Below are positions 1-64,000 of a stretch of 64,000 bases of DNA, one piece after another. The stretch comes from Ehretia macrophylla (taxonomy: Eukaryota > Streptophyta > Magnoliopsida > Boraginales > Ehretiaceae). The notes under the pieces were generated by a model, which did no database searches, was not told where the DNA came from, and saw only the letters and a program-made list of their open reading frames with translations. The stretch lies in contig CM075767.1 of the NCBI GenBank assembly GCA_037974665.1, positions 88,066,644-88,130,643 of the forward strand, written 5' to 3'. Both the position numbers and the translations under genes were made by a program. How positions within the stretch are numbered: the first letter of the stretch is position 1; each line of letters starts with the position of its first letter.

Positions 1-2195
1 AATCATTAAAATGTGACCAAATCTGGAAATTTGGAGAAATGAATCAGGTTTTGGCAGATGCACTGACCTTGTGGAACGAACCATATTTGACTTGGTAAAG
101 TTTTTCCAAAATGCATGAAATTTGGTGTGCTGCTATATTTTTCAGTTCTGGACAATTTTGTCAGATATGGACCAAAGCTACAAATGACTCTAAGAACCTC
201 AAAAACGTCAATTTCTGAAAAGGGTGCAAATCTGGACAGTTTTTTGCTACCTTACTGTTTCGGCTATAACTAATGATTCTGAACTCCAATTGATGAAAGG
301 TTTGTTTCTGATTTTAGTTAACTTCTTAAGCTTTAATTTGAAATCTTATTCACTGAATTTGGAGATTTTTTGATTATCCTATTGATTGTGAGAAAACAGC
401 CTATTGCAGTGAAGGTTTTATTTAGCTACATGCTTGGGAAATTGTTGTAACCTCTCTTGTGGTACTAATTGTATGGAAATGTGGTATTGGGATGTGGTGT
501 GGACTGTTTTGAATGTTTGAGGATGTTGAATTAAATGATGTATGGTTTGAGATTGACATTGAGTTGGGTTGAGGCTCAAATTGCACGAATATACTTGAAA
601 TGGAAGCCCTAACGACTAGGTAGTCTTAATAAGTGTTGATCATTTGGATATTGTGTTGGAATCATAAGCTTAGTGGGCTGCCCGTAAATGTTTTATAACT
701 TCAAAAGTGATCTTGACCGTTGCATGTTGACAAATAAGCTTTTCTTGCATCCGCACCCATGTTGATATCATTGCATGTTGAATAATCTTATCACTTGATT
801 ACGTGGGCTTCTTAATGAGTTATATGTCCTGTTTTACATGTGTTACATGGCTGCCCGTTTAATTTTCATATAACTCTATATACCTTTCAAGTGAAATTTC
901 TTGTCTTATCGTGTCCTGCTTGTTTGCCTGTCAATGTCCAATCTTATGACTGTCCGGAGGCAACCTACTTTGTTGCCCTCCTACTGCGATATATTACCTG
1001 TCATGAATGTGCATTGCATACAAGGTTGCAACCTTTCCTGTTGGCATGGTAGCGATCACGCACACCGGGCGGCATCGGGCTTGCCGGTGCACCCGTGACT
1101 ACCATGGTCCCATTCCCTCTCTCGCTTGGGGGCTAGACTTCCTCGGAGAGTTGGGTCGTAGGATTTTGGGGTACATCCGGAGTACACCCACCTGGCGTGT
1201 TTAGGGGATGATTTGAAGTCGGCCGCAACAACTGATCCTGGAACTGATCTGAGAGCAAAAGCTCACCGTATCCTTTTTATTATGTGTATAAGTACTCCCG
1301 CTTGGTTCCTAGAGAACCTCGGGGAGGAAAGACCGGTATTCCTGTTCTGTACTTGTATTTCTGTACTTGTAATTCTGTTGTATTCATGTTTGAGAAAGGG
1401 ATTTTCATGAGTTTAACCGAAAAATGAGTTTCAAAACTTATTTCTCGTTCCCCCTCACTGAGTTCATAAGGACTCACCCTCTTTTATCATCTCAGGTGAA
1501 GAAGAATAGGTACAGGAACCCAAGGATAATGTACCTAATGATGAACCCCTGGAGTGATTGCCTGTTATTGTTGTTTTGCTTGAACGTGACTACTTGTGTA
1601 CCTTGTGCTGCTTGAAGACTATTTATCTTATGTTGTTGTTGTCGCTAATGTAAAAGACCCCCGTTGTAATTTGGGGTCTAATTTTGGTTTGTACTTATTT
1701 TAAGTAGACTGATACTAGACATGACACTACTATGATCATTTTGCTTTTACTACCGCTAGTATCTATCATAGGTTATGTTGCTTAGTTAAGGAATAGGTAA
1801 ATGAACTTATCCAATCTCAACAGGTACTCGCTAATAAGCTAAGATCAATAGGTATATTTTGAAACGAGGATAAATGGACAAACGAGACATAGTATCATGC
1901 TAGTTTATAAATCAAACGGGACGTCGAATTGACCAATAGGCAATTCAATTGATGGAATAATAGTAATCTTAGCTGGAATTGAATTTGAGATGGTAAATTT
2001 TGAGGCTGTTAGAAATTTTAGGTCAAAACAAAGAGCCCAATTACAGCCGTTATGCTGCCAGATTTCTGGAAAATTTTGGAGTCTAGAATAAAACGTTAAG
2101 TGTTAAACCTCCTAGAATGATTAAGAATGTGTAAGGACTTGAATGTTTAGATCACACTCTAATCTAACCTTTATAGGACGGGTTGGGGCGTGACA
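1..2195 (+). repeat. Element 1 5' LTR (3' portion)
   Basis: This stretch aligns base for base in length with 8399-10593, the end of the 3' LTR, and finishes with the same GGGGCGTGACA terminus. Divergence from the 3' LTR is uneven: about 32 mismatches in the first 420 bases and about 38 in the next 1775, counted by eye. The small open frames at 840-1615 recur at the same places in the 3' LTR, show no protein-like features, and are not called as genes. Confidence 0.93.
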
Positions 2196-2445
2196 CCTTA
2201 TACGACGAATCGTATCAGATCTTAGTTTGCTTAAGCCGGGTTTAACTCTCGGACTGTGGGTAGAGCCCTAAGATAATTAGGATGACTTGTTTATGTGTTG
2301 TTATTGTGTTAAATGTGCCTTCTATGTTCTATGTGCTTAAGTGACTTACGTGCCTTAAATGTTTTTAGAATTGTACCTATAGTATGTTGCATATCATATG
2401 CATTAGATTCTTAATTGTCGTATTTTCAATAAATTGTGCCTATAG
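2196..2445 (+). other. Element 1 untranslated leader with degenerate primer-binding site
   Basis: The leader lies between the LTR end and the gag ATG. Bases 2210-2221 (TCGTATCAGATC) match 10 of 12 positions of the usual plant initiator-Met tRNA primer site TGGTATCAGAGC, which is intact in element 2. The site starts 14 bases after the LTR, further than usual. It has probably drifted by mutation. The rest of the leader carries no recognisable feature. Confidence 0.7.
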
Positions 2446-3477
2446 ATGGCTGGCCCTAGTACCCGTACTACTAATAGGAGCGGTGAACCTCAAGAGACTG
2501 GGGATGCCTATCAGACTAATCCCGGTATAGCTATGTTTAATATGATGGCAAATGCCATGGATCGCGTATCACGTGTGATGGAGCGTGAGGATGCTCGTGA
2601 AGCCAACAACAACATCAACAACAGGAATGAGGGTAACCATGGGAGACATAGCAGAATGAAGGAATTCCTTGACTTTCGCCCGTCTAAATTCTACGGGGAA
2701 GCTGATGATGAGAAAGCAGAGGCTTGGTTGTCCGAGATCGAGAAGATTTTCAGGCCGCTTGATTATACAGATGAAGAGAAAGTGGAGTTTGCTGTATTTC
2801 TATCGCACGGGGATGCCGAGCATTGGTGGCACACTGTAGAGGCACTATGGGAGACTGATCAGACACCTCGCCTGTGGAGTAATTTTGTTAAGGCATTTAA
2901 GGAAAAATATGTACCTGCAGTTTCCAGGCAGAGGCGGATCTAGGAGTTTATGCACTTGACCCAGGGTAATATGACGGTGGCCCAGTACGAGGCACGTTTT
3001 GATCGACTGTCCCGTTATGCTCAATATATGGTTTGTACTCCGGAGGCAAAATTGTGGAAATTTACTGTTGGTTTGAGGCCAGAGATTCAGGACCAGTTAG
3101 CTTCTTATGACTTCGATACTTATTCTGCTCTCTTTGCTACTACCTCTCGAGTTGAGAAGAGGAAACTAGATGGAGCCAGTTCGAGTCAACCAAACAAGAA
3201 ACCATACCAGCCTCCTGGTCAGCAGAGGAAATTCCAGAGTCAGGGTCGTAACCAGGGCCAGAGCCAGAGCAGGTCAGGGAATAACCGTGGCCCGACGAAA
3301 GCGCCATCAGCCTCTTCCGCCCGTGGATCCATAGGTAGTTCACCTGCTACTCAGTCCGTCAGCTGCTCATATTGTGACAGGAAGGGGCATACCGAGGCCC
3401 AGTGTTGGAGGAAGTTGGGACGATGTATAAGGTACGACAGTGATCAGCACCAGATCAAGGATTGCCCTAAACGTTAG
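2446..3477 (+). pseudogene. gag: Element 1 gag: capsid and nucleocapsid part
   Basis: The capsid-like segment (retrotransposon gag family) lies around residues 70-165, with the usual tryptophan-rich stretch AEAWLSEIEKIF and EHWWHTVEALW. It continues after the stop at 2941 with the typical LTQGNMTVAQYEARF. A basic Gln/Ser/Gly-rich linker leads to a zinc knuckle, CSYCDRKGHTEAQC, with complete CCHC spacing. A second knuckle, complete in element 2, has lost its second cysteine (Tyr, TAC). A second stop at 3475 separates it from the protease. Gag would assemble the virus-like particle and bind the RNA. Confidence 0.9.
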
Positions 3478-3996
3478 GCAGGGCAAAATCAGGGTAAACC
3501 AGCCGGTAGAGGCAAGACTCCAGTTCCTAGGGTCCAGGCTCGAGCCTATGCTATTGAGTGCGAGGAGATTCCAGATGAGACCGCTGTTGTTGAAGGTACA
3601 TTCTTCATACTGAATCAACCTGTTAAGGCGTTAATTGATCCGGGTGCTACTCATTCATTTATTACTCCCTTATGTGTGGAACGTGTAAAATTGAAAGTTG
3701 TATGTTTGCCATATGAAGTAGAAGTTGGTACCCCAATGGGTTCTAAACTTGTAACTAGTTCAGCTTGTAAAGCATGTAAAATCCAAATTAAGGATAGGGA
3801 ATTCTCAGCCAATCTTATTGTATTACCTTTTCGAGACTATGAGGTCATTTTAGGGATGGACTGGCTGGCAAAACATCATGTCCAACTGGATTGCCGGGCA
3901 AAGATTATAACGTTTTGGGTACCTGATCAACCGATACTGGAGATTTTGGGTTGAAGAGATTTCATCGGGAGTTCCATCATTTCATCTACAAAAGCA
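3478..3996 (+). pseudogene. Element 1 aspartic protease region
   Basis: The same frame continues through a retropepsin-like aspartic protease. The active-site segment reads [13 protein letters not shown], and downstream VILGMDWLAKHHVQLDC is the usual C-terminal signature of plant Ty3/gypsy proteases. The residue after the catalytic Asp is Pro (Leu in element 2), where D-S/T-G is the classic form. DPG variants occur in plant gypsy elements as I recall, so this need not be damage. The frame ends with TGA at 3952-3954, just before the linker to reverse transcriptase. Confidence 0.85.
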
Positions 3997-5470
3997 GTGA
4001 AGTCGTTGAGGAAATGGTGCAACGGATACTTGGCTTACCTTATCAACAAGCCGTCGGATAAAGCTAAATTGGAGGAGATGCCTGTGATCAAAGACTATGC
4101 AGATGTGTTCCCAGAAGAATTACCCGGTTTACCCCCGAATCGGGAGATCGAGTTTGTTATAGAGTTACTGCCTGGTACCCAGCCGATATCTAAGGCTCCC
4201 TATCGTATGGCATCGGCCGAGCTACAAGAATTAAAGGACCAATTGCAAGGGTTGCTGAAGAAGGGATTTGTACAACCGAGCTCTTCACCGTGGGGTGCGC
4301 CAGTACTATTTGTTAAGAAGAAAGACGGAACGTTGAGACTATGCATTGACTATCGAGGTTTGAACCAAGTGACTGTCAAGAATAAATACCCACTTCCCTT
4401 GATTGATGAGTTATTTGATCAACTGCAAGGAGCCAAAGTGTATTCGAAACTCGACTTGAGACAAAGGTATTATTAGTTGCGGATCAAGAAGGAAGATGTG
4501 CCTAAAACGGCTTTCAGGACGAGATATGGGCATTATGAATATGTAATGATGCCTTTTGGACTAACTAATGCCCCTGTAGCTTTTATGGATTTGATACATA
4601 GGGTGTTTCAACCCTACTTGGACCAATTTATGGTGATCTTCATTGATGATATTTTGGTATACTCGAAATCAGAGGCGGAGCATGAGCAACATCTGCGGTT
4701 GGTACTGCAGAAACTTCGAGAGCACCAATTGTATGCAAAGTTTAGCATGTGCGAATTTTGGCTGCAGCAGATTGCATTTTTGGGGTATATCATATCCCAA
4801 GAGGGAATAGCGGTAGATCCAGCAAAGATCGATGCAGTGATGTCTTGGAAGAAGCCGGAAAATGTTACGGAGGTTCAGAGTTTTCTTGGTCTAGCCGGCT
4901 ATTATCAGAGGTTCGTGAAGGATTTCTCTAAGATTGCGGGACCGCTTACAAAGCTCACTCAAAAGAAAACCAAGTTCGTGTGGGATGATAAGTGCGAGAA
5001 CAGCTTCCAAGAGTTGAAGAAAAGATTGACTACCGCACCAGTTCTTGCATTGCCTGAAGGGAATCAAGGTTTCGTAATCTATAGTGATGCTTCGAAAGAA
5101 GGATTGGGATGTGTATTGATGCAAAATGGAAGAGTGATTGCATATGCTTCTAGGAACCCCAAGCTGTATGAGATGAATTACCCGACACATGATTTGGAGT
5201 TAGCGGCTATTGTGTTTGCACTCAAGAAATGGAGGCATTATCTGTGGGGTAAAAAGTTTGAGGTATTTACTGATCATAAGAGTTTGAAATACTTGTTCTC
5301 TCAAAAGGAGTTGAATATGAGGAAAAGGTGGTGGATGGAGCTTTTGGATGATTATAACTGCACAATTAATTATGTGCCCGGTAAGGCGAATGTAGTTGCA
5401 GATGCCTTAAGCAGAAAGGCAAGCATGGCAAAACTGGAAGTCAAGGTGCAGGAGTTGTTGAAGGAAGTAT
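3997..5470 (+). pseudogene. Element 1 reverse transcriptase and RNase H
   Basis: Reverse transcriptase motifs appear in order: [48 protein letters not shown], a stop at 4474 in the DLRQGYYQ-type motif (Gly also changed to Arg), PFGLTNAP, and the catalytic FIDD with its Asp pair at 4645-4650. The connection [15 protein letters not shown] follows. RNase H shows [13 protein letters not shown] (catalytic Asp present), [25 protein letters not shown] and ADALSRK. The frame then shifts before the integrase. Confidence 0.92.
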
Positions 5471-5474
5471 TTCT

Positions 5475-7034
5475 GTGGAACCACAATCGACTCAAAAATG
5501 GTTACTTTTTTCCACTACCCAAGTTCAATCGACGTTATTGTCTGAGTTACGAAAGGCTCAACAGAAGGACAAACAATTTCAGAAGATTAAGGAAAGTAAC
5601 GCAGATTTCAAGTTTCATGATGATGGTGTTTGGAGGTTTAGGAACCGGATTTGTGTTCCCAGTGAGCCAGAGCTGAAAAAGAAGATTCTTGAGGAAGTAC
5701 ATAATTCAAGATATACTATTCACCCCAGCGGAACAAAGATGTATCGGGATTTGAAGCAACACTATTGGTAGAATAACATGAAAAGAGAAATTGCGGAGTT
5801 TGTAGCACGGTGTTTGACCTGCCAGAGAGTCAAAGCAGAACATCAATGACCCGCAGGTTTACTTCAGCCGTTGGAGATTCCTCAATGGAAATGGGAACAT
5901 ATCACTATGGATTTTGTTATGGACCTGCCTAGATCACGAAAGAGTCATGACGCCGTTTGGGTTATAGTGGATAGATTGACTAAGTCGGCGCACTTCTTAC
6001 CGATGAACAAGGAGGATAGTCCTGAGAAATTGGGAGATATGTATGTGGCGGAGATTGTAAGACTGCACGGGATGCCTGTGAGTATTGTGTCGGATAGGGA
6101 TCCTCGTTTTACTTCCCGATTTTGGAAGAGATTGCAAGAAGCTTTGGGGATGAAATTGAGTTTTAGCACGGCTTATCACCCTCAGACGGATGGTCAATCG
6201 GAGAGAACCATTCACATTTTGGAGGATATGCTGAGGGCATGTGTGTTGGACTTGGGGAAAGGTTAGGAGAAATATCTATCTCTAGCGGAGTTCGCCTACA
6301 ACAATAGTTATCAGGCCACGATCGGGATGGCCCCTTTTGAGGCGCTGTATGGACGTAAGTGTCGATCCCCAGTCTATTGGGATGAAGTAGATGAGACGAA
6401 GACTTTTGACCTGACCCTTTTACCTGAACTAATGAAGACTGTTGATAACATCCACCTCATCCGAAAACGGATGCTTACCGCCCAGAGCAGGCAGAAGAGT
6501 TATGCAGACCGCCGAAGACGGAGCCTAGAGTTTGAGGTCGGCGACAAGGTGTTCTTAAAGATATCACCCCGGAGGGGACTACTTAGACATGGAAAAGGTG
6601 GAAAGCTGAGCCCGAGATTTGTAGGACTATTTGAGATAGTTGAGAAGGTTGGCAAGTTGGCGTATCGCCTAGCGCTACCCGAGAATCTCTCCAATATTCA
6701 CGACGTCTTTCATGTTTCGATACTGCGGAAGTATCATCCTGACCCGTCGCACATCTTGGAGCCAGAGCCGTTGCAGCTTCGGGAGAACTTGTCCTACGAG
6801 GAAAAGCCCATTCGGATCCTAGACCAGCAGGATCAGGAGTTGCGCAACAGAACTATACCTATGGTGAAGGTGCTGTGGGATCATCATGGAGTCGAAGAAG
6901 CAACGTGGGAAAGGCGAGACCAGATGGAGCAACAGTATCCAGCTTTATTTCAAGGTAATATTGAATTTCGGGACGAAATTCTTTTAAGGAGGGGAGGATG
7001 TGAGGCCCGACCCCGATTTGCGTGCGAAACCTAG
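5475..7034 (+). pseudogene. Element 1 integrase with chromodomain-like C-terminus
   Basis: This part is in the shifted frame. The HHCC zinc-binding part reads [20 protein letters not shown] followed by CLTC, with stops at 5769 and 5847. The catalytic core has Asp at 5910, Asp at 6093 (VSDRDPRF) and Glu at 6201 ([11 protein letters not shown]), the usual D-D-35-E spacing. A stop at 6264 precedes [22 protein letters not shown]. The C-terminus has the DVFHVSILRKYHPDPSH segment and a chromodomain-like tail ending VLWDHHGVEEATWER, typical of Tekay-like chromoviruses. The last codons overlap the polypurine tract and the LTR start. Confidence 0.9.
6986..6998 (+). other. Element 1 polypurine tract
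   Basis: AAGGAGGGGAGGA lies immediately before the TGTGAGG start of the 3' LTR. It is in the expected position for the plus-strand primer. Confidence 0.85.
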
Positions 7035-10000
7035 CTTCGTTTGCCCTAACCTAGATTTGTGTGCCATGACCTAGGTTTAAGAAACGAGCCCATTTTATGT
7101 GCCGTGCATTGAATTACGTGCATTAGTTTGGGATTGCGTGCATTTACTTCAAAAATGTGCGTTTGTCTCGTAGTTCGTGTCCTACCTCGTAGTGCGTGCC
7201 TAGACCTAGGAAAGCGTGCCTTCACGCTAATCAAGAAAGCATCTTCCACGAAGCACTAGGCTATTAAACAATCCTACAAAATCCACTAACAATATAATAA
7301 TCCAAATTCCATTCACTAGAAGACAAAAATGCACCAAACACAAAACATTCCTTATTCTTTATTCATTATTCCTTTTGCACTTTCAAGATACCATTAAAAT
7401 AACACTCAACCAAGACAAAATTCAGAATTATGCACATGTTTGGCCGGCCATATCATGTTTTGAGCAAGAAAATTTGAACAACATAAGTTATTGTGCATGC
7501 TTAGTCAACCACCTAGCACAAGGCATTAAAAAAATTTCTCAAATCCCCTCAAATCCTCACCATATCTGACCAGCCCTTGCATGCCCATGCTAGCATTCAA
7601 AAAATAACATTTTGAAGACAAAAAAAATCAGAATTTGGCTGCCCAAGGCCGAGCATGCTTCAACAAGTTGCAAGGCTTTGTCTTTTTTTTTTTCATTTTC
7701 ACTCATTTTCTCTCAACATCTCTCTCTCACTCTCATTTCCTCTATCCATTTCGGTCCTTGGCTGAGCTCTCACCATCTTTGCTCCTCTTCATCATCCCTT
7801 AGTCGAACAAGGCAAGCAAATCATCCAAGCAACTCAAGCAAACAAGCTAGAGTTCGAAAATCACTCTTGCATGTGCATTGAAGCTTCATTTCGGCCCTAG
7901 GTAAACTTCTTGACAACCATTTCTTTTCTTCATGGTTTAACCTCATGAATGTGCTAAGAGATTGATGATTAAGCTAGGAAAAATAGAGAAAAGCTAGTTG
8001 GGTTGTCGCCTAAGCAAGGAGAAGGAGAAAGTTGTGCTTCAACAAAGGTTTTGAGCATTTTTGTGGTTGATTGCTATGGTGAGGGTTAAAACCTTTTGAA
8101 AACTCTTCAAATTTCACATGCATGCTCATAAATGTGTGTATTTGCTTCTGTACTTGAGCTATATGGTCGTTCATAAGCTTAAACAACCATGCATGGCAAG
8201 ATCTTGGCTTGAAAATGAAGCTAGGTGAAGTCGAAATGGATGACAGCTCTCTGACCAGTCTGTTCGAGGTAAGTTTAGCTAAGCAAATGATGTTGAAAAT
8301 GCTTGAAACTTGGTGGGTGACTATTTTGGACGGTTTTGAACATTTTTTTCCAGAAATAGGCCGAAGCTAATTTTGACTCTAAGGTCCTCAAAATTGCAAA
8401 TCATTAAAATGTGACAAAATCTGGAAATCTGGAGAAATGAATCAGGTTTTTGCAGATGCACTAAGCTTGTGGAACGAACCATATTTTACTTAGTAAATAT
8501 TGTAAAAAATGCATGGAATTTGGTGTGTAGCTATATTTTTCAGTTCTGGACAATTTTGTCAGAAATGAACCAAAGCTAAAACTGAATCTAAGAACCTCAA
8601 AAACGTCAATTTCTGAAAAGTGTACAAATCTGGACAGTTCTGTGCTACCTCACTGTTTCGGCTATAACTAATGATTCTGAACTCCAATTGATGCAAGGTT
8701 TGTTTCTGATTTTATTTAACTTCTTGAGCTTTAATTTGAAATCTTATTCACAGAATTTGGATATTGTTTGATTATCCTATTGATTGTGAGAATACAGCCT
8801 ATTGCAGTGAAGGTTTTATTTAGCTACGTGCTTGGGAAATTGTTGTAACCTCTCTTGTGGTACTAATTGTATGGAAATGTGGTATTGGGATATGGTGTGG
8901 ACTGTTTTGAACATTTGAGGATGTTGAATTAAATGATGTATGGTTTGAGATTGACATTGAGTTGGGTTGAGGCTCAAATTGCACGAATATACTTGAAATG
9001 GAAGCCCTAACGACTAGGTAGTCTTAATAAGTGTTGATCATTTGGATATTGTGTTGGAATCATAAGCTTAGTGGGCTGCCCGTAAATGTTTTATAACTTC
9101 AAAAGTGATCTTGACCGTTGCATGTTGACAAATAAGCTTTTCTTGCATCCGCACCCATGTTGATATCATTGCATGTTGAATAATCTTATCACTTGATTAC
9201 ATGGGCTTCTTAATGAGTTATATGTCCTGTTTTACATGTGTTACATGACTGCCCGTTTAATTTTCATATAACTCTATATACCTTTCAAGTGAAATTTCCT
9301 GTCTTATCGTGTCCTGCTTGTTTGCCTGTCAATGTCCAATCTTATGACTGTCCGGAGGCAACCTACTTTGTTGCCCTCCTACTGTGATATATTACCTGTC
9401 ATGAATGTGCATTGCATACAAGGTTGCAACCTTTCCTGTTGGCATGGTAGCGATCACGCACACCGGGCGGCATCGGGCTTGCCGGTGCACCCGTGACTAC
9501 CATGGTCCCATTCCCTCTCTCGCTTGGGGGCTAGACTTCCTCGGAGAGTTGGGTCGTAGGATTTCGGGGTACATCTGGAGTACACCCACCTGGCATGTTT
9601 GGGGGATGATTTGAAGTCGGCCGCAACAACTGATCCTGGAACTGATCTGAGAGCAAAAGCTCACCGTATCCTTTTTATTATGTGTATAAGTACTCCCGCT
9701 TGGTTCCTAGAGAACCTCGGGGAGGAAAGACCGGTATTCCTGTTCTGTACTTGTATTTCTGTACCTGTAATTCTGTTGTATTCATGTTTGAGAAAGGGAT
9801 TTTCATGAGTTTAACCGGAAAATGAGTTTCAAAACTTATTTCTCGTTCCCCTTCACTGAGTTCATAAGGACTCACCCTCTTTTATCATCTCAGGTGAAGA
9901 AGAACAGGTACAGGAACCCGAGGATAATGTACCTAATGATGAACCCCTGGAGTGATTGCCTGTTATTGTTGTTTTGCTTGAACGTGACTACTTCTGTACC

Positions 10001-10593
10001 TTGTGCTGCTTGAAGACTATTTATCTTATGTTGTTGTTGTCGCTAATGTAAAAGACCCCCGTTGTAATTTGGGGTCTAATTTTGGTTTGTACGTATTTTA
10101 AGTAGACTGATACTAGACATGACACTACTATGATCGTTTTGCTTTTACTACCGCTAGTATCTATCACAGGTTATGATGCTTAGTCAAGGAATCGGTAAAT
10201 GAACTTATCCAATCTCAACAGGTACTCGCTAATAAGCTAAGATCAACAGGTATATTTTGAAACGAGGATAAATGGACAAACGAGACATAGTATCATGCAA
10301 GGTTATAAATCAAACGGGACGTCAAATTAACCAATAGGCAATTCAATTGATGGAATAATAGTAATCTTAGCTGGAATTGAATTTGAGATGGTAAATTTTG
10401 AGGCTGTTAGAAAATTTAGGTCAAAACAAAGAGCCCAATTACAGCCGTTATGCTGCCGGATTTTCGGAAAATTTTGGAGTCTAGAATAAAACGTTAAGTG
10501 TTAAACCTCCTACAATGATTAAGAATGTGAAAGGACTTGAATGTTTAGATCACACTCTAGTCTAACCTTTATAGGCCGGGTTGGGGCGTGACA
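6999..10593 (+). repeat. Element 1 3' LTR, complete (3595 bp)
   Basis: It starts TGTGAGGCCC after the polypurine tract and ends GGGGCGTGACA against 5S sequence. The length is in the range of Del/Tekay LTRs. The first 1.4 kb has no counterpart inside the window except the related LTR at 59138. It includes a T- and CT-rich stretch around 7678-7745. No host gene is visible in it. Confidence 0.93.
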
Positions 10594-10674
10594 AGAACTC
10601 CGAAGTTAAGCGTGCTTGTGTTAGAGTAGTACTAGGATGGGTGACCCCCTTGGAAGTCCCTCGAGTTGCACCTC
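10594..10674 (+). rRNA. 5S rRNA gene fragment, copy 1 (5' truncated)
   Basis: It begins at gene position 40, directly after the CA end of the element 1 LTR, and runs to the 3' end. Changes are G65T, C67T, G68T, G97T, T109A, C117T plus one extra base near 105. Box A is complete but the 5' third is missing, so it cannot give a normal 5S RNA. Confidence 0.93.
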
Positions 10675-11213
10675 CCTTTTCAATTTTTTTTGCTCTGGTT
10701 AGGGTTGCCAAGATACTTCATCCACCACATTTCTATTATCGAATCCCACGGAACCTTGGGCAAGACAACTTCGCTTCACGTGGAGGCTGGGCCCGCAAAC
10801 CGAGGGCGTAGGGCTTGTGAACAGGTCTCCGTCGCTCCGGTGCTCATAACTTTTGATATGTAAGGAGTTACGCTGCGCACAGCATACCGTTTCAAATCTC
10901 TCCGAGAGCTCTACGACGGGGGTAGCAAGCTTGCTTGCTTTGCCCTTTCTGGAGCCCAAATTTGAACGTTTTAATAAGTTTCGGGCCACTTTTCTATTTT
11001 TGCATTGTTTATACGTCCCGGATCGTACATCGTGAGCTGTTAAAAGGACGAGAACCTTCCTCGCAAGACATTAGAGGGCCCTACAACGCGTCGATATCAC
11101 GTCTTACCAGGATGCTGCGTTGTTGAAGCAGATTAGGCCTTTTGAATGGGCCATCTCTCTAGGCTGGGACTGTGAACCGTTAGCACATAAAGGAATTATG
11201 CCCTCAACATGAC

Positions 11214-11332
11214 GGGTGCGATCATACCAGCACTAATTCACCGGATCCCATCAGAACTCTGAAGTTAAGCGCGCTTGGGCGAGAGTAGTACTAGGATGGG
11301 TGACCCCCTGGGAAGTCCTCGTGTTGCACCCC
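11214..11332 (+). rRNA. 5S rRNA gene, copy 2
   Basis: Full length. Changes: G25T, C47T, T59C (the last inside box A). The next copy starts 674 bp on. Confidence 0.95.
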
Positions 11333-11887
11333 CCTTTTCAATTTTTTTTGCTCCGGTTAGGGTTGCCAAGATACTTTATCCACCACATTTCTAGTATCGA
11401 ATCCCACGGCACCTTGGGCAAGACAACTTCGCTTCACGTGGAGGCTGGGCCAGCAAACCTAGGGCGTAGGGCTTGTGACAGGTCTCCGTCGCTCCGGTGC
11501 CCATAACTTTTGATCCATAAGGAGTTACGCGACGCACAGCATACCGTTGCAAAGCTCTCCGAGAGCTCTACGACGGGGGTAGCCATCTTGCTCCATGTGC
11601 CCTTTTTGGGGCCCAAAATCGAACATTTTCATCAGTTTCGGGCTACTTTACTAGTTTAGCTCTGTTTTTCCATCCCAGATCGTACGTCGTGAGCTGTTAA
11701 AAGGACTACAACCTTACTCGCAGGACATTAGAGGGCCCTACAATGCGTCGATATCTCTTCTTGCGAGGATGTTGCTTTGTTGAAGTAGATGGGTGTCGTT
11801 AAGCCCATAGGGCCTTCTGAATGGGCCATCTCTCTAGGCTGGGACTGTGAACCATTAACACATAAAGGAATTGTGCCTCAACATGAC

Positions 11888-12006
11888 GGGTGCGATCATA
11901 CCAGCACTAATGCATTGGATCCCATTAGAACTCCGAAGTTTAGCGTGCTTGGGCGAGAGTAGTACTAGGATAGGTGACCCCCTGGGAAGTCCTCGAGTTG
12001 CACTCC
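11888..12006 (+). rRNA. 5S rRNA gene, copy 3
   Basis: Full length. Changes: C28T, C29T, C39T, A54T, G85A, T109A, C117T. A54T and G85A hit boxes A and C. Confidence 0.93.
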
Positions 12007-12565
12007 GCTTTTCAAATTTTTTTGTCTCCGGTTTGGGTTGCCAAGATACTTTATCAACCACATTTCTATTATGGAATCCCACGGAACCTTGGGCAAGTCA
12101 ACTTCGCTTCACGTGGAGGCCGGGCCAGCAAACTCAGGGCGCAGGGCTTATGACTGGGTCTTCGCCGCTCCGGTGCCCATAACTTTTGATCCGTAAGGAG
12201 TTACGCGGTGCACAACATACCGTTGCAAAGCTCTCCGACAGCTCTATGAAGCGGGCAGCGAGCGTGCTCGCTGTCCCATTTTTTGAGCCCAAAATCGAAC
12301 ATTTTCATCAGTTTCAGGGCACTTTTCTTAGTTTGCCCTATTTTCCCATCCTGGATCGTACGTCGTGAGTTGTTAAATGGAAGACAACCTTTCTCGCGGG
12401 ACATTAGAGGTCCCTACAACGCGTCGATACCATGTCTTGCGAGGATGCTGCGTTGTTGAAGCGGAAGAGTTGTCGTTAAGCACATTGTGCCTTTTGAATG
12501 GGCCATATCTCTAGGTTGGGACTGTGAACCGTTAACACATAAAGAAATTGTGCCCTCAACATGAT

Positions 12566-12684
12566 GGGTACGATCAAACCACCACTAATGCACCGTATCC
12601 CATCAGAACTCTGAAGTTAAGCGTGCTTGGGTGAGAGTAGTACTAGGATGGGTGACCCCCTAGGAAGTCCTCGTGTTGCACCCC
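12566..12684 (+). rRNA. 5S rRNA gene, copy 4
   Basis: Full length. Changes: G5A, T12A, G17C, G31T, C47T, C67T, G97A. Its spacer resembles that of copy 11 (about 4.7 kb away). Confidence 0.93.
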
Positions 12685-13242
12685 CCTTTTCATTTTTTTT
12701 TTGCTCTGGTTAAGGTTGCCAAGATACTTTATCTAACATATTTCTATTATCGAATCCCACGACACCTTGGGCCAGACAACTTTGCTTCACGTGGAGGCTG
12801 GGCCAGGAAACAGAAGGCGTAAGGCTCAAGACCAGGTCTCCTTCGCTCCGGTGCCCATAACTTTTGATCCGTAAGGAGTTACGCGGCGCACAGCATACCG
12901 TTGCAAAGCTCTCTGAGAGCTCTACTACGTGGCAGCTAGCTTGCTCACTATGCCTATTGTGGAGCCCAAAATCAAACATTTTCTTCAGTTTCGGGCCACT
13001 TTTCTATTTTTGTTCTGTTTTTCTGTCCTGGATCGTACGTCGTGAGCTATTAAAAGAACGACAACCTTTCTCGCGGGACATTAGAGGGCACTACAATGTG
13101 TCGATATCACGTCTTGCGACGATGCTGCGTTGTTGAAGCAGATGGGTTGTCGTTAAGCCCATTGGGCCTTTTGAATGCACCATATCTCTACGCTGGGACT
13201 GTGAACCGTTAACACAGAAAGGAAATGTGCCATCAACATGAC

Positions 13243-13361
13243 GGGTACGATATTACCAGCACTCATTCACCTTATCCCATCAGAACTCTGAAGTTAAGCG
13301 TGCTTGGGCGAGAGTAGAACTAGGATAGGTGACCACTTGAGAAGTCCTCGTGTTGCACCCC
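13243..13361 (+). rRNA. 5S rRNA gene, copy 5 (degenerate)
   Basis: Full length but with about 13 changes, among them G5A, C10A, A11T, A22C, G25T, G30T, G31T, C47T, T76A, G85A, C93A, C95T, G98A. Most are shared with copy 12. Probably a pseudogene. Confidence 0.9.
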
Positions 13362-13918
13362 CCTTTTCAATTTTTTTGCCTCCGGTTAGTGTTGCCAAGA
13401 TACTTTATCTGCCACATTTCTATTATCGAATCCCACGACACCTTGGGCAAGACAACTTCGCTTCACATGGAGGCTGGGCCAGCAAACCGAGGGCGTAGGG
13501 CTTGTGACTAGGTCTCGGTCGCTCCGGTGCCCATAACTTTTGATCCGTAAGGAGTTACGCGACGCTCAGCATACCGTTGCAATGCTCTCCTAGACTTCTA
13601 CGACGGGGGCAGCCAGCTTGATCGCTTTGCCCATTTTTGGAGCCCAAAATTGAACGTTTTCATCAGTTTCGTACCACTTTTATTATTTAGCTCTATTTTT
13701 CTGTCCCGGATCGTACGTCGTGAGCTGTTAAAAGGACGACAACCTTACTCGCGGGACATTAGAGGCCCTACAATGCGTCGATATCATGTCTTGCGAGGAT
13801 GCTGCGTTGTTGAAGCATATGGGTTGTCGTTAAGCCCATTGGGCCTTCTGAATAGGCCATCTCTTTATGCTGGGACTGTGAACCGTTAACACATAAAAGA
13901 ATTCTGCCTCAACATGAC

Positions 13919-14037
13919 GGGTGTGATCATACCAGCACTAATGCACCGGATCCCATCAGAACTCCGAATTTAAATGTGCTTGGGCGAGAATAGTACTAGG
14001 ATGGGTGACCCCATGGGAAGTCCTCGTGTTGAACCCC
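13919..14037 (+). rRNA. 5S rRNA gene, copy 6
   Basis: Full length. Changes: C6T, G51T, G56A, C57T, G72A, C95A, C114A. Three lie in box A and are shared with copy 13. Confidence 0.92.
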
Positions 14038-14598
14038 CCCCTTTTCAATTTGTTTTGCTCCGGTTAGGGTTGCCAAGATACTTTATGCACCATATTTCTA
14101 TTATCGAATCCCACTGCACCTTGGGCAAGACAACTTTGCTTCACGTGGGGGATGGGCCAGCAAATCGAGGGTGTAGGGCTTGTGGCCAGGTCTCCGTCGC
14201 CTTGGTGCCCATAACTTTTGATCCGTAAGAAGTTACGCGGCGCACAGCATACCGTTGCAAGGCTATTCGAGACCTCTACAATGGGGGCAGCCAGCTTGCT
14301 CGCTGTGCATATTTTTGGAGTCCAAAATCAGACGTTTTCATCAGTTTCCGGCCACTTTTCCTATTTAGCTCTGTTTTTTCGTCCCGCATCGTACGTCGTG
14401 AGCTGTTAAAACAACGACAACCTTACTCGCGGGACATTAGAGGGCCCTACAATGCGTCAATATCACGTCCTGCGAGGATGCAGCGTTGTTGAAGCAGATG
14501 GGTTGCCGTTAAGCCCATTGGGCCTTCTGAATGGGCCATCTCTCTAGGCTGGGACTGCGTACCATTAACACATAAAGGAATTGTGCCCTCAACATGAC

Positions 14599-14717
14599 GG
14601 GTGCGATCATGCCAGCACTAATGCACCGGATCTCATCAGAACTCCGAAGTTAAACGTGCTTACGCGAGAGTAGTACTAGGATGGGTGACCCCATGGGAAG
14701 TCCTCGTGTTGCACTTC
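14599..14717 (+). rRNA. 5S rRNA gene, copy 7
   Basis: Full length. Changes: A13G, C34T, G56A, G64A, G65C, C95A, C117T, C118T. A13G, C34T, G64A and G65C are shared with copy 14. Confidence 0.92.
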
Positions 14718-15275
14718 CCTTTTCAAATTTTTTTCCTCCGGTTAGGGTTGCCAAGATACTTTATCCACCACATTTCTATTATCGAATCCCACGGCACCTT
14801 GGGCAAGACAACTTCACTTCACGTGGAGGCTGGGACCGCAAACCGAGAGTGTAGGGCTTGTGACCAGGTCTCCGTCGCTCTAGTGCTCATAACTTTTGAT
14901 CCAAAAGGAGTTACGCGGCACACAACATACCGTTGGAAAGCTCTCCGAGAGCTCTACGACGGGGGAAACTAGCTTGCACGCTATGCCCTTTTTGGAGCCC
15001 AAATTCGAACATTTTCATCAGTTTCAAGCCACTTTTCTTCTTTTGCTCTGTTTTTCCATACCGGATCGTACGTCGTGAGCTATTAAAAGGACGACGACCT
15101 TACTCGCAGGACTTTAGAAGGCTCTACAACGCGTCGATATCACGTCTAGCGAGGATGCTGCGTTGTTGAAGCAGATGGGTTGTCGTTATGCCCATTGGGT
15201 CTTCTGAATGGGCCATCTATCTACGCTTGGACTGTGAACTGTTAACACATAAAGGAATTGTGCCCTAGACATGAC

Positions 15276-15394
15276 GGGTGCGATCATTCCAGCACTAATT
15301 CACAGGATTCCATCAGAACCCCGAAGTTAAGCGTGCTTGGGTGAGAGTTGTACTTGGATGTGTGACCCCCTGGGAAGTCCTCGTGCTGCACCCC
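15276..15394 (+). rRNA. 5S rRNA gene, copy 8 (degenerate)
   Basis: Full length with about ten changes: A13T, G25T, C29A, C34T, T45C, C67T, A74T, A80T, G86T, T111C. Its downstream spacer matches that of copy 20. Confidence 0.9.
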
Positions 15395-15951
15395 CCTTTT
15401 CAATTTTTTTTGCACCGGTTAGGGTTGCCTAGATACTTTATCCACCACATTTATATTATCGAATCCCACGACACCTTGGGCAAGACAACTTCGCTTCACG
15501 TGGAGGCTGGCCCAGCAAACCGAGGGCGTAGGGCTTGTGACCAGGTCTTCGTCGCTCCGGTGGCCATAACTTTTGATCCGTAAAGAGTTACACGACGCAC
15601 AGCACACCGCTGTAAAGCTCTCAGAGTGCTCTATGCCGGGGACAGCCAGCTTGCTCGCTGTTCCCTTTTTGGAGCCCAAAATCGAACGTTTCATCAGTTT
15701 TGGGCCACTTTTCTATTTTTGCTATGTTTTTCTATCCCGGATCGTATGTCGTGAGTTGTTAAAAGGACGACAACTTTTCGCACGGGACATTAGAGGGCCC
15801 TACAACTCGTCGATATCACGTCTTGCGAGGATGCTGCGTTGTTGATATGGATGGGTTGTCGTTAAGCCCATTGGGCCTTCTGAATGGGCCATCTCTCTAG
15901 GTTGGGACTGTGAACCGTTAACACATAAATGAATTGTACCCTCAACATGAC

Positions 15952-16070
15952 GGGTGCGATCATACCAGGACTAATGCACCGGATCCCATCAGAACTCTGA
16001 AGTTAAGCGTGTTTGGGCGAGAGTAGTATTAGGATGGGTGACCCCGTGGGAAGTCCTCGTGTTGCAACCC
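15952..16070 (+). rRNA. 5S rRNA gene, copy 9
   Basis: Full length. Changes: C18G, C47T, C61T, C78T, C95G, C116A. The spacer carries the TTGTTCGTGAGC and ACTCGAGAGACATT variants also seen after copies 15 and 21. Confidence 0.93.
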
Positions 16071-16629
16071 CCTTTTCAATTTTTTTTACTCCGGTTAGGG
16101 TTGCCAAGATACTTTATCCACCACATTTCTATTATCGAATCCCACAGCACCTTGGGCAAGACAACTTCGCTTCACGTGGAGGCTAGGCCAGCAAACCGAG
16201 GGCGTAGGGCCTGTGACCAGGTATCCTTCGCTCCGTTGCTCATAACTTTTGATCCGTAAGGAGTTATGCGGCGCACAGTATACCGTTGCAAAGCTCTCAG
16301 AGAGCTCTACGACGGGGGCAGCCAGCTTGCTCGCTGTGCCTATTTTTGGAGCCCAAACTCAAACGTTTTCATTAGTTTCGGGCCACTTTTTCTATTTAGC
16401 TCTATTTTTCCATCCCGCATCGTTGTTCGTGAGCTGTTAAAAGGATGACAACCTTACTCGAGAGACATTAGAGGGCCCTACAATGAGTCTATATCACGTC
16501 TTGCGAGGATGCTGTGTTGTTGAAGCAGATGGGTTGTCGCTAAGCCCATTGAGCCTTCTGAATGAGCCATCTCTCTAGGTTGCGACTGTGAACCGTTAAC
16601 ATATAAAGGAATTATGCCCTCAACATGAC

Positions 16630-16748
16630 GGTTGCGATCATACCAGCACTAATGCACCGGATCCCATCAGAACTCCGAAGTTAAGCGTGCTTGGGCGAGA
16701 GTAGTACTAGGATGGGTGACCCCCCGGGAAGTCCTCATGTTGCACTCC
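16630..16748 (+). rRNA. 5S rRNA gene, copy 10
   Basis: Full length. Changes: G3T, T96C, G108A, C117T. Boxes A and IE are intact. T96C and G108A are shared with copy 16. Confidence 0.95.
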
Positions 16749-17303
16749 CCCTTTTCAATTTTTTTTGCTCCGGTTTTGCCAAGATACTTTATCCACCACA
16801 TTTCTATTTTCGAATCCCACGGCACCTTGGGCAAGACAACTTCACTTCACGTGGAGGCTGGGCCAGTAAATTGAGGGCGTAGGGCTTGTGACCAGGTCTC
16901 CATCGCTCCGGTGCCCATAACTTTTGATCCTTAAGGAGTTACACGGCGCACAACATACCGTTGCAAGGCTCTCCGAGAGCCCTACGACGGGGGCAGCAAG
17001 CTTGCTCCATGTGCCCTTTTTGGGGCCCAAAATCGAACATTTTCATCAGTTTCGAGCCACTTTTCTATTTTTGCTCTATTTTCCCATCCTGGATCGTACG
17101 TCGTGAGTTGTTAAATGGACGACAACCTTTCTCGCGGGACATTAGAGGTCCCCACAACGTGTCGATACCACGTCTTGCGAGGATGCTGCGTTGTTGAAGC
17201 GGAAGAGTTGTCGTTAAGCACATTGGGCCTTTTGAATGGGCCATCTCTCTAGGTTGGGACTGTGAACCGTTAACACATAAAGGAATTGTGTCCTCAACAT
17301 GAC

Positions 17304-17422
17304 GGGTGCGATCATACCAGCACTAATGCACGGGATCCCATCAGAACTTTGAAGTTAAGCGTGCTTGGGCGAGACTAGTACTAGGATGGGTGATCCCCTG
17401 GGAAGTCCTCATGTTGCACCCC
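17304..17422 (+). rRNA. 5S rRNA gene, copy 11
   Basis: Full length. Changes: C29G, C46T, C47T, G72C, C91T, G108A. Spacer is a near copy of that of copy 4. Confidence 0.93.
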
Positions 17423-17978
17423 CTTTTCAATTTTTTTTGCTCAGGTTAAGGTTGCCAAGATACTTTATCCACCACATTTATATTGTTGAATCCCACGGCA
17501 CCTTGGGCAAGACAACTTCGCTTCACGTGGAGGCTGGGCCAAGAAACAGAAGGCGTAAGGCTCAAGACCAGGTCTCCTTCGCTCCGGTGCCCATAACTTT
17601 TGATCCGTAAGGAGTTACGCGGCGCACAGCATACCGTTGCAAAGCTCTCTGAGAGCTCTACTACGCGGCAGCTAGCTTGCTCGTTATGCCTTTTGTGGAG
17701 CCCAAAATCAAACATTTTCTTCAGTTTCGGGCCACTTTTCTATTTTTCTTCTGTTTTTCCATCCTGGATCGTACGTCGTGAGCTATTAAAAGAACAACAA
17801 CCTTTCTCGCGGGACATTAGAGGGCCGTACAATGCGTCGATATCACGTCTTGCGACGATGCTGCGTTGTTGAAGCAGATGGGTTGTCGTTAAGCCCATTG
17901 GGCCTTTTGAAAGGGCCATCTCTCTACGCTGGGACTGTGAACCGTTAACACATAAAGGAAATGTGCCATCAACATGAC

Positions 17979-18097
17979 GGGTGCGATCTTACCAGCACTC
18001 ATTCACCGTATCCCATCAGAACTCTGAAGTTAAGCATGCTTGGGCGAGAGTAGAACTAGGATAGGTGACCACCTAGGAAGTCCTCGTGTTGCACCCC
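17979..18097 (+). rRNA. 5S rRNA gene, copy 12 (degenerate)
   Basis: Full length. Changes: A11T, A22C, G25T, G31T, C47T, G58A, T76A, G85A, C93A, G97A. Most are shared with copy 5, its duplicate at an offset of 4736 bp. Confidence 0.9.
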
Positions 18098-18654
18098 CCT
18101 TTTCAATTTTTTTGCCTCCGGTTAGGTTTGCCAAGATACTTTATCCACCACATTTCTATTATCGAATCCCACGGCACCTTGGGCAAGACAACTTCGCTTC
18201 ACGTGGAGGCTGGGCCAGCAAACCGAGGGCGTAGGGCTTGTGACTAGGTCTCGGTCGCTCCGGTGCCCATAACTTTTGATCCGTAAGGAGTTACGCGACG
18301 CTCAGCATACCGTTGCAATGCTCTCCTAGACTTCTACGACGGGGGCAGCCAGCTTGATCGCTTTGCCCATTTTTGGAGCCCAAAATTGAACGTTTTCATC
18401 AGTTTCGTACCACTTTTATTATTTAGCTCTATTTTTCTGTCCCGGATCGTACGTCGTGAGCTGTTAAAAGGACGACAACCTTACTCGCGGGACATTAGAG
18501 GCCCTACAATGCGTCGATATCATGTCTTGCGAGGATGCTGCGTTGTTGAAGCATATGGGTTGTCGTTAAGCCCATTGGGCCTTCTGAATGGGCCATCTCT
18601 TTATGCTGGGACTGTGAACTGTTAACACATAAAGGAATTATGCCTCAACATGAC

Positions 18655-18773
18655 GGGTGCGATCATACCAGCACTAATGCACCGGATCCCATCAGAACTC
18701 CGAATTTAAATGTGCTTGGGCGAGAATAGTACTAGGATGGGTGACCCCTAGGGAAGTCCTCGTGTTGCACCCC
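18655..18773 (+). rRNA. 5S rRNA gene, copy 13
   Basis: Full length. Changes: G51T, G56A, C57T, G72A (as copy 6), plus C95T, T96A. Box A is altered at three positions. Confidence 0.92.
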
Positions 18774-19333
18774 CCCTTTTCAATTTGTGTTGCTCCGGTT
18801 AGGGTTGCCAAGAAACTTTATGCACCATATTTCTATTATCGAATCCCACTGCACCTTGGGCAAGACAACTTTGCTTCACGTGGAGGATGGGCCAGCAAAC
18901 CGAGGGTGTAGGGCTTTTGACCAGGTCTCCGTCGCCCTGGTGCCCATAACTTTTGATCCGTAAGAAGTTACGCAGCGCACAGCATACCGTTGCAAGGCTA
19001 TTCGAGAGCTCTACAATGGGGGCAGCCAGCTTGCTCGCTGTGCATATTTTTGGTGTCCAAAATTGCACGTTTTCATCAGTTTCGGACCAGTTTTCTTCTT
19101 TTGCTCTGTTTTTCCATCCCGGATCCTACGTCGTGAGCTGTTAAAAGGACGACAACCTAACTCGCGTGATATTATAGGGCCCTAAAATGCGTCGATATCA
19201 CGTCTTGCGAGGATGCAGCATTTTTGAAGCAGATGGGTTGCCGTTAAGCCCATTGGGCCTTCTGAATGGGCCATCTCTCTAGGCTGGGACTATGTACCGT
19301 TAACACATAAAGGAATTGTGCCCTCAACATGAC

Positions 19334-19452
19334 GGGTGCGATCATGCCAGCACTAATGCACCGGATCTCATCAGAACTCCGAAGTTAAGCGTGCTTACGC
19401 GAGAGTAGTAATAGGATGGGTGACCCCCTGGGAAGTCCTCGTGTTGCACCCC
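19334..19452 (+). rRNA. 5S rRNA gene, copy 14
   Basis: Full length. Changes: A13G, C34T, G64A, G65C, C78A. Partner of copy 7. Confidence 0.93.
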
Positions 19453-20010
19453 CCTTTTCAATTGTTTTTGCTCCGGTTAGGGTTGCCAAGATACTTTATC
19501 TACCACATTTCTATTATCGAATCCCACGGTACCTTGGGCAAGACAACTTCACTTCACGTGGAGGCTGGGCCAGCAAACCGAGGGCGTAGGGCTTGTGACC
19601 AGGTCTCCGTCGCTCTAGTGCCCATAACTTTTCATCCGTAAGGAGTTACGCGGCACACAACATACCGTTGCAAAGCTCTCTGAGAGCTCTACTACGGGCG
19701 CAACTAGCATGCACGCTATGCCCGTTTTGGAGCCCAAAATCGAACGATTTCATCAGTTTCGGGCCACTTTTCTATTTTTGCTCTGTTTTTCCATCCCGGA
19801 TCGTACGTCGTGAGCTGTTAAAAGGATGACAACCTTTCTCGCGGGACTTTAGAAGGCTCTACAACGCGTCGATATCACGTCTTCCGAGGATGCTGCGTTG
19901 TTGAAATGGATGGGTTGTCATTAAGCACATTGTGCCTTCTGAATGGGCCATCTCTCTAGGCTGGGACTGTGAACCGTTAAAACATAAAGGAATTGTGCCC
20001 TCAACATGAC

Positions 20011-20129
20011 GGGTGCGATCATACTAGCACTAATGCACCGGATCCCATCAGAACTCCGAAGTTAAGCGTGTTTGGGCGATAGTAGTACTAGGATAGGTGA
20101 CCCCTTGCGAAGTCCTCGTGTTGCACCCC
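20011..20129 (+). rRNA. 5S rRNA gene, copy 15
   Basis: Full length. Changes: C15T, C61T, G70T, G85A, C95T, G98C. The unit is only 641 bp because 37 bp are missing upstream of copy 16. Confidence 0.93.
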
Positions 20130-20651
20130 CCTTTTCAATTTTTTTTGCTTCGGTTAGGGTTGCCAAGATACTTTATCCACCACATTTCTATTATCAAATC
20201 CCACGGCACCTTGGGCAAGACAACTTCGCTTCACGTGGAGGCTAGGCCACCAAACCGAGGGCGTAGGGCTTGTGACCATGTATCCCTCGCTCCGGTGCCC
20301 ATAACTTTTGATCCGTAAGGAGTTACGCGGTGTACAGCATACCGTTGCAAAGCTCTCCGAGAGCTCTACGACGAGGGCAGCCAGCTTGCTCATTGTGCCT
20401 GTTTTTAGAGCCCAAACTCAAACGTTTTCATTAGTTTCGGACCACTTTTCCTATTTAGCTCTATTTTTCCATCCGGCATCGTTGTTCGTGAGCTGTTAAA
20501 AGGATGACAACCTTACTCGAGAGACATTAGAGGGCCCTACAATGAGTCTATATCACGTCTTGCAAGGATGCTGTGTTGTTGAAGTAGATAGGTTGTCGTT
20601 AAGCCCATTGGGAACCGTTAACACATAAAGGAATTGTGCCCTCAACATGGC

Positions 20652-20770
20652 GGGTGCGATTATACCAGCACTAATGCACCGGATCCCATTAGAACTCCGA
20701 AGTTAAGCGTGCTTGGGCGAGAGTAGTACTAGGATGGGTGACCCCCCGGGAAGTCCTCATGTTGCACCCC
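20652..20770 (+). rRNA. 5S rRNA gene, copy 16
   Basis: Full length. Changes: C10T, C39T, T96C, G108A. Boxes A and IE are intact, but the upstream flank has lost 37 bp (around 20612), removing the region of the GCCCATT/AATGGGC inverted repeat up to about -50. Confidence 0.94.
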
Positions 20771-21329
20771 CCCTTTTTATTTTTGTTTTCTCCGGTTAGG
20801 GGTGCCAAGATACTTCATCCACCACATTTCTATTATCGAATCCCACGGCACCTTGGGCAAGACAACTTCGCTTCACGTGGAGGCTGGGCCAGCAAACCGA
20901 GGGTGTAGGGCTTCTGACCAAGTCTCCGTCGCCCCGGTGCCCATAACTTTTGATTCGTAAGGAGTTACGCAGTACACAGCAAACCGTTGCAAAGCTCTCC
21001 GAGAACTCTGCGACGAGGGCAGCTAGCTTGCTCGCTGTGCCCTTTTTGGAGCGCAAAATCGAATGTATTCATTAGTTTCGGGGCACTTTTCTATTTTTGC
21101 TCTGTTTTTCCATCCCGGATCGTACGTCGTGAGCTGTTAAAAGGACGACAACCTTACTCACGGGACATTAGAGTGCCATATAATGCGTAGATATCACGTC
21201 TTGCGAGGATGCTGCGTTGTTGAAACGGATTGGTTGTCGTTAACCCCATTGGGCCTTCTGAATGAGCCATCTCTCTAGGCTGGGACTGTGAACCGTTAAG
21301 ACATAAATGAATTGTGCCCTCAACATGAC

Positions 21330-21448
21330 GGGTGGGAGCATACTAGCACTAATGTACCGAATCCCATGATAACTCCAAAGTTAAGCGTGCTTGGGGGAGA
21401 GTAGTACTAGGATGGGTGACGCCCTGGGAAGTCCTTGTGGGGCACTCC
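21330..21448 (+). rRNA. 5S rRNA gene, copy 17 (degenerate)
   Basis: Full length with about 14 changes, for example C6G, T9G, C15T, C26T, G31A, C39G, G41T, G48A, C67G, C92G, C106T, T111G, T112G, C117T. Both ends that pair in 5S helix I are damaged. Probably a pseudogene. Confidence 0.88.
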
Positions 21449-22006
21449 CATTTTCAATTTTTTTTGCTCCGTTAGGGTTACCAATAAACATTATCCACAA
21501 CATTTTTGCTATCGAATCCCACAGCACCTTGGGCAAGACATCTTCGATTCACGTGGAGGCTGGGCCAGCAAACCGAGGGCGTAGGGCTTGTGACCAGGTC
21601 CCCTTCACTCCGGTGCCCATAACTTTTGATCCGTAAGGAGTTACGTGGCGCACAGCATACCGTTACGAAGCTCTCCTAGAGCTCTACGACGAGGGCAGCC
21701 ATCTTGCTCTTTGTGCCCATTTTTGGAGCCCAAAATCGAACATTTTCATCAGTTTTGGGCCACTTTTCTTATTTAGCTAAGTTTTTCCGTCCCGGATCGT
21801 ACGTCGTGAGCTGTTAAAAGGACTACAAACTTACTCGCTGGACATTAGAGGGCCCTACAATGCGTCGATATCTTGTTTAGCGAGGATGCTGCGTTGTTGA
21901 AGCGAATGGGTTGTCGTTCTACCCATTGGGCCTTCTGAATGGGCCATCCCTCAAGGCTGGGACTGTGAACCACGAACACATAAAGGAATTGTGCCCTCAA
22001 GATGAC

Positions 22007-22125
22007 GGGTGCGATCATACCAGCACTAATTCGCCGGATCCCATCAGAACTCCGAAGTTAAGCGTGTTTGGGCGAAAGTAGTACTAGGATGGGTGACCCC
22101 TAGGGAAGTCCTCGTGTTGCACCCC
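22007..22125 (+). rRNA. 5S rRNA gene, copy 18
   Basis: Full length. Changes: G25T, A27G, C61T, G70A, C95T, T96A. The unit is 663 bp, with about 14 bp lost from the spacer near 22298. Confidence 0.93.
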
Positions 22126-22669
22126 TCTTTTCAATTTTTTTTGCTCCGGTAAGGGTTGTCAAGATACTTTATCCACCACATTTCTATTATCGAATCCCAC
22201 GGCACCTTGGGCAAGACAACTTCGCTTCATGTGGAGGCTGGGCCAGTAAACCGAGGGCGTAAGGCTTGTGACCAAGTCTCTGTCGCTCCGGTGCCCTTAA
22301 GGAGTAACGCGGTGCGCAGCATACCGTTGCAAAGCTCTCCGAGAGCTCTACGACGGGGGCCGCGAGCATTCTCGCTTTGCCCTTTTTGGAGCCCAAAATC
22401 GAACGTTTGCTTCAGTTTTGAGCCACTTTTCTATTTTTGCTATGTTTTTCCATCCCGTATTGTACGTCGTGAGCTGTTAAAAGGATGACAACATTTCCCA
22501 CGGGACATTAGAGGGCCCTACAACTCGTTGATATCACGTCATCCGATGACGCTACGTTGTTGAAGCGGATGGGTTGTCGTTAAGCCCATTGCGCCTTCTG
22601 AATGGGCTATCTCTCTTGGTTAGGACTGTGAACCGTTAACACATAAAGGAATTGTGCCTTCAACATGAC

Positions 22670-22788
22670 GGGAGTGATCATACTAGCACTAATGCACTGG
22701 ATCCCATTAGAACTCCGAAGTTAAGCGTGCTTGGGCGAGAGTAGTACTAGGATGGGTGGCCCCCTTGGAAGTCCACGTGTTGCACACC
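22670..22788 (+). rRNA. 5S rRNA gene, copy 19
   Basis: Full length. Changes: T4A, C6T, C15T, C29T, C39T, A90G, G97T, T106A, C117A. The unit is 652 bp, with about 24 bp lost near 23288, just upstream of copy 20. Confidence 0.92.
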
Positions 22789-23321
22789 CCTTTTCAATTT
22801 TTTTTGCTTTGGTTAGGGTTGCCAAGATACTTTATCCACCACATTTCTATTTTCGAATCCCACGGCACCTTGGGCAAGACAACTTCGCTTCACGTGGAGG
22901 CTGGGCCAGCAAACCGAGGGCGTAGGGCTTGTGACCAGGTCTCCGTCGCTCCGGTACCCAGAACTTTTGATCCGTAAGGAGTTACACGGTGCACAGCATA
23001 CCGTTGCAAAGCTGTCCGAGAGCTCTACGACGGGGGCAGCCAGCTTGCTTGCTCTGCCCGTTTTTGGGCCCAAAATCTAACGTTTTCATCAGTTTCGGTC
23101 AACTTTTCTTATTTTGCTCTATTTTTCCATCCCGGATCACACGTCGGGAGCTGTTAAAAGGACGACAACCTTTCTCACGAGACTTAGAGGGCCCTACAAT
23201 GCGTCGATATCACGTCTTGCGAGGATGCTGCGTTGTTGAAGCGAATGGGTTGTCGTTAAGCACATTGGGCCTTCTAAATGGGCCATCTTAACACATAAAG
23301 GAATTGTGCCCTCAACATGAC

Positions 23322-23440
23322 TGGTGTGATAATACTAGCACTAATGCACCGGATCCCATCAGAACTCCGAAGTTAAGCGTGCTTGCGCGAGAGTAGTCGT
23401 AGGATGGGTGACCCCCTCGGAAGTCCTCGTGTTGCACCCC
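23322..23440 (+). rRNA. 5S rRNA gene, copy 20
   Basis: Full length. Changes: G1T, C6T, C10A, C15T, G65C, A77C, C78G, G97C. Downstream spacer is a near copy of that after copy 8. Confidence 0.92.
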
Positions 23441-23997
23441 CTTTTTCAATTTTTTTTGCTCCGGTTAGGGTTGCCAAGATACTTTATCCACCACATTTCT
23501 ATTATCGAATCCCACAGCACCTTAGGCAATACAACTTAGCTTCACGTGGAGGCTGGGCCAGCAAACCGAGGGCGTAGGGCTTGTGACCAGGTCTCCATCG
23601 CTCCGGTGCCCATAACTTTTGATCCGTAAGGAGTTACGCGGCGCACAGCACACCGCTGCAAAGCTCTCAGAGAGCTCTATGACGGGGACAGCCAGCTTGC
23701 TCGCTGTTCCCTTTTTGGAGCCCAAAATCGAACGTTTCATCAGTTTTGGGCCACTTTTCTATTTTTGCTATGTTTTTCCATCCCGGATCGTATGTCGTGA
23801 GTTGTTAAAAGGACGACAACTTTTCGCACGGGACATTAGAGGGCCCTACAACTCGTCGATATCACGTCTTGGGAGGATGCTGCGTTGTTGATATGGATGG
23901 GTTGTCATTAAGCACATTGGGCCTTCTGAATGGGCCATCTCTCTAGGCTGGGACTGTGAACCGTTAACACATAAAGGAATTGTGCCCTCAACATGAC

Positions 23998-24116
23998 GGG
24001 TGGGATCATACTAGTACTAATGCACCGGATCCCATCAGAACTCCGAAGTTATGCGTGTTTGGGCGAGGGTAGTACTAGGATGGGTGACCCCGTGGGAGGT
24101 CCTCGTGTTGCAACCC
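23998..24116 (+). rRNA. 5S rRNA gene, copy 21
   Basis: Full length. Changes: C6G, C15T, C18T, A55T, C61T, A71G, C95G, A101G, C116A. Shares C61T, C95G and C116A with copy 9, exactly 8046 bp upstream. Confidence 0.92.
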
Positions 24117-24676
24117 CCTTTTCAATTTTTTTTACTCCGGTTAAGGTTGCCAAGATACTTTATCCACCACATTTCTATTATCGAATCCCACGGAACCTTG
24201 GGCAAGACAACTTCGCTTCACGTCGAGGCTAGGCCAGCAAACTGAGGGCGTAGGGCCTGTGACCAGGTATCCTTCGCTCCGGTGCTCATAACTTTTGATC
24301 CGTAAGGGGTTATGCGGCCCACAGTATACCGTTGCAAAGCTCTCCGAGAGCTCTACGATGGGGGCAGCCAGCTTGCTCGCTGTGCCTATTTTTTGGAGCC
24401 CAAACTCAAACGTTTTCATTAGTTTCGGGCCACTTTTCCTATTTAGCTATGTTTTTCCATCCGGCATCGTTGTTCGTGAGCTGTTAAAAGGATGACAACC
24501 TTACTCGAGAGACATTAGAGGGCCCTACAATGAGTCTATATCACGTCTTGTGAGGATGCTGTGTTGTTGAAGTAGATAGGTTGTCGTTAAGCCCATTAGG
24601 CCTTCTGAATGCACCATCTCTCTAGGCTGGGACTGTGAACCGTTAACATATAAAGGAATTGTGCCCTCAACATGAC

Positions 24677-24795
24677 GGGTGCGATCATACTAGCACTAAT
24701 GCACCGGATCCAATCAGAACTCCGAAGTTAAGCGTGGTTGGGCGAGAGTAGTTCTAGGATGGGTGACCCCCTTGGAAGTCCACGTGTTGCACCAC
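24677..24795 (+). rRNA. 5S rRNA gene, copy 22
   Basis: Full length. Changes: C15T, C36A, C61G, A77T, G97T, T106A, C118A. G97T and T106A are shared with copy 19. Confidence 0.92.
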
Positions 24796-25353
24796 CCTTT
24801 TCAATTTTTTTTTCTCTGGTTAGGGTTGCCAAGATACTTTATCCACCACATTTCTATTATCGAATCCCACGGCACCTTGGGCAAGACAACTTCGCTTCAC
24901 GTGGAGGCTGAGCCAGCAAACCGAGGGCGTAGGGCTTGTGACCAAGTCTCCATCGCTCCGGTGCCCATAACTTTTGATCCGTAAGGAGTTACGCGGTGCA
25001 CAGCATACCGTTGCAAAGTTCTCCGGGAGAACTACGACGTGGGCATCCAGCTTGCTCGCTGTGCCCCTTTTTGGGGCCCAAAATCTAACATTTTCATCAG
25101 TTTTTGTCCACTTTTCTTGTTTTGCCCTGTTTTTCCATCCCGGATCGTACGTCGTGAGCTGTTAAAAGGATGACAACCTTTCTCATGAGACATTAGAGGG
25201 CCCTACAACGTGTCGATATCACGTCTTGCGAGGATGCTGCATTGTTGAAGCGAATGGGTTGTTGTTAAGCACATTGGGCCTTCTGAATGGGCCATCTCTC
25301 TAGGTGGGACTGTGAACCATTAACACATAAAGGAATTGTGACCTCAACATGAC

Positions 25354-25472
25354 GGGTGCGATAATACTAGCACTAATGCACCGGATCCTATCAGAACTCC
25401 GAAGTTAAGCGTGCTTCTGCGAGAGTAGTACTAGGATGGTTGACCCCCTCGGAAGTTCTCGTGTTGCACCAC
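25354..25472 (+). rRNA. 5S rRNA gene, copy 23
   Basis: Full length. Changes: C10A, C15T, C36T, G64C, G65T, G87T, G97C, C104T, C118A. C10A and G97C are shared with copy 20. Confidence 0.92.
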
Positions 25473-26029
25473 CCTTTTCAATTTTTTTTTCTCCGGTTAG
25501 GGTTGCCAAGATACTTTATCCTCCACATTTCTATTCTCGAATCCCACGGCACCTTGGGCAAGACAACTTCGCTTCACGTGGAGGCTGGGCCAGCAAACCG
25601 AGGGTGTAGGGCTTGTGACCAGGTCTCCGTCGCTCCGGTGCCCATAACTTTTGATCCGTAAGGAGTTACGCGGCGCACAGCATACCGTTTCAAAGCTCTC
25701 CGAAAGCTCTATGACGGGGGCTGCTAGCTTGGTCGCTGTGCCTTTTTTGGAGCCCAAAATTGAACGTTTAATCAGTTTCGGGCCACTTTTCTATTTTTTC
25801 TCTATTTTTCGATCCCGGAATGTACGTCGTGAGCTGTTAAAAGGACGACCACCTTTCGCACGGGACATTAGAGGGCCCTACAACTCGTCGATATCACGTC
25901 TTGCGAGGATACTACATTGTTGAAGCAGATGGGTTGTCGTTAAGCACATTGGGCCTTCTGAATGGGCCATCTCTCTAGGTTGGGACTGTGAACCGTTAAC
26001 ACATAAAGGAATTGTGCCCTCAAGATGAC

Positions 26030-26148
26030 GGGTGCGATCATACTAGCACTAATGCACTGGATCCCATCAGAAGTCTGAAGTTAAGCGTGCTTGGGGGAGA
26101 GTAGTACTAGGATGGGTGACCCCCTGGGAAGTCCACGTGTTGTACCCC
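26030..26148 (+). rRNA. 5S rRNA gene, copy 24
   Basis: Full length. Changes: C15T, C29T, C44G, C47T, C67G, T106A, C114T. Confidence 0.93.
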
Positions 26149-26706
26149 CCTTTTCAATTTTTTTTGCTCTGGTTAGGGTTGCCAAGATACTTTATCCACC
26201 ATATTTCTATTATCGAATCTCACCGCACCTTGGGCAAGTAAACTTCGCTTCATTTGGAGGCTAGGCCAGCAAACCGAAGGAGTTGGGCTTGTGACCAGGT
26301 CTCCGTCGCTCCGGTGCCCATTACTTTTAATCCGTAAGGAGTTACGCGGCGCATAGCATACCGTTGCAAAGGTCTCCGAGTGCTCTATGACGGGGGCTGC
26401 TAGCTTGCTCGTTGTGCCCTTTTTGGAGCCCAAAATCAAACGTTTTCATCAGTTTCGGGCCACCTTTCTATTTTTGCTCTGTTTTTCTTTTCCGGATCGT
26501 ACGTCGTGAGCTATTAAAAGGATGACAACCTTTCTCGTGGGACATTAGAGGGCCCTACAACGCGTCGATATCACGTCTTGCGAGGATGCTATGTTGTTGA
26601 AGCGGATGGGTTGTCGTTAAGCCCATTGGGCCTTATGAATGGGCCATCTCTCTAGGCTGGGACAGTAAACTGTTAACATATAAATGAATTATGCCCTCAA
26701 CACGAT

Positions 26707-26825
26707 GGGTGCGATCATACCAGCACTAATGCTCCGGATCCCATCAGAACTCCGAAGTTAAGCGTGCTTGGGCGAGAGTAGTATTAGGATGGGTGACCCC
26801 CTAAAAAGTCCTCGTGTTGCAACCC
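26707..26825 (+). rRNA. 5S rRNA gene, copy 25
   Basis: Full length. Changes: A27T, C78T, G97A, G98A, G99A, C116A. Box A and IE are intact, but three adjacent G-to-A changes end box C. Confidence 0.93.
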
Positions 26826-27384
26826 ACTTTTCTATTTTTTTTGCTCCTATTAGGGTTGCCAAGATACTTTATCCACCACATTTCTATTATCGAATCTCAC
26901 GGCATATTGGGCAAGACAACTTCGCTTCACTTGGAGGCTGGGCCCGCAAACCGAGGGCGTAGGGCTTGTGACCAGGTCTTCGTCGCTTCGGTGCCCATAA
27001 CTTTTGTTCCGTAAGGAGTTACGCAGCACACAGTATACCGTTGGAAAGCACTTCGAGAGCTCTACGACGGGGGCAGCTAGCTTGCTCGCTGTGTCCTTTT
27101 TGGAGGCCAAAATCGAATATTTTCATCAGTTTCGGGCTATTTTTCTGGTTTTTTCTCTGTTTTTCCATCCCGGATCGTATGTTGTGAGTTGTTAAACGGA
27201 CGACAACCTTACTCGCGGGACATTAGAGGGCCCTACAATGCGTCGATATCTCGTCTTGCGAGGATGCTGGGTTGTTGAAGCAGATGGGTTGTCGTTAAGC
27301 CCATTGGGCCTTCTGAATGGGCCATCTCTCTAGGCTGGGACTGTGAACCGTTAACACATAAAGGAATTGTGCTATCAACATGAC

Positions 27385-27503
27385 AGGTGCGATCATACCA
27401 GCAGTAATGCACCGAATCCCATCAGAACTCCGAAGTTAAGCGTGCTTGAGTGAGAGTAGTACGAGGATCGGTTACCCCCTGGGAAGTCCTCGTGTTGCAC
27501 CTC
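27385..27503 (+). rRNA. 5S rRNA gene, copy 26 (HOR type A)
   Basis: Full length. Changes: G1A, C20G, G31A, G65A, C67T, T79G, G85C, G89T, C118T. The set C20G/G65A/C67T/T79G/G85C recurs in copies 30, 34 and 38 and damages the IE and box C. Confidence 0.92.
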
Positions 27504-28061
27504 CCATTTCTACTTTTTTTGCTCCGGTTAGGGTTGCCAAGATACTTTATCCACCACATTTCTATTATCGAATCCCACAGCACCTTCGGCAAGAGAACTT
27601 CGCTTCACGTGGAGCTTGGGCCCGCAAACTGAGGGCGTAGGGCTTCTGACTAGGTCTCCGTTGATCCGGTGCCCATAACTTTTGATCCGTAAGGAGTTAC
27701 GCGGCGCACAACATACAGTTGCAAAGCACTCTGAGAGCTCTAAGACGAGGGCAGCCAGCTTGATGCTGTGCCTATTTTTGGAGCCCAAAATAGAACGTTT
27801 TCATCAGTTTCGGGCCACTTTTCTTCTTTTGCTCTGTTTTTTCATCCTGGATCGTACGTCGTGAGCTGTTAAAAGGACGACAACCTTACTCACAGGAAAT
27901 TAGAGGGCCCTACAACGCGTCGATATCACGTCTTGCTAGGATGCTGCGTTGTTGAAGCGGATGGGTTGTCGTTAAACCCATTGGGCGTTCTCAATTAGCC
28001 ATCTCTCTAGGCTGGGACTATGAACCGTTAACACATAAAGGAATTGTGCCCTTAACAAGAC

Positions 28062-28180
28062 TGATACGATCATACCAGCACTAATGCACCGGATCCCATC
28101 CGAACTCCGAAGTTAAACGTACTTGGGCGAGGGTAGTGCTAGGATGGGTGACCCCCTGGATAGTCCTCGTGTTGCACCCC
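28062..28180 (+). rRNA. 5S rRNA gene, copy 27 (HOR type B)
   Basis: Full length. Changes: G1T, G3A, G5A, A40C, G56A, G60A, A71G, A77G, G99A, A100T. G56A/G60A (box A) with A71G/A77G recur in copies 31 and 35. Confidence 0.92.
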
Positions 28181-28739
28181 CCTTTTCAATTTTTTTTGCT
28201 CCGGTTAGGGTTGCCAAGATACTTTATCCACCAAATTTTTATTATCGAATCCCACGGCACCATGGGCAAGACAACTTCGCTTCACATGGAGGCTGGGCCC
28301 GTAAACCGAGGGCGTAGGGCTTGCGACCAGGTCTCCGTCGCTCAGGTGACCATAAATTTTTATCTATAAGGAGTTACGCGTCGCACAGCATACCGTTGCA
28401 AAGCTCTCCGGGAGCTCTACGACGGGGGCAGCCAGCTTGCTCACTTTGCCCCTTTTTGGAGCCCAAAATCTAACATTTTCATCAGTTTCTGGCAACTTTT
28501 CTTCTTTTGCTCAGATTTTCCGTCCCGGATCATACGTCGTTAGCTGTTAAAAGGACGACAACCTTACTCACGAGACATTAGGGGCCCCTACAATGCGTTG
28601 ATATCACGTCTTGCGAGGATGTTGCGTTGTTGAAGCGGATGGGTTGTCGTTAAGCCCATTGGGCTTTCTGAATGGGCCATCTCTTTAGGCTGTAACTGTG
28701 AACCGTTAACACATAAAGGAATTGTGCCCTCAACAAGAC

Positions 28740-28858
28740 GGGTGTGATCATACCAACACTAATGCACCGGATCCCATCAGAACTCCGAAGTTAAGCGTGC
28801 TTGGGCGAGAGTAGTACTAGGATGGGCGACCCCCTGGGAAGTCTTCATGTTGCATACC
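28740..28858 (+). rRNA. 5S rRNA gene, copy 28 (HOR type C)
   Basis: Full length. Changes: C6T, G17A, T88C, C105T, G108A, C116T, C117A. Boxes A and IE are intact. Confidence 0.94.
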
Positions 28859-29416
28859 CCTTTTCAATTTTCTTTGCTCCGATTAGGGTTGTCAAGATAC
28901 TTTATCCACCACATTTCTTTATCGAATCTCACGGCACATTGAGCAGGACACCTTCGCTTCACGTGAATGCTGGGCCCGCAAACCGAGGGCGTAGGGCTTG
29001 TGACCTGGTCTCCGTCGCTCCGTTTCCCATAACTTTTGATCCGTAAGAAGTTACGCAGCGCACAATATACCATTGCACAGCTCTCTGAGAGCTCTACGAC
29101 GGGGAGAACCAACTTGCTCGTTGTGCCCATTTTTGGAGCCCAAAATCTAACGTTTTCATCAGTTTCCGACAACTTTTATTCTTTTGCTCTATTTTTTCGT
29201 CCCGGATCGTACGTCGTGAGCTGTTAAAAGGACGACAACCTTACTTGCGGGACATTAGAGGGCCCTACAATGCATCGATATCACGTCTTGTGAGGATGAT
29301 TCATTGTTGAACCGGATGGGTTGTCGTTAAGCCCATTGGGCCTTCTGAATGGGCCATCTCTCTAGGCTGGGACTGTGAATTGTTAACACATAAAGGAATT
29401 GTACCCTCAGCAAGAC

Positions 29417-29535
29417 GGGTGCGATAATACCAGCAATAATGCACCGGATCCCATCATAACTCCGAAGTTAAGCGTGCTTGGGTGAGAGTAGTACGAGGAT
29501 GGGTGACCCCGTGGGAAGTCCTAGTGTTGCGCCCC
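29417..29535 (+). rRNA. 5S rRNA gene, copy 29 (HOR type D, short unit)
   Basis: Full length. Changes: C10A, C20A, G41T, C67T, T79G, C95G, C107A, A115G. The unit is 619 bp. The T-rich tract and the TTAGGGTT motif that normally follow the gene are gone. Confidence 0.92.
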
Positions 29536-30035
29536 CCTTTTCACCTGATCCCATTGGGCCTTGTTGCACCCCCATTTTCACGTGGAGGCTGGGCCTGCAA
29601 ACCGAGGGCGTAGGGCTTGTGACCAGGTCTCCGTCGATCGGTTGCCCATAACTTTTGATCCGTAAGGAGTTACGCAGTGCACAGCACACCTTTGCAAAGC
29701 TCTCCGAGAGCTCTACGATGGGGGCAGCCAGCTTGCTCGCTGTGCCCCTTTTTGGAGCCAAAAATCGAACGTTTTCATCAATTTTGGGTCACTTTTCTTC
29801 CTTTGCTCGGTTTTTCCATCCCAGATCGTATGTCGTGAGCTGTTAAAAGGATGACAACCTTTCTCGTTGGGCATTAGAGGGCCCTACAACGCGTCGATAT
29901 CACGTCTTGCAAGGATGCAGCGTTGTTGAAGCGGATGGGTTGTCGTTAAGCCCAATGGGCCTTTTGAATGGGCCATATCTCTAGGCTGGGACAGTGAACC
30001 GTTAACAAATAAAGGAATTGTGCCCTCGACATGAC

Positions 30036-30154
30036 AGGTGCGATCATACCAGCAGTAATGCACCGGATCCCATCAGAACTCCGAAGTTAAGCGTGCTTGA
30101 GTGAGAGTAGTACGAGGATCGGTTACCCCCTGCGAAGTCCTCGTGTTGTGCCCC
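30036..30154 (+). rRNA. 5S rRNA gene, copy 30 (HOR type A)
   Basis: Full length. Type A set plus G98C, C114T, A115G; G1A as in copy 26. Confidence 0.92.
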
Positions 30155-30713
30155 CCATTTCTATTTTTTTTTCTCTGGTTAGGGTTGCCAAGATACTTTA
30201 TCCACCACATTTCTATTATCGAATCCCACGGCACCTTGGGCAAGAGAACTTCGCTTCACGTGGAGGTTGGTCCTACAAACCGAAGGCGTAGGGCTTGTGA
30301 CCAGGTCTCCGTTGATTCGGTGCCCATAACTTTTGATCCGTAAGGAGTTGCGCGGTGCACAACATACAGTTGCAAAGCTCTCTGAGAGCTCTAAGACGGG
30401 GGCAGCCAGCTTGCTCGCTGTGCCTATTTTTGGAGCCCAAAATCGAACGTTTTCATCAGTTTCGTCCCACTTTTCTTCTTTTGCTCTATTTTTTCATCCT
30501 GGATCATACGTCGTGAAGTGTTAAAAGGACGACAACCTTACTCGCGGGACATTAGAGGGACCTACAACGCGTCGATATCACGTCTTGCGAGGATGCTGCA
30601 TTGTTGAAGCGGATGGGTTGTCGTTAAGCCCATTGGGCCTTCTGGATGGGCCATCTCTCTAGGCTAGGACTGTGAACCGTTAACACATAAAGGAATTGTG
30701 CCCTAAACAAGAC

Positions 30714-30832
30714 TGGTACGATCATTCCAGCACTAATGCACCGGATCCCATCAGAACTCTGAAGTTAAACGTACTTGGGCGAGGGTAGTGGTAGGATGGG
30801 TGACCCCCTGGGAAGTCCTCGTGTTGCACCCC
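30714..30832 (+). rRNA. 5S rRNA gene, copy 31 (HOR type B)
   Basis: Full length. Changes: G1T, G5A, A13T, C47T, G56A, G60A, A71G, A77G, C78G. Confidence 0.92.
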
Positions 30833-31391
30833 TATTTTCAATTTTTTTTGCTCCGGTTAGGATTGCCAAGATACTTTGTCCACCACATTTCTATTATCGA
30901 ATCTCACGGCATATTGGGCAAGACAACTTCACTTCACGTGGAGGCTGGGCCCGTAAACCGAGGGCGTAAGGCTTACGACCAGGTCTCCGTCGCTCAGGTG
31001 ACCATAAATTTTTGTCTGTAAGGAGTTACGCATCGCACAGCATACCGTTGCAAAGCTCTCCGGGAGCTCTACGACGGGGGCAGCCAGCTTGCTCACTTTG
31101 CCCCTTTTTGGAGCCCAAAATCTAACATTTTCATCAGTTTCTGGCAACTTTTCTTCTTTTGCTCAGATTTTCCGTCCCGGATCATACGTCGTTAGCTGTT
31201 AAAAGGACGACAACCTTACTCACGAGACATTAGGGGCCCCTACAATGCGTTGATATCACGTCTTGCGAGGATGTTGCGTTGTTGAAGCGGATGGGTTGTC
31301 GTTAAGCCCATTGGGCTTTCTGAATGGGCCATCTCTTTAGGCTGCAACTGTGAACCGTTAACACATAAAGGAATTGTGCCCTCAACAAGAT

Positions 31392-31510
31392 GGGTGCGAT
31401 CATACCAGCACTAATGCACCGGATCCCATCAGAACTCCGAAGTTAAGCGTGCTTGGGCGAGAGTAGTACTAGGATGGGTGACCCCCTGGGAAGTCTTTGT
31501 GTTGCACACC
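31392..31510 (+). rRNA. 5S rRNA gene, copy 32 (HOR type C)
   Basis: Full length. Only C105T, C107T and C117A differ, all near the 3' end. The whole internal promoter is intact, so this is the best candidate for function in the tetrameric block. Confidence 0.95.
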
Positions 31511-32068
31511 CCTTTTCAATTTTCTTTGCTCCGATTAGGGTTGCCAAGATACTTTATCCACCACATTTCTTTATCGAATCTCAAGGCACATTGGGCAAGA
31601 CAACTTCACTTCACGTGAATGCTGGGCCCGCAAACCGAGGGCGTAGGGCTTGTGACCTGGTCTCCGTCGCTCCGGTGCCCATAACTTTTGATCCGTAAGA
31701 AGTTATGCGGCGCACAACACACCATTGCAAAGCTCTCCGAGAGCTCTACGATGGGGACAACCAACTTGATCGTTGTGCCCGTTTTTGGAGCCCAAAATCT
31801 AACGTTTTCATCAGTTTCTGACAACTTTTATTCTTTTGCTCTGTTTTTTCGTCCCGGATCGTACGTCGTGAGCTGTTAAAATGACGACAACCTTACTCGC
31901 GGGACATTAGAGGGCCCTACAATGCGTCGATATCACGTCTTGCGAGGATACTGCGTTGTTGAACCGGATGGGTTGTCGTTAAGCCCATTGGGCCTTCTGA
32001 ATGGGCCATCTCTCTAGGCTGGGACTGTGAATTGTTAACACATAAAGGAATTGTGCCCTCAGCAAGAC

Positions 32069-32187
32069 GGGTGCGATCATACCAGCAATAATGCACCGGA
32101 TCCCATCAGAACTCCGAAGTTAAGCATGCTTGGGTGAGAGTAGTACGAGGATGGGTGACCCCCTGGGAAGTCCTAGTGTTGCGCCCC
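32069..32187 (+). rRNA. 5S rRNA gene, copy 33 (HOR type D, short unit)
   Basis: Full length. Changes: C20A, G58A, C67T, T79G, C107A, A115G. Unit 619 bp with the same spacer deletion as copy 29. Confidence 0.92.
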
Positions 32188-32687
32188 CCTTTTCACCTGA
32201 TCCCATTGGGCCTTGTTGCACCCCCCTTTTCACGTGGAGGCTGGGCCTGCAAACCGAGGGAGTAGGGCTTGTGACCAGGTCTCCGTCGGTCCGTTGCCCC
32301 TAACTTTTGATTCGTAAGGAGTTACACAGAGCAGAGCATGCCGTTGCAAAGCTCTCCGAGAGCTCTACGACGGGGGCAGCCAGCTTGCTCGCTGTGCCCC
32401 TTTTTGGAGCGCAAAATCGAACATTTTCATTAGTTTCGGGCCACTTTTCTTCTTTTGCTCTGTTTTTCCGTCCCGGATCGTATGTCGTGAGCTGTTAAAA
32501 GGACGGCAACCTTACGCGGGGGACATTAGAGGGCCCGATAACGCGTTAATATCACGTCCTGCGAGGTTGCTGCGTTGTTGCAGCGGATTGGTTGTTGTTA
32601 AGCCTATTGGGCCTTCTGATTGGGCCATCTTTCTAGGCTGGGACAGTGCACCGTTAACAAATAAAGGACTTGTGCCCTCGACATGAC

Positions 32688-32806
32688 AGGTGCGATCATA
32701 CCAGCAGTAATGCACCGGATCCCATCAGACCTCCGAAGTTAAGCGTGCTTGAGTTAGAGTAGTACGAGGATCGGATACCCCCAGCGAAGTCCTCGTGTTG
32801 CACCCC
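32688..32806 (+). rRNA. 5S rRNA gene, copy 34 (HOR type A)
   Basis: Full length. Changes: G1A, C20G, A43C, G65A, C67T, G68T, T79G, G85C, T88A, G89T, T96A, G98C. The most decayed type A copy. Confidence 0.9.
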
Positions 32807-33365
32807 CCATTTCTATTTTTTTTGCTCCGGTTAGGGTTGCCAAGATACTTTATCCACCACATTTCTATTATCGAATTCCACGGCACATTGGGGAAGAGAA
32901 CTTTGCTTCACGTGGAGGTTGGGCCCGCAAACCGAAGGCGTAGGGCTTGTGACCAGGTCTCCGTTGATTCGGTGCCCATAACTTTTGATCCGTAAGGAGT
33001 TATGCGGCGTACAACATACAGTTGCAAAGCTCTCCGAGAGCTCTAAGACGAGGGCAGCCAGCTTTCTCGCTGTGCCTATTTTCGGAGCCCAAAATTGAAC
33101 TTTTTCATAAGTTTCGGGCCACTTTTCTTCTTTTGCTCTATTTTTTCATCTTGGATCGTACGTCGTGAGTTGTTAAAAGGATGACAACCTTACTCGTAGG
33201 ACATTAGAGGGCCCTACAACGCGTCTATATTACGTCTTACAAGGATGCTGCCTAGTTGAAACGGAGGGGTTGTCGTTAAGCCCATTGGGCCTGCTGAATG
33301 GGCCATCTCTCTTGGGTGGGACAGTGAGCCGTTAACACATAGAGGAATTGTGCCCTAAACAAGAC

Positions 33366-33484
33366 TGATACGATCATACCAGCACTAATGCACCGGATCC
33401 CATCAGAACTCCGAAGTTAAACGTACTTGGGCGAGGGTAGTGATAGGATGGGTGACCCCCTGGGAAGTCCTCGGGTTGCACCCC
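33366..33484 (+). rRNA. 5S rRNA gene, copy 35 (HOR type B)
   Basis: Full length. Changes: G1T, G3A, G5A, G56A, G60A, A71G, A77G, C78A, T109G. Confidence 0.92.
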
Positions 33485-34043
33485 TATTTTCAATTTTTTT
33501 TGCTCCGGTTAGGGTTGCCAAGATACTTTGTCCACCACATTTCTATTATCGAATCTCACGGCATATTGGGCAAGACAACTTCACTTCACGTGGAGGCTGG
33601 GCCCGCAAACCGAGGGCGTAGGGCTTGCGACCAGGTCTCCGTCACTCAGGTGACCATAAATTTTTATCTGTAAGGAGTTATGCGTCGCACAGCATACCGT
33701 TGTAAAGCTCTCCGGGAGCTCTACGATGGGGGCAGCCAGCTTGCTCACTTTGCCCCTTTTTGGAGCCCAAAATCTAACATTTTCATCAGTTTCCGGCAAC
33801 TTTTCTTCTTTTGCTCAGATTTTCTGTCCCGGATCATACGTCGTTAGCTATGAAAAGGACGACAACCTTACTCACGAGACATTAAAGGGCCCTACAACGC
33901 GTTGATATCACGTCTTGCGAGGATGCTGAGTTGTTGAAGCGGATGGGTTGTCGTTAAGCCCATTGGGCTTTCTGAATGGGCCATCTCTTTATGCTGCAAC
34001 TGTGAACTGTTAACACATCAATGAATTGTGCCCTCAACAAGAC

Positions 34044-34162
34044 GAGCACGATCATACCAGCACTAATGCACCGGATCCCATCAGAACTCCGAAGTTAAGC
34101 GTGCTTGGGCGAGAGTAGTACTAGGATGGGTGACCCCCTGGGAAGTCTTCGTGTTGCACACC
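34044..34162 (+). rRNA. 5S rRNA gene, copy 36 (HOR type C)
   Basis: Full length. Changes: G2A, T4C, G5A, C105T, C117A. Internal promoter intact, 5' terminal helix strand damaged. Confidence 0.94.
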
Positions 34163-34720
34163 CCTTTTCAATTTTCTTTGCTCCGATTAGGGTTGCCAAG
34201 ATACTTTATCCACCTCATTTATTTATCGAATCTCATGGCACATTGGGCAAGACTACTTCGCTTCACGTGAATGCTGGGCCCGCAAACTGAGGGCGTAGGG
34301 CTTGTGACCTGGTCTCCGTCGCTCTGGTGCCCATAACTTTTGATCCGTAAGAAGTTACGTGGCGCACAACATACCATTGCAAAGCTCTCCGAGAGCTCTA
34401 CGACGGGGACAACCAACTTGCTCGTTGTGCCCATTTTTGGAGCCCAAAATATAACGTTTTCATCAGTTTGCGACAACTTTTATTCTTTTGCTCTGTTTTT
34501 CTGTCCCGGATCGTACGCCGTGAGCTGTTAAAAGGATGACAACCTTATTCGCGGGACATTAGAGGGCCCTACAATGCGTCGATATCACGTCTTTTGAGGA
34601 TGCTGCGTTGTTGAACCGGATGGGTTGTCGTTAAGCCCATTGGGCCTTCTGAATGGGCCATCTCTCTAGGCTGGGACTGTGAATTGTTAACACATAAAGG
34701 AATTGTGCCCTCAGCAAGAC

Positions 34721-34839
34721 GGGTGCGATCATACCAGCAATAATGCACCGGATCCCATTAGAACTCCGAAGTTAAGCGTGCTTGGGTGAGAGTAGTACGA
34801 GGATCGGTGACCCCCTGGGAAGTCCTAGTGTTGCGCCCC
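34721..34839 (+). rRNA. 5S rRNA gene, copy 37 (HOR type D, short unit)
   Basis: Full length. Changes: C20A, C39T, C67T, T79G, G85C, C107A, A115G. Unit 618 bp. Confidence 0.92.
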
Positions 34840-35338
34840 CATTTTCACCTGATCCCATTGGCCTTGTTGCACCCCCCTTTTCACGTGGAGGCTGGGCCTG
34901 CAAACCGAGGGCGTAGGGCTTGTGACCAGGTCTCTGTCGATTCGTTGCCCCTAACTTTTGATTCGTAAGGAGTTATGCAGAGCACAGCATGCCGTTGCAA
35001 AGCTCTCCGAGAGCTCTACGACGGGGGAAGCCAGCTTGCTCACTGTGCCCCTTTTTGGAGCCCAAAAATGAACATTTTCATCAGTTTCGGGCCACTTTTC
35101 ATCTTTTGCTCTATTTTTCCGTCCCGGATCGTATGTTGTGAGCTGTTAAAAGGACGACAACCTTACGCGTGGGACATTAGAGGGCCCTATAACGCGTCGA
35201 TATCACGTCCTGCGAGGTTGCTGCGTTGTTGCAGCGGATTGGTTGTTGTTAAGCCTATTGGGCCTTCTGAATGGGCCATCTTTCTAGGCTGGGACAGTGA
35301 ACCGTTAACAAATAAAGGAATTGTGCCCTCGACATGAC

Positions 35339-35457
35339 AGGTGCGATCATACCAGCAGTAATGCACCGGATCCCATCAGAACTCCGAAGTTAAGCGTGCT
35401 TGAGTGAGAGTAGTACGAGGATCGGTTACCCCCTGGGAAGTCCTCGTGTTGCACCCC
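35339..35457 (+). rRNA. 5S rRNA gene, copy 38 (type A gene, chimeric unit)
   Basis: Full length. Changes: G1A, C20G, G65A, C67T, T79G, G85C, G89T. The gene is type A, but from about 35580 the spacer reads like that of type C (ACCTGGTCTCC, GACAACCAACTTGC). Confidence 0.93.
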
Positions 35458-36016
35458 CCTTTTCAATTTTTTTTCCTCCGGTTAGGGTTGCCAAGATACT
35501 TTATCCACCACATTTCTATTATCTAATCCCACGGCACCTTGGGCAAGACAACTTTGCTTCACGTGGAGGTTGGGCCCGCAAACCGAGGTCGTAAGGCTTG
35601 TGACCTGGTCTCCGTCGCTCCGGTGCCCATAACTTTTGATCCGTAAGAAGTTACGCGGTGCATAGCATACTGTTGCAAAGCTATCCGAGAGCTCTACGAC
35701 GGGGACAACCAACTTGCTCGTTGTGCCCATTTTTGGAACCCAAAATCTAACGTTTTCATCAATTTCCGACAACTTTTATTATTTTGCTCTGTTTTTCCAT
35801 CCCGGATCGTACGTCGTGAGCTGTTAAAAGGACGACAACCTTACTCGCGGGACATTAGAGGGCCCTACAATGCGTCGATATCACGTCTTGCGAGGATGCT
35901 GCGTTGTTGAAACGGATGGGTTGTCGTTAAGCCCATTGGGCCTTCTGAATGGGCCATCTTTCTTAGCTGGGACTGTGAACCGTTAAGACATAAAGGAATT
36001 GCGCCCTCAACAAGAC

Positions 36017-36135
36017 GGGCGCGATCATACCAGCACTAATCCACCGGATACCATCAGAAATCCAAAGTTATGCGTGCTTTGGCGAGAGTAGTACTAGGAT
36101 GGGTGACCCCTTGGGAAGTGCTCGTGTTGTACCCC
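36017..36135 (+). rRNA. 5S rRNA gene, copy 39 (degenerate)
   Basis: Full length. Changes: T4C, G25C, C34A, C44A, G48A, A55T, G64T, C95T, C104G, C114T. Confidence 0.9.
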
Positions 36136-36693
36136 CCTTTTCAATTTTTTTTGCTCCGGTTAGGGTTGCCAAGATACTTTATCCACCAAATTTCTATTAT
36201 CGAATCTCACGGCACATTGGGCAAGACAACTTCGCTTCACGTGGAGGCTGGGCCCGCAAACCGAGGGCGTAGGGCTTATGACCACGTCTCTATCGCTCCG
36301 GTGCCCAAAACTTTTGATCCGTAAAGAGTTACGCGGCGTATAGCATACCGTTGCAAAGCTCTCCAAGAGCTTTACGACGGGGGCAGCCAACGTGCTCGTT
36401 GTGCCATTTTTGGAGCCCAAAATCGAACGTTTGCATCAGTTTCGGGCCACTTTTCTTCTTTTGCTCTGTATTTCCTTCCTGGATCGTACGTCATGAGCTG
36501 TTAAAAGGACGACAACCATACTCGCGGGACATTAGAGGGCCCTACAACGCGTCAATATCAGGACTTGCGAGGATGCTGCATTGTTGAAGCTGATGAGTTG
36601 TCGTTAAGCCCATTGGGCCTTCTGAATTGTCCATCTCTCTACACTAGGACTGTGAACTGTTAACACATAAAGGAATTGTGCCCTCAACATGAC

Positions 36694-36812
36694 GAGTGCG
36701 ATCATACCAGCACTAATGCACCGGATCCCATCAGAACTCCGAAGTCAAGCGTGCTTGGGCGAGAGTAGTACTAGGATGGGTGACCCCCAGGGAAGTCCTC
36801 GTGTTGCACCCC
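36694..36812 (+). rRNA. 5S rRNA gene, copy 40
   Basis: Full length with three changes: G2A, T53C, T96A. Confidence 0.95.
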
Positions 36813-37372
36813 CCTTTTCAATTTTTTTTTGCTCCGGTTAGGGTTGCCAAGATGCTTTATCCACCACATTTCTATTATTGAATCCCACGGCACCTTGGGC
36901 AAGACAACTTCGCTTCTCGTGGAGGCTGGGCCCACAAACCGAGGACGTAGGGCTTGTGACCAGGTCTCCGTCGATCCGGTGCCCATAACTTTTGATCCGT
37001 AAGGAGTTACGCGGCGCACAGCATACCGTTGCAAAGCTCTCCGAGAGCTCTACAACGGGGGTAGCAAGCTTGCTCACTTTGCCCGTTTTTGGAGCCCAAA
37101 ATATAATGTTTTCATCAGCTTCGGGCCACTTTTCTTCTTTTGCTCTATTTTTCCGTCCCGGATCGTACGTCATGAGTTGTTAAAAGGACGACAACCTTAC
37201 TTGCGGGACATTATAGGGCCCTAAAACGCGTCAATATCACGTCTTGTGAGGATGCTGCGTTGTTGAAGCGGATGGGTTGTCGTTAAGCCCATTAGGCCTT
37301 CTGAATGGTCCATCTCTCTGGGCTGGGACTGTGAACCGTTAACACATAAAGGAATTGTGCCCTCAAGAAGAC

Positions 37373-37491
37373 GAGTGCGATCATACCAGCACTAATGCAC
37401 CGGATCCCATCAGAACTCCGAAGTTAAGCGTGCTTGGGCGAGAGTAGTACTTGGATGGGTGACCCCCTGGGAAGTCCTCGTGTTGCACCCC
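37373..37491 (+). rRNA. 5S rRNA gene, copy 41
   Basis: Full length with only two changes: G2A and A80T. Second closest to the majority sequence among full-length copies. Confidence 0.96.
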
Positions 37492-38049
37492 ATTTTTCAA
37501 TTTTTTTTGCTCCGGTTAAGGTTGCCAAGAGACTTTATCCACCACATTTCTATTATCGAATCTCACGGCATATTGGGCAAGACAACTTCGCTTCACGTGG
37601 AGGCTGGGCTCGCATACCGAGGGCGAGGGCTTATGACCAGGTCTCCGTCGCTACGGTGCCCATAACTTTTGATCCGTAAGGAGTTACGCGGTGCACAGCT
37701 TACCGTTGCAAAGCTCTCCGAGAGCTCTACGACAGGGGCAGCCAGCTTGCTTGTTGTGCCCATTTTTTGGGCCCAAAATTGAACGTTTTCATCAGTTTAG
37801 GGCCACTTTTCTTCTTTTGCTATGTTTTTCCGTCCCAGATCATACGTCATGAGCTGTAAAAAGGACGAAAACCTTACTCGCGGGACATTAGAGGGCCCTA
37901 CAACACGTCGATATCACGTCTTGCGAGGATGCTACGTTGTTGAAACGAATGGGTTGTCGTTAAGCCCATTGGGCCTTCTGAGTGGGCTATCTCTCTAGGC
38001 TGGGACTGTGAACCGTTAACACATAAAGGAATTGTGCCCTCAAAAAGAC

Positions 38050-38168
38050 TAGTGCGACCATACCAGCACTAATGCACCGGATACCATCAGAACTCCGAAG
38101 TTAAGCGTGCTTGGGCGAGAGTAGTACTAGGACGGGTGACCCCCTGGGAAGTCCCCGTGTTGCACCCC
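38050..38168 (+). rRNA. 5S rRNA gene, copy 42 (spacer interrupted by element 2)
   Basis: Full length. Changes: G1T, G2A, T9C, C34A, T84C, T106C. Element 2 is inserted 36 bp after the gene end. Removing it and one ACCAA restores a 677 bp unit. Confidence 0.94.
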
Positions 38169-38199
38169 ATTTTCAATTTTTTTTGCTCCGGTTAGGGTT

Positions 38200-38204
38200 A
38201 CCAA
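38200..38204 (+). repeat. Target site duplication of element 2, left copy (ACCAA)
   Basis: ACCAA precedes the TGTCACGCC start of the LTR and recurs at 47688-47692. Five bases is the usual Ty3/gypsy duplication. The uninterrupted spacer reads GGTTGCCAAGATACTTTATC in neighbouring units. Confidence 0.97.
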
Positions 38205-40458
38205 TGTCACGCCCCGACCCGACCCTGCAAAAGGCCAAGCCCGGACCCGACACACGGACGGAGTCTCCTCTGTACCGCGGACGATCTGAAAACCCTAAAA
38301 TCATCATAATACTTGCGAAAGCCATAAAACAATACTTGCGAAAGCCATAAGCCAACTTTCTTTTAACCAACTTTCCAAACCAAAATGCCAAGCATACTAC
38401 ACAAGTATTTATGCCACTAAACAGTTAGCTATTAGCATGCATTTCCTTACTAGTCACAAGAGTATAAGTTTACAACTTTACATTCTTTCAACTTATACAA
38501 CATAAGACCGTAGAGGCCTCAAACTAGAAAATACATACAAGGCTACAAGCCTCAAAATAAAGCGTCATCCCAACAATATACATATCAAGCAAGGCTAGCA
38601 CAAAATCTGGTAACCAACCACCAGCAAAGCAAAGAAGTGCTATCACGGAAACACCTCTACCTACCCCTCCTCCTCTATTACCTCAATAGGGTTTGCTTCA
38701 ACTACTTCTGTAAAAAAAATATAGTATAGAAAGGAATGAGCAAAAACTATTGCTCAGCAAGGGCAATTGGTCTCAAGGATGGAGATGAGAGGAGTATGCA
38801 ATGCAATTAGTCAAGCAATACATACAAGTATCATATAGAGATACCAATAAAGCCATCAATAAAGCAAGACAAGTATTTAAAGCTGTAAAAACTCATTCAA
38901 AGGATACGATACTCTTTTCACGAGCAACTTTCAAACACGAATTCGATGACGACGCGTTGGCCCAAACCACCTTATAACACCAGTTTGGAATACCCCGGAA
39001 GTATCCATCAACCTACGACCCAAAACTCCTTGGGAGGCAACCCAAGTGAGAAGATGGAATAGGAGCGGAGCTAGAGCAACCAACACTGGCAACCCGAGGC
39101 TACCCAGAGAGGCCCATCACTCACGTGCGAGACACTATGCAATGCAAGACTCGATAAAGCCACACGTTGGAGAATAACAAAGTAGGTTACTCTCGCACGC
39201 AAAAGCAACAATTGATAAGCATTTCAATCCAAATCAATTCAAACAAGTATTTCAAGCAACCCTAAGCATTCTATAGGCATAAAATCAAGAAAACAAGCAA
39301 AAACACAAATCGGCCCCAACTATCAAAACACTACCATTTTCAAACGACCCACGAGTTCTGGAAACCGACTTCGCCAATCCTCCTAGGTCACTATAAGGCA
39401 CGTCTAAAGACCCCGAAACCCTACTTAACCCTAGAATTCACGCAAAGTCCTGTTTTTCCCCTTTGCTCGATTGAACTACAACTATACCAACCAAACACCC
39501 AACCAACGCCATAATCGCACCAAAAGTACTTCCATGGCCTCCCAAAACAATGCCAACACGCAAAACGAGAAAACGCCAAACTCGACCTAACCGACCCCGA
39601 CTTTCACCAAGGCTTAATTCTCATTTTTTCCATTACGCAACCCAAACATACCATGCATTTATGTATTCTAGCACACCTAGCACATTTCTACATCAACGGG
39701 CAGCATAACGGAAAAACTTCATCGTTCCAAGGGTTTACTATTCACAAAACACTATTCAACAACTAATTTAAACTACAATCTCAACATTTAACTGTAGAAA
39801 ATGTTAAAAAGCTATAAATACACGTTCTACAATTGCCAAGGAACATTCTAGAAGCATCAAAACGCTTTAAACAACAATCTACGGATAAAATCTAAAAATC
39901 ACAAAGTTGATACACTTGACATTTAAATGCGCAAATAACATGATTCCCTCACCTTAGGCACTCCTAGTCGCTAGGAAAACAACGCTAGTCACCTCGGAAA
40001 CCACCCCGCCTGAGCTCACGCGAAGATTGAACGATTGGAAGTTGAAAGGTTTTTTTTTTCCCTCTTGGAAGCTCACGGCCTGCTCTCTGTTTCAGCTGCT
40101 ATTTTTTATTTTGTTTTGTTTTAAGCTTATTTAAGTGCTAAGTCTTTGGTCAAAGGTCAAGCCTTGGTCAACTACTTAAATTTGGTCAAAAAAGACTTAT
40201 TTCAATGCATTTTAAGCTAAAATAACTATCACTAATATAAATTTCAGCTAGCAACAAATAAAATATAAAATTTAAGTCATCCAAATACTAGTTTCACTAT
40301 TTGCTGAGGACTAGAAATCGTTCTCTAGCTATCGCTCCCTAAATGCAATGCACGTTGCGACAGCAAAGAAGTAACAATTAATTCTAAAAGAATTTAAGGA
40401 AATATAATTTTTAAAATAATAAACAAGGAATTTTCACATTCCGGGCTCGGGTATTACA
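38205..40458 (-). repeat. Element 2 3' LTR (2254 bp)
   Basis: On the + strand it runs from TGTCACGCCCCG to GGGTATTACA. Compared with the other LTR it is 31 bp shorter overall; an indel tract lies around 38330-38355. The + strand left end is denser in differences than the rest. Confidence 0.95.
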
Positions 40459-40471
40459 CCCTCTCCCCCTT
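40459..40471 (-). other. Element 2 polypurine tract
   Basis: On the - strand this reads AAGGGGGAGAGGG and directly abuts the TGTAATACC start of the 3' LTR. It overlaps the gag-pol stop codon (40470-40472). Confidence 0.9.
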
Positions 40472-41612
40472 AAAACAATTGCGCCCATGCAATTCTTACC
40501 TGGTCAACAAACAACTCCGGATACTGATCCCGAACTTGGTTCTCTCTTTCCCACGTTGCTTCCTCAAACCCATGATGATTCCACATAACCTTTACTAATG
40601 GAATACTCTTTCTGCGAAGCTCCTGAACTTTTCGATCCACAATTCGAATCGGTTTCTCTTCATAAGACAACTTCTCTTCAATCTGCAAAGGCTCTGGTTC
40701 AAGTACAGGTGAAGGGTCTGGATAGTATTTATTTAACATAGACACGTGGAACACATCGTGCAGTCTCGACAAGCTCGGAGGCAAAGCTAACCGATAAGCC
40801 AAAGGACCTATCTTTTCGGTGATCTCATACGGACCCACATACCTGGGACTAAGTTTCCCACTCTTACCGTGCCGAATCAATCCCTTCCGAGGAGAAATCT
40901 TAAGAAACAGCCAATCTCCCAAAGAAAACTCAAGATCTCGACGGTACTTATCCGCATAACTCTTCTGACGACTCTGAGCTGTAAGCATGCGCTGGCGAAT
41001 AAGGTGAACATTATCTACCATCTTAATCATCTCAGGTAACACAGTCGGATCAACTGTTCTCATCTCTCCAACCTCTTCCCAATATAACGGGGATCTGTAT
41101 TTCCGACCATACAACGCCTCGTAGCGAGCCATACCTATAGTAGATTGATAACTATTATTGTAGGCGAACTCCGCTAAAGGCAAAAACTTCTCCCAATTCT
41201 TCCCAAAGTCTAGCACACATGCCCGAAGCATATCTTCCAAGATCCTGATAGTTCTCTCAGACTGGCCATCAGTTTGTGGATGATATGCAGTACTGAAGCT
41301 CAACATAGTTCCCAGGGCCTCTTGCAACTTCTGCCAAAAACGAGATCTGAATCTGGGATCTCTATCTGACACTATACTATGTCGTACACCATGCAATCTC
41401 ACAATATTAGCAACATAAAGCTCAGCTAGCTTATCAAGGCTATCCTGTTTGTTCACGGGAATAAAATGTGTAACTTTAGTCAAGCGGTCCACAACAACCC
41501 AAACAGAATCATATCCTCTCGGAGATCTAGGAAGATCGGTCACAAGGTCCATTGTTATATGTACCCACTTCCATTGCGGAATCGACAATGGCTGTAGAAG
41601 TCCGGCTGGCCT
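40470..41612 (-). pseudogene. Element 2 integrase core and chromodomain-like tail
   Basis: Catalytic residues Asp (codon from 41549), Asp (41366, in VSDRDPRF) and Glu (41258, in [11 protein letters not shown]), with 35 residues between the last two. Then [36 protein letters not shown], and a tail with [18 protein letters not shown], the chromodomain-like module that in chromoviruses directs insertion to particular chromatin. It ends at TAA 40470. Confidence 0.94.
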
Positions 41613-42488
41613 CTAATGCTCAACTTTAACCCTCTGACAAGTCAAACATCTGGATACATACCCAGCAATCTCTCTCTTCATATTGTTCCACCAAAAGTAT
41701 TGTTTCAAATCTCTATACATTTTAGTACTGCCTGGGTGAATCGTATATCTCGAATTATGTGCCTCGGACAGAATCTCATTCTTCAAAGTCGGATCACCAG
41801 GAACACATACTCTGTCCCTGAATCTGAAGATACCATCTGCATGTAATTTAAACTCCGACTCTCCCCTTTTAGCTTTTTCTTGGATTTTCAAGATGTAAGG
41901 ATCAGTCTTCTGAGCCTCTCTGATCTGTGCTAGCAACCCTGACTGAATCTGTAAACTAGCAAATCGAATCCCTACCTCAGTAGCTTCTGGCTTCCATGAA
42001 CAAATTTCTTCCAAAGTCTCCCAATCCTTGATAATTAAGCTTGCAACAGTAGCCTTTCGGCTCAAAGCATCAGCAACAACATTTGCCTTACCTGGAACGT
42101 AGTTAATAGAACAATTGTAACCACTCAATAGCTCTAGCCACCTCCGCTGCCTCATATTCAGATCCTTCTGTGAAAACAAATACTTGAGACTCTTGTGGTC
42201 AGTAAAAATTTCAAATCTGCTACCCCACAAGTAGTGACGCCACTTCTTCAAAGAAAACACAACTGCAGCTAACTCAAGATCATGTGTAGGGTAATTGACT
42301 TCATAAGGTTTCAACTTCCTAGAAGCATAAGCAATCACCTTACCATTCTGCATTAAAACACAGCCCAAACCTTCTTTAGATGCATTACTGTAGACAACAA
42401 AGTTTTCGGTTCCCTCAGGCAAAGCTAGTATAGGAGCTGTAGTTAGTCTCTTCTTCAATTCTTGGAAACTGGATTCACATTTAGCATC
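41613..42488 (-). pseudogene. Element 2 RNase H and integrase zinc-binding part
   Basis: RNase [18 protein letters not shown] has Asn (codon AAT, 42384-42386) where element 1 and the family have the first catalytic Asp. [30 protein letters not shown] and VADALSRK follow. The integrase HHCC region reads [20 protein letters not shown] and RCLTCQRVK. The segment ends at TAG 41613-41615, just before the integrase core. Confidence 0.94.
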
Positions 42489-44441
42489 CTAGTTGTAAGC
42501 AACTTTCTTTCGAGTCAACTGGCTCAAAGGCCCAAAAATTTTGGAAAAGTCTTTAACAAACCTCCGGTAGTAACCTGCCAATCCAAGAAAACTCCGAATC
42601 TTTGACACCGTTTCAGGTCTCTTCCAAGATGAAACAACCTCAATTTTAGCTGGGTCCACTAAAATCCCTCGATCTAAAATGATATGGCCTAGAAAAGATA
42701 TCTGATTCAACCAGAACTCGCACTTGCTGAATTTAGCAAAAAGCTTGTTTTCCTTCAAAGTCTGTAGCACAATCCTCAAGTGTTGTTCATGCTCAGCCTC
42801 ATTCTTCGAGTACACTAAAATGTCGTCAATAAAGATTACGACAAACTGATCAAGATAAGGTCGAAAAACTCTCTGCATCAAGTCCATGAATGTGACTGGA
42901 GCATTCGTCAAACCAAACGGCAACACAACAAATTCATAGTGGCCATATCTGGTCCTGAATGCCGTCTTTGGTATATCGTCACTCCGAATCCTAAGTTGAT
43001 AGTAACCCTGCCTCAAGTCAAATTTGGAGTAAACACTCGCACCCTGCAACTGGTCAAACAATTCTTCAATCAACGGCAAGGGGTATTTGTTCTTAATCGT
43101 GACTTGATTAAGTCCCCTATAATCAATGCATAACCGTAGCGTACCGTCTTTATTTCTCACAACCAACACAGGCGCACCCCACGGCGAAGAACTAGGTTGT
43201 ATAAACCCTTTCTCAAGCAAATTCTGAAGCTGAATTTTTAACTCCTGAAGTTCAGCCAATGCCATTCTATAAGGACTCCTAGAAATTGGCGCAGTGCCTG
43301 GCACAAGATCAATCACGAACTCAATCTCCCTATCCGATGGTAAACCCGGTAATTCCTCGAGAAATATACCAGGGAAGTCTCTAACAATCAGAACCTCATT
43401 CAAACTCAACTTATCAGTAGGCTGATTGATCAAATAAGCTAAGTAAGCTTCGCAACCCCTATTCAACAACTTAGATGTCTTGATCACTGATAAAAGAGGA
43501 ATTCGGGCAGCCCTGCAATTCCCAACAATCTCCAGTACCAGTAGGTCAGGAACCTGAAGATAAACGACCTTTGTTCTACAATCCAACTGAGCATAGTACT
43601 TCTCCAACCAGTCCATTCCCAAAATGATTTCAAAGTCACGGAATGGCAATATAATTAAATCAGCAGGAAATTTACGGTTCTCAATGCATATATCACAAGA
43701 TTTGCAAATAGACTCAGTAACAAATTTTGCACCCAAAGGCGTACTAACTTCAACTTCATGAGGCAGTTTATCAATGCAAACATTCACAGATCGTGCACAT
43801 GCAGGAGTTATAAACGAATGTGTAGCTCCGAGATCAATCAAAACTTTAACTATAGCTGTAGTATTGAGAAGAAAGGTACCTTCCACTATAGCTGTAGTAT
43901 CGGGTAGCTCCTCTGCATCCAGTGCAAAGACCCTAGCCTGAACCCTCTGTGCTGGACGTGCACCTGTAGCCCTATTCTGCACACCTTGGCCTCCAGTACG
44001 GCCCTGAACATTGTTATACTTAGGGCAATCTCTCACCCTATGATCATCGCTTCTACAGCCTGTGCATTTACCACTCTTCCTCCAGCAATTAGCCTCAATA
44101 TGCCCCGATCGATTACAATAGTTACACTGCTGATTTTGCCTTACAACAGTGTTTCCTGTAGGTGCTGGGGCTCTGGCAGGGGTAGGAACTGTACCTCCCT
44201 GCTGGGGTCTAGTCATAGCTGGCCTAGCCTGAATCTGCTGTTGTAGCTGATACGGACGTTGCTGAGGAACCTGTGCAGAAGTCTGATACTGCCTCGGCTG
44301 ACTCTGGCTGCTCTGGCCCAAATACTGTTTCTTACTCAGCTGACTGCTCTCAGCTAACATCTCAGCCTTCAGTTTCTCAAACTTCGAGGCTGCCTGAAAT
44401 GCCTCGGGAAAAGTAGTGTAGGTCTGCCCAGTCAAATGCAA
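42489..44441 (-). pseudogene. Element 2 nucleocapsid, protease and reverse transcriptase part
   Basis: 650 codons between two TAG codons. Two zinc knuckles lie at about residues 106-119 ([14 protein letters not shown], nt 44085-44126) and 126-139 ([14 protein letters not shown], nt 44025-44066). The protease active site [13 protein letters not shown] is near nt 43835 and [16 protein letters not shown] follows. Reverse transcriptase has [47 protein letters not shown] and the FIDD Asp pair (codons 42822-42827). It ends in the connection to RNase H. Leu follows the protease Asp where Ser/Thr is classic. Confidence 0.95.
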
Positions 44442-45089
44442 CTAAATGTCCATTCTCAGCCCACGGACAAACCTATGAATCATCCTCCTAGCTGGCCGTA
44501 CCAACTCGGGCATATACCTCGACAGGCTAACAAACCTAGCCTTGTACTGTGCAACAGTCATATTTCCCTGCTTCAAGGCCACAAACTCATCCTCCCGCCT
44601 TTCCATACCCATCTCGGGAATATACTTGTCTCGAAACTCACTTACAAAATCATCCCATAAATGTGGAACATCCTCACAATCCCACCTCAACCTGACAGTA
44701 TTCCACCACTGCTCTGCATCACCCTCAAACAGGAATGACGCATAATCTATTCTTGCCTCATCAGTGTACCTCAAAGCGGTGAAAATTTTCTCAACACGAT
44801 TAATCCATCTCTTGGCCGCCTCATCATCTGGCTCTCCGAAGAACTTTCCCGGCTCGTGCCTCAGAAATTTCTCTAGCTGGTTATTCTCAACTCTATACCC
44901 CTGTCCACCAGGATTAGCTTGATTTCCCTGGGGATTATTCCTTTCCTGCCTCTGCTCATGCAGCACCTGGGTAATCCAGTCAACCGCTGTAGTCATAGTA
45001 GCCATAAACTGCTCAAGCAACGGTTGCTGACCCTGTTTTGCTGCCTCTTCATCTGACCCTAAACCTTGAGTGCCATGACGTGGCGGCAT
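44442..45089 (-). pseudogene. gag: Element 2 gag, N-terminal and capsid part
   Basis: 215 codons. The start MPPRHGTQG is followed by a Gln/Asn-rich linker and a retrotransposon gag capsid domain: LEKFLRHEPGKFFGEPDDEA, WINRVEKIFTAL, AEQWWNTVRLRW, then LKQGNMTVAQYKARFVSLSR. It ends at the TAG at 44442-44444. The ATG lies 313 bp after the 5' LTR. Confidence 0.93.
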
Positions 45090-45402
45090 AGTAGCAATTC
45101 ACAATAGCTGGCAACATTTAAAAGCAGTTTATAGACAGAAATATAGCACATAAGATTAGATAACACTCAAGTCAATAACAATCAAACATTCTAACACGCA
45201 ATTCACATAACACAAGATTGACATGCCAAACTAATTCACTTTAAACACATAAGCACTACAAGTTCACAAGATCATGCTATAACACTTTATTTCCACTTAA
45301 CAATTATACAATAACATTCTAGCATTTTGGACCTTTACCCCACAGATCGAGAAACATATCCTGGCTCATGCAAGACTATCATGCTCTGATACCACCTAAA
45401 GA
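45090..45402 (-). other. Element 2 leader with initiator-Met tRNA primer-binding site
   Basis: On the - strand TGGTATCAGAGC (45383-45394) begins eight bases after the LTR end. It is an exact complement of the 3' end of plant initiator tRNA-Met, the common primer of plant Ty3/gypsy and Ty1/copia elements. The remaining 290 bases to the gag ATG hold no recognisable feature. Confidence 0.95.
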
Positions 45403-47687
45403 TGTCACGCCCTAACCCAACCCCGCAAAAGGCCAAGCCCAGACCCGACACACGGACAGAGTCTCCTTTGTACCGCGGACGATCCGAAAACCCTAAAATC
45501 ATCATAATACTTGCGAAAGCCATAAAACCATTCAAACAAGCCAACTTTCTTTTAAAAACATACATCCTCTTATTAACCAACTTTCCAAATCAAAATGCCA
45601 TGCATACTACACAAGTATTTATGCCACTAAACAGTTAGCTATTAGCATGCATTTCCTTACTAGTCACAAGAGTATAAGTTTACAACTTTACATTCTTTCA
45701 ACTTATACAACATAAGACCGTAGAGGCCTCAAACTAGAAAATACATACAAGGCTACAAGCCTCAAAATAAAGCGTCATCCCAGCAATATACATATCAAGC
45801 AAGGCTCGCACAAAATCTGGTAACCAACCACTAGCAAAGCAAAGAAGTGCTATCACGGAAACACCTCTACCTGCTCCTCCTCCTCTATTACCTCAATAGG
45901 GTCTGCTTCAACTACTCCTGTAAAAATATAGTATAGAAAGGAATGAGCAAAAACTATTGCTCAGCGAGGGCAATTGGTCTCAAGGACGGAGATGAGAGGA
46001 GTATGCAATGCAATTAGTCAAGCAATACATACAAGTATCATATAGAGATACCAATAAAGCCATCAATAAAGCAAGGCAAGTATTTAAAGCTGTAAACACT
46101 CATTCAAAGGATACGATACTCTTTTCACGAGTAAGTTTCAAACACAAATTTGATGACAACGCGCCGGCCCAAACCACCTTATAACACCAGTTTGGAATAC
46201 CCCGGAAGTATCCATCACCCTATGACCCAAAACTCCCTGGGAGGCAACCCAAGCGAGAAGAGGGAATAGCAGTGGAGCTAGAGCAACCAACACTGGCAAC
46301 CCGAGGCTACCCAGAGAGGCCCATCACTCACGCGCGAGACACTATGTAATGCAAGACTCGATAAAAGGAAAGAAACAAGCGATAAAGCCACATGTGGGAG
46401 AACAACAAAGTAGGTTACTCTCGCACGCAAAAGCAACAAATGGTAAGCAACTCAATCCAAATCAATTCAAACAAGTATTTCAAGCAACCCTAAGCATTCT
46501 ATAGGGATAAAATCAAGAAAACAAGCAACAACTCAAATCGGCCCCAACTATTAAAACACTACCATTTCCAAACGAGCCACGAGTTCTGGAAACCGACTTT
46601 GCCAATCCTCATAGGTCACTATAAGGCACGTCTAAAGACCCCGAAACCATATTTAACCCTGGAATTCACGCAATGTCCCGTTTTTCCCCTTTGCTTGTTT
46701 GAACTACAACTATACCAACCAAACACCCAACCAACACCATAATCGCACCAAAAGTGCTTCCATGGCCTCCCGAAACAATACCAACACGCAAAACGAGAAA
46801 ATGCCAAACTCAACCTAAATGACCCCGACTTTCCCCAAGGCTTAATTCCCGTTTTTTCCATTACGCAACCCAAATAAACCATGCATTTATGCATTCTAGC
46901 ACACCTAGCACATTTCTACATCAACGGACAGCATAACGGAACAACTTCATCGTTCCAAGGGTTTACTATTCATAAAACACTATTCAACAACTAATTTAAA
47001 CTACAATCTCAACATTTAACTGCAGAAAATGTTAAAAAGCTATAAATACACGTTCTACAATTGCCAAGGAACATTCTAGAAGCATCAAAATGCTTTAAAC
47101 AACAAACTACGGATAAAATCTAAAAATCACAAAGTTGATACACTTGACATTTAAACGCACAAATAACATGATTGCCTCACCTTAGGCACTCCTAGTCTCT
47201 AGGAAAACAACGCTAGTCACCTCGGAAACCACCCCGCCCGAGCTCACGCGAAGATTGATAGATTGGAAGTTGAAAGGTTTTTTTTTTCCTCTTGGAAGCT
47301 CACGGCCTGCTCTCTGTTTCAGCTGCTATTTTTTTTTGTTTTTTTTGTTTTAAGCTTATTTAAGTGCTAAGTCTTTGGTCAAAGGTCAAGCCTTGGTCAA
47401 CTACTTAAAATTGGTCAAAAAAGACTTATTTCAATGCATTTTAAGCTAAAATAACTATCACCAATATAAATTTCAGCTAGCAACAAATAAAATATAAAAT
47501 TTAAGTCATCCAAATACTAGTTTCACTATTTGTTGAGGACTAGAAACCGTTCTCTAGCTATCGCTCCCTAAATGCAATGCATGTTGCGACAGCAAAGAAG
47601 TAACAATTAATTCTAAAAGAATTTAAGGAAATATAATTTTCAAAATAATAAACAAGGAATTTTCACATTCCGGGCTCGGGTATTACA
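45403..47687 (-). repeat. Element 2 5' LTR (2285 bp)
   Basis: Homologous along its length to 38205-40458, with the same termini. Bases 46275-46330 include a stretch that is identical in the LTR of element 4 although the surrounding sequence is strongly diverged. Confidence 0.95.
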
Positions 47688-47692
47688 ACCAA
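47688..47692 (+). repeat. Target site duplication of element 2, right copy (ACCAA)
   Basis: Follows the TATTACA end of the LTR. The 5S spacer continues directly as GATGTTTTATCCACC. Confidence 0.97.
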
Positions 47693-48214
47693 GATGTTTT
47701 ATCCACCACATTTCTATTATCGAATCTCACGGCACATTGGGCAAGACAACTTCGCTTCACGTGGACGCTGGGCCCGCAAACCGAGGGCGTAGGGCTTGTG
47801 ACCAGGTCTCCGTCGCTCCGGTGCCCATTACTTTTGATCCGTAAGGAGTTACGTGGCGTACAACATACTGTTGCAAAGCTCTCCGAGAGCTCTACGATGG
47901 GGGAAGCCAGCTTGCTCGCTGTGCCCATATTTTGAGCCCAAAATCAAACGTTTTCATCAGTTTCGGGCCACTTTTCTTCTTTTGCTCTGTCTTTCCGCCC
48001 CGGATCGTAAGTCGTGAGCTTTTAATAGGACGACAACCTTACTCACGGGATATTAGAGGGCCCTACAATGCGTCGATATCATGTCTTGCGAGGATGCTGC
48101 GTTGTTGAAGCCGATGGGTTGTCGTTAAGCCCATTGGGCCTTCTGAATGGGCCATCTCTCTAGGCTGGGACTGTGAACCGTTAGCACATAAAGGAATTGT
48201 GCCCTCAACAAGAC

Positions 48215-48333
48215 GGGTGCGATCATACCAGCACTAATGCACCGGATACCATCAGAACTCTGAAGATAAGCGTACTTGGGCGAGAGTCGTACTAGGATGG
48301 GTGACCCCCTGGGAAGTCCTCGTGTTGCACCCC
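48215..48333 (+). rRNA. 5S rRNA gene, copy 43 (type X)
   Basis: Full length. Changes: C34A, C47T, T52A, G60A, A74C. T52A and G60A lie in box A. Confidence 0.94.
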
Positions 48334-48890
48334 ATTTTCACTTTTTTTTTGCTTCGGTTAGGGTTGCCAAGATACTTTATCCACCACATTTCTATTATCA
48401 AATCTCACGGCACATTGGGCAAGACAACTTCGCTTCACGTGAAGGACGGGACAACAAACTGATGGCGTAGGGCTTGTGGCCAAGTCTCCGTCGCTCTGGT
48501 GCCCATAAATTTTGATCCGTGAGGAGTTACGCGGCGCACAGCATACCGTTGCAAAGCTCTCCGAGAGCTCTACGACAACGGCAGCCAGCTTGTTTGCTTG
48601 GCCCATTTTTTGACCCCAAAATTGAACGTTTTCATTAGTTTCGGGCAACTTTTCTTCTTTTGCTCTGTTTTTCCGTCCCAGATCGTACGTCGTGAGCTGT
48701 TAAAAGGACGACAACCTTACTCACGGGTATTAGAGGCCATATAACACGTCGATATCATGTCTTGTGAGGATGCTTCTTTGTTGAAGTCGATGGGTTGTCG
48801 TTAAGCCCATTGGGCCTTCTGAATGGGCCATCTCTCTAGGCTGGGACTGTGAACCGTTAACACATAAAGGAATTGTGCCCTCAACAAGAC

Positions 48891-49009
48891 GGGTGCGATC
48901 ATACCAACACTAATGCACCGGATCCCATCAGAACTCTGAAGTTAAGCGTGCTTGGGCTAGAGTAGTACTAGGATGGGTGACCCCCTGGGAAGTCCTCGTG
49001 TTGCACCCC
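48891..49009 (+). rRNA. 5S rRNA gene, copy 44
   Basis: Full length with three changes: G17A, C47T, G68T. Confidence 0.95.
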
Positions 49010-49565
49010 CTTTTTCACTTTTCTTTGCTCCGGTTAGGGTTGCCAATATACTTTATCCACCACATTTCTATTATCGAATCTCACGGCACATTGGGCAAGA
49101 CAACTTCGCTTCACGTGGAGGCCGGGACCGTAAACCGATGGCGTAGGGCTTGTGGCCAGGTCTCCGTCAGTCTCGTGCCCATAAATTTTGATCCGTAAGG
49201 CGTTACGCGGTGCACATCATACCGTTGCAAAGCTCTCCGAGAGCTCTAGGACAGGGGGAGCCAGCTTGCTTGCTTGGCCCATTTTTTGCCCCAAACTTTA
49301 CCGTTTTCATCAGTTTCGGGCCACTTTTCTTCTTTTTCTCTGTTTTTCCGTCCCAGATCGTACGTCGTGAGCTGTTAAAAGGACGACAACCTTACTCACG
49401 GGTAGTAGAGGCCATATAACACGTCGATATCATGTCTAGCAAGGATGCTGCATTGTTGAAGTCGATGGGTTGTCGTTAAGCCCATTGGGCCTTTTGAATG
49501 GACCATCTCTCTAGACTGGGACTGTGAACCGTTAACACATATAGGAATTGTGCCCTTAATATGAC

Positions 49566-49684
49566 GGGTGCGATCATACCAGCACTAATACACCGGATCC
49601 CCTCCGAATTCCGAAGTTAAGCGTGCTTGGGCGAGAGTAGTACTAGGATGGGTGACCCCCTAGGAAGTCTTCGTGTTGCACCCC
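49566..49684 (+). rRNA. 5S rRNA gene, copy 45 (type Y)
   Basis: Full length. Changes: G25A, A37C, A40C, C44T, G97A, C105T. Boxes A and IE intact. Confidence 0.94.
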
Positions 49685-50242
49685 CTTTTTCACTTTTCTT
49701 TGCTCCGGTTAGGGTTGCCAATATACTTTATCCACCACATTTCTATTATCGAATCTCACGGCACATTGGGCAAGACAACTTCGCTTCACGTGGAGGCTGG
49801 GCCCGCAAACCGAGGGCGTAGGGCTTGTGACCAGGTCTCCGTCGCTCCGGTGCCCATACCTTTTGATCCGTAGGGAGTTACGCGGCGCACAGCATACCGT
49901 TGCAAAGCTCTCCGAGAGCTCTACGATGGGGGCAGCCAGCTTGCTCGTTGTGCCCTTTTTTGAGCCCAAAATTGAATGTTTTCATCAGTTTTGGGCCACT
50001 TTTCTTCTTCTGCTCTGTTTTTCCATCCCGGATCGTAGGTCGTGAGCTATTAAAAGGATGACAACCTTACTCGCGGGATATTAGAGGGCCCTACAACGCG
50101 TCGATATCACGTCTTGCGAGGATGCTGCATTGTTGAAGCAGATGGGTTGTCGTTAAGCCCATTAGGCCTTCTAAATGGGCCATCTCTCTAGGCTGGGACT
50201 GTGAATCGTTAACACATAAAGGAATTGTACCCTCAACAAAGC

Positions 50243-50361
50243 GGGTGCGATCATACCAGCACTAATGCACCGGATCCCATCAGAATTGCGAAGTTAAGCG
50301 CGCTTGGGTGAGAGTAGTACTAGGATGGGTGACCCTCTGGGAAGTCCTCGTGTTGCACCCT
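50243..50361 (+). rRNA. 5S rRNA gene, copy 46 (type Z)
   Basis: Full length. Changes: C44T, C46G, T59C, C67T, C94T, C119T. Confidence 0.94.
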
Positions 50362-50919
50362 CATTTTCAATTTCTTTTGCTCCGGTTAGGGTTGCCAAGA
50401 TGCTTTATCCACCACATTTCTATTATCGAATATCACGGCACATTGGGCAAGACAACTTCGCTTCACGTGGAGGCTGGGCCCGCAAACCGAGGGCGTAGGG
50501 CTTGTGACCAGGTCTCCATCGCTCCGGTGCCCATTACTTTTGATCCGTAAGGAGTTACGCGGCGTACAACATACTATTGCAAAGCTCTCCAAGAGCTCTA
50601 CAATGGGGGAAGCCAGCTTGCTCGCTGTGCCCATTTTTTTAGCCCAAAATCAAACGTTTTCATCAGTTTCTGGCCACTTTTCTTCTTTTGATCTGTCTTT
50701 CCGCCCCGGATCGTACGTCGTGAGCTTTTAATAGGACGACAACCTTACTCGGGGAAATTAGAGGGCCCTACAATGCGTCGATATCATGTCTTGTGAGGAT
50801 GCTGCGTTGTTGAAGCCGATGGGTTGTCGTTAAGCCCATTGGGCCTTCTGAATGGGCCATCTCTCTAGGCTGGGACTGTGAACCATTAGCACATAAAGGA
50901 ATTGTGCCCTCAACAAGAC

Positions 50920-51039
50920 GGGTGCGATCGTACCAGCACTAATGCACCGGATCCAATCAGAACTCTGAAGATAAGCGTACTTGGGCGAGAGTAGTACTAG
51001 GATGGGTGACCCCCCGGGGAAGTCCTCATGTTGCACCCC
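50920..51039 (+). rRNA. 5S rRNA gene, copy 47 (type X)
   Basis: 120 bp, with one extra G near 97. Changes: A11G, C36A, C47T, T52A, G60A, T96C, G108A. Confidence 0.93.
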
Positions 51040-51596
51040 CATTTTCAATTTTTTTTGCTCCGGTTAGGGTTGCCAAGATACTTTATCCACCACATTTCTA
51101 TTATCGAATCTCACGGCACATTGGTCAAGACAACTTCGCTTAACGTGGAGGCCGGGACCGCAAACCGATGGCGTAGGACTTGTGGCCAGGTCTCCGTCGC
51201 TCTGGTGCCCATAACTTTTGATCCGTAAGGAGTTACGTGGCGCACAGCATACCGTTGGAAAGCTCTCCGAGAGCTCTACGACAGCGGCAGCCAGTTTGCT
51301 TGCTTGGCCCATTTTTTGACCCCAAAATTGAATGTTTTCATCAGTTTTGGGCCACTTTTCTTCTTTTGCTCTATTTTTTCGTCCCAGATCGTACGTCATG
51401 AGCTATTAAAAGGACCAAAACCTTATTCACGGGTATTAGAGGCCATATAACACGTCGATATCATGTCTTGCGAGGATGCTGCTTTGTTGAAGTCGATGGG
51501 TTGTCGTTAAGCCCATTGGGCCTTCTGAATTGGCCATCTTCCTAGGCTGGGACTGTGAACCGTTAACAGATAAAGGAATTGTGCCCTCAACAAGAT

Positions 51597-51716
51597 GGGT
51601 GTGATCATATCAGCATTAATGCACCGAAATCCCATCAGAACTCTGAATTTAAGCATGCTTGGGCGAGAGTAGTACTAGGATGGGTGACCCCCTGGGAAGT
51701 CCTCGTGTTCTACCCC
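51597..51716 (+). rRNA. 5S rRNA gene, copy 48
   Basis: 120 bp, with one extra A near 31. Changes: C6T, C14T, C20T, C47T, G51T, G58A, G113C, C114T. Its spacer matches that of copy 45, 2031 bp upstream. Confidence 0.92.
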
Positions 51717-52274
51717 GTTTTTCAATTTTTTTTGCTCCAGTTTGGGTTGCCAAGATACTTTATCCACCACATTTCGATTAACAAATCTCACAGCACATTG
51801 GGCAAGACAACTTCGCTTCACGTGGAGGCTGGGCTCGCAAACCGAGGGCGTAGGGCTTGTGACCAGGTCTCCGTCGCTCCGGTGCCCATAACTTTTGATC
51901 CGTAAGGAGTTACGCGGTGCACAGCATACCGTTGCAAAGCTCTCCGAGAGCTCTACGATGGGGGCAGCCAGCTTGCTCGTTGTGCCCTTTTTGGAGCCCA
52001 AAATTGAACGTTTTCATCAGTTTTGGGCTACTTTTCTTCTTTTGCTCTGTTTTTCCATCCCGGATCGTACGTCGTGAGCTATTAAAAGGACGACAACCTT
52101 ACTCGTGGGATATTCGAGGGCCCTACAACGTGTCGATATCACGTCTTGCGAGGATGCTGCGTTGTTAAAGCAGATGGGTTGTCGTTAAGCCCATTAGGCC
52201 TTCTAAATGGGCCATCTCTCTAGGCTGGGACTGTGAACCGTTAACACATAAAGGAATTGTGCCCTCAACAAGAA

Positions 52275-52393
52275 GGGTGCGATCATACCAGCACTAATGC
52301 ACCGGATCCCATCAGAACTGCGAAGTTAAGCGTGCTTGGGTGAGAGTAGTACTAGGATGGGTGACCCTCTGGGACGTCCTCGTGTTGCACCCT
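52275..52393 (+). rRNA. 5S rRNA gene, copy 49 (type Z)
   Basis: Full length. Changes: C46G, C67T, C94T, A101C, C119T. Confidence 0.94.
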
Positions 52394-52951
52394 CATTTTC
52401 AATTTTTTTAGCTCCGGTTAGGGTTGCCAAGATGCTTTATCCACCACATTTCTATTATCGAATCTCACGGCACATTGGGCAAGACAACTTCGGTTCACGT
52501 GGAGGCTGGGCCCGCAAACCGAGGGCGTAGGGCTTGTGACCAGGTCTCCGTCGCTCCAGTGCCCATTACTTTTGATCCGTAAGGAGTTACGCGGCGTACA
52601 ACATATTGTTGCAAAGCTCTCCGAGAGCTCTACGATGGGGGAAGCCAGCTTGCTCGCTGTGTCCATTTTTTGAGCCCAAAATCAAACGTTTTCATCAGTT
52701 TCGGCCCACTTTTCTTCTTTTGCTCTGTTTTTCCTCCTGGATCGTACGTCGTGACCTATTAATAGGACGACAACCTTAGTCGCGGGATATTAGAGGGCCC
52801 TACAATGCGCCGATATCATGTCTTGCGAGGATGCTGCGTTGTTGAAGCCGATGGGTTGTCGTTAAGCCCATTAGGCCTTCTGAATGGGCCATCTCTCTAG
52901 GCTGGGACTGTGAACCGTTAGCACATAAAGGAATTGTGCCCTCAACAAGAC

Positions 52952-53070
52952 GGGTGGGATCATACCAGCACTAATGCACCGGATCCCATCAGAACTCTGA
53001 AGATAAGCGTACTTGGGCGAGAATAGTACTAGGATGGGTGGCCGCCTGGGAAGTGCTCGTGTTGCACCCC
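52952..53070 (+). rRNA. 5S rRNA gene, copy 50 (type X)
   Basis: Full length. Changes: C6G, C47T, T52A, G60A, G72A, A90G, C93G, C104G. Confidence 0.93.
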
Positions 53071-53146
53071 ATTTTCACTTTTTTTTTGCTCCGGTTAGGG
53101 TTGCCAAGATACTTTATCCACCACATTTCTATTATCGAATCTCACG

Positions 53147-53720
53147 GCACATTGGGCAAGACAACTTCGCTTCACGTGGAGGCCGGGACCGCAAACCAAG
53201 GGCGTAGGGCTTGTGGCCAGGTCTTCGTCGCTCTGGTGCCCATAACTTATGATCCGTAAGGAGTTACGCGGCGCACAGCATACCGTTGCAAAGCTCTCTG
53301 AGAGCTCTACGACAGGGGCAGCCAGCTTGTTTGCTTGGCCCATTTTTGGTCCCAAAATTGAATGTTTTCATCAGTTTCGGGCCACTTTTCTTCTTTTACT
53401 CTGTTTTTCCATCCCAGATCGTACGTCGTGAGCTGTTAAAAGGACGACAACCTTACTCACGGATAGTAGAGGCCATATAACACGTCGATATCATGTCTTG
53501 CAAGGATGTTGCATTGTTGAAGTCGATGGGTTGTCGTTAAGCCCATTGGGCCTTCTGAATGGGCGATCTCTCTAGGCTGGGACAGTGAACCGTTAACACA
53601 TAAAGGAATTGTGCCCTCAACAAGACGGGTGCGATCATACCAGTACTAATACACTGGATCCCATCAGAACTCCGAAGTTAAGCGTGCTTGGGCGAGAGTA
53701 GTACTAGGATGGGTGACCCC
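53147..53720 (+). repeat. Dimer duplication, left copy of an identical 574 bp tract
   Basis: Reading both stretches side by side I find no difference between 53147-53720 and 54497-55070 (offset 1350 bp, two units). Mismatches begin at 53146/54496 and 53721/55071. The tract runs from the spacer of copy 50 into the gene of copy 51. Confidence 0.9.
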
Positions 53721-53745
53721 TTGGGAAGTCCTCGTGATGTACCCC
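53627..53745 (+). rRNA. 5S rRNA gene, copy 51 (type Y)
   Basis: Full length. Changes: C18T, G25A, C29T, C95T, T111A, C114T. Its first 94 bases are identical to copy 53. Confidence 0.94.
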
Positions 53746-54301
53746 CTTTTTCACTTTTCTTTGCTCCGGTTAGGGTTGCCAATATACTTTATCCACCATA
53801 TTTCTATTATCGAATCTCACGGCACATTGGGCAAGACAACTTCGCTTCACGTGGAGGCAGGGCCCACAAACCGAGGGCGTGGGGCTTGTGACCAGGTCTC
53901 CATCGCTCCGGTGCCCATAACTTTTGATCTGTAAGGAGTTACGCGGCGCACAGCATACCATTGCAAAGCTCTCCGAGAGCTCTACCATGGGGGCAGCCAT
54001 CTTGCTTGCTTTGCCCCTTTTTGGCCCCAAAATTGAACGTTTTCATCAGTTTCGGGCCACTTTTCTTCTTTTGCTCTGTTTTTCCGTCCCAGATCGTACG
54101 TCGTGAGCTGTTAAAAGGATGACAACCTTACTCACGGGTAGTAGAGGCCATATAACACGTCGATATCATGTCTTGCAAGGATGCTGCATTGTTGAAGTCG
54201 ATGGGTTGTCGTTAAGACCATTTGGCCTTCTGAATGGGCCATCTCTCTAGGCTGGGACTGTGAACCATTAACACATAAAGGAATTGTGCCCTCAACAAGA
54301 C

Positions 54302-54420
54302 GGGTGCGATCATACCAGCACTAATGCACCGGATCCCATCAGAACTGCGAAGTTAAGCGTGCTTGGGTGAGAGTAGTACTAGGATGGGTGACCCTCTGGG
54401 AAGTCGTCGTGTTGCACCCT
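54302..54420 (+). rRNA. 5S rRNA gene, copy 52 (type Z)
   Basis: Full length. Changes: C46G, C67T, C94T, C105G, C119T. The gene is type Z but its spacer is a copy of that behind the type X copy 50, so the unit is chimeric. Confidence 0.94.
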
Positions 54421-54496
54421 CATTTTCATTTTTTTTTGCTCCGGTTAGGGTTGCCAAGATACTTTATCCACCACATTTCTATTATCAAATCTCACA

Positions 54497-55070
54497 GCAC
54501 ATTGGGCAAGACAACTTCGCTTCACGTGGAGGCCGGGACCGCAAACCAAGGGCGTAGGGCTTGTGGCCAGGTCTTCGTCGCTCTGGTGCCCATAACTTAT
54601 GATCCGTAAGGAGTTACGCGGCGCACAGCATACCGTTGCAAAGCTCTCTGAGAGCTCTACGACAGGGGCAGCCAGCTTGTTTGCTTGGCCCATTTTTGGT
54701 CCCAAAATTGAATGTTTTCATCAGTTTCGGGCCACTTTTCTTCTTTTACTCTGTTTTTCCATCCCAGATCGTACGTCGTGAGCTGTTAAAAGGACGACAA
54801 CCTTACTCACGGATAGTAGAGGCCATATAACACGTCGATATCATGTCTTGCAAGGATGTTGCATTGTTGAAGTCGATGGGTTGTCGTTAAGCCCATTGGG
54901 CCTTCTGAATGGGCGATCTCTCTAGGCTGGGACAGTGAACCGTTAACACATAAAGGAATTGTGCCCTCAACAAGACGGGTGCGATCATACCAGTACTAAT
55001 ACACTGGATCCCATCAGAACTCCGAAGTTAAGCGTGCTTGGGCGAGAGTAGTACTAGGATGGGTGACCCC
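54497..55070 (+). repeat. Dimer duplication, right copy of an identical 574 bp tract
   Basis: Partner of 53147-53720. It includes the spacer of copy 52 and the first 94 bases of copy 53. Confidence 0.9.
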
Positions 55071-55095
55071 CTGGGAAGTCCTCGTGTTGCACACC
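54977..55095 (+). rRNA. 5S rRNA gene, copy 53 (type Y)
   Basis: Full length. Changes: C18T, G25A, C29T, C117A. The internal promoter is intact. Confidence 0.95.
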
Positions 55096-55651
55096 CTTTT
55101 TCACTTTTCTTTGCTCCGGTTAGGGTTGCCAATATACTTTATCCACCACATTTCTATTATCGAATCTCACGGCACATTGGGCAAGACAACTTCGCTTCAC
55201 GTTGAGGCTGGGCCCGCAAACCGAGGGCGTAGGGCTTGTGACTAGGTCTCCGTCGCTCCGGTGCCCATAACTTTTGATCGGTACGGAGTTACGCGGCGCA
55301 CAGCATACCGTTGCAAAGCTCTCCGAGAGATCTACGATGGGGGCAGCTAGCTTGCTTGCTGTGCCCCTTTTGGCCCCAAAATTGAACGTTTTCATCAGTT
55401 TCAGGCCACTTTTCTTCTTTTGCTCTGTTTTTCGGTCCCAGATCGTACGTCGTGAGCTGTTAAAAGGATGACAACCTTACTCACGTGTAGTAGAGGCCAT
55501 ATAACACATCGATATTACGTCTTGCGAGGATGCTGCCTTATTGAAGCGGATGGGTTGTCGTTAAGCCCATTTGGGCCTTCTGAATGGGCCATCTCTCTAG
55601 GCTGGGACTGTGAACCGTTAACACATAAAGGAATTGTACCCTCAACAAAAC

Positions 55652-55770
55652 AGGTGCGATCATACCAGCACTAATGCACTGGATCCCATCAGAACTCCAA
55701 AGTTAAGCATGCTTGGGCGAGAGTAGCACTAGGATGGGTGACCCCTTGGGAAGTCCTCGTATTGCACCCC
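55652..55770 (+). rRNA. 5S rRNA gene, copy 54
   Basis: Full length. Changes: G1A, C29T, G48A, G58A, T76C, C95T, G110A. Confidence 0.93.
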
Positions 55771-56327
55771 CATTTCCATTTTTTTTTTGCTCCAGTTAGG
55801 GTTGCCAAGATACTTTATCCACCACATTTCTATTATCGAATCTCATGGCAAATTGGGCAAAACAACTTCGCTTCACGTGGAGGCTGGGCCCGCAAACCGA
55901 GGGCGTAGGGCTTGTGACCAGGTCTCCGTCGCTCCGGTGCCCATAACTTTTGATCTGTATGGAGTAACGCGGCGTACAGCATACCGTTGCAAAGCTCTCC
56001 GAGAGCTCTACGACAGGGGTAGCCAGCTTGCTTGCTTGGCCCATTTTTTGCCCCAAAATTTAACGTTTTCATCAGTTTCGGGCCACTTTTCTTCTTTTGC
56101 TCTGTTTTTCCGTCCCAGATCGTACGTCATGAGCTGTTAAAAGGACAACAACCTTACTCACGGGTAGTAGAGGCCATATAACACGTCGATATCATGTCTA
56201 GCAAGGATGCTGCATTGTTGAAGTCGATGGGTTGTCGTTAAGCCCATTGGGCCTTCTGAATGGGCCATCTCTCTAGGCTGGGACTGTGAACCGTTAACAC
56301 ATAAAGGAATTGTGCCCTCAACAAGAT

Positions 56328-56446
56328 GGGTGCGATCATACTAGCACTAATACACCGGATCCCATCAGAACTACAAAGTTAAGCGTGCTTGGGCGAGAGT
56401 AGTACTAGGATTGGTGACCCCCTGGGAAGTCCTCGTGTTGCACCCC
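56328..56446 (+). rRNA. 5S rRNA gene, copy 55 (type Y)
   Basis: Full length. Changes: C15T, G25A, C46A, G48A, G85T. Its spacer is of the kind that follows type Z genes. Confidence 0.94.
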
Positions 56447-57003
56447 CTTTTTCACTTTTCTTTGCTCCGGTTAGGGTTGCCAATATACTTTATCCACCAC
56501 ATTTCTATTATCGAATCTCACGGCACATTGGGCAAGACAACTTCGCTTCACGTGGAGGCTGGGCCCGCAAACCGAGGGCGTAGGGCTTGTGACCAGGTCT
56601 CCGTCGCTCCGGTGCCCATAACTTTTGATCCGTAAGGAGTTACGCGGCGTACAACATACTGTTGCAAAGCTCTCCGAGAGATCTACGACGGGGGAAGCCA
56701 GCTTCCTCGCTGTGCCCATTTTTTGAGCCCAAAATCAAACATTTTCATCAGTTTCGGGCCACTTTTTTTGTTTTGCTGTCTTTCCGCCCCGGATCGTACA
56801 TCGTGAGCTTTTAATAGGACGACAACCTTACTTGAGGGATATTAGAGGGCCCTACAATGGGTCGATATCATGTCTTGCGAGGATGCTGCGTTGTTGAAGC
56901 CGATGGGTTGTCGTTAAGCCCATTGGGCCTTCTGAATGGGCCATCTCCCTAGGCTAGGACTGTGAACCGTTAGCACATAAAGGAATTGTGCCCTCAACAA
57001 GAC

Positions 57004-57122
57004 GGGTGCGATCATACCAGCACTAATGCACCGGATCCCATCAGAACTCTGAAGATAAGCGTACTTGGGTGAAAGTAGTACTAGGATGGGTGACCCCTTG
57101 GGAAGTCCTCGTGTTGCACCCC
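57004..57122 (+). rRNA. 5S rRNA gene, copy 56 (type X)
   Basis: Full length. Changes: C47T, T52A, G60A, C67T, G70A, C95T. Confidence 0.94.
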
Positions 57123-57594
57123 ATTTTCACTTTTTTTTTTGCTCCGGTTAGGGTTGCCATGATACTTTATCCTCCACATTTCTATTATCGAATCTCACGG
57201 CACATTGGGCAAGACAGCTTCGCTTCACGTGGAGGCCGGGACCGCAAACCGAGGGCGTAGGGCTTGTGGCCAGGTCTCCGTCGCTCTGGTGCCCATAACT
57301 TTTGATCCGTAAGGAGTTAGGCGGCGCACAGCATACCGTTGCAAAGCTCTCCCAGAGCTCTACGACAGGGGCAGCCAGCTTGCTTGCTTGGCCCATTTTT
57401 TGACCCCAAAATTGAATGTTTTCATCAGTTTTGGGCTACTTTTCTTCTTTTGCTCTGTTTTTCCGTCCCAGATCGTACGTCGTGAGCTGTTAAAAGGACG
57501 ACAACCTTACTCACGGGTATTAGAGGCCATATAACACGTCGATATCATGTCTTGCGAGGATGCTGCATTGTTGAAGTCGATGGGTTGTCGTTAA

Positions 57595-57619
57595 GCCCAT
57601 TGGGCCTTCTGAATGGGCC
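57595..57619 (+). other. Inverted repeat with two TGGGCC motifs upstream of 5S (representative)
   Basis: GCCCATT (57595-57601) and AATGGGC (57612-57618) form 7 bp arms around a 10-base loop, about 65-85 bp upstream of copy 57. TGGGCC, the plant site II (TCP-binding) core, occurs twice, at 57601-57606 and 57614-57619. The block is kept in most units; copy 16 has lost it. Confidence 0.65.
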
Positions 57620-57652
57620 ATCTCTCTAGGCTGGGACTGTGAACCGTTAACA

Positions 57653-57680
57653 CATAAAGGAATTGTGCCCTCAACAAGAC
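57653..57680 (+). promoter_or_regulatory. 5S upstream control elements (representative, copy 57)
   Basis: An A/T-rich CATAAAGG lies at -28 to -21, GC at -14/-13 and C at -1. These are the positions of the TATA-like box, the GC dinucleotide and the -1 C reported for plant 5S promoters. ACACATAAAGGAATTGTG is kept in most units of the array. Confidence 0.75.
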
Positions 57681-57799
57681 GGGTGCGATCATACCAGCAC
57701 TAATGCACCGGATCCCATCAGAACTCCGAAGTTAAGCGTGCTTGGGCGAGAGTAGTACTAGGATGGGTGACCCCCTGGGAAGTCCTCGTGTTGCACCCC
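57681..57799 (+). rRNA. 5S rRNA gene, copy 57 (matches majority sequence)
   Basis: 119 bp, GGGTGCGATC to TTGCACCCC, with no deviation from the majority base at any position, and with mutually complementary ends (GGGTGC and GCACCC) as needed for 5S helix I. Box A region AAGTTAAGCGTGCTTGG and box C region GGATGGGTGACC are intact. Upstream and downstream control elements are listed separately. This is the strongest candidate in the window for a functional 5S gene; expression cannot be read from sequence. Confidence 0.97.
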
Positions 57800-57800
57800 C

Positions 57801-57812
57801 TTTTTCACTTTT
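57801..57812 (+). terminator. 5S Pol III terminator T-runs (representative, copy 57)
   Basis: The gene is followed by C then TTTTT and, four bases later, TTTT. In the left block the same place reads CTTTTCAATTTTTTTT. Runs of four or more T terminate RNA polymerase III. The second, long T-run is missing in the three short type D units. Confidence 0.85.
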
Positions 57813-57822
57813 CTTTGCTCCG

Positions 57823-57831
57823 GTTAGGGTT
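57823..57831 (+). other. Telomere-like motif GTTAGGGTT in 5S spacer (representative)
   Basis: GTTAGGGTT, about 25-30 bp after each 5S gene, reads AACCCTAAC on the other strand, close to the plant telo-box AAACCCTAA. It is present in nearly all units with the long spacer and absent from the three type D units. Confidence 0.7.
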
Positions 57832-58020
57832 GCCAATATACTTTATCCACCACATTTCTATTATCGAATCTCACGGCACATTGGGCAAGACAACTTCGCT
57901 TCACGTGGAGGCTGGGCCCGCAAACCGAGGGCGTAGGGCTTGTGACCAGGTCTCCGTCGCTCCAGTGCCCATAACTTTTGATCCGTAAGGAGTTACGCCG
58001 CACACAACATACCGTTTCGA

Positions 58021-58035
58021 AGCTCTCAGAGAGCT
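58021..58035 (+). other. Short palindrome in 5S spacer (representative)
   Basis: AGCTCTC and GAGAGCT are perfect complementary arms around one base. Most units have AGCTCTCCGAGAGCT at this place. Function unknown. Confidence 0.7.
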
Positions 58036-58359
58036 CTACGACAGGGGCAGCCAGCTTGCTCGCTGTACCCATTTTTGGAGCCCAAAATTGAACATTTTCA
58101 TCATTTTCGGACCACTTTTCTTTTTTTTGCTCTGTTTTTTGGTCCCGGATCGTACGTTGTGAGCTATTAAAAGGATGACAACCTTACTCGAGGGATATTA
58201 GAGGGCCCTATAACACGTCGATATCACGTCTTGCGAGGATGCTGCGTTATTGAAGTAGATGGGTTGTCGTTAAGCCCATTAGGCCTTCTGAATGGGCCAT
58301 CTCTCTAGGCTGGGACTGTGAACCGTTAACACATAAAGGAATTGTGCCCTCAACAAGAC

Positions 58360-58478
58360 GGGTGCGATTATACCAGCACTAATGCACCGGATCCCATCAG
58401 AACTGCGAAGTAAAACGTGCTTGGGTGAGAGTAGTACTAGGATGGGTGACCCTCTGGGAAGTCCTCGTGTTGCACCCT
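58360..58478 (+). rRNA. 5S rRNA gene, copy 58 (type Z)
   Basis: Full length. Changes: C10T, C46G, T53A, G56A, C67T, C94T, C119T. Box A carries two changes. Confidence 0.93.
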
Positions 58479-59035
58479 CATTTTCAATGTTTTTTGCTCC
58501 GGTTAGGGTTGCCAAGATGCTTTATCCACCACATTTCTATTATCGAATCTCACGGCACATTGGGCAAGACAACTTCGCTTCACGTGGAGGCTGGGCCCGC
58601 AAACCGAGGCGTAGGGCTTATGACCAGGTCTCCGTCGCTCCGGTGCCCATTACTTTTGATCCGTAAGGAGTTACGTGGCGTACAACATACCGTTACAAAG
58701 CTCTCTGAGAGCTCTACGACGGGGGCAGCTAGCTTGCTCGCTCTGCCCATTTTTGTAGCCCAAAATCAAATGTTTTCATCAGTTTTGGGCCACTTTTCTT
58801 CTTTTGTTCTGTCTTTCCGCCGGGATCGTACATTGTGAGCTTTTAAAAGGATGACAACCTTACTCGCGGGACATTAGAGGGCCCTACAATGCATCGATAT
58901 CATGTTTTGCGAGGATGCTGCGTTGTTGAAGCGAATGGGTTGTCATTAAGCCCATTGGGCCTTCTGAATGGGCCATCTCTCTATGCTGGGACTGTGAACC
59001 TTTAACACATAAAGGAATTGTGTCCTCAACATGAC

Positions 59036-59137
59036 GGGTGCGATCATACCAGCACTAATGCACCGGATCCCATCAGAACTCCGAAGTTAAGCGTGCTTGG
59101 GCGAGAGTAGTACTAGGAAGGGTGACCCCTTGGGAAG
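59036..59137 (+). rRNA. 5S rRNA gene fragment, copy 59 (3' truncated)
   Basis: Positions 1-102 only, with T84A and C95T. After GGGAAG the sequence changes to GCCCGACC of an LTR. The 3' strand of helix I and the terminator are missing. Confidence 0.95.
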
Positions 59138-62102
59138 GCCCGACCTCGATTTGCATGCGATACCTCATTTCATGTTCCCTAACCTAGATTTGCATGCCTT
59201 GACCTAGGTTTAAGAATTGTGTTCGTTTTGTGTGCCATGCATTGAATTACGTGCATTCATTTAGGGTTGCGTGCATTTACTTGAAAAACGTGCGTTCATC
59301 TCGTAGTTCTTGCCCTACCTCGTTGTGCGTGCCCTAAACCTAGGAAAGCGTGCCCTCACGCTAATCAAGAAAGCATCTTAAACGATGCACTAGGTCATTA
59401 ATTAATCCTACAAATTCCACTAACTAATATTAAATTACTAATTCAACCCACTAGAAGACAAAATCTCACAAAAAGTTAGACATTCCTTATTCTTTTTGCA
59501 CTTTCAATACACAATTAAATAATGCTCAAAAGATGACAAAAAATCAGATTTTTTTGAAGCCTTGGCCGACCACCTTGTGGCATTCATGCTAGCTTGCTCA
59601 ATTCAAAATTAATTATAGACAACTTATGACAATTCTATGACACAAATGCATAAAAAAATTGCTCAAAGACCTCCTAAAAACTCCACCAATCTCGACCAAA
59701 TGCTCCTTGCCCATGCTAGGAATTTCAAAATGTGTCTTGAAGACATAAAAAGCTGAATTACAAAGCTCAAGGCCGACATATGCCTTAACAATTGCAAAAG
59801 CCTTCATTTTTTTTCTTCATTCTCTCATTTCCTCACATTTCTCTCTCTCCCTCTCATTCTTCTCTCTCTCTCTCTCTCTCGGCCTTGGCTGAGTTTCATC
59901 TTACCATTGCTCATCTTCATCATTCCATGGTGCATCAAGACAAGAAACAAGCAAAGAGACTCGACCAAGCTAGCTAAGTTGCAAGAATCACACATGCAAG
60001 CTCTTTGAGTCACCATTTCGGCCTTGGTGAGTTTGCTAGCTTCCATTTCTTTTCTTCTTGTTCTAACCACATGCATCTACTAAGAACTTGGCCACTAAGC
60101 TAGGAAAAATAGAGAAAATCAAGTTGGAGTCTTGACTAAGCAAGGGAGAAGAAGAAATTTGTGCTTCATCAAAGTTTTGTGCATCTTCTTGTTGATTTGC
60201 TAAGGTGAGGGCTAAAACTTATTGAAAATCTTTTAAAAATCCACATGCATGCTCTTAAATGTATGTCTTTGCTTCTGTACTTGAGTTATATGTTCGTTCA
60301 TAAGCTTTTACAACCATGCATGGCAAGATTTTTGCTTGAAGATGATGATAGATGAAATCGGGTTTGGTGACAGCTCTCTGTCTTGTTGTTTCAAGGTGAG
60401 TTTGGCTAGGCAAATGATATTGAAAATGTATCAAAATTGGTAGGTAACTATTTTTGCCAGTTTTGAGAATTTTTCACAGAAATAGGCCAAAGCTAATTTT
60501 GACTCTATGGTCCTTAAAATGGCATATCATTAAAATGTGTCCAAATCTGGAAGTCTGGAAAAAATGAAGCAGGTTTTGGCAGATTCACTGCCCTTGGAGA
60601 ACGAACAACTTTTGACCTAGTAAATGACATCCAAAATGCATGAAATTTTGTGTGATGCTATAGTTTTCAGTTCTGGAAATGTTTTCCAGAAATAGACCTA
60701 GGCTAAATTTGACCCTAAGGACCTCAAAAACGACAAGTATTGAAATGTATGCAAATCTGGACAGTTTTGTGCAGTCCCACAGTTTTGGCTATAACTATTG
60801 AACCCGAACTCCAAATGATGCGAGGTTTGTTTCTGAATTTAGTTCACTTCTTAACATTTAATTTGAAATCTTATTCACTGGAATTGGAGATTGTTTACTT
60901 GTCTTAATGATTGTGAGAAAACAGCCTATTGCAGTGAGGGTTTCACTTAGTTATATGCTTAGAAAATTTGTTGTAACTTCTCTTGTGGTATTAAATGCTT
61001 GGGATTGTAGCATTGGGATGTTGTGTGGACTGTTTTGAGTACTTGGGGATGTTTGAATTAATTGATGCATGGCTTGAGATTGATTTTGAGTTGACTTGGG
61101 GTTTAATCGCACGGGTAAGCACGAAATGGAAACCCTAGTGACTAGGTAAACTTACTAAGTGTTAATCCTTTGGATATTGTGTGTAATTATATGTTGAGTA
61201 GGCTGCCCGTAGTTGCCCTTATAGCCCTAAATGTGATTTTGATCATTGCATGTTGACAAATAGGCCTTTCTTGCATCCAAACCCACGTAAATGTTGTTGC
61301 ATGTTGAATAGTCTTATTATTTGATTACGTGTACTTTGAATTGAGTTATATGACTTAATTTACGTGCGTACATGGCTGCCCGTTTAATGTTCATATAACT
61401 CCATGTGCCTTTCAAGTGAAATTACTTGTCTATTCGTGCCTCGCTTGTTTACTTGTCAATGTGCAATCTTATGACTGTCTGGAGGCAACCTACTTTGTTG
61501 TCCTCCTAATGTGATTATTAAATGTCATAAATGTGCATTGCATATGAGGTTGCAACCATTCATTCTGGCGTGGTAGCATTCACGCACACCGGGCAGCATC
61601 GGGCTTGCCGGTGCAACCGTGACTACCATTGTCCAATTCCCTCTCTCGCTTGGGGGCTAGACTTCCTCGGAGAGTTGGGTCGTAGGATTTCGGGGTATAT
61701 CCAGAGTATACCCACTTGGCGTGATAAGGGGATGATTTGAAGTCGGCCGCAACAACTAAGAGAAAAAGCTCACCGTATCCTTTTACTATATGTATACGTA
61801 CTCTCGCTTGGTTCCTAGAGGACCTCGGGGAGGAAAGACTGGTAATTGTGTTCCTTTACTTTATATTATTGTTATGTACTTAATTGTGTACATTCATGCT
61901 TACAAAAGGACTTTCATAAGTTGAACCGGAAAATGAGTTTCAAAACCTATTTATCGTTCCCCCTCACTGAGTTCATAAGGACTCACCCTCTTTTATCATC
62001 TCAGGTGAAGAAGATCAAGAACAGGTACTTGCGGACGATGTGCCTAACGATGATTCCTTGGATTGATTGCCTATCCTATGTGCTTTGCGTGATTATGGCT
62101 AT
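59138..62102 (+). mobile_element. Element 3: LTR related to element 1, lacking its first bases, interrupted by element 4
   Basis: From GCCCGACCTCGATTTGC onward it follows the element 1 LTR (6999 onward) with clear but incomplete identity: the GTGACTACCAT and CCTCTCTCGCTTGGGGGCTA blocks, then GACTCACCCTCTTTTATC. The expected TGTGAG start is missing; 5S sequence takes its place. The match reaches roughly the equivalent of 9987, so some 600 bp of LTR should lie beyond the nested element. No coding part is visible. It is a truncated element or solo LTR and more diverged than the two LTRs of element 1 are from each other. A CT microsatellite lies at 59841-59880. Confidence 0.9.
59841..59880 (+). 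repeat. CT-rich simple repeat in element 3 LTR
   Basis: CTCTCTC-type sequence ending in a pure run of ten TC units (59861-59880). Element 1 has only a short, interrupted CT tract at the equivalent place (about 7711-7745). Confidence 0.9.
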
Positions 62103-64000
62103 TGTAACACCCCGATCCCTCTCGAGACCGGGAGTTCTATCAATCAATCTAATCGCAACCCAATTCCAAACCCGGGCATAAAATTTTTAGAAAAAGATGG
62201 ATGGAGTCTCCCCTATTTCTAGGCAAAATGTAAAACCTGTAATAGCATATAAGTGGGCCAGCACCGTGTCCAACCATACAAACACCTCAAGGCCATCCGA
62301 GCCTTGGTTCTCAACAATTAAACACAACAATATACATATTTCCAAGCACCCAAACAATTCTAACTCTTTTCCTTTAGACAATTACATACATGCAATAAAA
62401 TTAAACTATACTAATTAAATACATAGTCTAGCTTTTCAAATCACTTCAATAACCTAATAAAAGTTAAATTACATTCTTTTTAACACTACATACAAACAAC
62501 ACATGTAACATACATCTTTGCATCTTTGACAACTCAAGCCACATAGCACGCAAGACAACTTTTCAAGCATGAACTTTCACGTAATCACGAACTTTCCAGC
62601 TAACATGGCATTTCCTGAAATGTGGTGGTGAGGAGTGAGTATACTCAACACGTATACTCAGTGAGGGCAAGACAGATATCGAGGTGGAGATAAGAAGTTC
62701 GTGCAATGAAAATAGGTACAGTTAAGCAATATAATCAATAAGGAAACATTCAATGTAAACGACAATACAATAAACAATTAAGAAAGCATTAACCCAACCA
62801 TTCAAAGCTATACCACACTTTGAAAGCTATGGTTCACTCGAGCGAGTAATGTACCGATCATGTTTTCGATGACTTTACCGATGACGCCCCGGCACCCCCA
62901 CCTTATAACTTTCGTTTAGAGTACTCCGGACATACTCTGTCAATTCTACGACCCAAAACTCCCTGGGCGGCAACCCAAGCAAGAAAGGGAATAGGACATG
63001 GAGCTAGAGCAACCAACACTGGCAACCCGAGGCTACCCAGAGAGGCCCATCACTCACGCACCTGACACAATGCAATGCAATACGAGGAATATAACGATAA
63101 TCGAGCAAGGCATTGAAGTGCAGGTTAGTAACAACATGCGATACAATAAGCAATTACAATCAATAAAGTAACAAGAACAACACTAACAAGCATTATCAAC
63201 AATTGATATACAATTCAATCATAACCAACTTTAACAAGCATAACAAGCAATAATAAGCATTCTACAAGCATAACACTATGAAAACCAACAAAAACACAAA
63301 ACGACCCCAACTTTCAAAACGCTACTACTTTCAAACGAGCCACGAGTTTTGGAAACCGACTTCACCACTCCTCCTAGGTCACCATAAGGCACGTCTAAAG
63401 ACCACGAAACCCTACTTTACCCTAGAATTCCCGCAAAGCCCCGATTTTCTCCTTTGTTCGTTTGAACTATAGCTACCTCAACCGATCACCCAACCAATGT
63501 CATAACTGCACCAAAAGTGCTTCCATGGCATACTACGACAATGCCTTCACGCAAAACGATAAAATGCCAAACTTGACCTAAACGACCCCAACATGCACTA
63601 AGCCATTTTTCTCCATTTTTTCATTACACAATCCAATTAAACCATACATTTAGGCATTCTAGCATATCTAGCACCTTCCTACATCAACAGAACGCAAAAC
63701 GAAGCAACTTTAACGTAACGAGGGTTTACTATTCATATTTTACTATTCCATTAGCATTTAAAATTGCAATTGCTATATTCAACCGTAGAAAATGCTAAAA
63801 GTCTACAAATACATGTTCTACAATTGTCAAGGAACATTCTTTAAGCATCAAAACGATTAAAATAACAATCTACGGCTAAAACTAAAAAATTAAAGTTTAA
63901 ACACAATTATTTCAAATGCACAAATAACGATATACCCTCACCTTAGATGCTACTAGATTCTAGGAAAACCACGTTGGAAGCCTCGGAAACAAACCCGTGC
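62103..64000 (-). mobile_element. Element 4: LTR of a further Tekay-like element, nested in element 3, runs off window
   Basis: The sequence changes at TGTAACACCCCGATCC (62103). It parallels the element 2 LTR in the same orientation: GGAGTCTCC near the start, GACCCAAAACTCCCTGGG, a block identical over about 58 bases near 63000-63057, GCACCAAAAGTGCTTCCATGG, and CTAGGAAAAC at the window end. The coding part, if any, would therefore be on the - strand, like element 2. By comparison with element 2 about 470 bp of the LTR lie beyond 64000. The five bases before it (GCTAT, 62098-62102) are the expected target duplication. Confidence 0.87.

Follow-up and report, generated by a model that had tools for sequence, protein, structure and literature searches.

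How can 5S rDNA, a textbook case of concerted evolution, come to repeat not unit by unit but in blocks of four distinguishable units? The question is raised by 64,000 nucleotides of Ehretia macrophylla DNA (the window: contig CM075767.1 of GCA_037974665.1, positions 88,066,644 to 88,130,643), in which Rfam finds 58 full 5S genes between positions 11214 and 59154, every one on the + strand. (With the truncated unit at 10594 these account for the 59 units counted in an initial annotation.) The array extends past both ends of the window: it is present throughout 40 kb examined leftward and is again present rightward. A transposon protein matched plant sequences, with no identity above 66% among the 120 matches listed. 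The features of the array are collected in Table 1.

Table 1. Features of the window (positions are those of the window)
Feature	Position	Strand	Remarks
Second LTR retrotransposon	1..10593	+	Interrupts a 5S gene; AGAAC duplicated at target site; start lies 1.4 kb left of window
Tandem array of 677-bp 5S unit	10594..59140	+	58 full genes and truncated first unit; broken by retrotransposon
Multi-unit duplication, left copy	12338..15147	+	Offset 7 units
Multi-unit duplication, right copy	17076..19882	+	Offset 7 units; 94.8% identical
Tetramer copy 1	27378..30029	+	A1 27385, B1 28062, C1 28740, D1 29417
D1 unit	29417..30035	+	619 bp
Tetramer copy 2	30030..32681	+	A2 30036, B2 30714, C2 31392, D2 32069
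D2 unit	32069..32687	+	
Tetramer copy 3	32682..35332	+	A3 32688, B3 33366, C3 34044, D3 34721
D3 unit	34721..35338	+	
Start of fourth copy (A4)	35333..35570	+	Last A-diagnostic allele 35570
C-type spacer tract within unit 37	35606..35778	+	C markers gone again by 35912
Ty3/gypsy-type retrotransposon	38205..47687	-	Inside unit 41; target-site duplication ACCAA
Two-unit-offset block	53079..56688	+	53079-55337 resembles 54429-56688 (95.7%); score below best of 60 shuffles

The four-unit period

The initial annotation described an A-B-C-D higher-order repeat recurring three times with a period of 2651-2652 bp, and gene starts, identities and tree agree on it. Successive A genes, the fourth of which starts at 35339, lie 2651, 2652 and 2651 bp apart, and the steps in the B, C and D series (starts from Rfam) are all 2652 bp, so that the four series do share their spacing to within one base. 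The tetramer as a whole extends from 27378 to ~35573-35586. Among its twelve units, same-type pairs have a mean identity of 93.8% (range 91.3-96.2, n=12) and different-type pairs one of 85.4% (range 82.2-89.1, n=54). Each of the twelve finds its best match within the array in a unit of its own type, and their closest relatives outside the twelve, among 304 units, are 87.7-92.3% identical. In the ML tree A1-A3, B1-B3, C1-C3 and D1-D3 are each a clade (ultrafast bootstrap 100 and SH-aLRT 99-100 for each); that is, units cluster by type rather than with neighbours, as had been predicted. Of units 26, 30, 34 and 38, which were predicted to fall together, three do so; the A of the fourth copy (unit 37), being a mosaic, does not as a whole group with A1-A3.

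None of 200,000 shuffles exceeds the observed order of the twelve units, and 13 tie with it. Across the 57 full units of the array, the best eight-pair run at a single offset is the one at offset 4 starting from unit 25 (94.3%), and none of 2000 shuffles reaches it; the corresponding counts are 0 of 2000 for four-pair runs and 1 of 2000 for five-pair runs.

The D units are always shortened, as originally noted (619, 619 and 618 bp vs ~677 bp elsewhere). Where ~100 bp of spacer would follow the gene, they have instead ~45 bp of filler resembling two other parts of the unit, and in eight loci this junction is restricted to the three D units. The distal spacer of D1 (~29648-29979) is unlike that of D2 and D3.

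Copies of one tetramer might have been wrongly joined in assembly, and tandem arrays often are misassembled. Against this, the three copies differ from one another at 161, 139 and 188 of ~2650 aligned positions, with many of the differences private, and divergence of 5-7% implies that they are not assembly duplicates. An artefact thus has next to no probability; the worry is largely answered by the divergence of the copies, and long reads could still alter their number.

Centromeric higher-order repeats such as those of alpha satellite consist of diverged monomers in fixed order, with an array-specific period and with copies more alike than monomers; in active alpha-satellite repeats the copies are near-identical. 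The tetramer resembles these in having distinct monomers in fixed order, a period specific to its array, and units one period apart that are closer than neighbours (by the same-type and different-type means given above). On the other hand, its unit carries a 5S gene, and in place of many near-identical copies there are only three and part of another, 93-95% alike. The tetramer can therefore be thought of as a higher-order repeat in structure, and not as an active centromeric one.

Proposed multi-unit exchange and its alternatives

Four distinct neighbouring units, D with its deletion already in place, were multiplied as a block, and the copies later diverged. The tetramer is probably a local higher-order repeat in a dispersed 5S-derived satellite, generated by rare multi-unit unequal exchange and then changed by mutation. 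Sister chromatids or homologues (a single assembly cannot tell which) would have been misaligned by four units, and at least two rounds of exchange would have been needed to produce the three copies and the incomplete fourth; later, such events at the tetramer locus would have been rare, so that mutation outran homogenisation. No function is proposed for the period as such.

In simulation, 36 of 40 arrays subjected to multi-unit exchange develop period blocks, against 0 of 40 under single-unit exchange, and the latter is on this ground rejected as source of the pattern. (A three-copy period is scarce in simulation, appearing in only 3 and 4 of 40 arrays; previous runs, scored by looser criteria, could not tell the models apart, single-unit exchange scoring 8 and 22 of 25.) The simulations bear also on the proposition that the period is under selection and might serve chromosome structure or a centromere, as is argued for some satellites. 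Locus-specific periods do look like centromeric higher-order repeats, a resemblance only, and neutral exchange is enough in simulation; selection for the period is very improbable. Taken alone, the tetramer may fairly be regarded, on the model, as a by-product of neutral multi-unit exchange.

A one-step origin, in which a four-unit circle is excised, copied as a rolling circle and reinserted to give three tandem copies at once, would explain why there is one period in three copies and why the D junction lacks relatives outside the tetramer in eight loci; the 341-bp spacer-only satellite (see below) could conceivably also stem from a circle. Rolling-circle copies begin identical and equidistant, however, and here copies 1 and 3 are farthest apart (K2P 0.075, compared with 0.064 for copies 1-2 and 0.055 for copies 2-3), so that this origin is judged improbable. 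Later conversion could blur the copy distances expected under rolling-circle copying.

At the start of the fourth copy, the switch to C-type spacer previously seen there can be placed between 35570 and 35606. Of the 14 A-diagnostic alleles unit 37 carries 7, the final one at 35570, and those at 35460, 35465 and 35549 are missing; of the 16 C-diagnostic alleles it carries 6, which lie between 35606 and 35778, and it is without the C marker at 35672 and those beginning at 35912. The proposal that a breakpoint of unequal exchange lies near 35580 fits these markers, but the unit contains at least two switches and gene conversion is therefore possible as well. Some short tracts look to have been exchanged, and the mosaic unit 37 together with the odd D1 spacer implies that conversion is needed besides crossing-over.

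A probable dispersed 5S-derived satellite

Other outcomes exist beside the tetramer. The two top-ranking segments of the window have offsets 4 and 7 under both scorings, harsher and milder on private mutations. (Self-painting of the array at low switch cost yielded 126 pieces and was dropped.) At five of seven scanned array loci, picked by best 5S score and not at random, a multi-unit period stands above every shuffle, the periods being 3, 4, 5, 6 and 7 units, and those at loci other than the window 3, 5, 6 and 7. In the same scan C12:67 Mb has no period above the null and C10:17 Mb no period whatever. The same exchange process, operating with other offsets, would generate these 3-, 5-, 6- and 7-unit periods. 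Together with the 7-unit-offset duplication in the window, they rule out the tetramer as unique. The adjacent unit is the closest relative for only 12 of 304 units, and in-register identity tracts are confined to 3 of 19 pairs (units 26-30, 4-11 and 49-51; p 0.0005 each).

Arrays of the 677-bp unit were found at all eight 5S places first examined in the 1.58-Gb host assembly, and on many contigs. Among 100 random genome samples, 17 lie in the 5S-derived family (11 as full-type units, interval 5.6-18.8%, and 6 within the 341-bp satellite, which is spacer only and of the same origin as the 677-bp unit); the 5S gene itself is seen in 7 of the 17. The family seems to take up more than a tenth of the genome, and about a tenth appears to consist of 5S-type units that have largely escaped from concerted evolution. 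The family is tandem and similar to 5S gene plus spacer, with copies and loci far above those of a usual 5S rDNA locus, and as judged by sequence the window would be one small piece of it. The comparison with satellites in the initial annotation was apt, and the higher-order repeat is real; its frame of a single 5S array with one odd tetramer was too narrow, since arrays built from this unit occur on numerous contigs, have their own periods elsewhere, and in the window itself include a duplication at an offset of 7 units.

Most units would be drifting much like a satellite, although not freely everywhere, as the gene diverges less than the spacer: the gene/spacer divergence ratio is 0.63-0.95 by locus, and in 37 duplicate pairs the gene has diverged by 3.8% and the spacer by 4.9% (p 0.002). 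The window locus, with gene divergence of 10.6% and spacer divergence of 12.9%, lacks the uniform genes, diverging well below spacer, of functional 5S rDNA; C10:17 Mb, where mean identity is 95.3%, comes nearest to these (3.2% and 5.0%) and is a candidate for a uniform locus. Tandem arrays of the Cassandra retroelement, whose hallmark is a 5S segment within the LTR plus a primer-binding site and polypurine tract, are an unlikely identity, since what is found is full-length 5S at constant spacing.

The slower divergence of the gene, and the retention of complete 5S genes with their internal promoter region in many units, would also suit an ordinary 5S rDNA locus, without any satellite, seen in an old and poorly homogenised part. 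There is precedent in maize T2T, where, according to the part of the report consulted, one end of a 5S array is older, more diverse and TE-rich (PMC10335936). An ordinary locus is nevertheless quite improbable, given unit arrays on many contigs, the 17 random samples out of 100 that fall in the family, the existence of a spacer-only satellite sharing its origin, and a gene at most one change away from the consensus in just 21 of 304 units.

Related systems and significance

The components of this pattern have precedents, and their combination was not found reported in the literature searched; no plant with a fixed 5S period of several units emerged from titles and abstract openings, most subscription journals lying outside that search. 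The comparisons that follow rest on parts of the papers cited. In Prosopanche panguanensis (Hydnoraceae) 5S rDNA is a dominant repeat, as here, and constitutes >15% of the genome, unprecedented to its authors' knowledge; that share, however, is a short-read estimate, the 5S genes of Hydnoraceae have diverged strongly whereas Rfam recognises the gene here as a complete 5S, and the consulted part describes no multi-unit period (PMC12222929). Pike (Esox) likewise has a very high number of 5S copies, arranged in large blocks within which variants are mixed, but its genes are homogeneous and potentially functional; "higher-order" there denotes blocks, inversions and mixed variants, with no fixed multi-unit period in the part consulted, and its authors knew of no system in which 5S higher-order organisation had been examined (PMC5437419). 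Tribolium freemani has spacers in tandem arrays of their own, comparable with the 341-bp satellite, and transposons inside 5S clusters; it is an insect, with genes 99.4% alike and no multi-unit period in the part consulted (PMC11202950). In Landoltia punctata neighbouring units differ in spacer class, as here, which speaks against unit-by-unit homogenisation, but the data come from five clones of two units each, and the arrangement is described there as a random mosaic (PMC8264772).

In E. macrophylla a multicopy gene family seems to behave like satellite DNA. A broader proposition, unlikely but not negligible, is that 5S rDNA may be the plant's major chromosome-wide satellite in two forms (677-bp gene-bearing and 341-bp spacer-only), with its own array periods, very many internal Pol III promoters spread genome-wide, and a putative structural or centromeric role at some loci, of the sort filled elsewhere by unrelated satellites; its abundance and locus-specific periods are the supported part. 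Exchanges offset by between 3 and 7 units are recorded in the block structure, each offset at a locus of its own. Because its monomer derives from a known gene, the family gives direct access to the origin of satellite DNA in a gene family; it allows study of how higher-order periods come about with no centromere presupposed, and it raises the question of how a cell copes with extra 5S-like genes, of the order of 100,000.

A tetrameric period in the 5S array

Rfam matches 58 full-length 5S genes, all on the + strand (11214-59154; spacing about 677 bp), and a truncated unit starting at 10594 brings the total to 59. Their consensus is a complete 5S gene, matched exactly by the gene of unit 56 (57681). 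The gene with the lowest Rfam score (21330-21448, 55.8 bits) lies in a unit without a close relative in the array.

The initial annotation had proposed that four distinguishable unit types, A, B, C and D, recur in order with a multi-unit period and cluster by type, and both proposals hold for the three complete copies. Types recur at steps of 2651 or 2652 bp, and A1-A3, B1-B3, C1-C3 and D1-D3 (numbered by tetramer copy) each form a clade in the maximum-likelihood tree (bootstrap 100, SH-aLRT 99-100). Mean identity is 93.8% for same-type pairs (n=12) versus 85.4% for different-type pairs (n=54). All 12 units have their nearest relative among units of their own type; in 200,000 shuffles of these units the observed order was never exceeded and was equalled 13 times. 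Over the whole array, the best eight-pair run at a single offset is at offset 4 and is matched by 0/2000 shuffles (best four-pair run, 0/2000; best five-pair run, 1/2000). In a segment scan the tetramer runs from 27378 to 35573-35586; the highest-scoring of its segments reaches 358, above all 60 shuffled unit orders (maximum 297), and the two others (263 and 252) are each above 59 of the 60. A seven-unit-offset duplication relates 12338-15147 to 17076-19882 (94.8% identical; score 344, above 60/60 shuffles), and units 2-6 pair one by one with units 9-13 as sisters in the tree. Weaker blocks in the window (offsets 2, 3, 6, 9, 12, 13 and others) score at most 184, under the best shuffles. Nineteen pairs were tested for identity tracts: B1 equals B2 at each of the 252 polymorphic columns between 28381 and 28692 (p=0.0005 from shuffles), pairs 4-11 and 49-51 have like tracts in their own registers, and the other 16 gave p >=0.007.

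Of the 14 alleles diagnostic of A, the fourth A unit (unit 37, from 35339) has 7, ending at 35570; of the 16 diagnostic of C it has 6, between 35606 and 35778. The switch to type C spacer had thus been placed correctly near 35580. At least three parts make up this mosaic unit, and its A part lacks three changes common to A1-A3. D units have lost about 100 bp of the spacer that follows the gene, with some 45 bp in its place that resemble distal spacer and gene end (as judged by eye); a break would have been repaired with templated filler. This filler is common to all three D units and its junction string occurs in no other place among the eight loci read, which implies that deletion preceded amplification. 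The distal spacer of D1 (about 29648-29979) is unlike that of D2 and D3, so copy 1 changed separately.

K2P distances between tetramer copies are 0.064 (1-2), 0.055 (2-3) and 0.075 (1-3). At plant substitution rates of 7e-9 to 1.3e-8 per site per year, the copies would have diverged about 2 to 5 million years ago. LTR divergence is 0.052 in the retrotransposon that splits the array (middle element) and 0.034 in the one adjoining it on the left, which would give ages similar to or younger than those of the tetramer copies on the same rates. The middle element has Pfam matches to reverse transcriptase, protease, gag and Ty3 capsid (an integrase-core match is under the curated cut-off). For a transposon protein of this plant, none of the 120 listed matches exceeds 66% identity. 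In the left element, which lies within a 5S gene, the LTRs are unusually long (about 3.6 kb) and 96.7% identical. Outside the window, 60 5S gene matches, some partial, lie within 40 kb on the left and 20 within 20 kb on the right, so the array continues beyond 10594, where it meets the left element.

Flanking and inserted features of the window array, and multi-unit periods at other loci (C-numbers are contigs of the host assembly)
Feature	Position	Description or period	Evidence
Middle element, Ty3/gypsy-type retrotransposon	window 38205-47687	splits array	target-site duplication ACCAA
Left LTR element	window 1-10593; LTRs at window 6999-10593 and C4:88065247 onward	adjoins array on left; start 1.4 kb outside window	target-site duplication AGAAC
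Right end	window 59136-62072	5S unit passes directly into sequence resembling start of left element's LTR	
Resumed array (locus L013)	C4:88134827 onward	about 11.7 kb further right, beside transposon piece	
Hexamer	C4:30.0 Mb	4056 bp	score 538, null maximum 248
Heptamer	C8:90.1 Mb	4773 bp	score 602, null maximum 268
Pentamer	C9:3.4 Mb	3382 bp	score 470, null maximum 194
Trimer	C17:8.5 Mb	2031 bp	score 109, null maximum 87

Other 5S arrays in the genome

The host assembly has 20 contigs totalling 1.58 Gb, and the window lies at C4:88066644-88130643. A first look with the 5S model gives 274,483 candidates, only 47 of them scored; each of the eight loci fetched (from seven contigs) is an array of the 677-bp unit. 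Eight array regions, including the window locus, provide 304 units (intervals 560-760 bp). Mean identity within a locus is lowest at the window locus (87.5%) and highest at C10:17 Mb (95.3%). For 189/304 units the nearest relative belongs to the same locus; in only 12/304 is it the following unit in the list.

Six other loci, chosen from the best 5S scores and hence not a random sample of arrays, were scanned for periods with 25 shuffles each. Multi-unit periods from trimer to heptamer are found (table); C12:67.3 Mb scores 91, not above its null maximum of 111 in 25 shuffles, and C10:17.1 Mb is uniform, with no multi-unit period; there offset 1 gives the best segment (606, null maximum 580). 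No fixed multi-unit 5S period was found in the available portions of PMC12222929, PMC5437419, PMC11202950, PMC8264772, PMC10335936, PMC5688495, PMC11070557, PMC9757041, PMC10462631, PMC8902033 and PMC4273535. Among these, available text of the 2017 pike paper calls higher-order 5S gene organisation unexamined in any system (PMC5437419), and that on Landoltia describes mixed neighbouring units (PMC8264772).

The array at C10:17.07-17.09 Mb (L022-L023) is the most uniform of those read, with 12 of 28 genes at most one change from consensus, and is the nearest relative for 38/120 window-locus units; it is a candidate source or active locus. C12:67.26-67.28 Mb (L018-L019) and C2:87.965-87.985 Mb (L020-L021) have a common block with units up to 99.7% identical, pointing to blocks that move or exchange between chromosomes, or to recent duplication.

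Abundance and constraint

The 5S-derived family is present in 17 of 100 random samples (95% interval 10.2-25.8%): 2/20 in a set of 1.5-kb samples, one per contig from its first 66 Mb, and 15/80 in a length-weighted set of 400 b. When full type is defined by alignment extending past unit positions 165-503, 11 of the 17 are full type and 6 are of another kind. The 5S gene is visible in 7 of the 17, all full type; the other four full-type samples are assigned only by their spacer. L112, one of the 11, has a rearranged short form. Full-type units are thus in 11/100 (5.6-18.8%), or 11/80 (7.1-23.3%) in the weighted set. This fits 274,483 x 677 bp, or 11.8% of the genome, the candidates being an unverified first-look count. 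The other kind (6/100) is a tandem satellite of 341-342 bp without gene (two loci by TRF), corresponding to unit positions 165-503 and mostly 84-90% identical to them. It was sampled at L039 (C11:45.4 Mb), L046 (C18:2.1 Mb), L062, L075, L125 and L128, and may derive from the spacer or have been captured by it. For comparison, the accessible text reports more than 15% 5S rDNA, termed unprecedented, in Prosopanche panguanensis (PMC12222929), very large 5S blocks in pikes (PMC5437419) and arrays of spacer only in Tribolium freemani (PMC11202950).

The gene part is mildly yet significantly more conserved than the spacer, which counts against wholly free drift. The gene/spacer divergence ratio is 0.63-0.95 by locus; 37 duplicate pairs give 3.8% for gene versus 4.9% for spacer (ratio 0.78, p 0.002); for the 12 tetramer pairs the figures are 4.6% and 6.5% (p 0.005). 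The consensus gene is exact in 4/304 units and within one change in 21/304, 12 of these 21 at C10:17 Mb. In the window, transitions from consensus affect 11.9% of CpG spacer sites, 3.6% of CHH sites and 1.8% of A/T sites, a CpG excess such as would be expected for methylated DNA.

Simulated exchange

Arrays were simulated with mutation and unequal exchange followed by an exchange-free period, at settings picked to approach the observed identities (mean 87.7% real, 86.4-88.0% simulated; best match 93.6% and 93.8-94.2%). Under each of two distributions of multi-unit offsets, 36/40 arrays develop a block of multi-unit period; a three-copy period arises in 3/40 and 4/40. Single-unit exchange yields neither in 40 simulated arrays (0/40 for each). 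(Earlier runs with looser criteria failed to tell the models apart.) Under neutrality, then, an occasional window with a three-copy tetramer is to be expected. The point in need of explanation is the family: why a 5S unit turned into a dispersed satellite.
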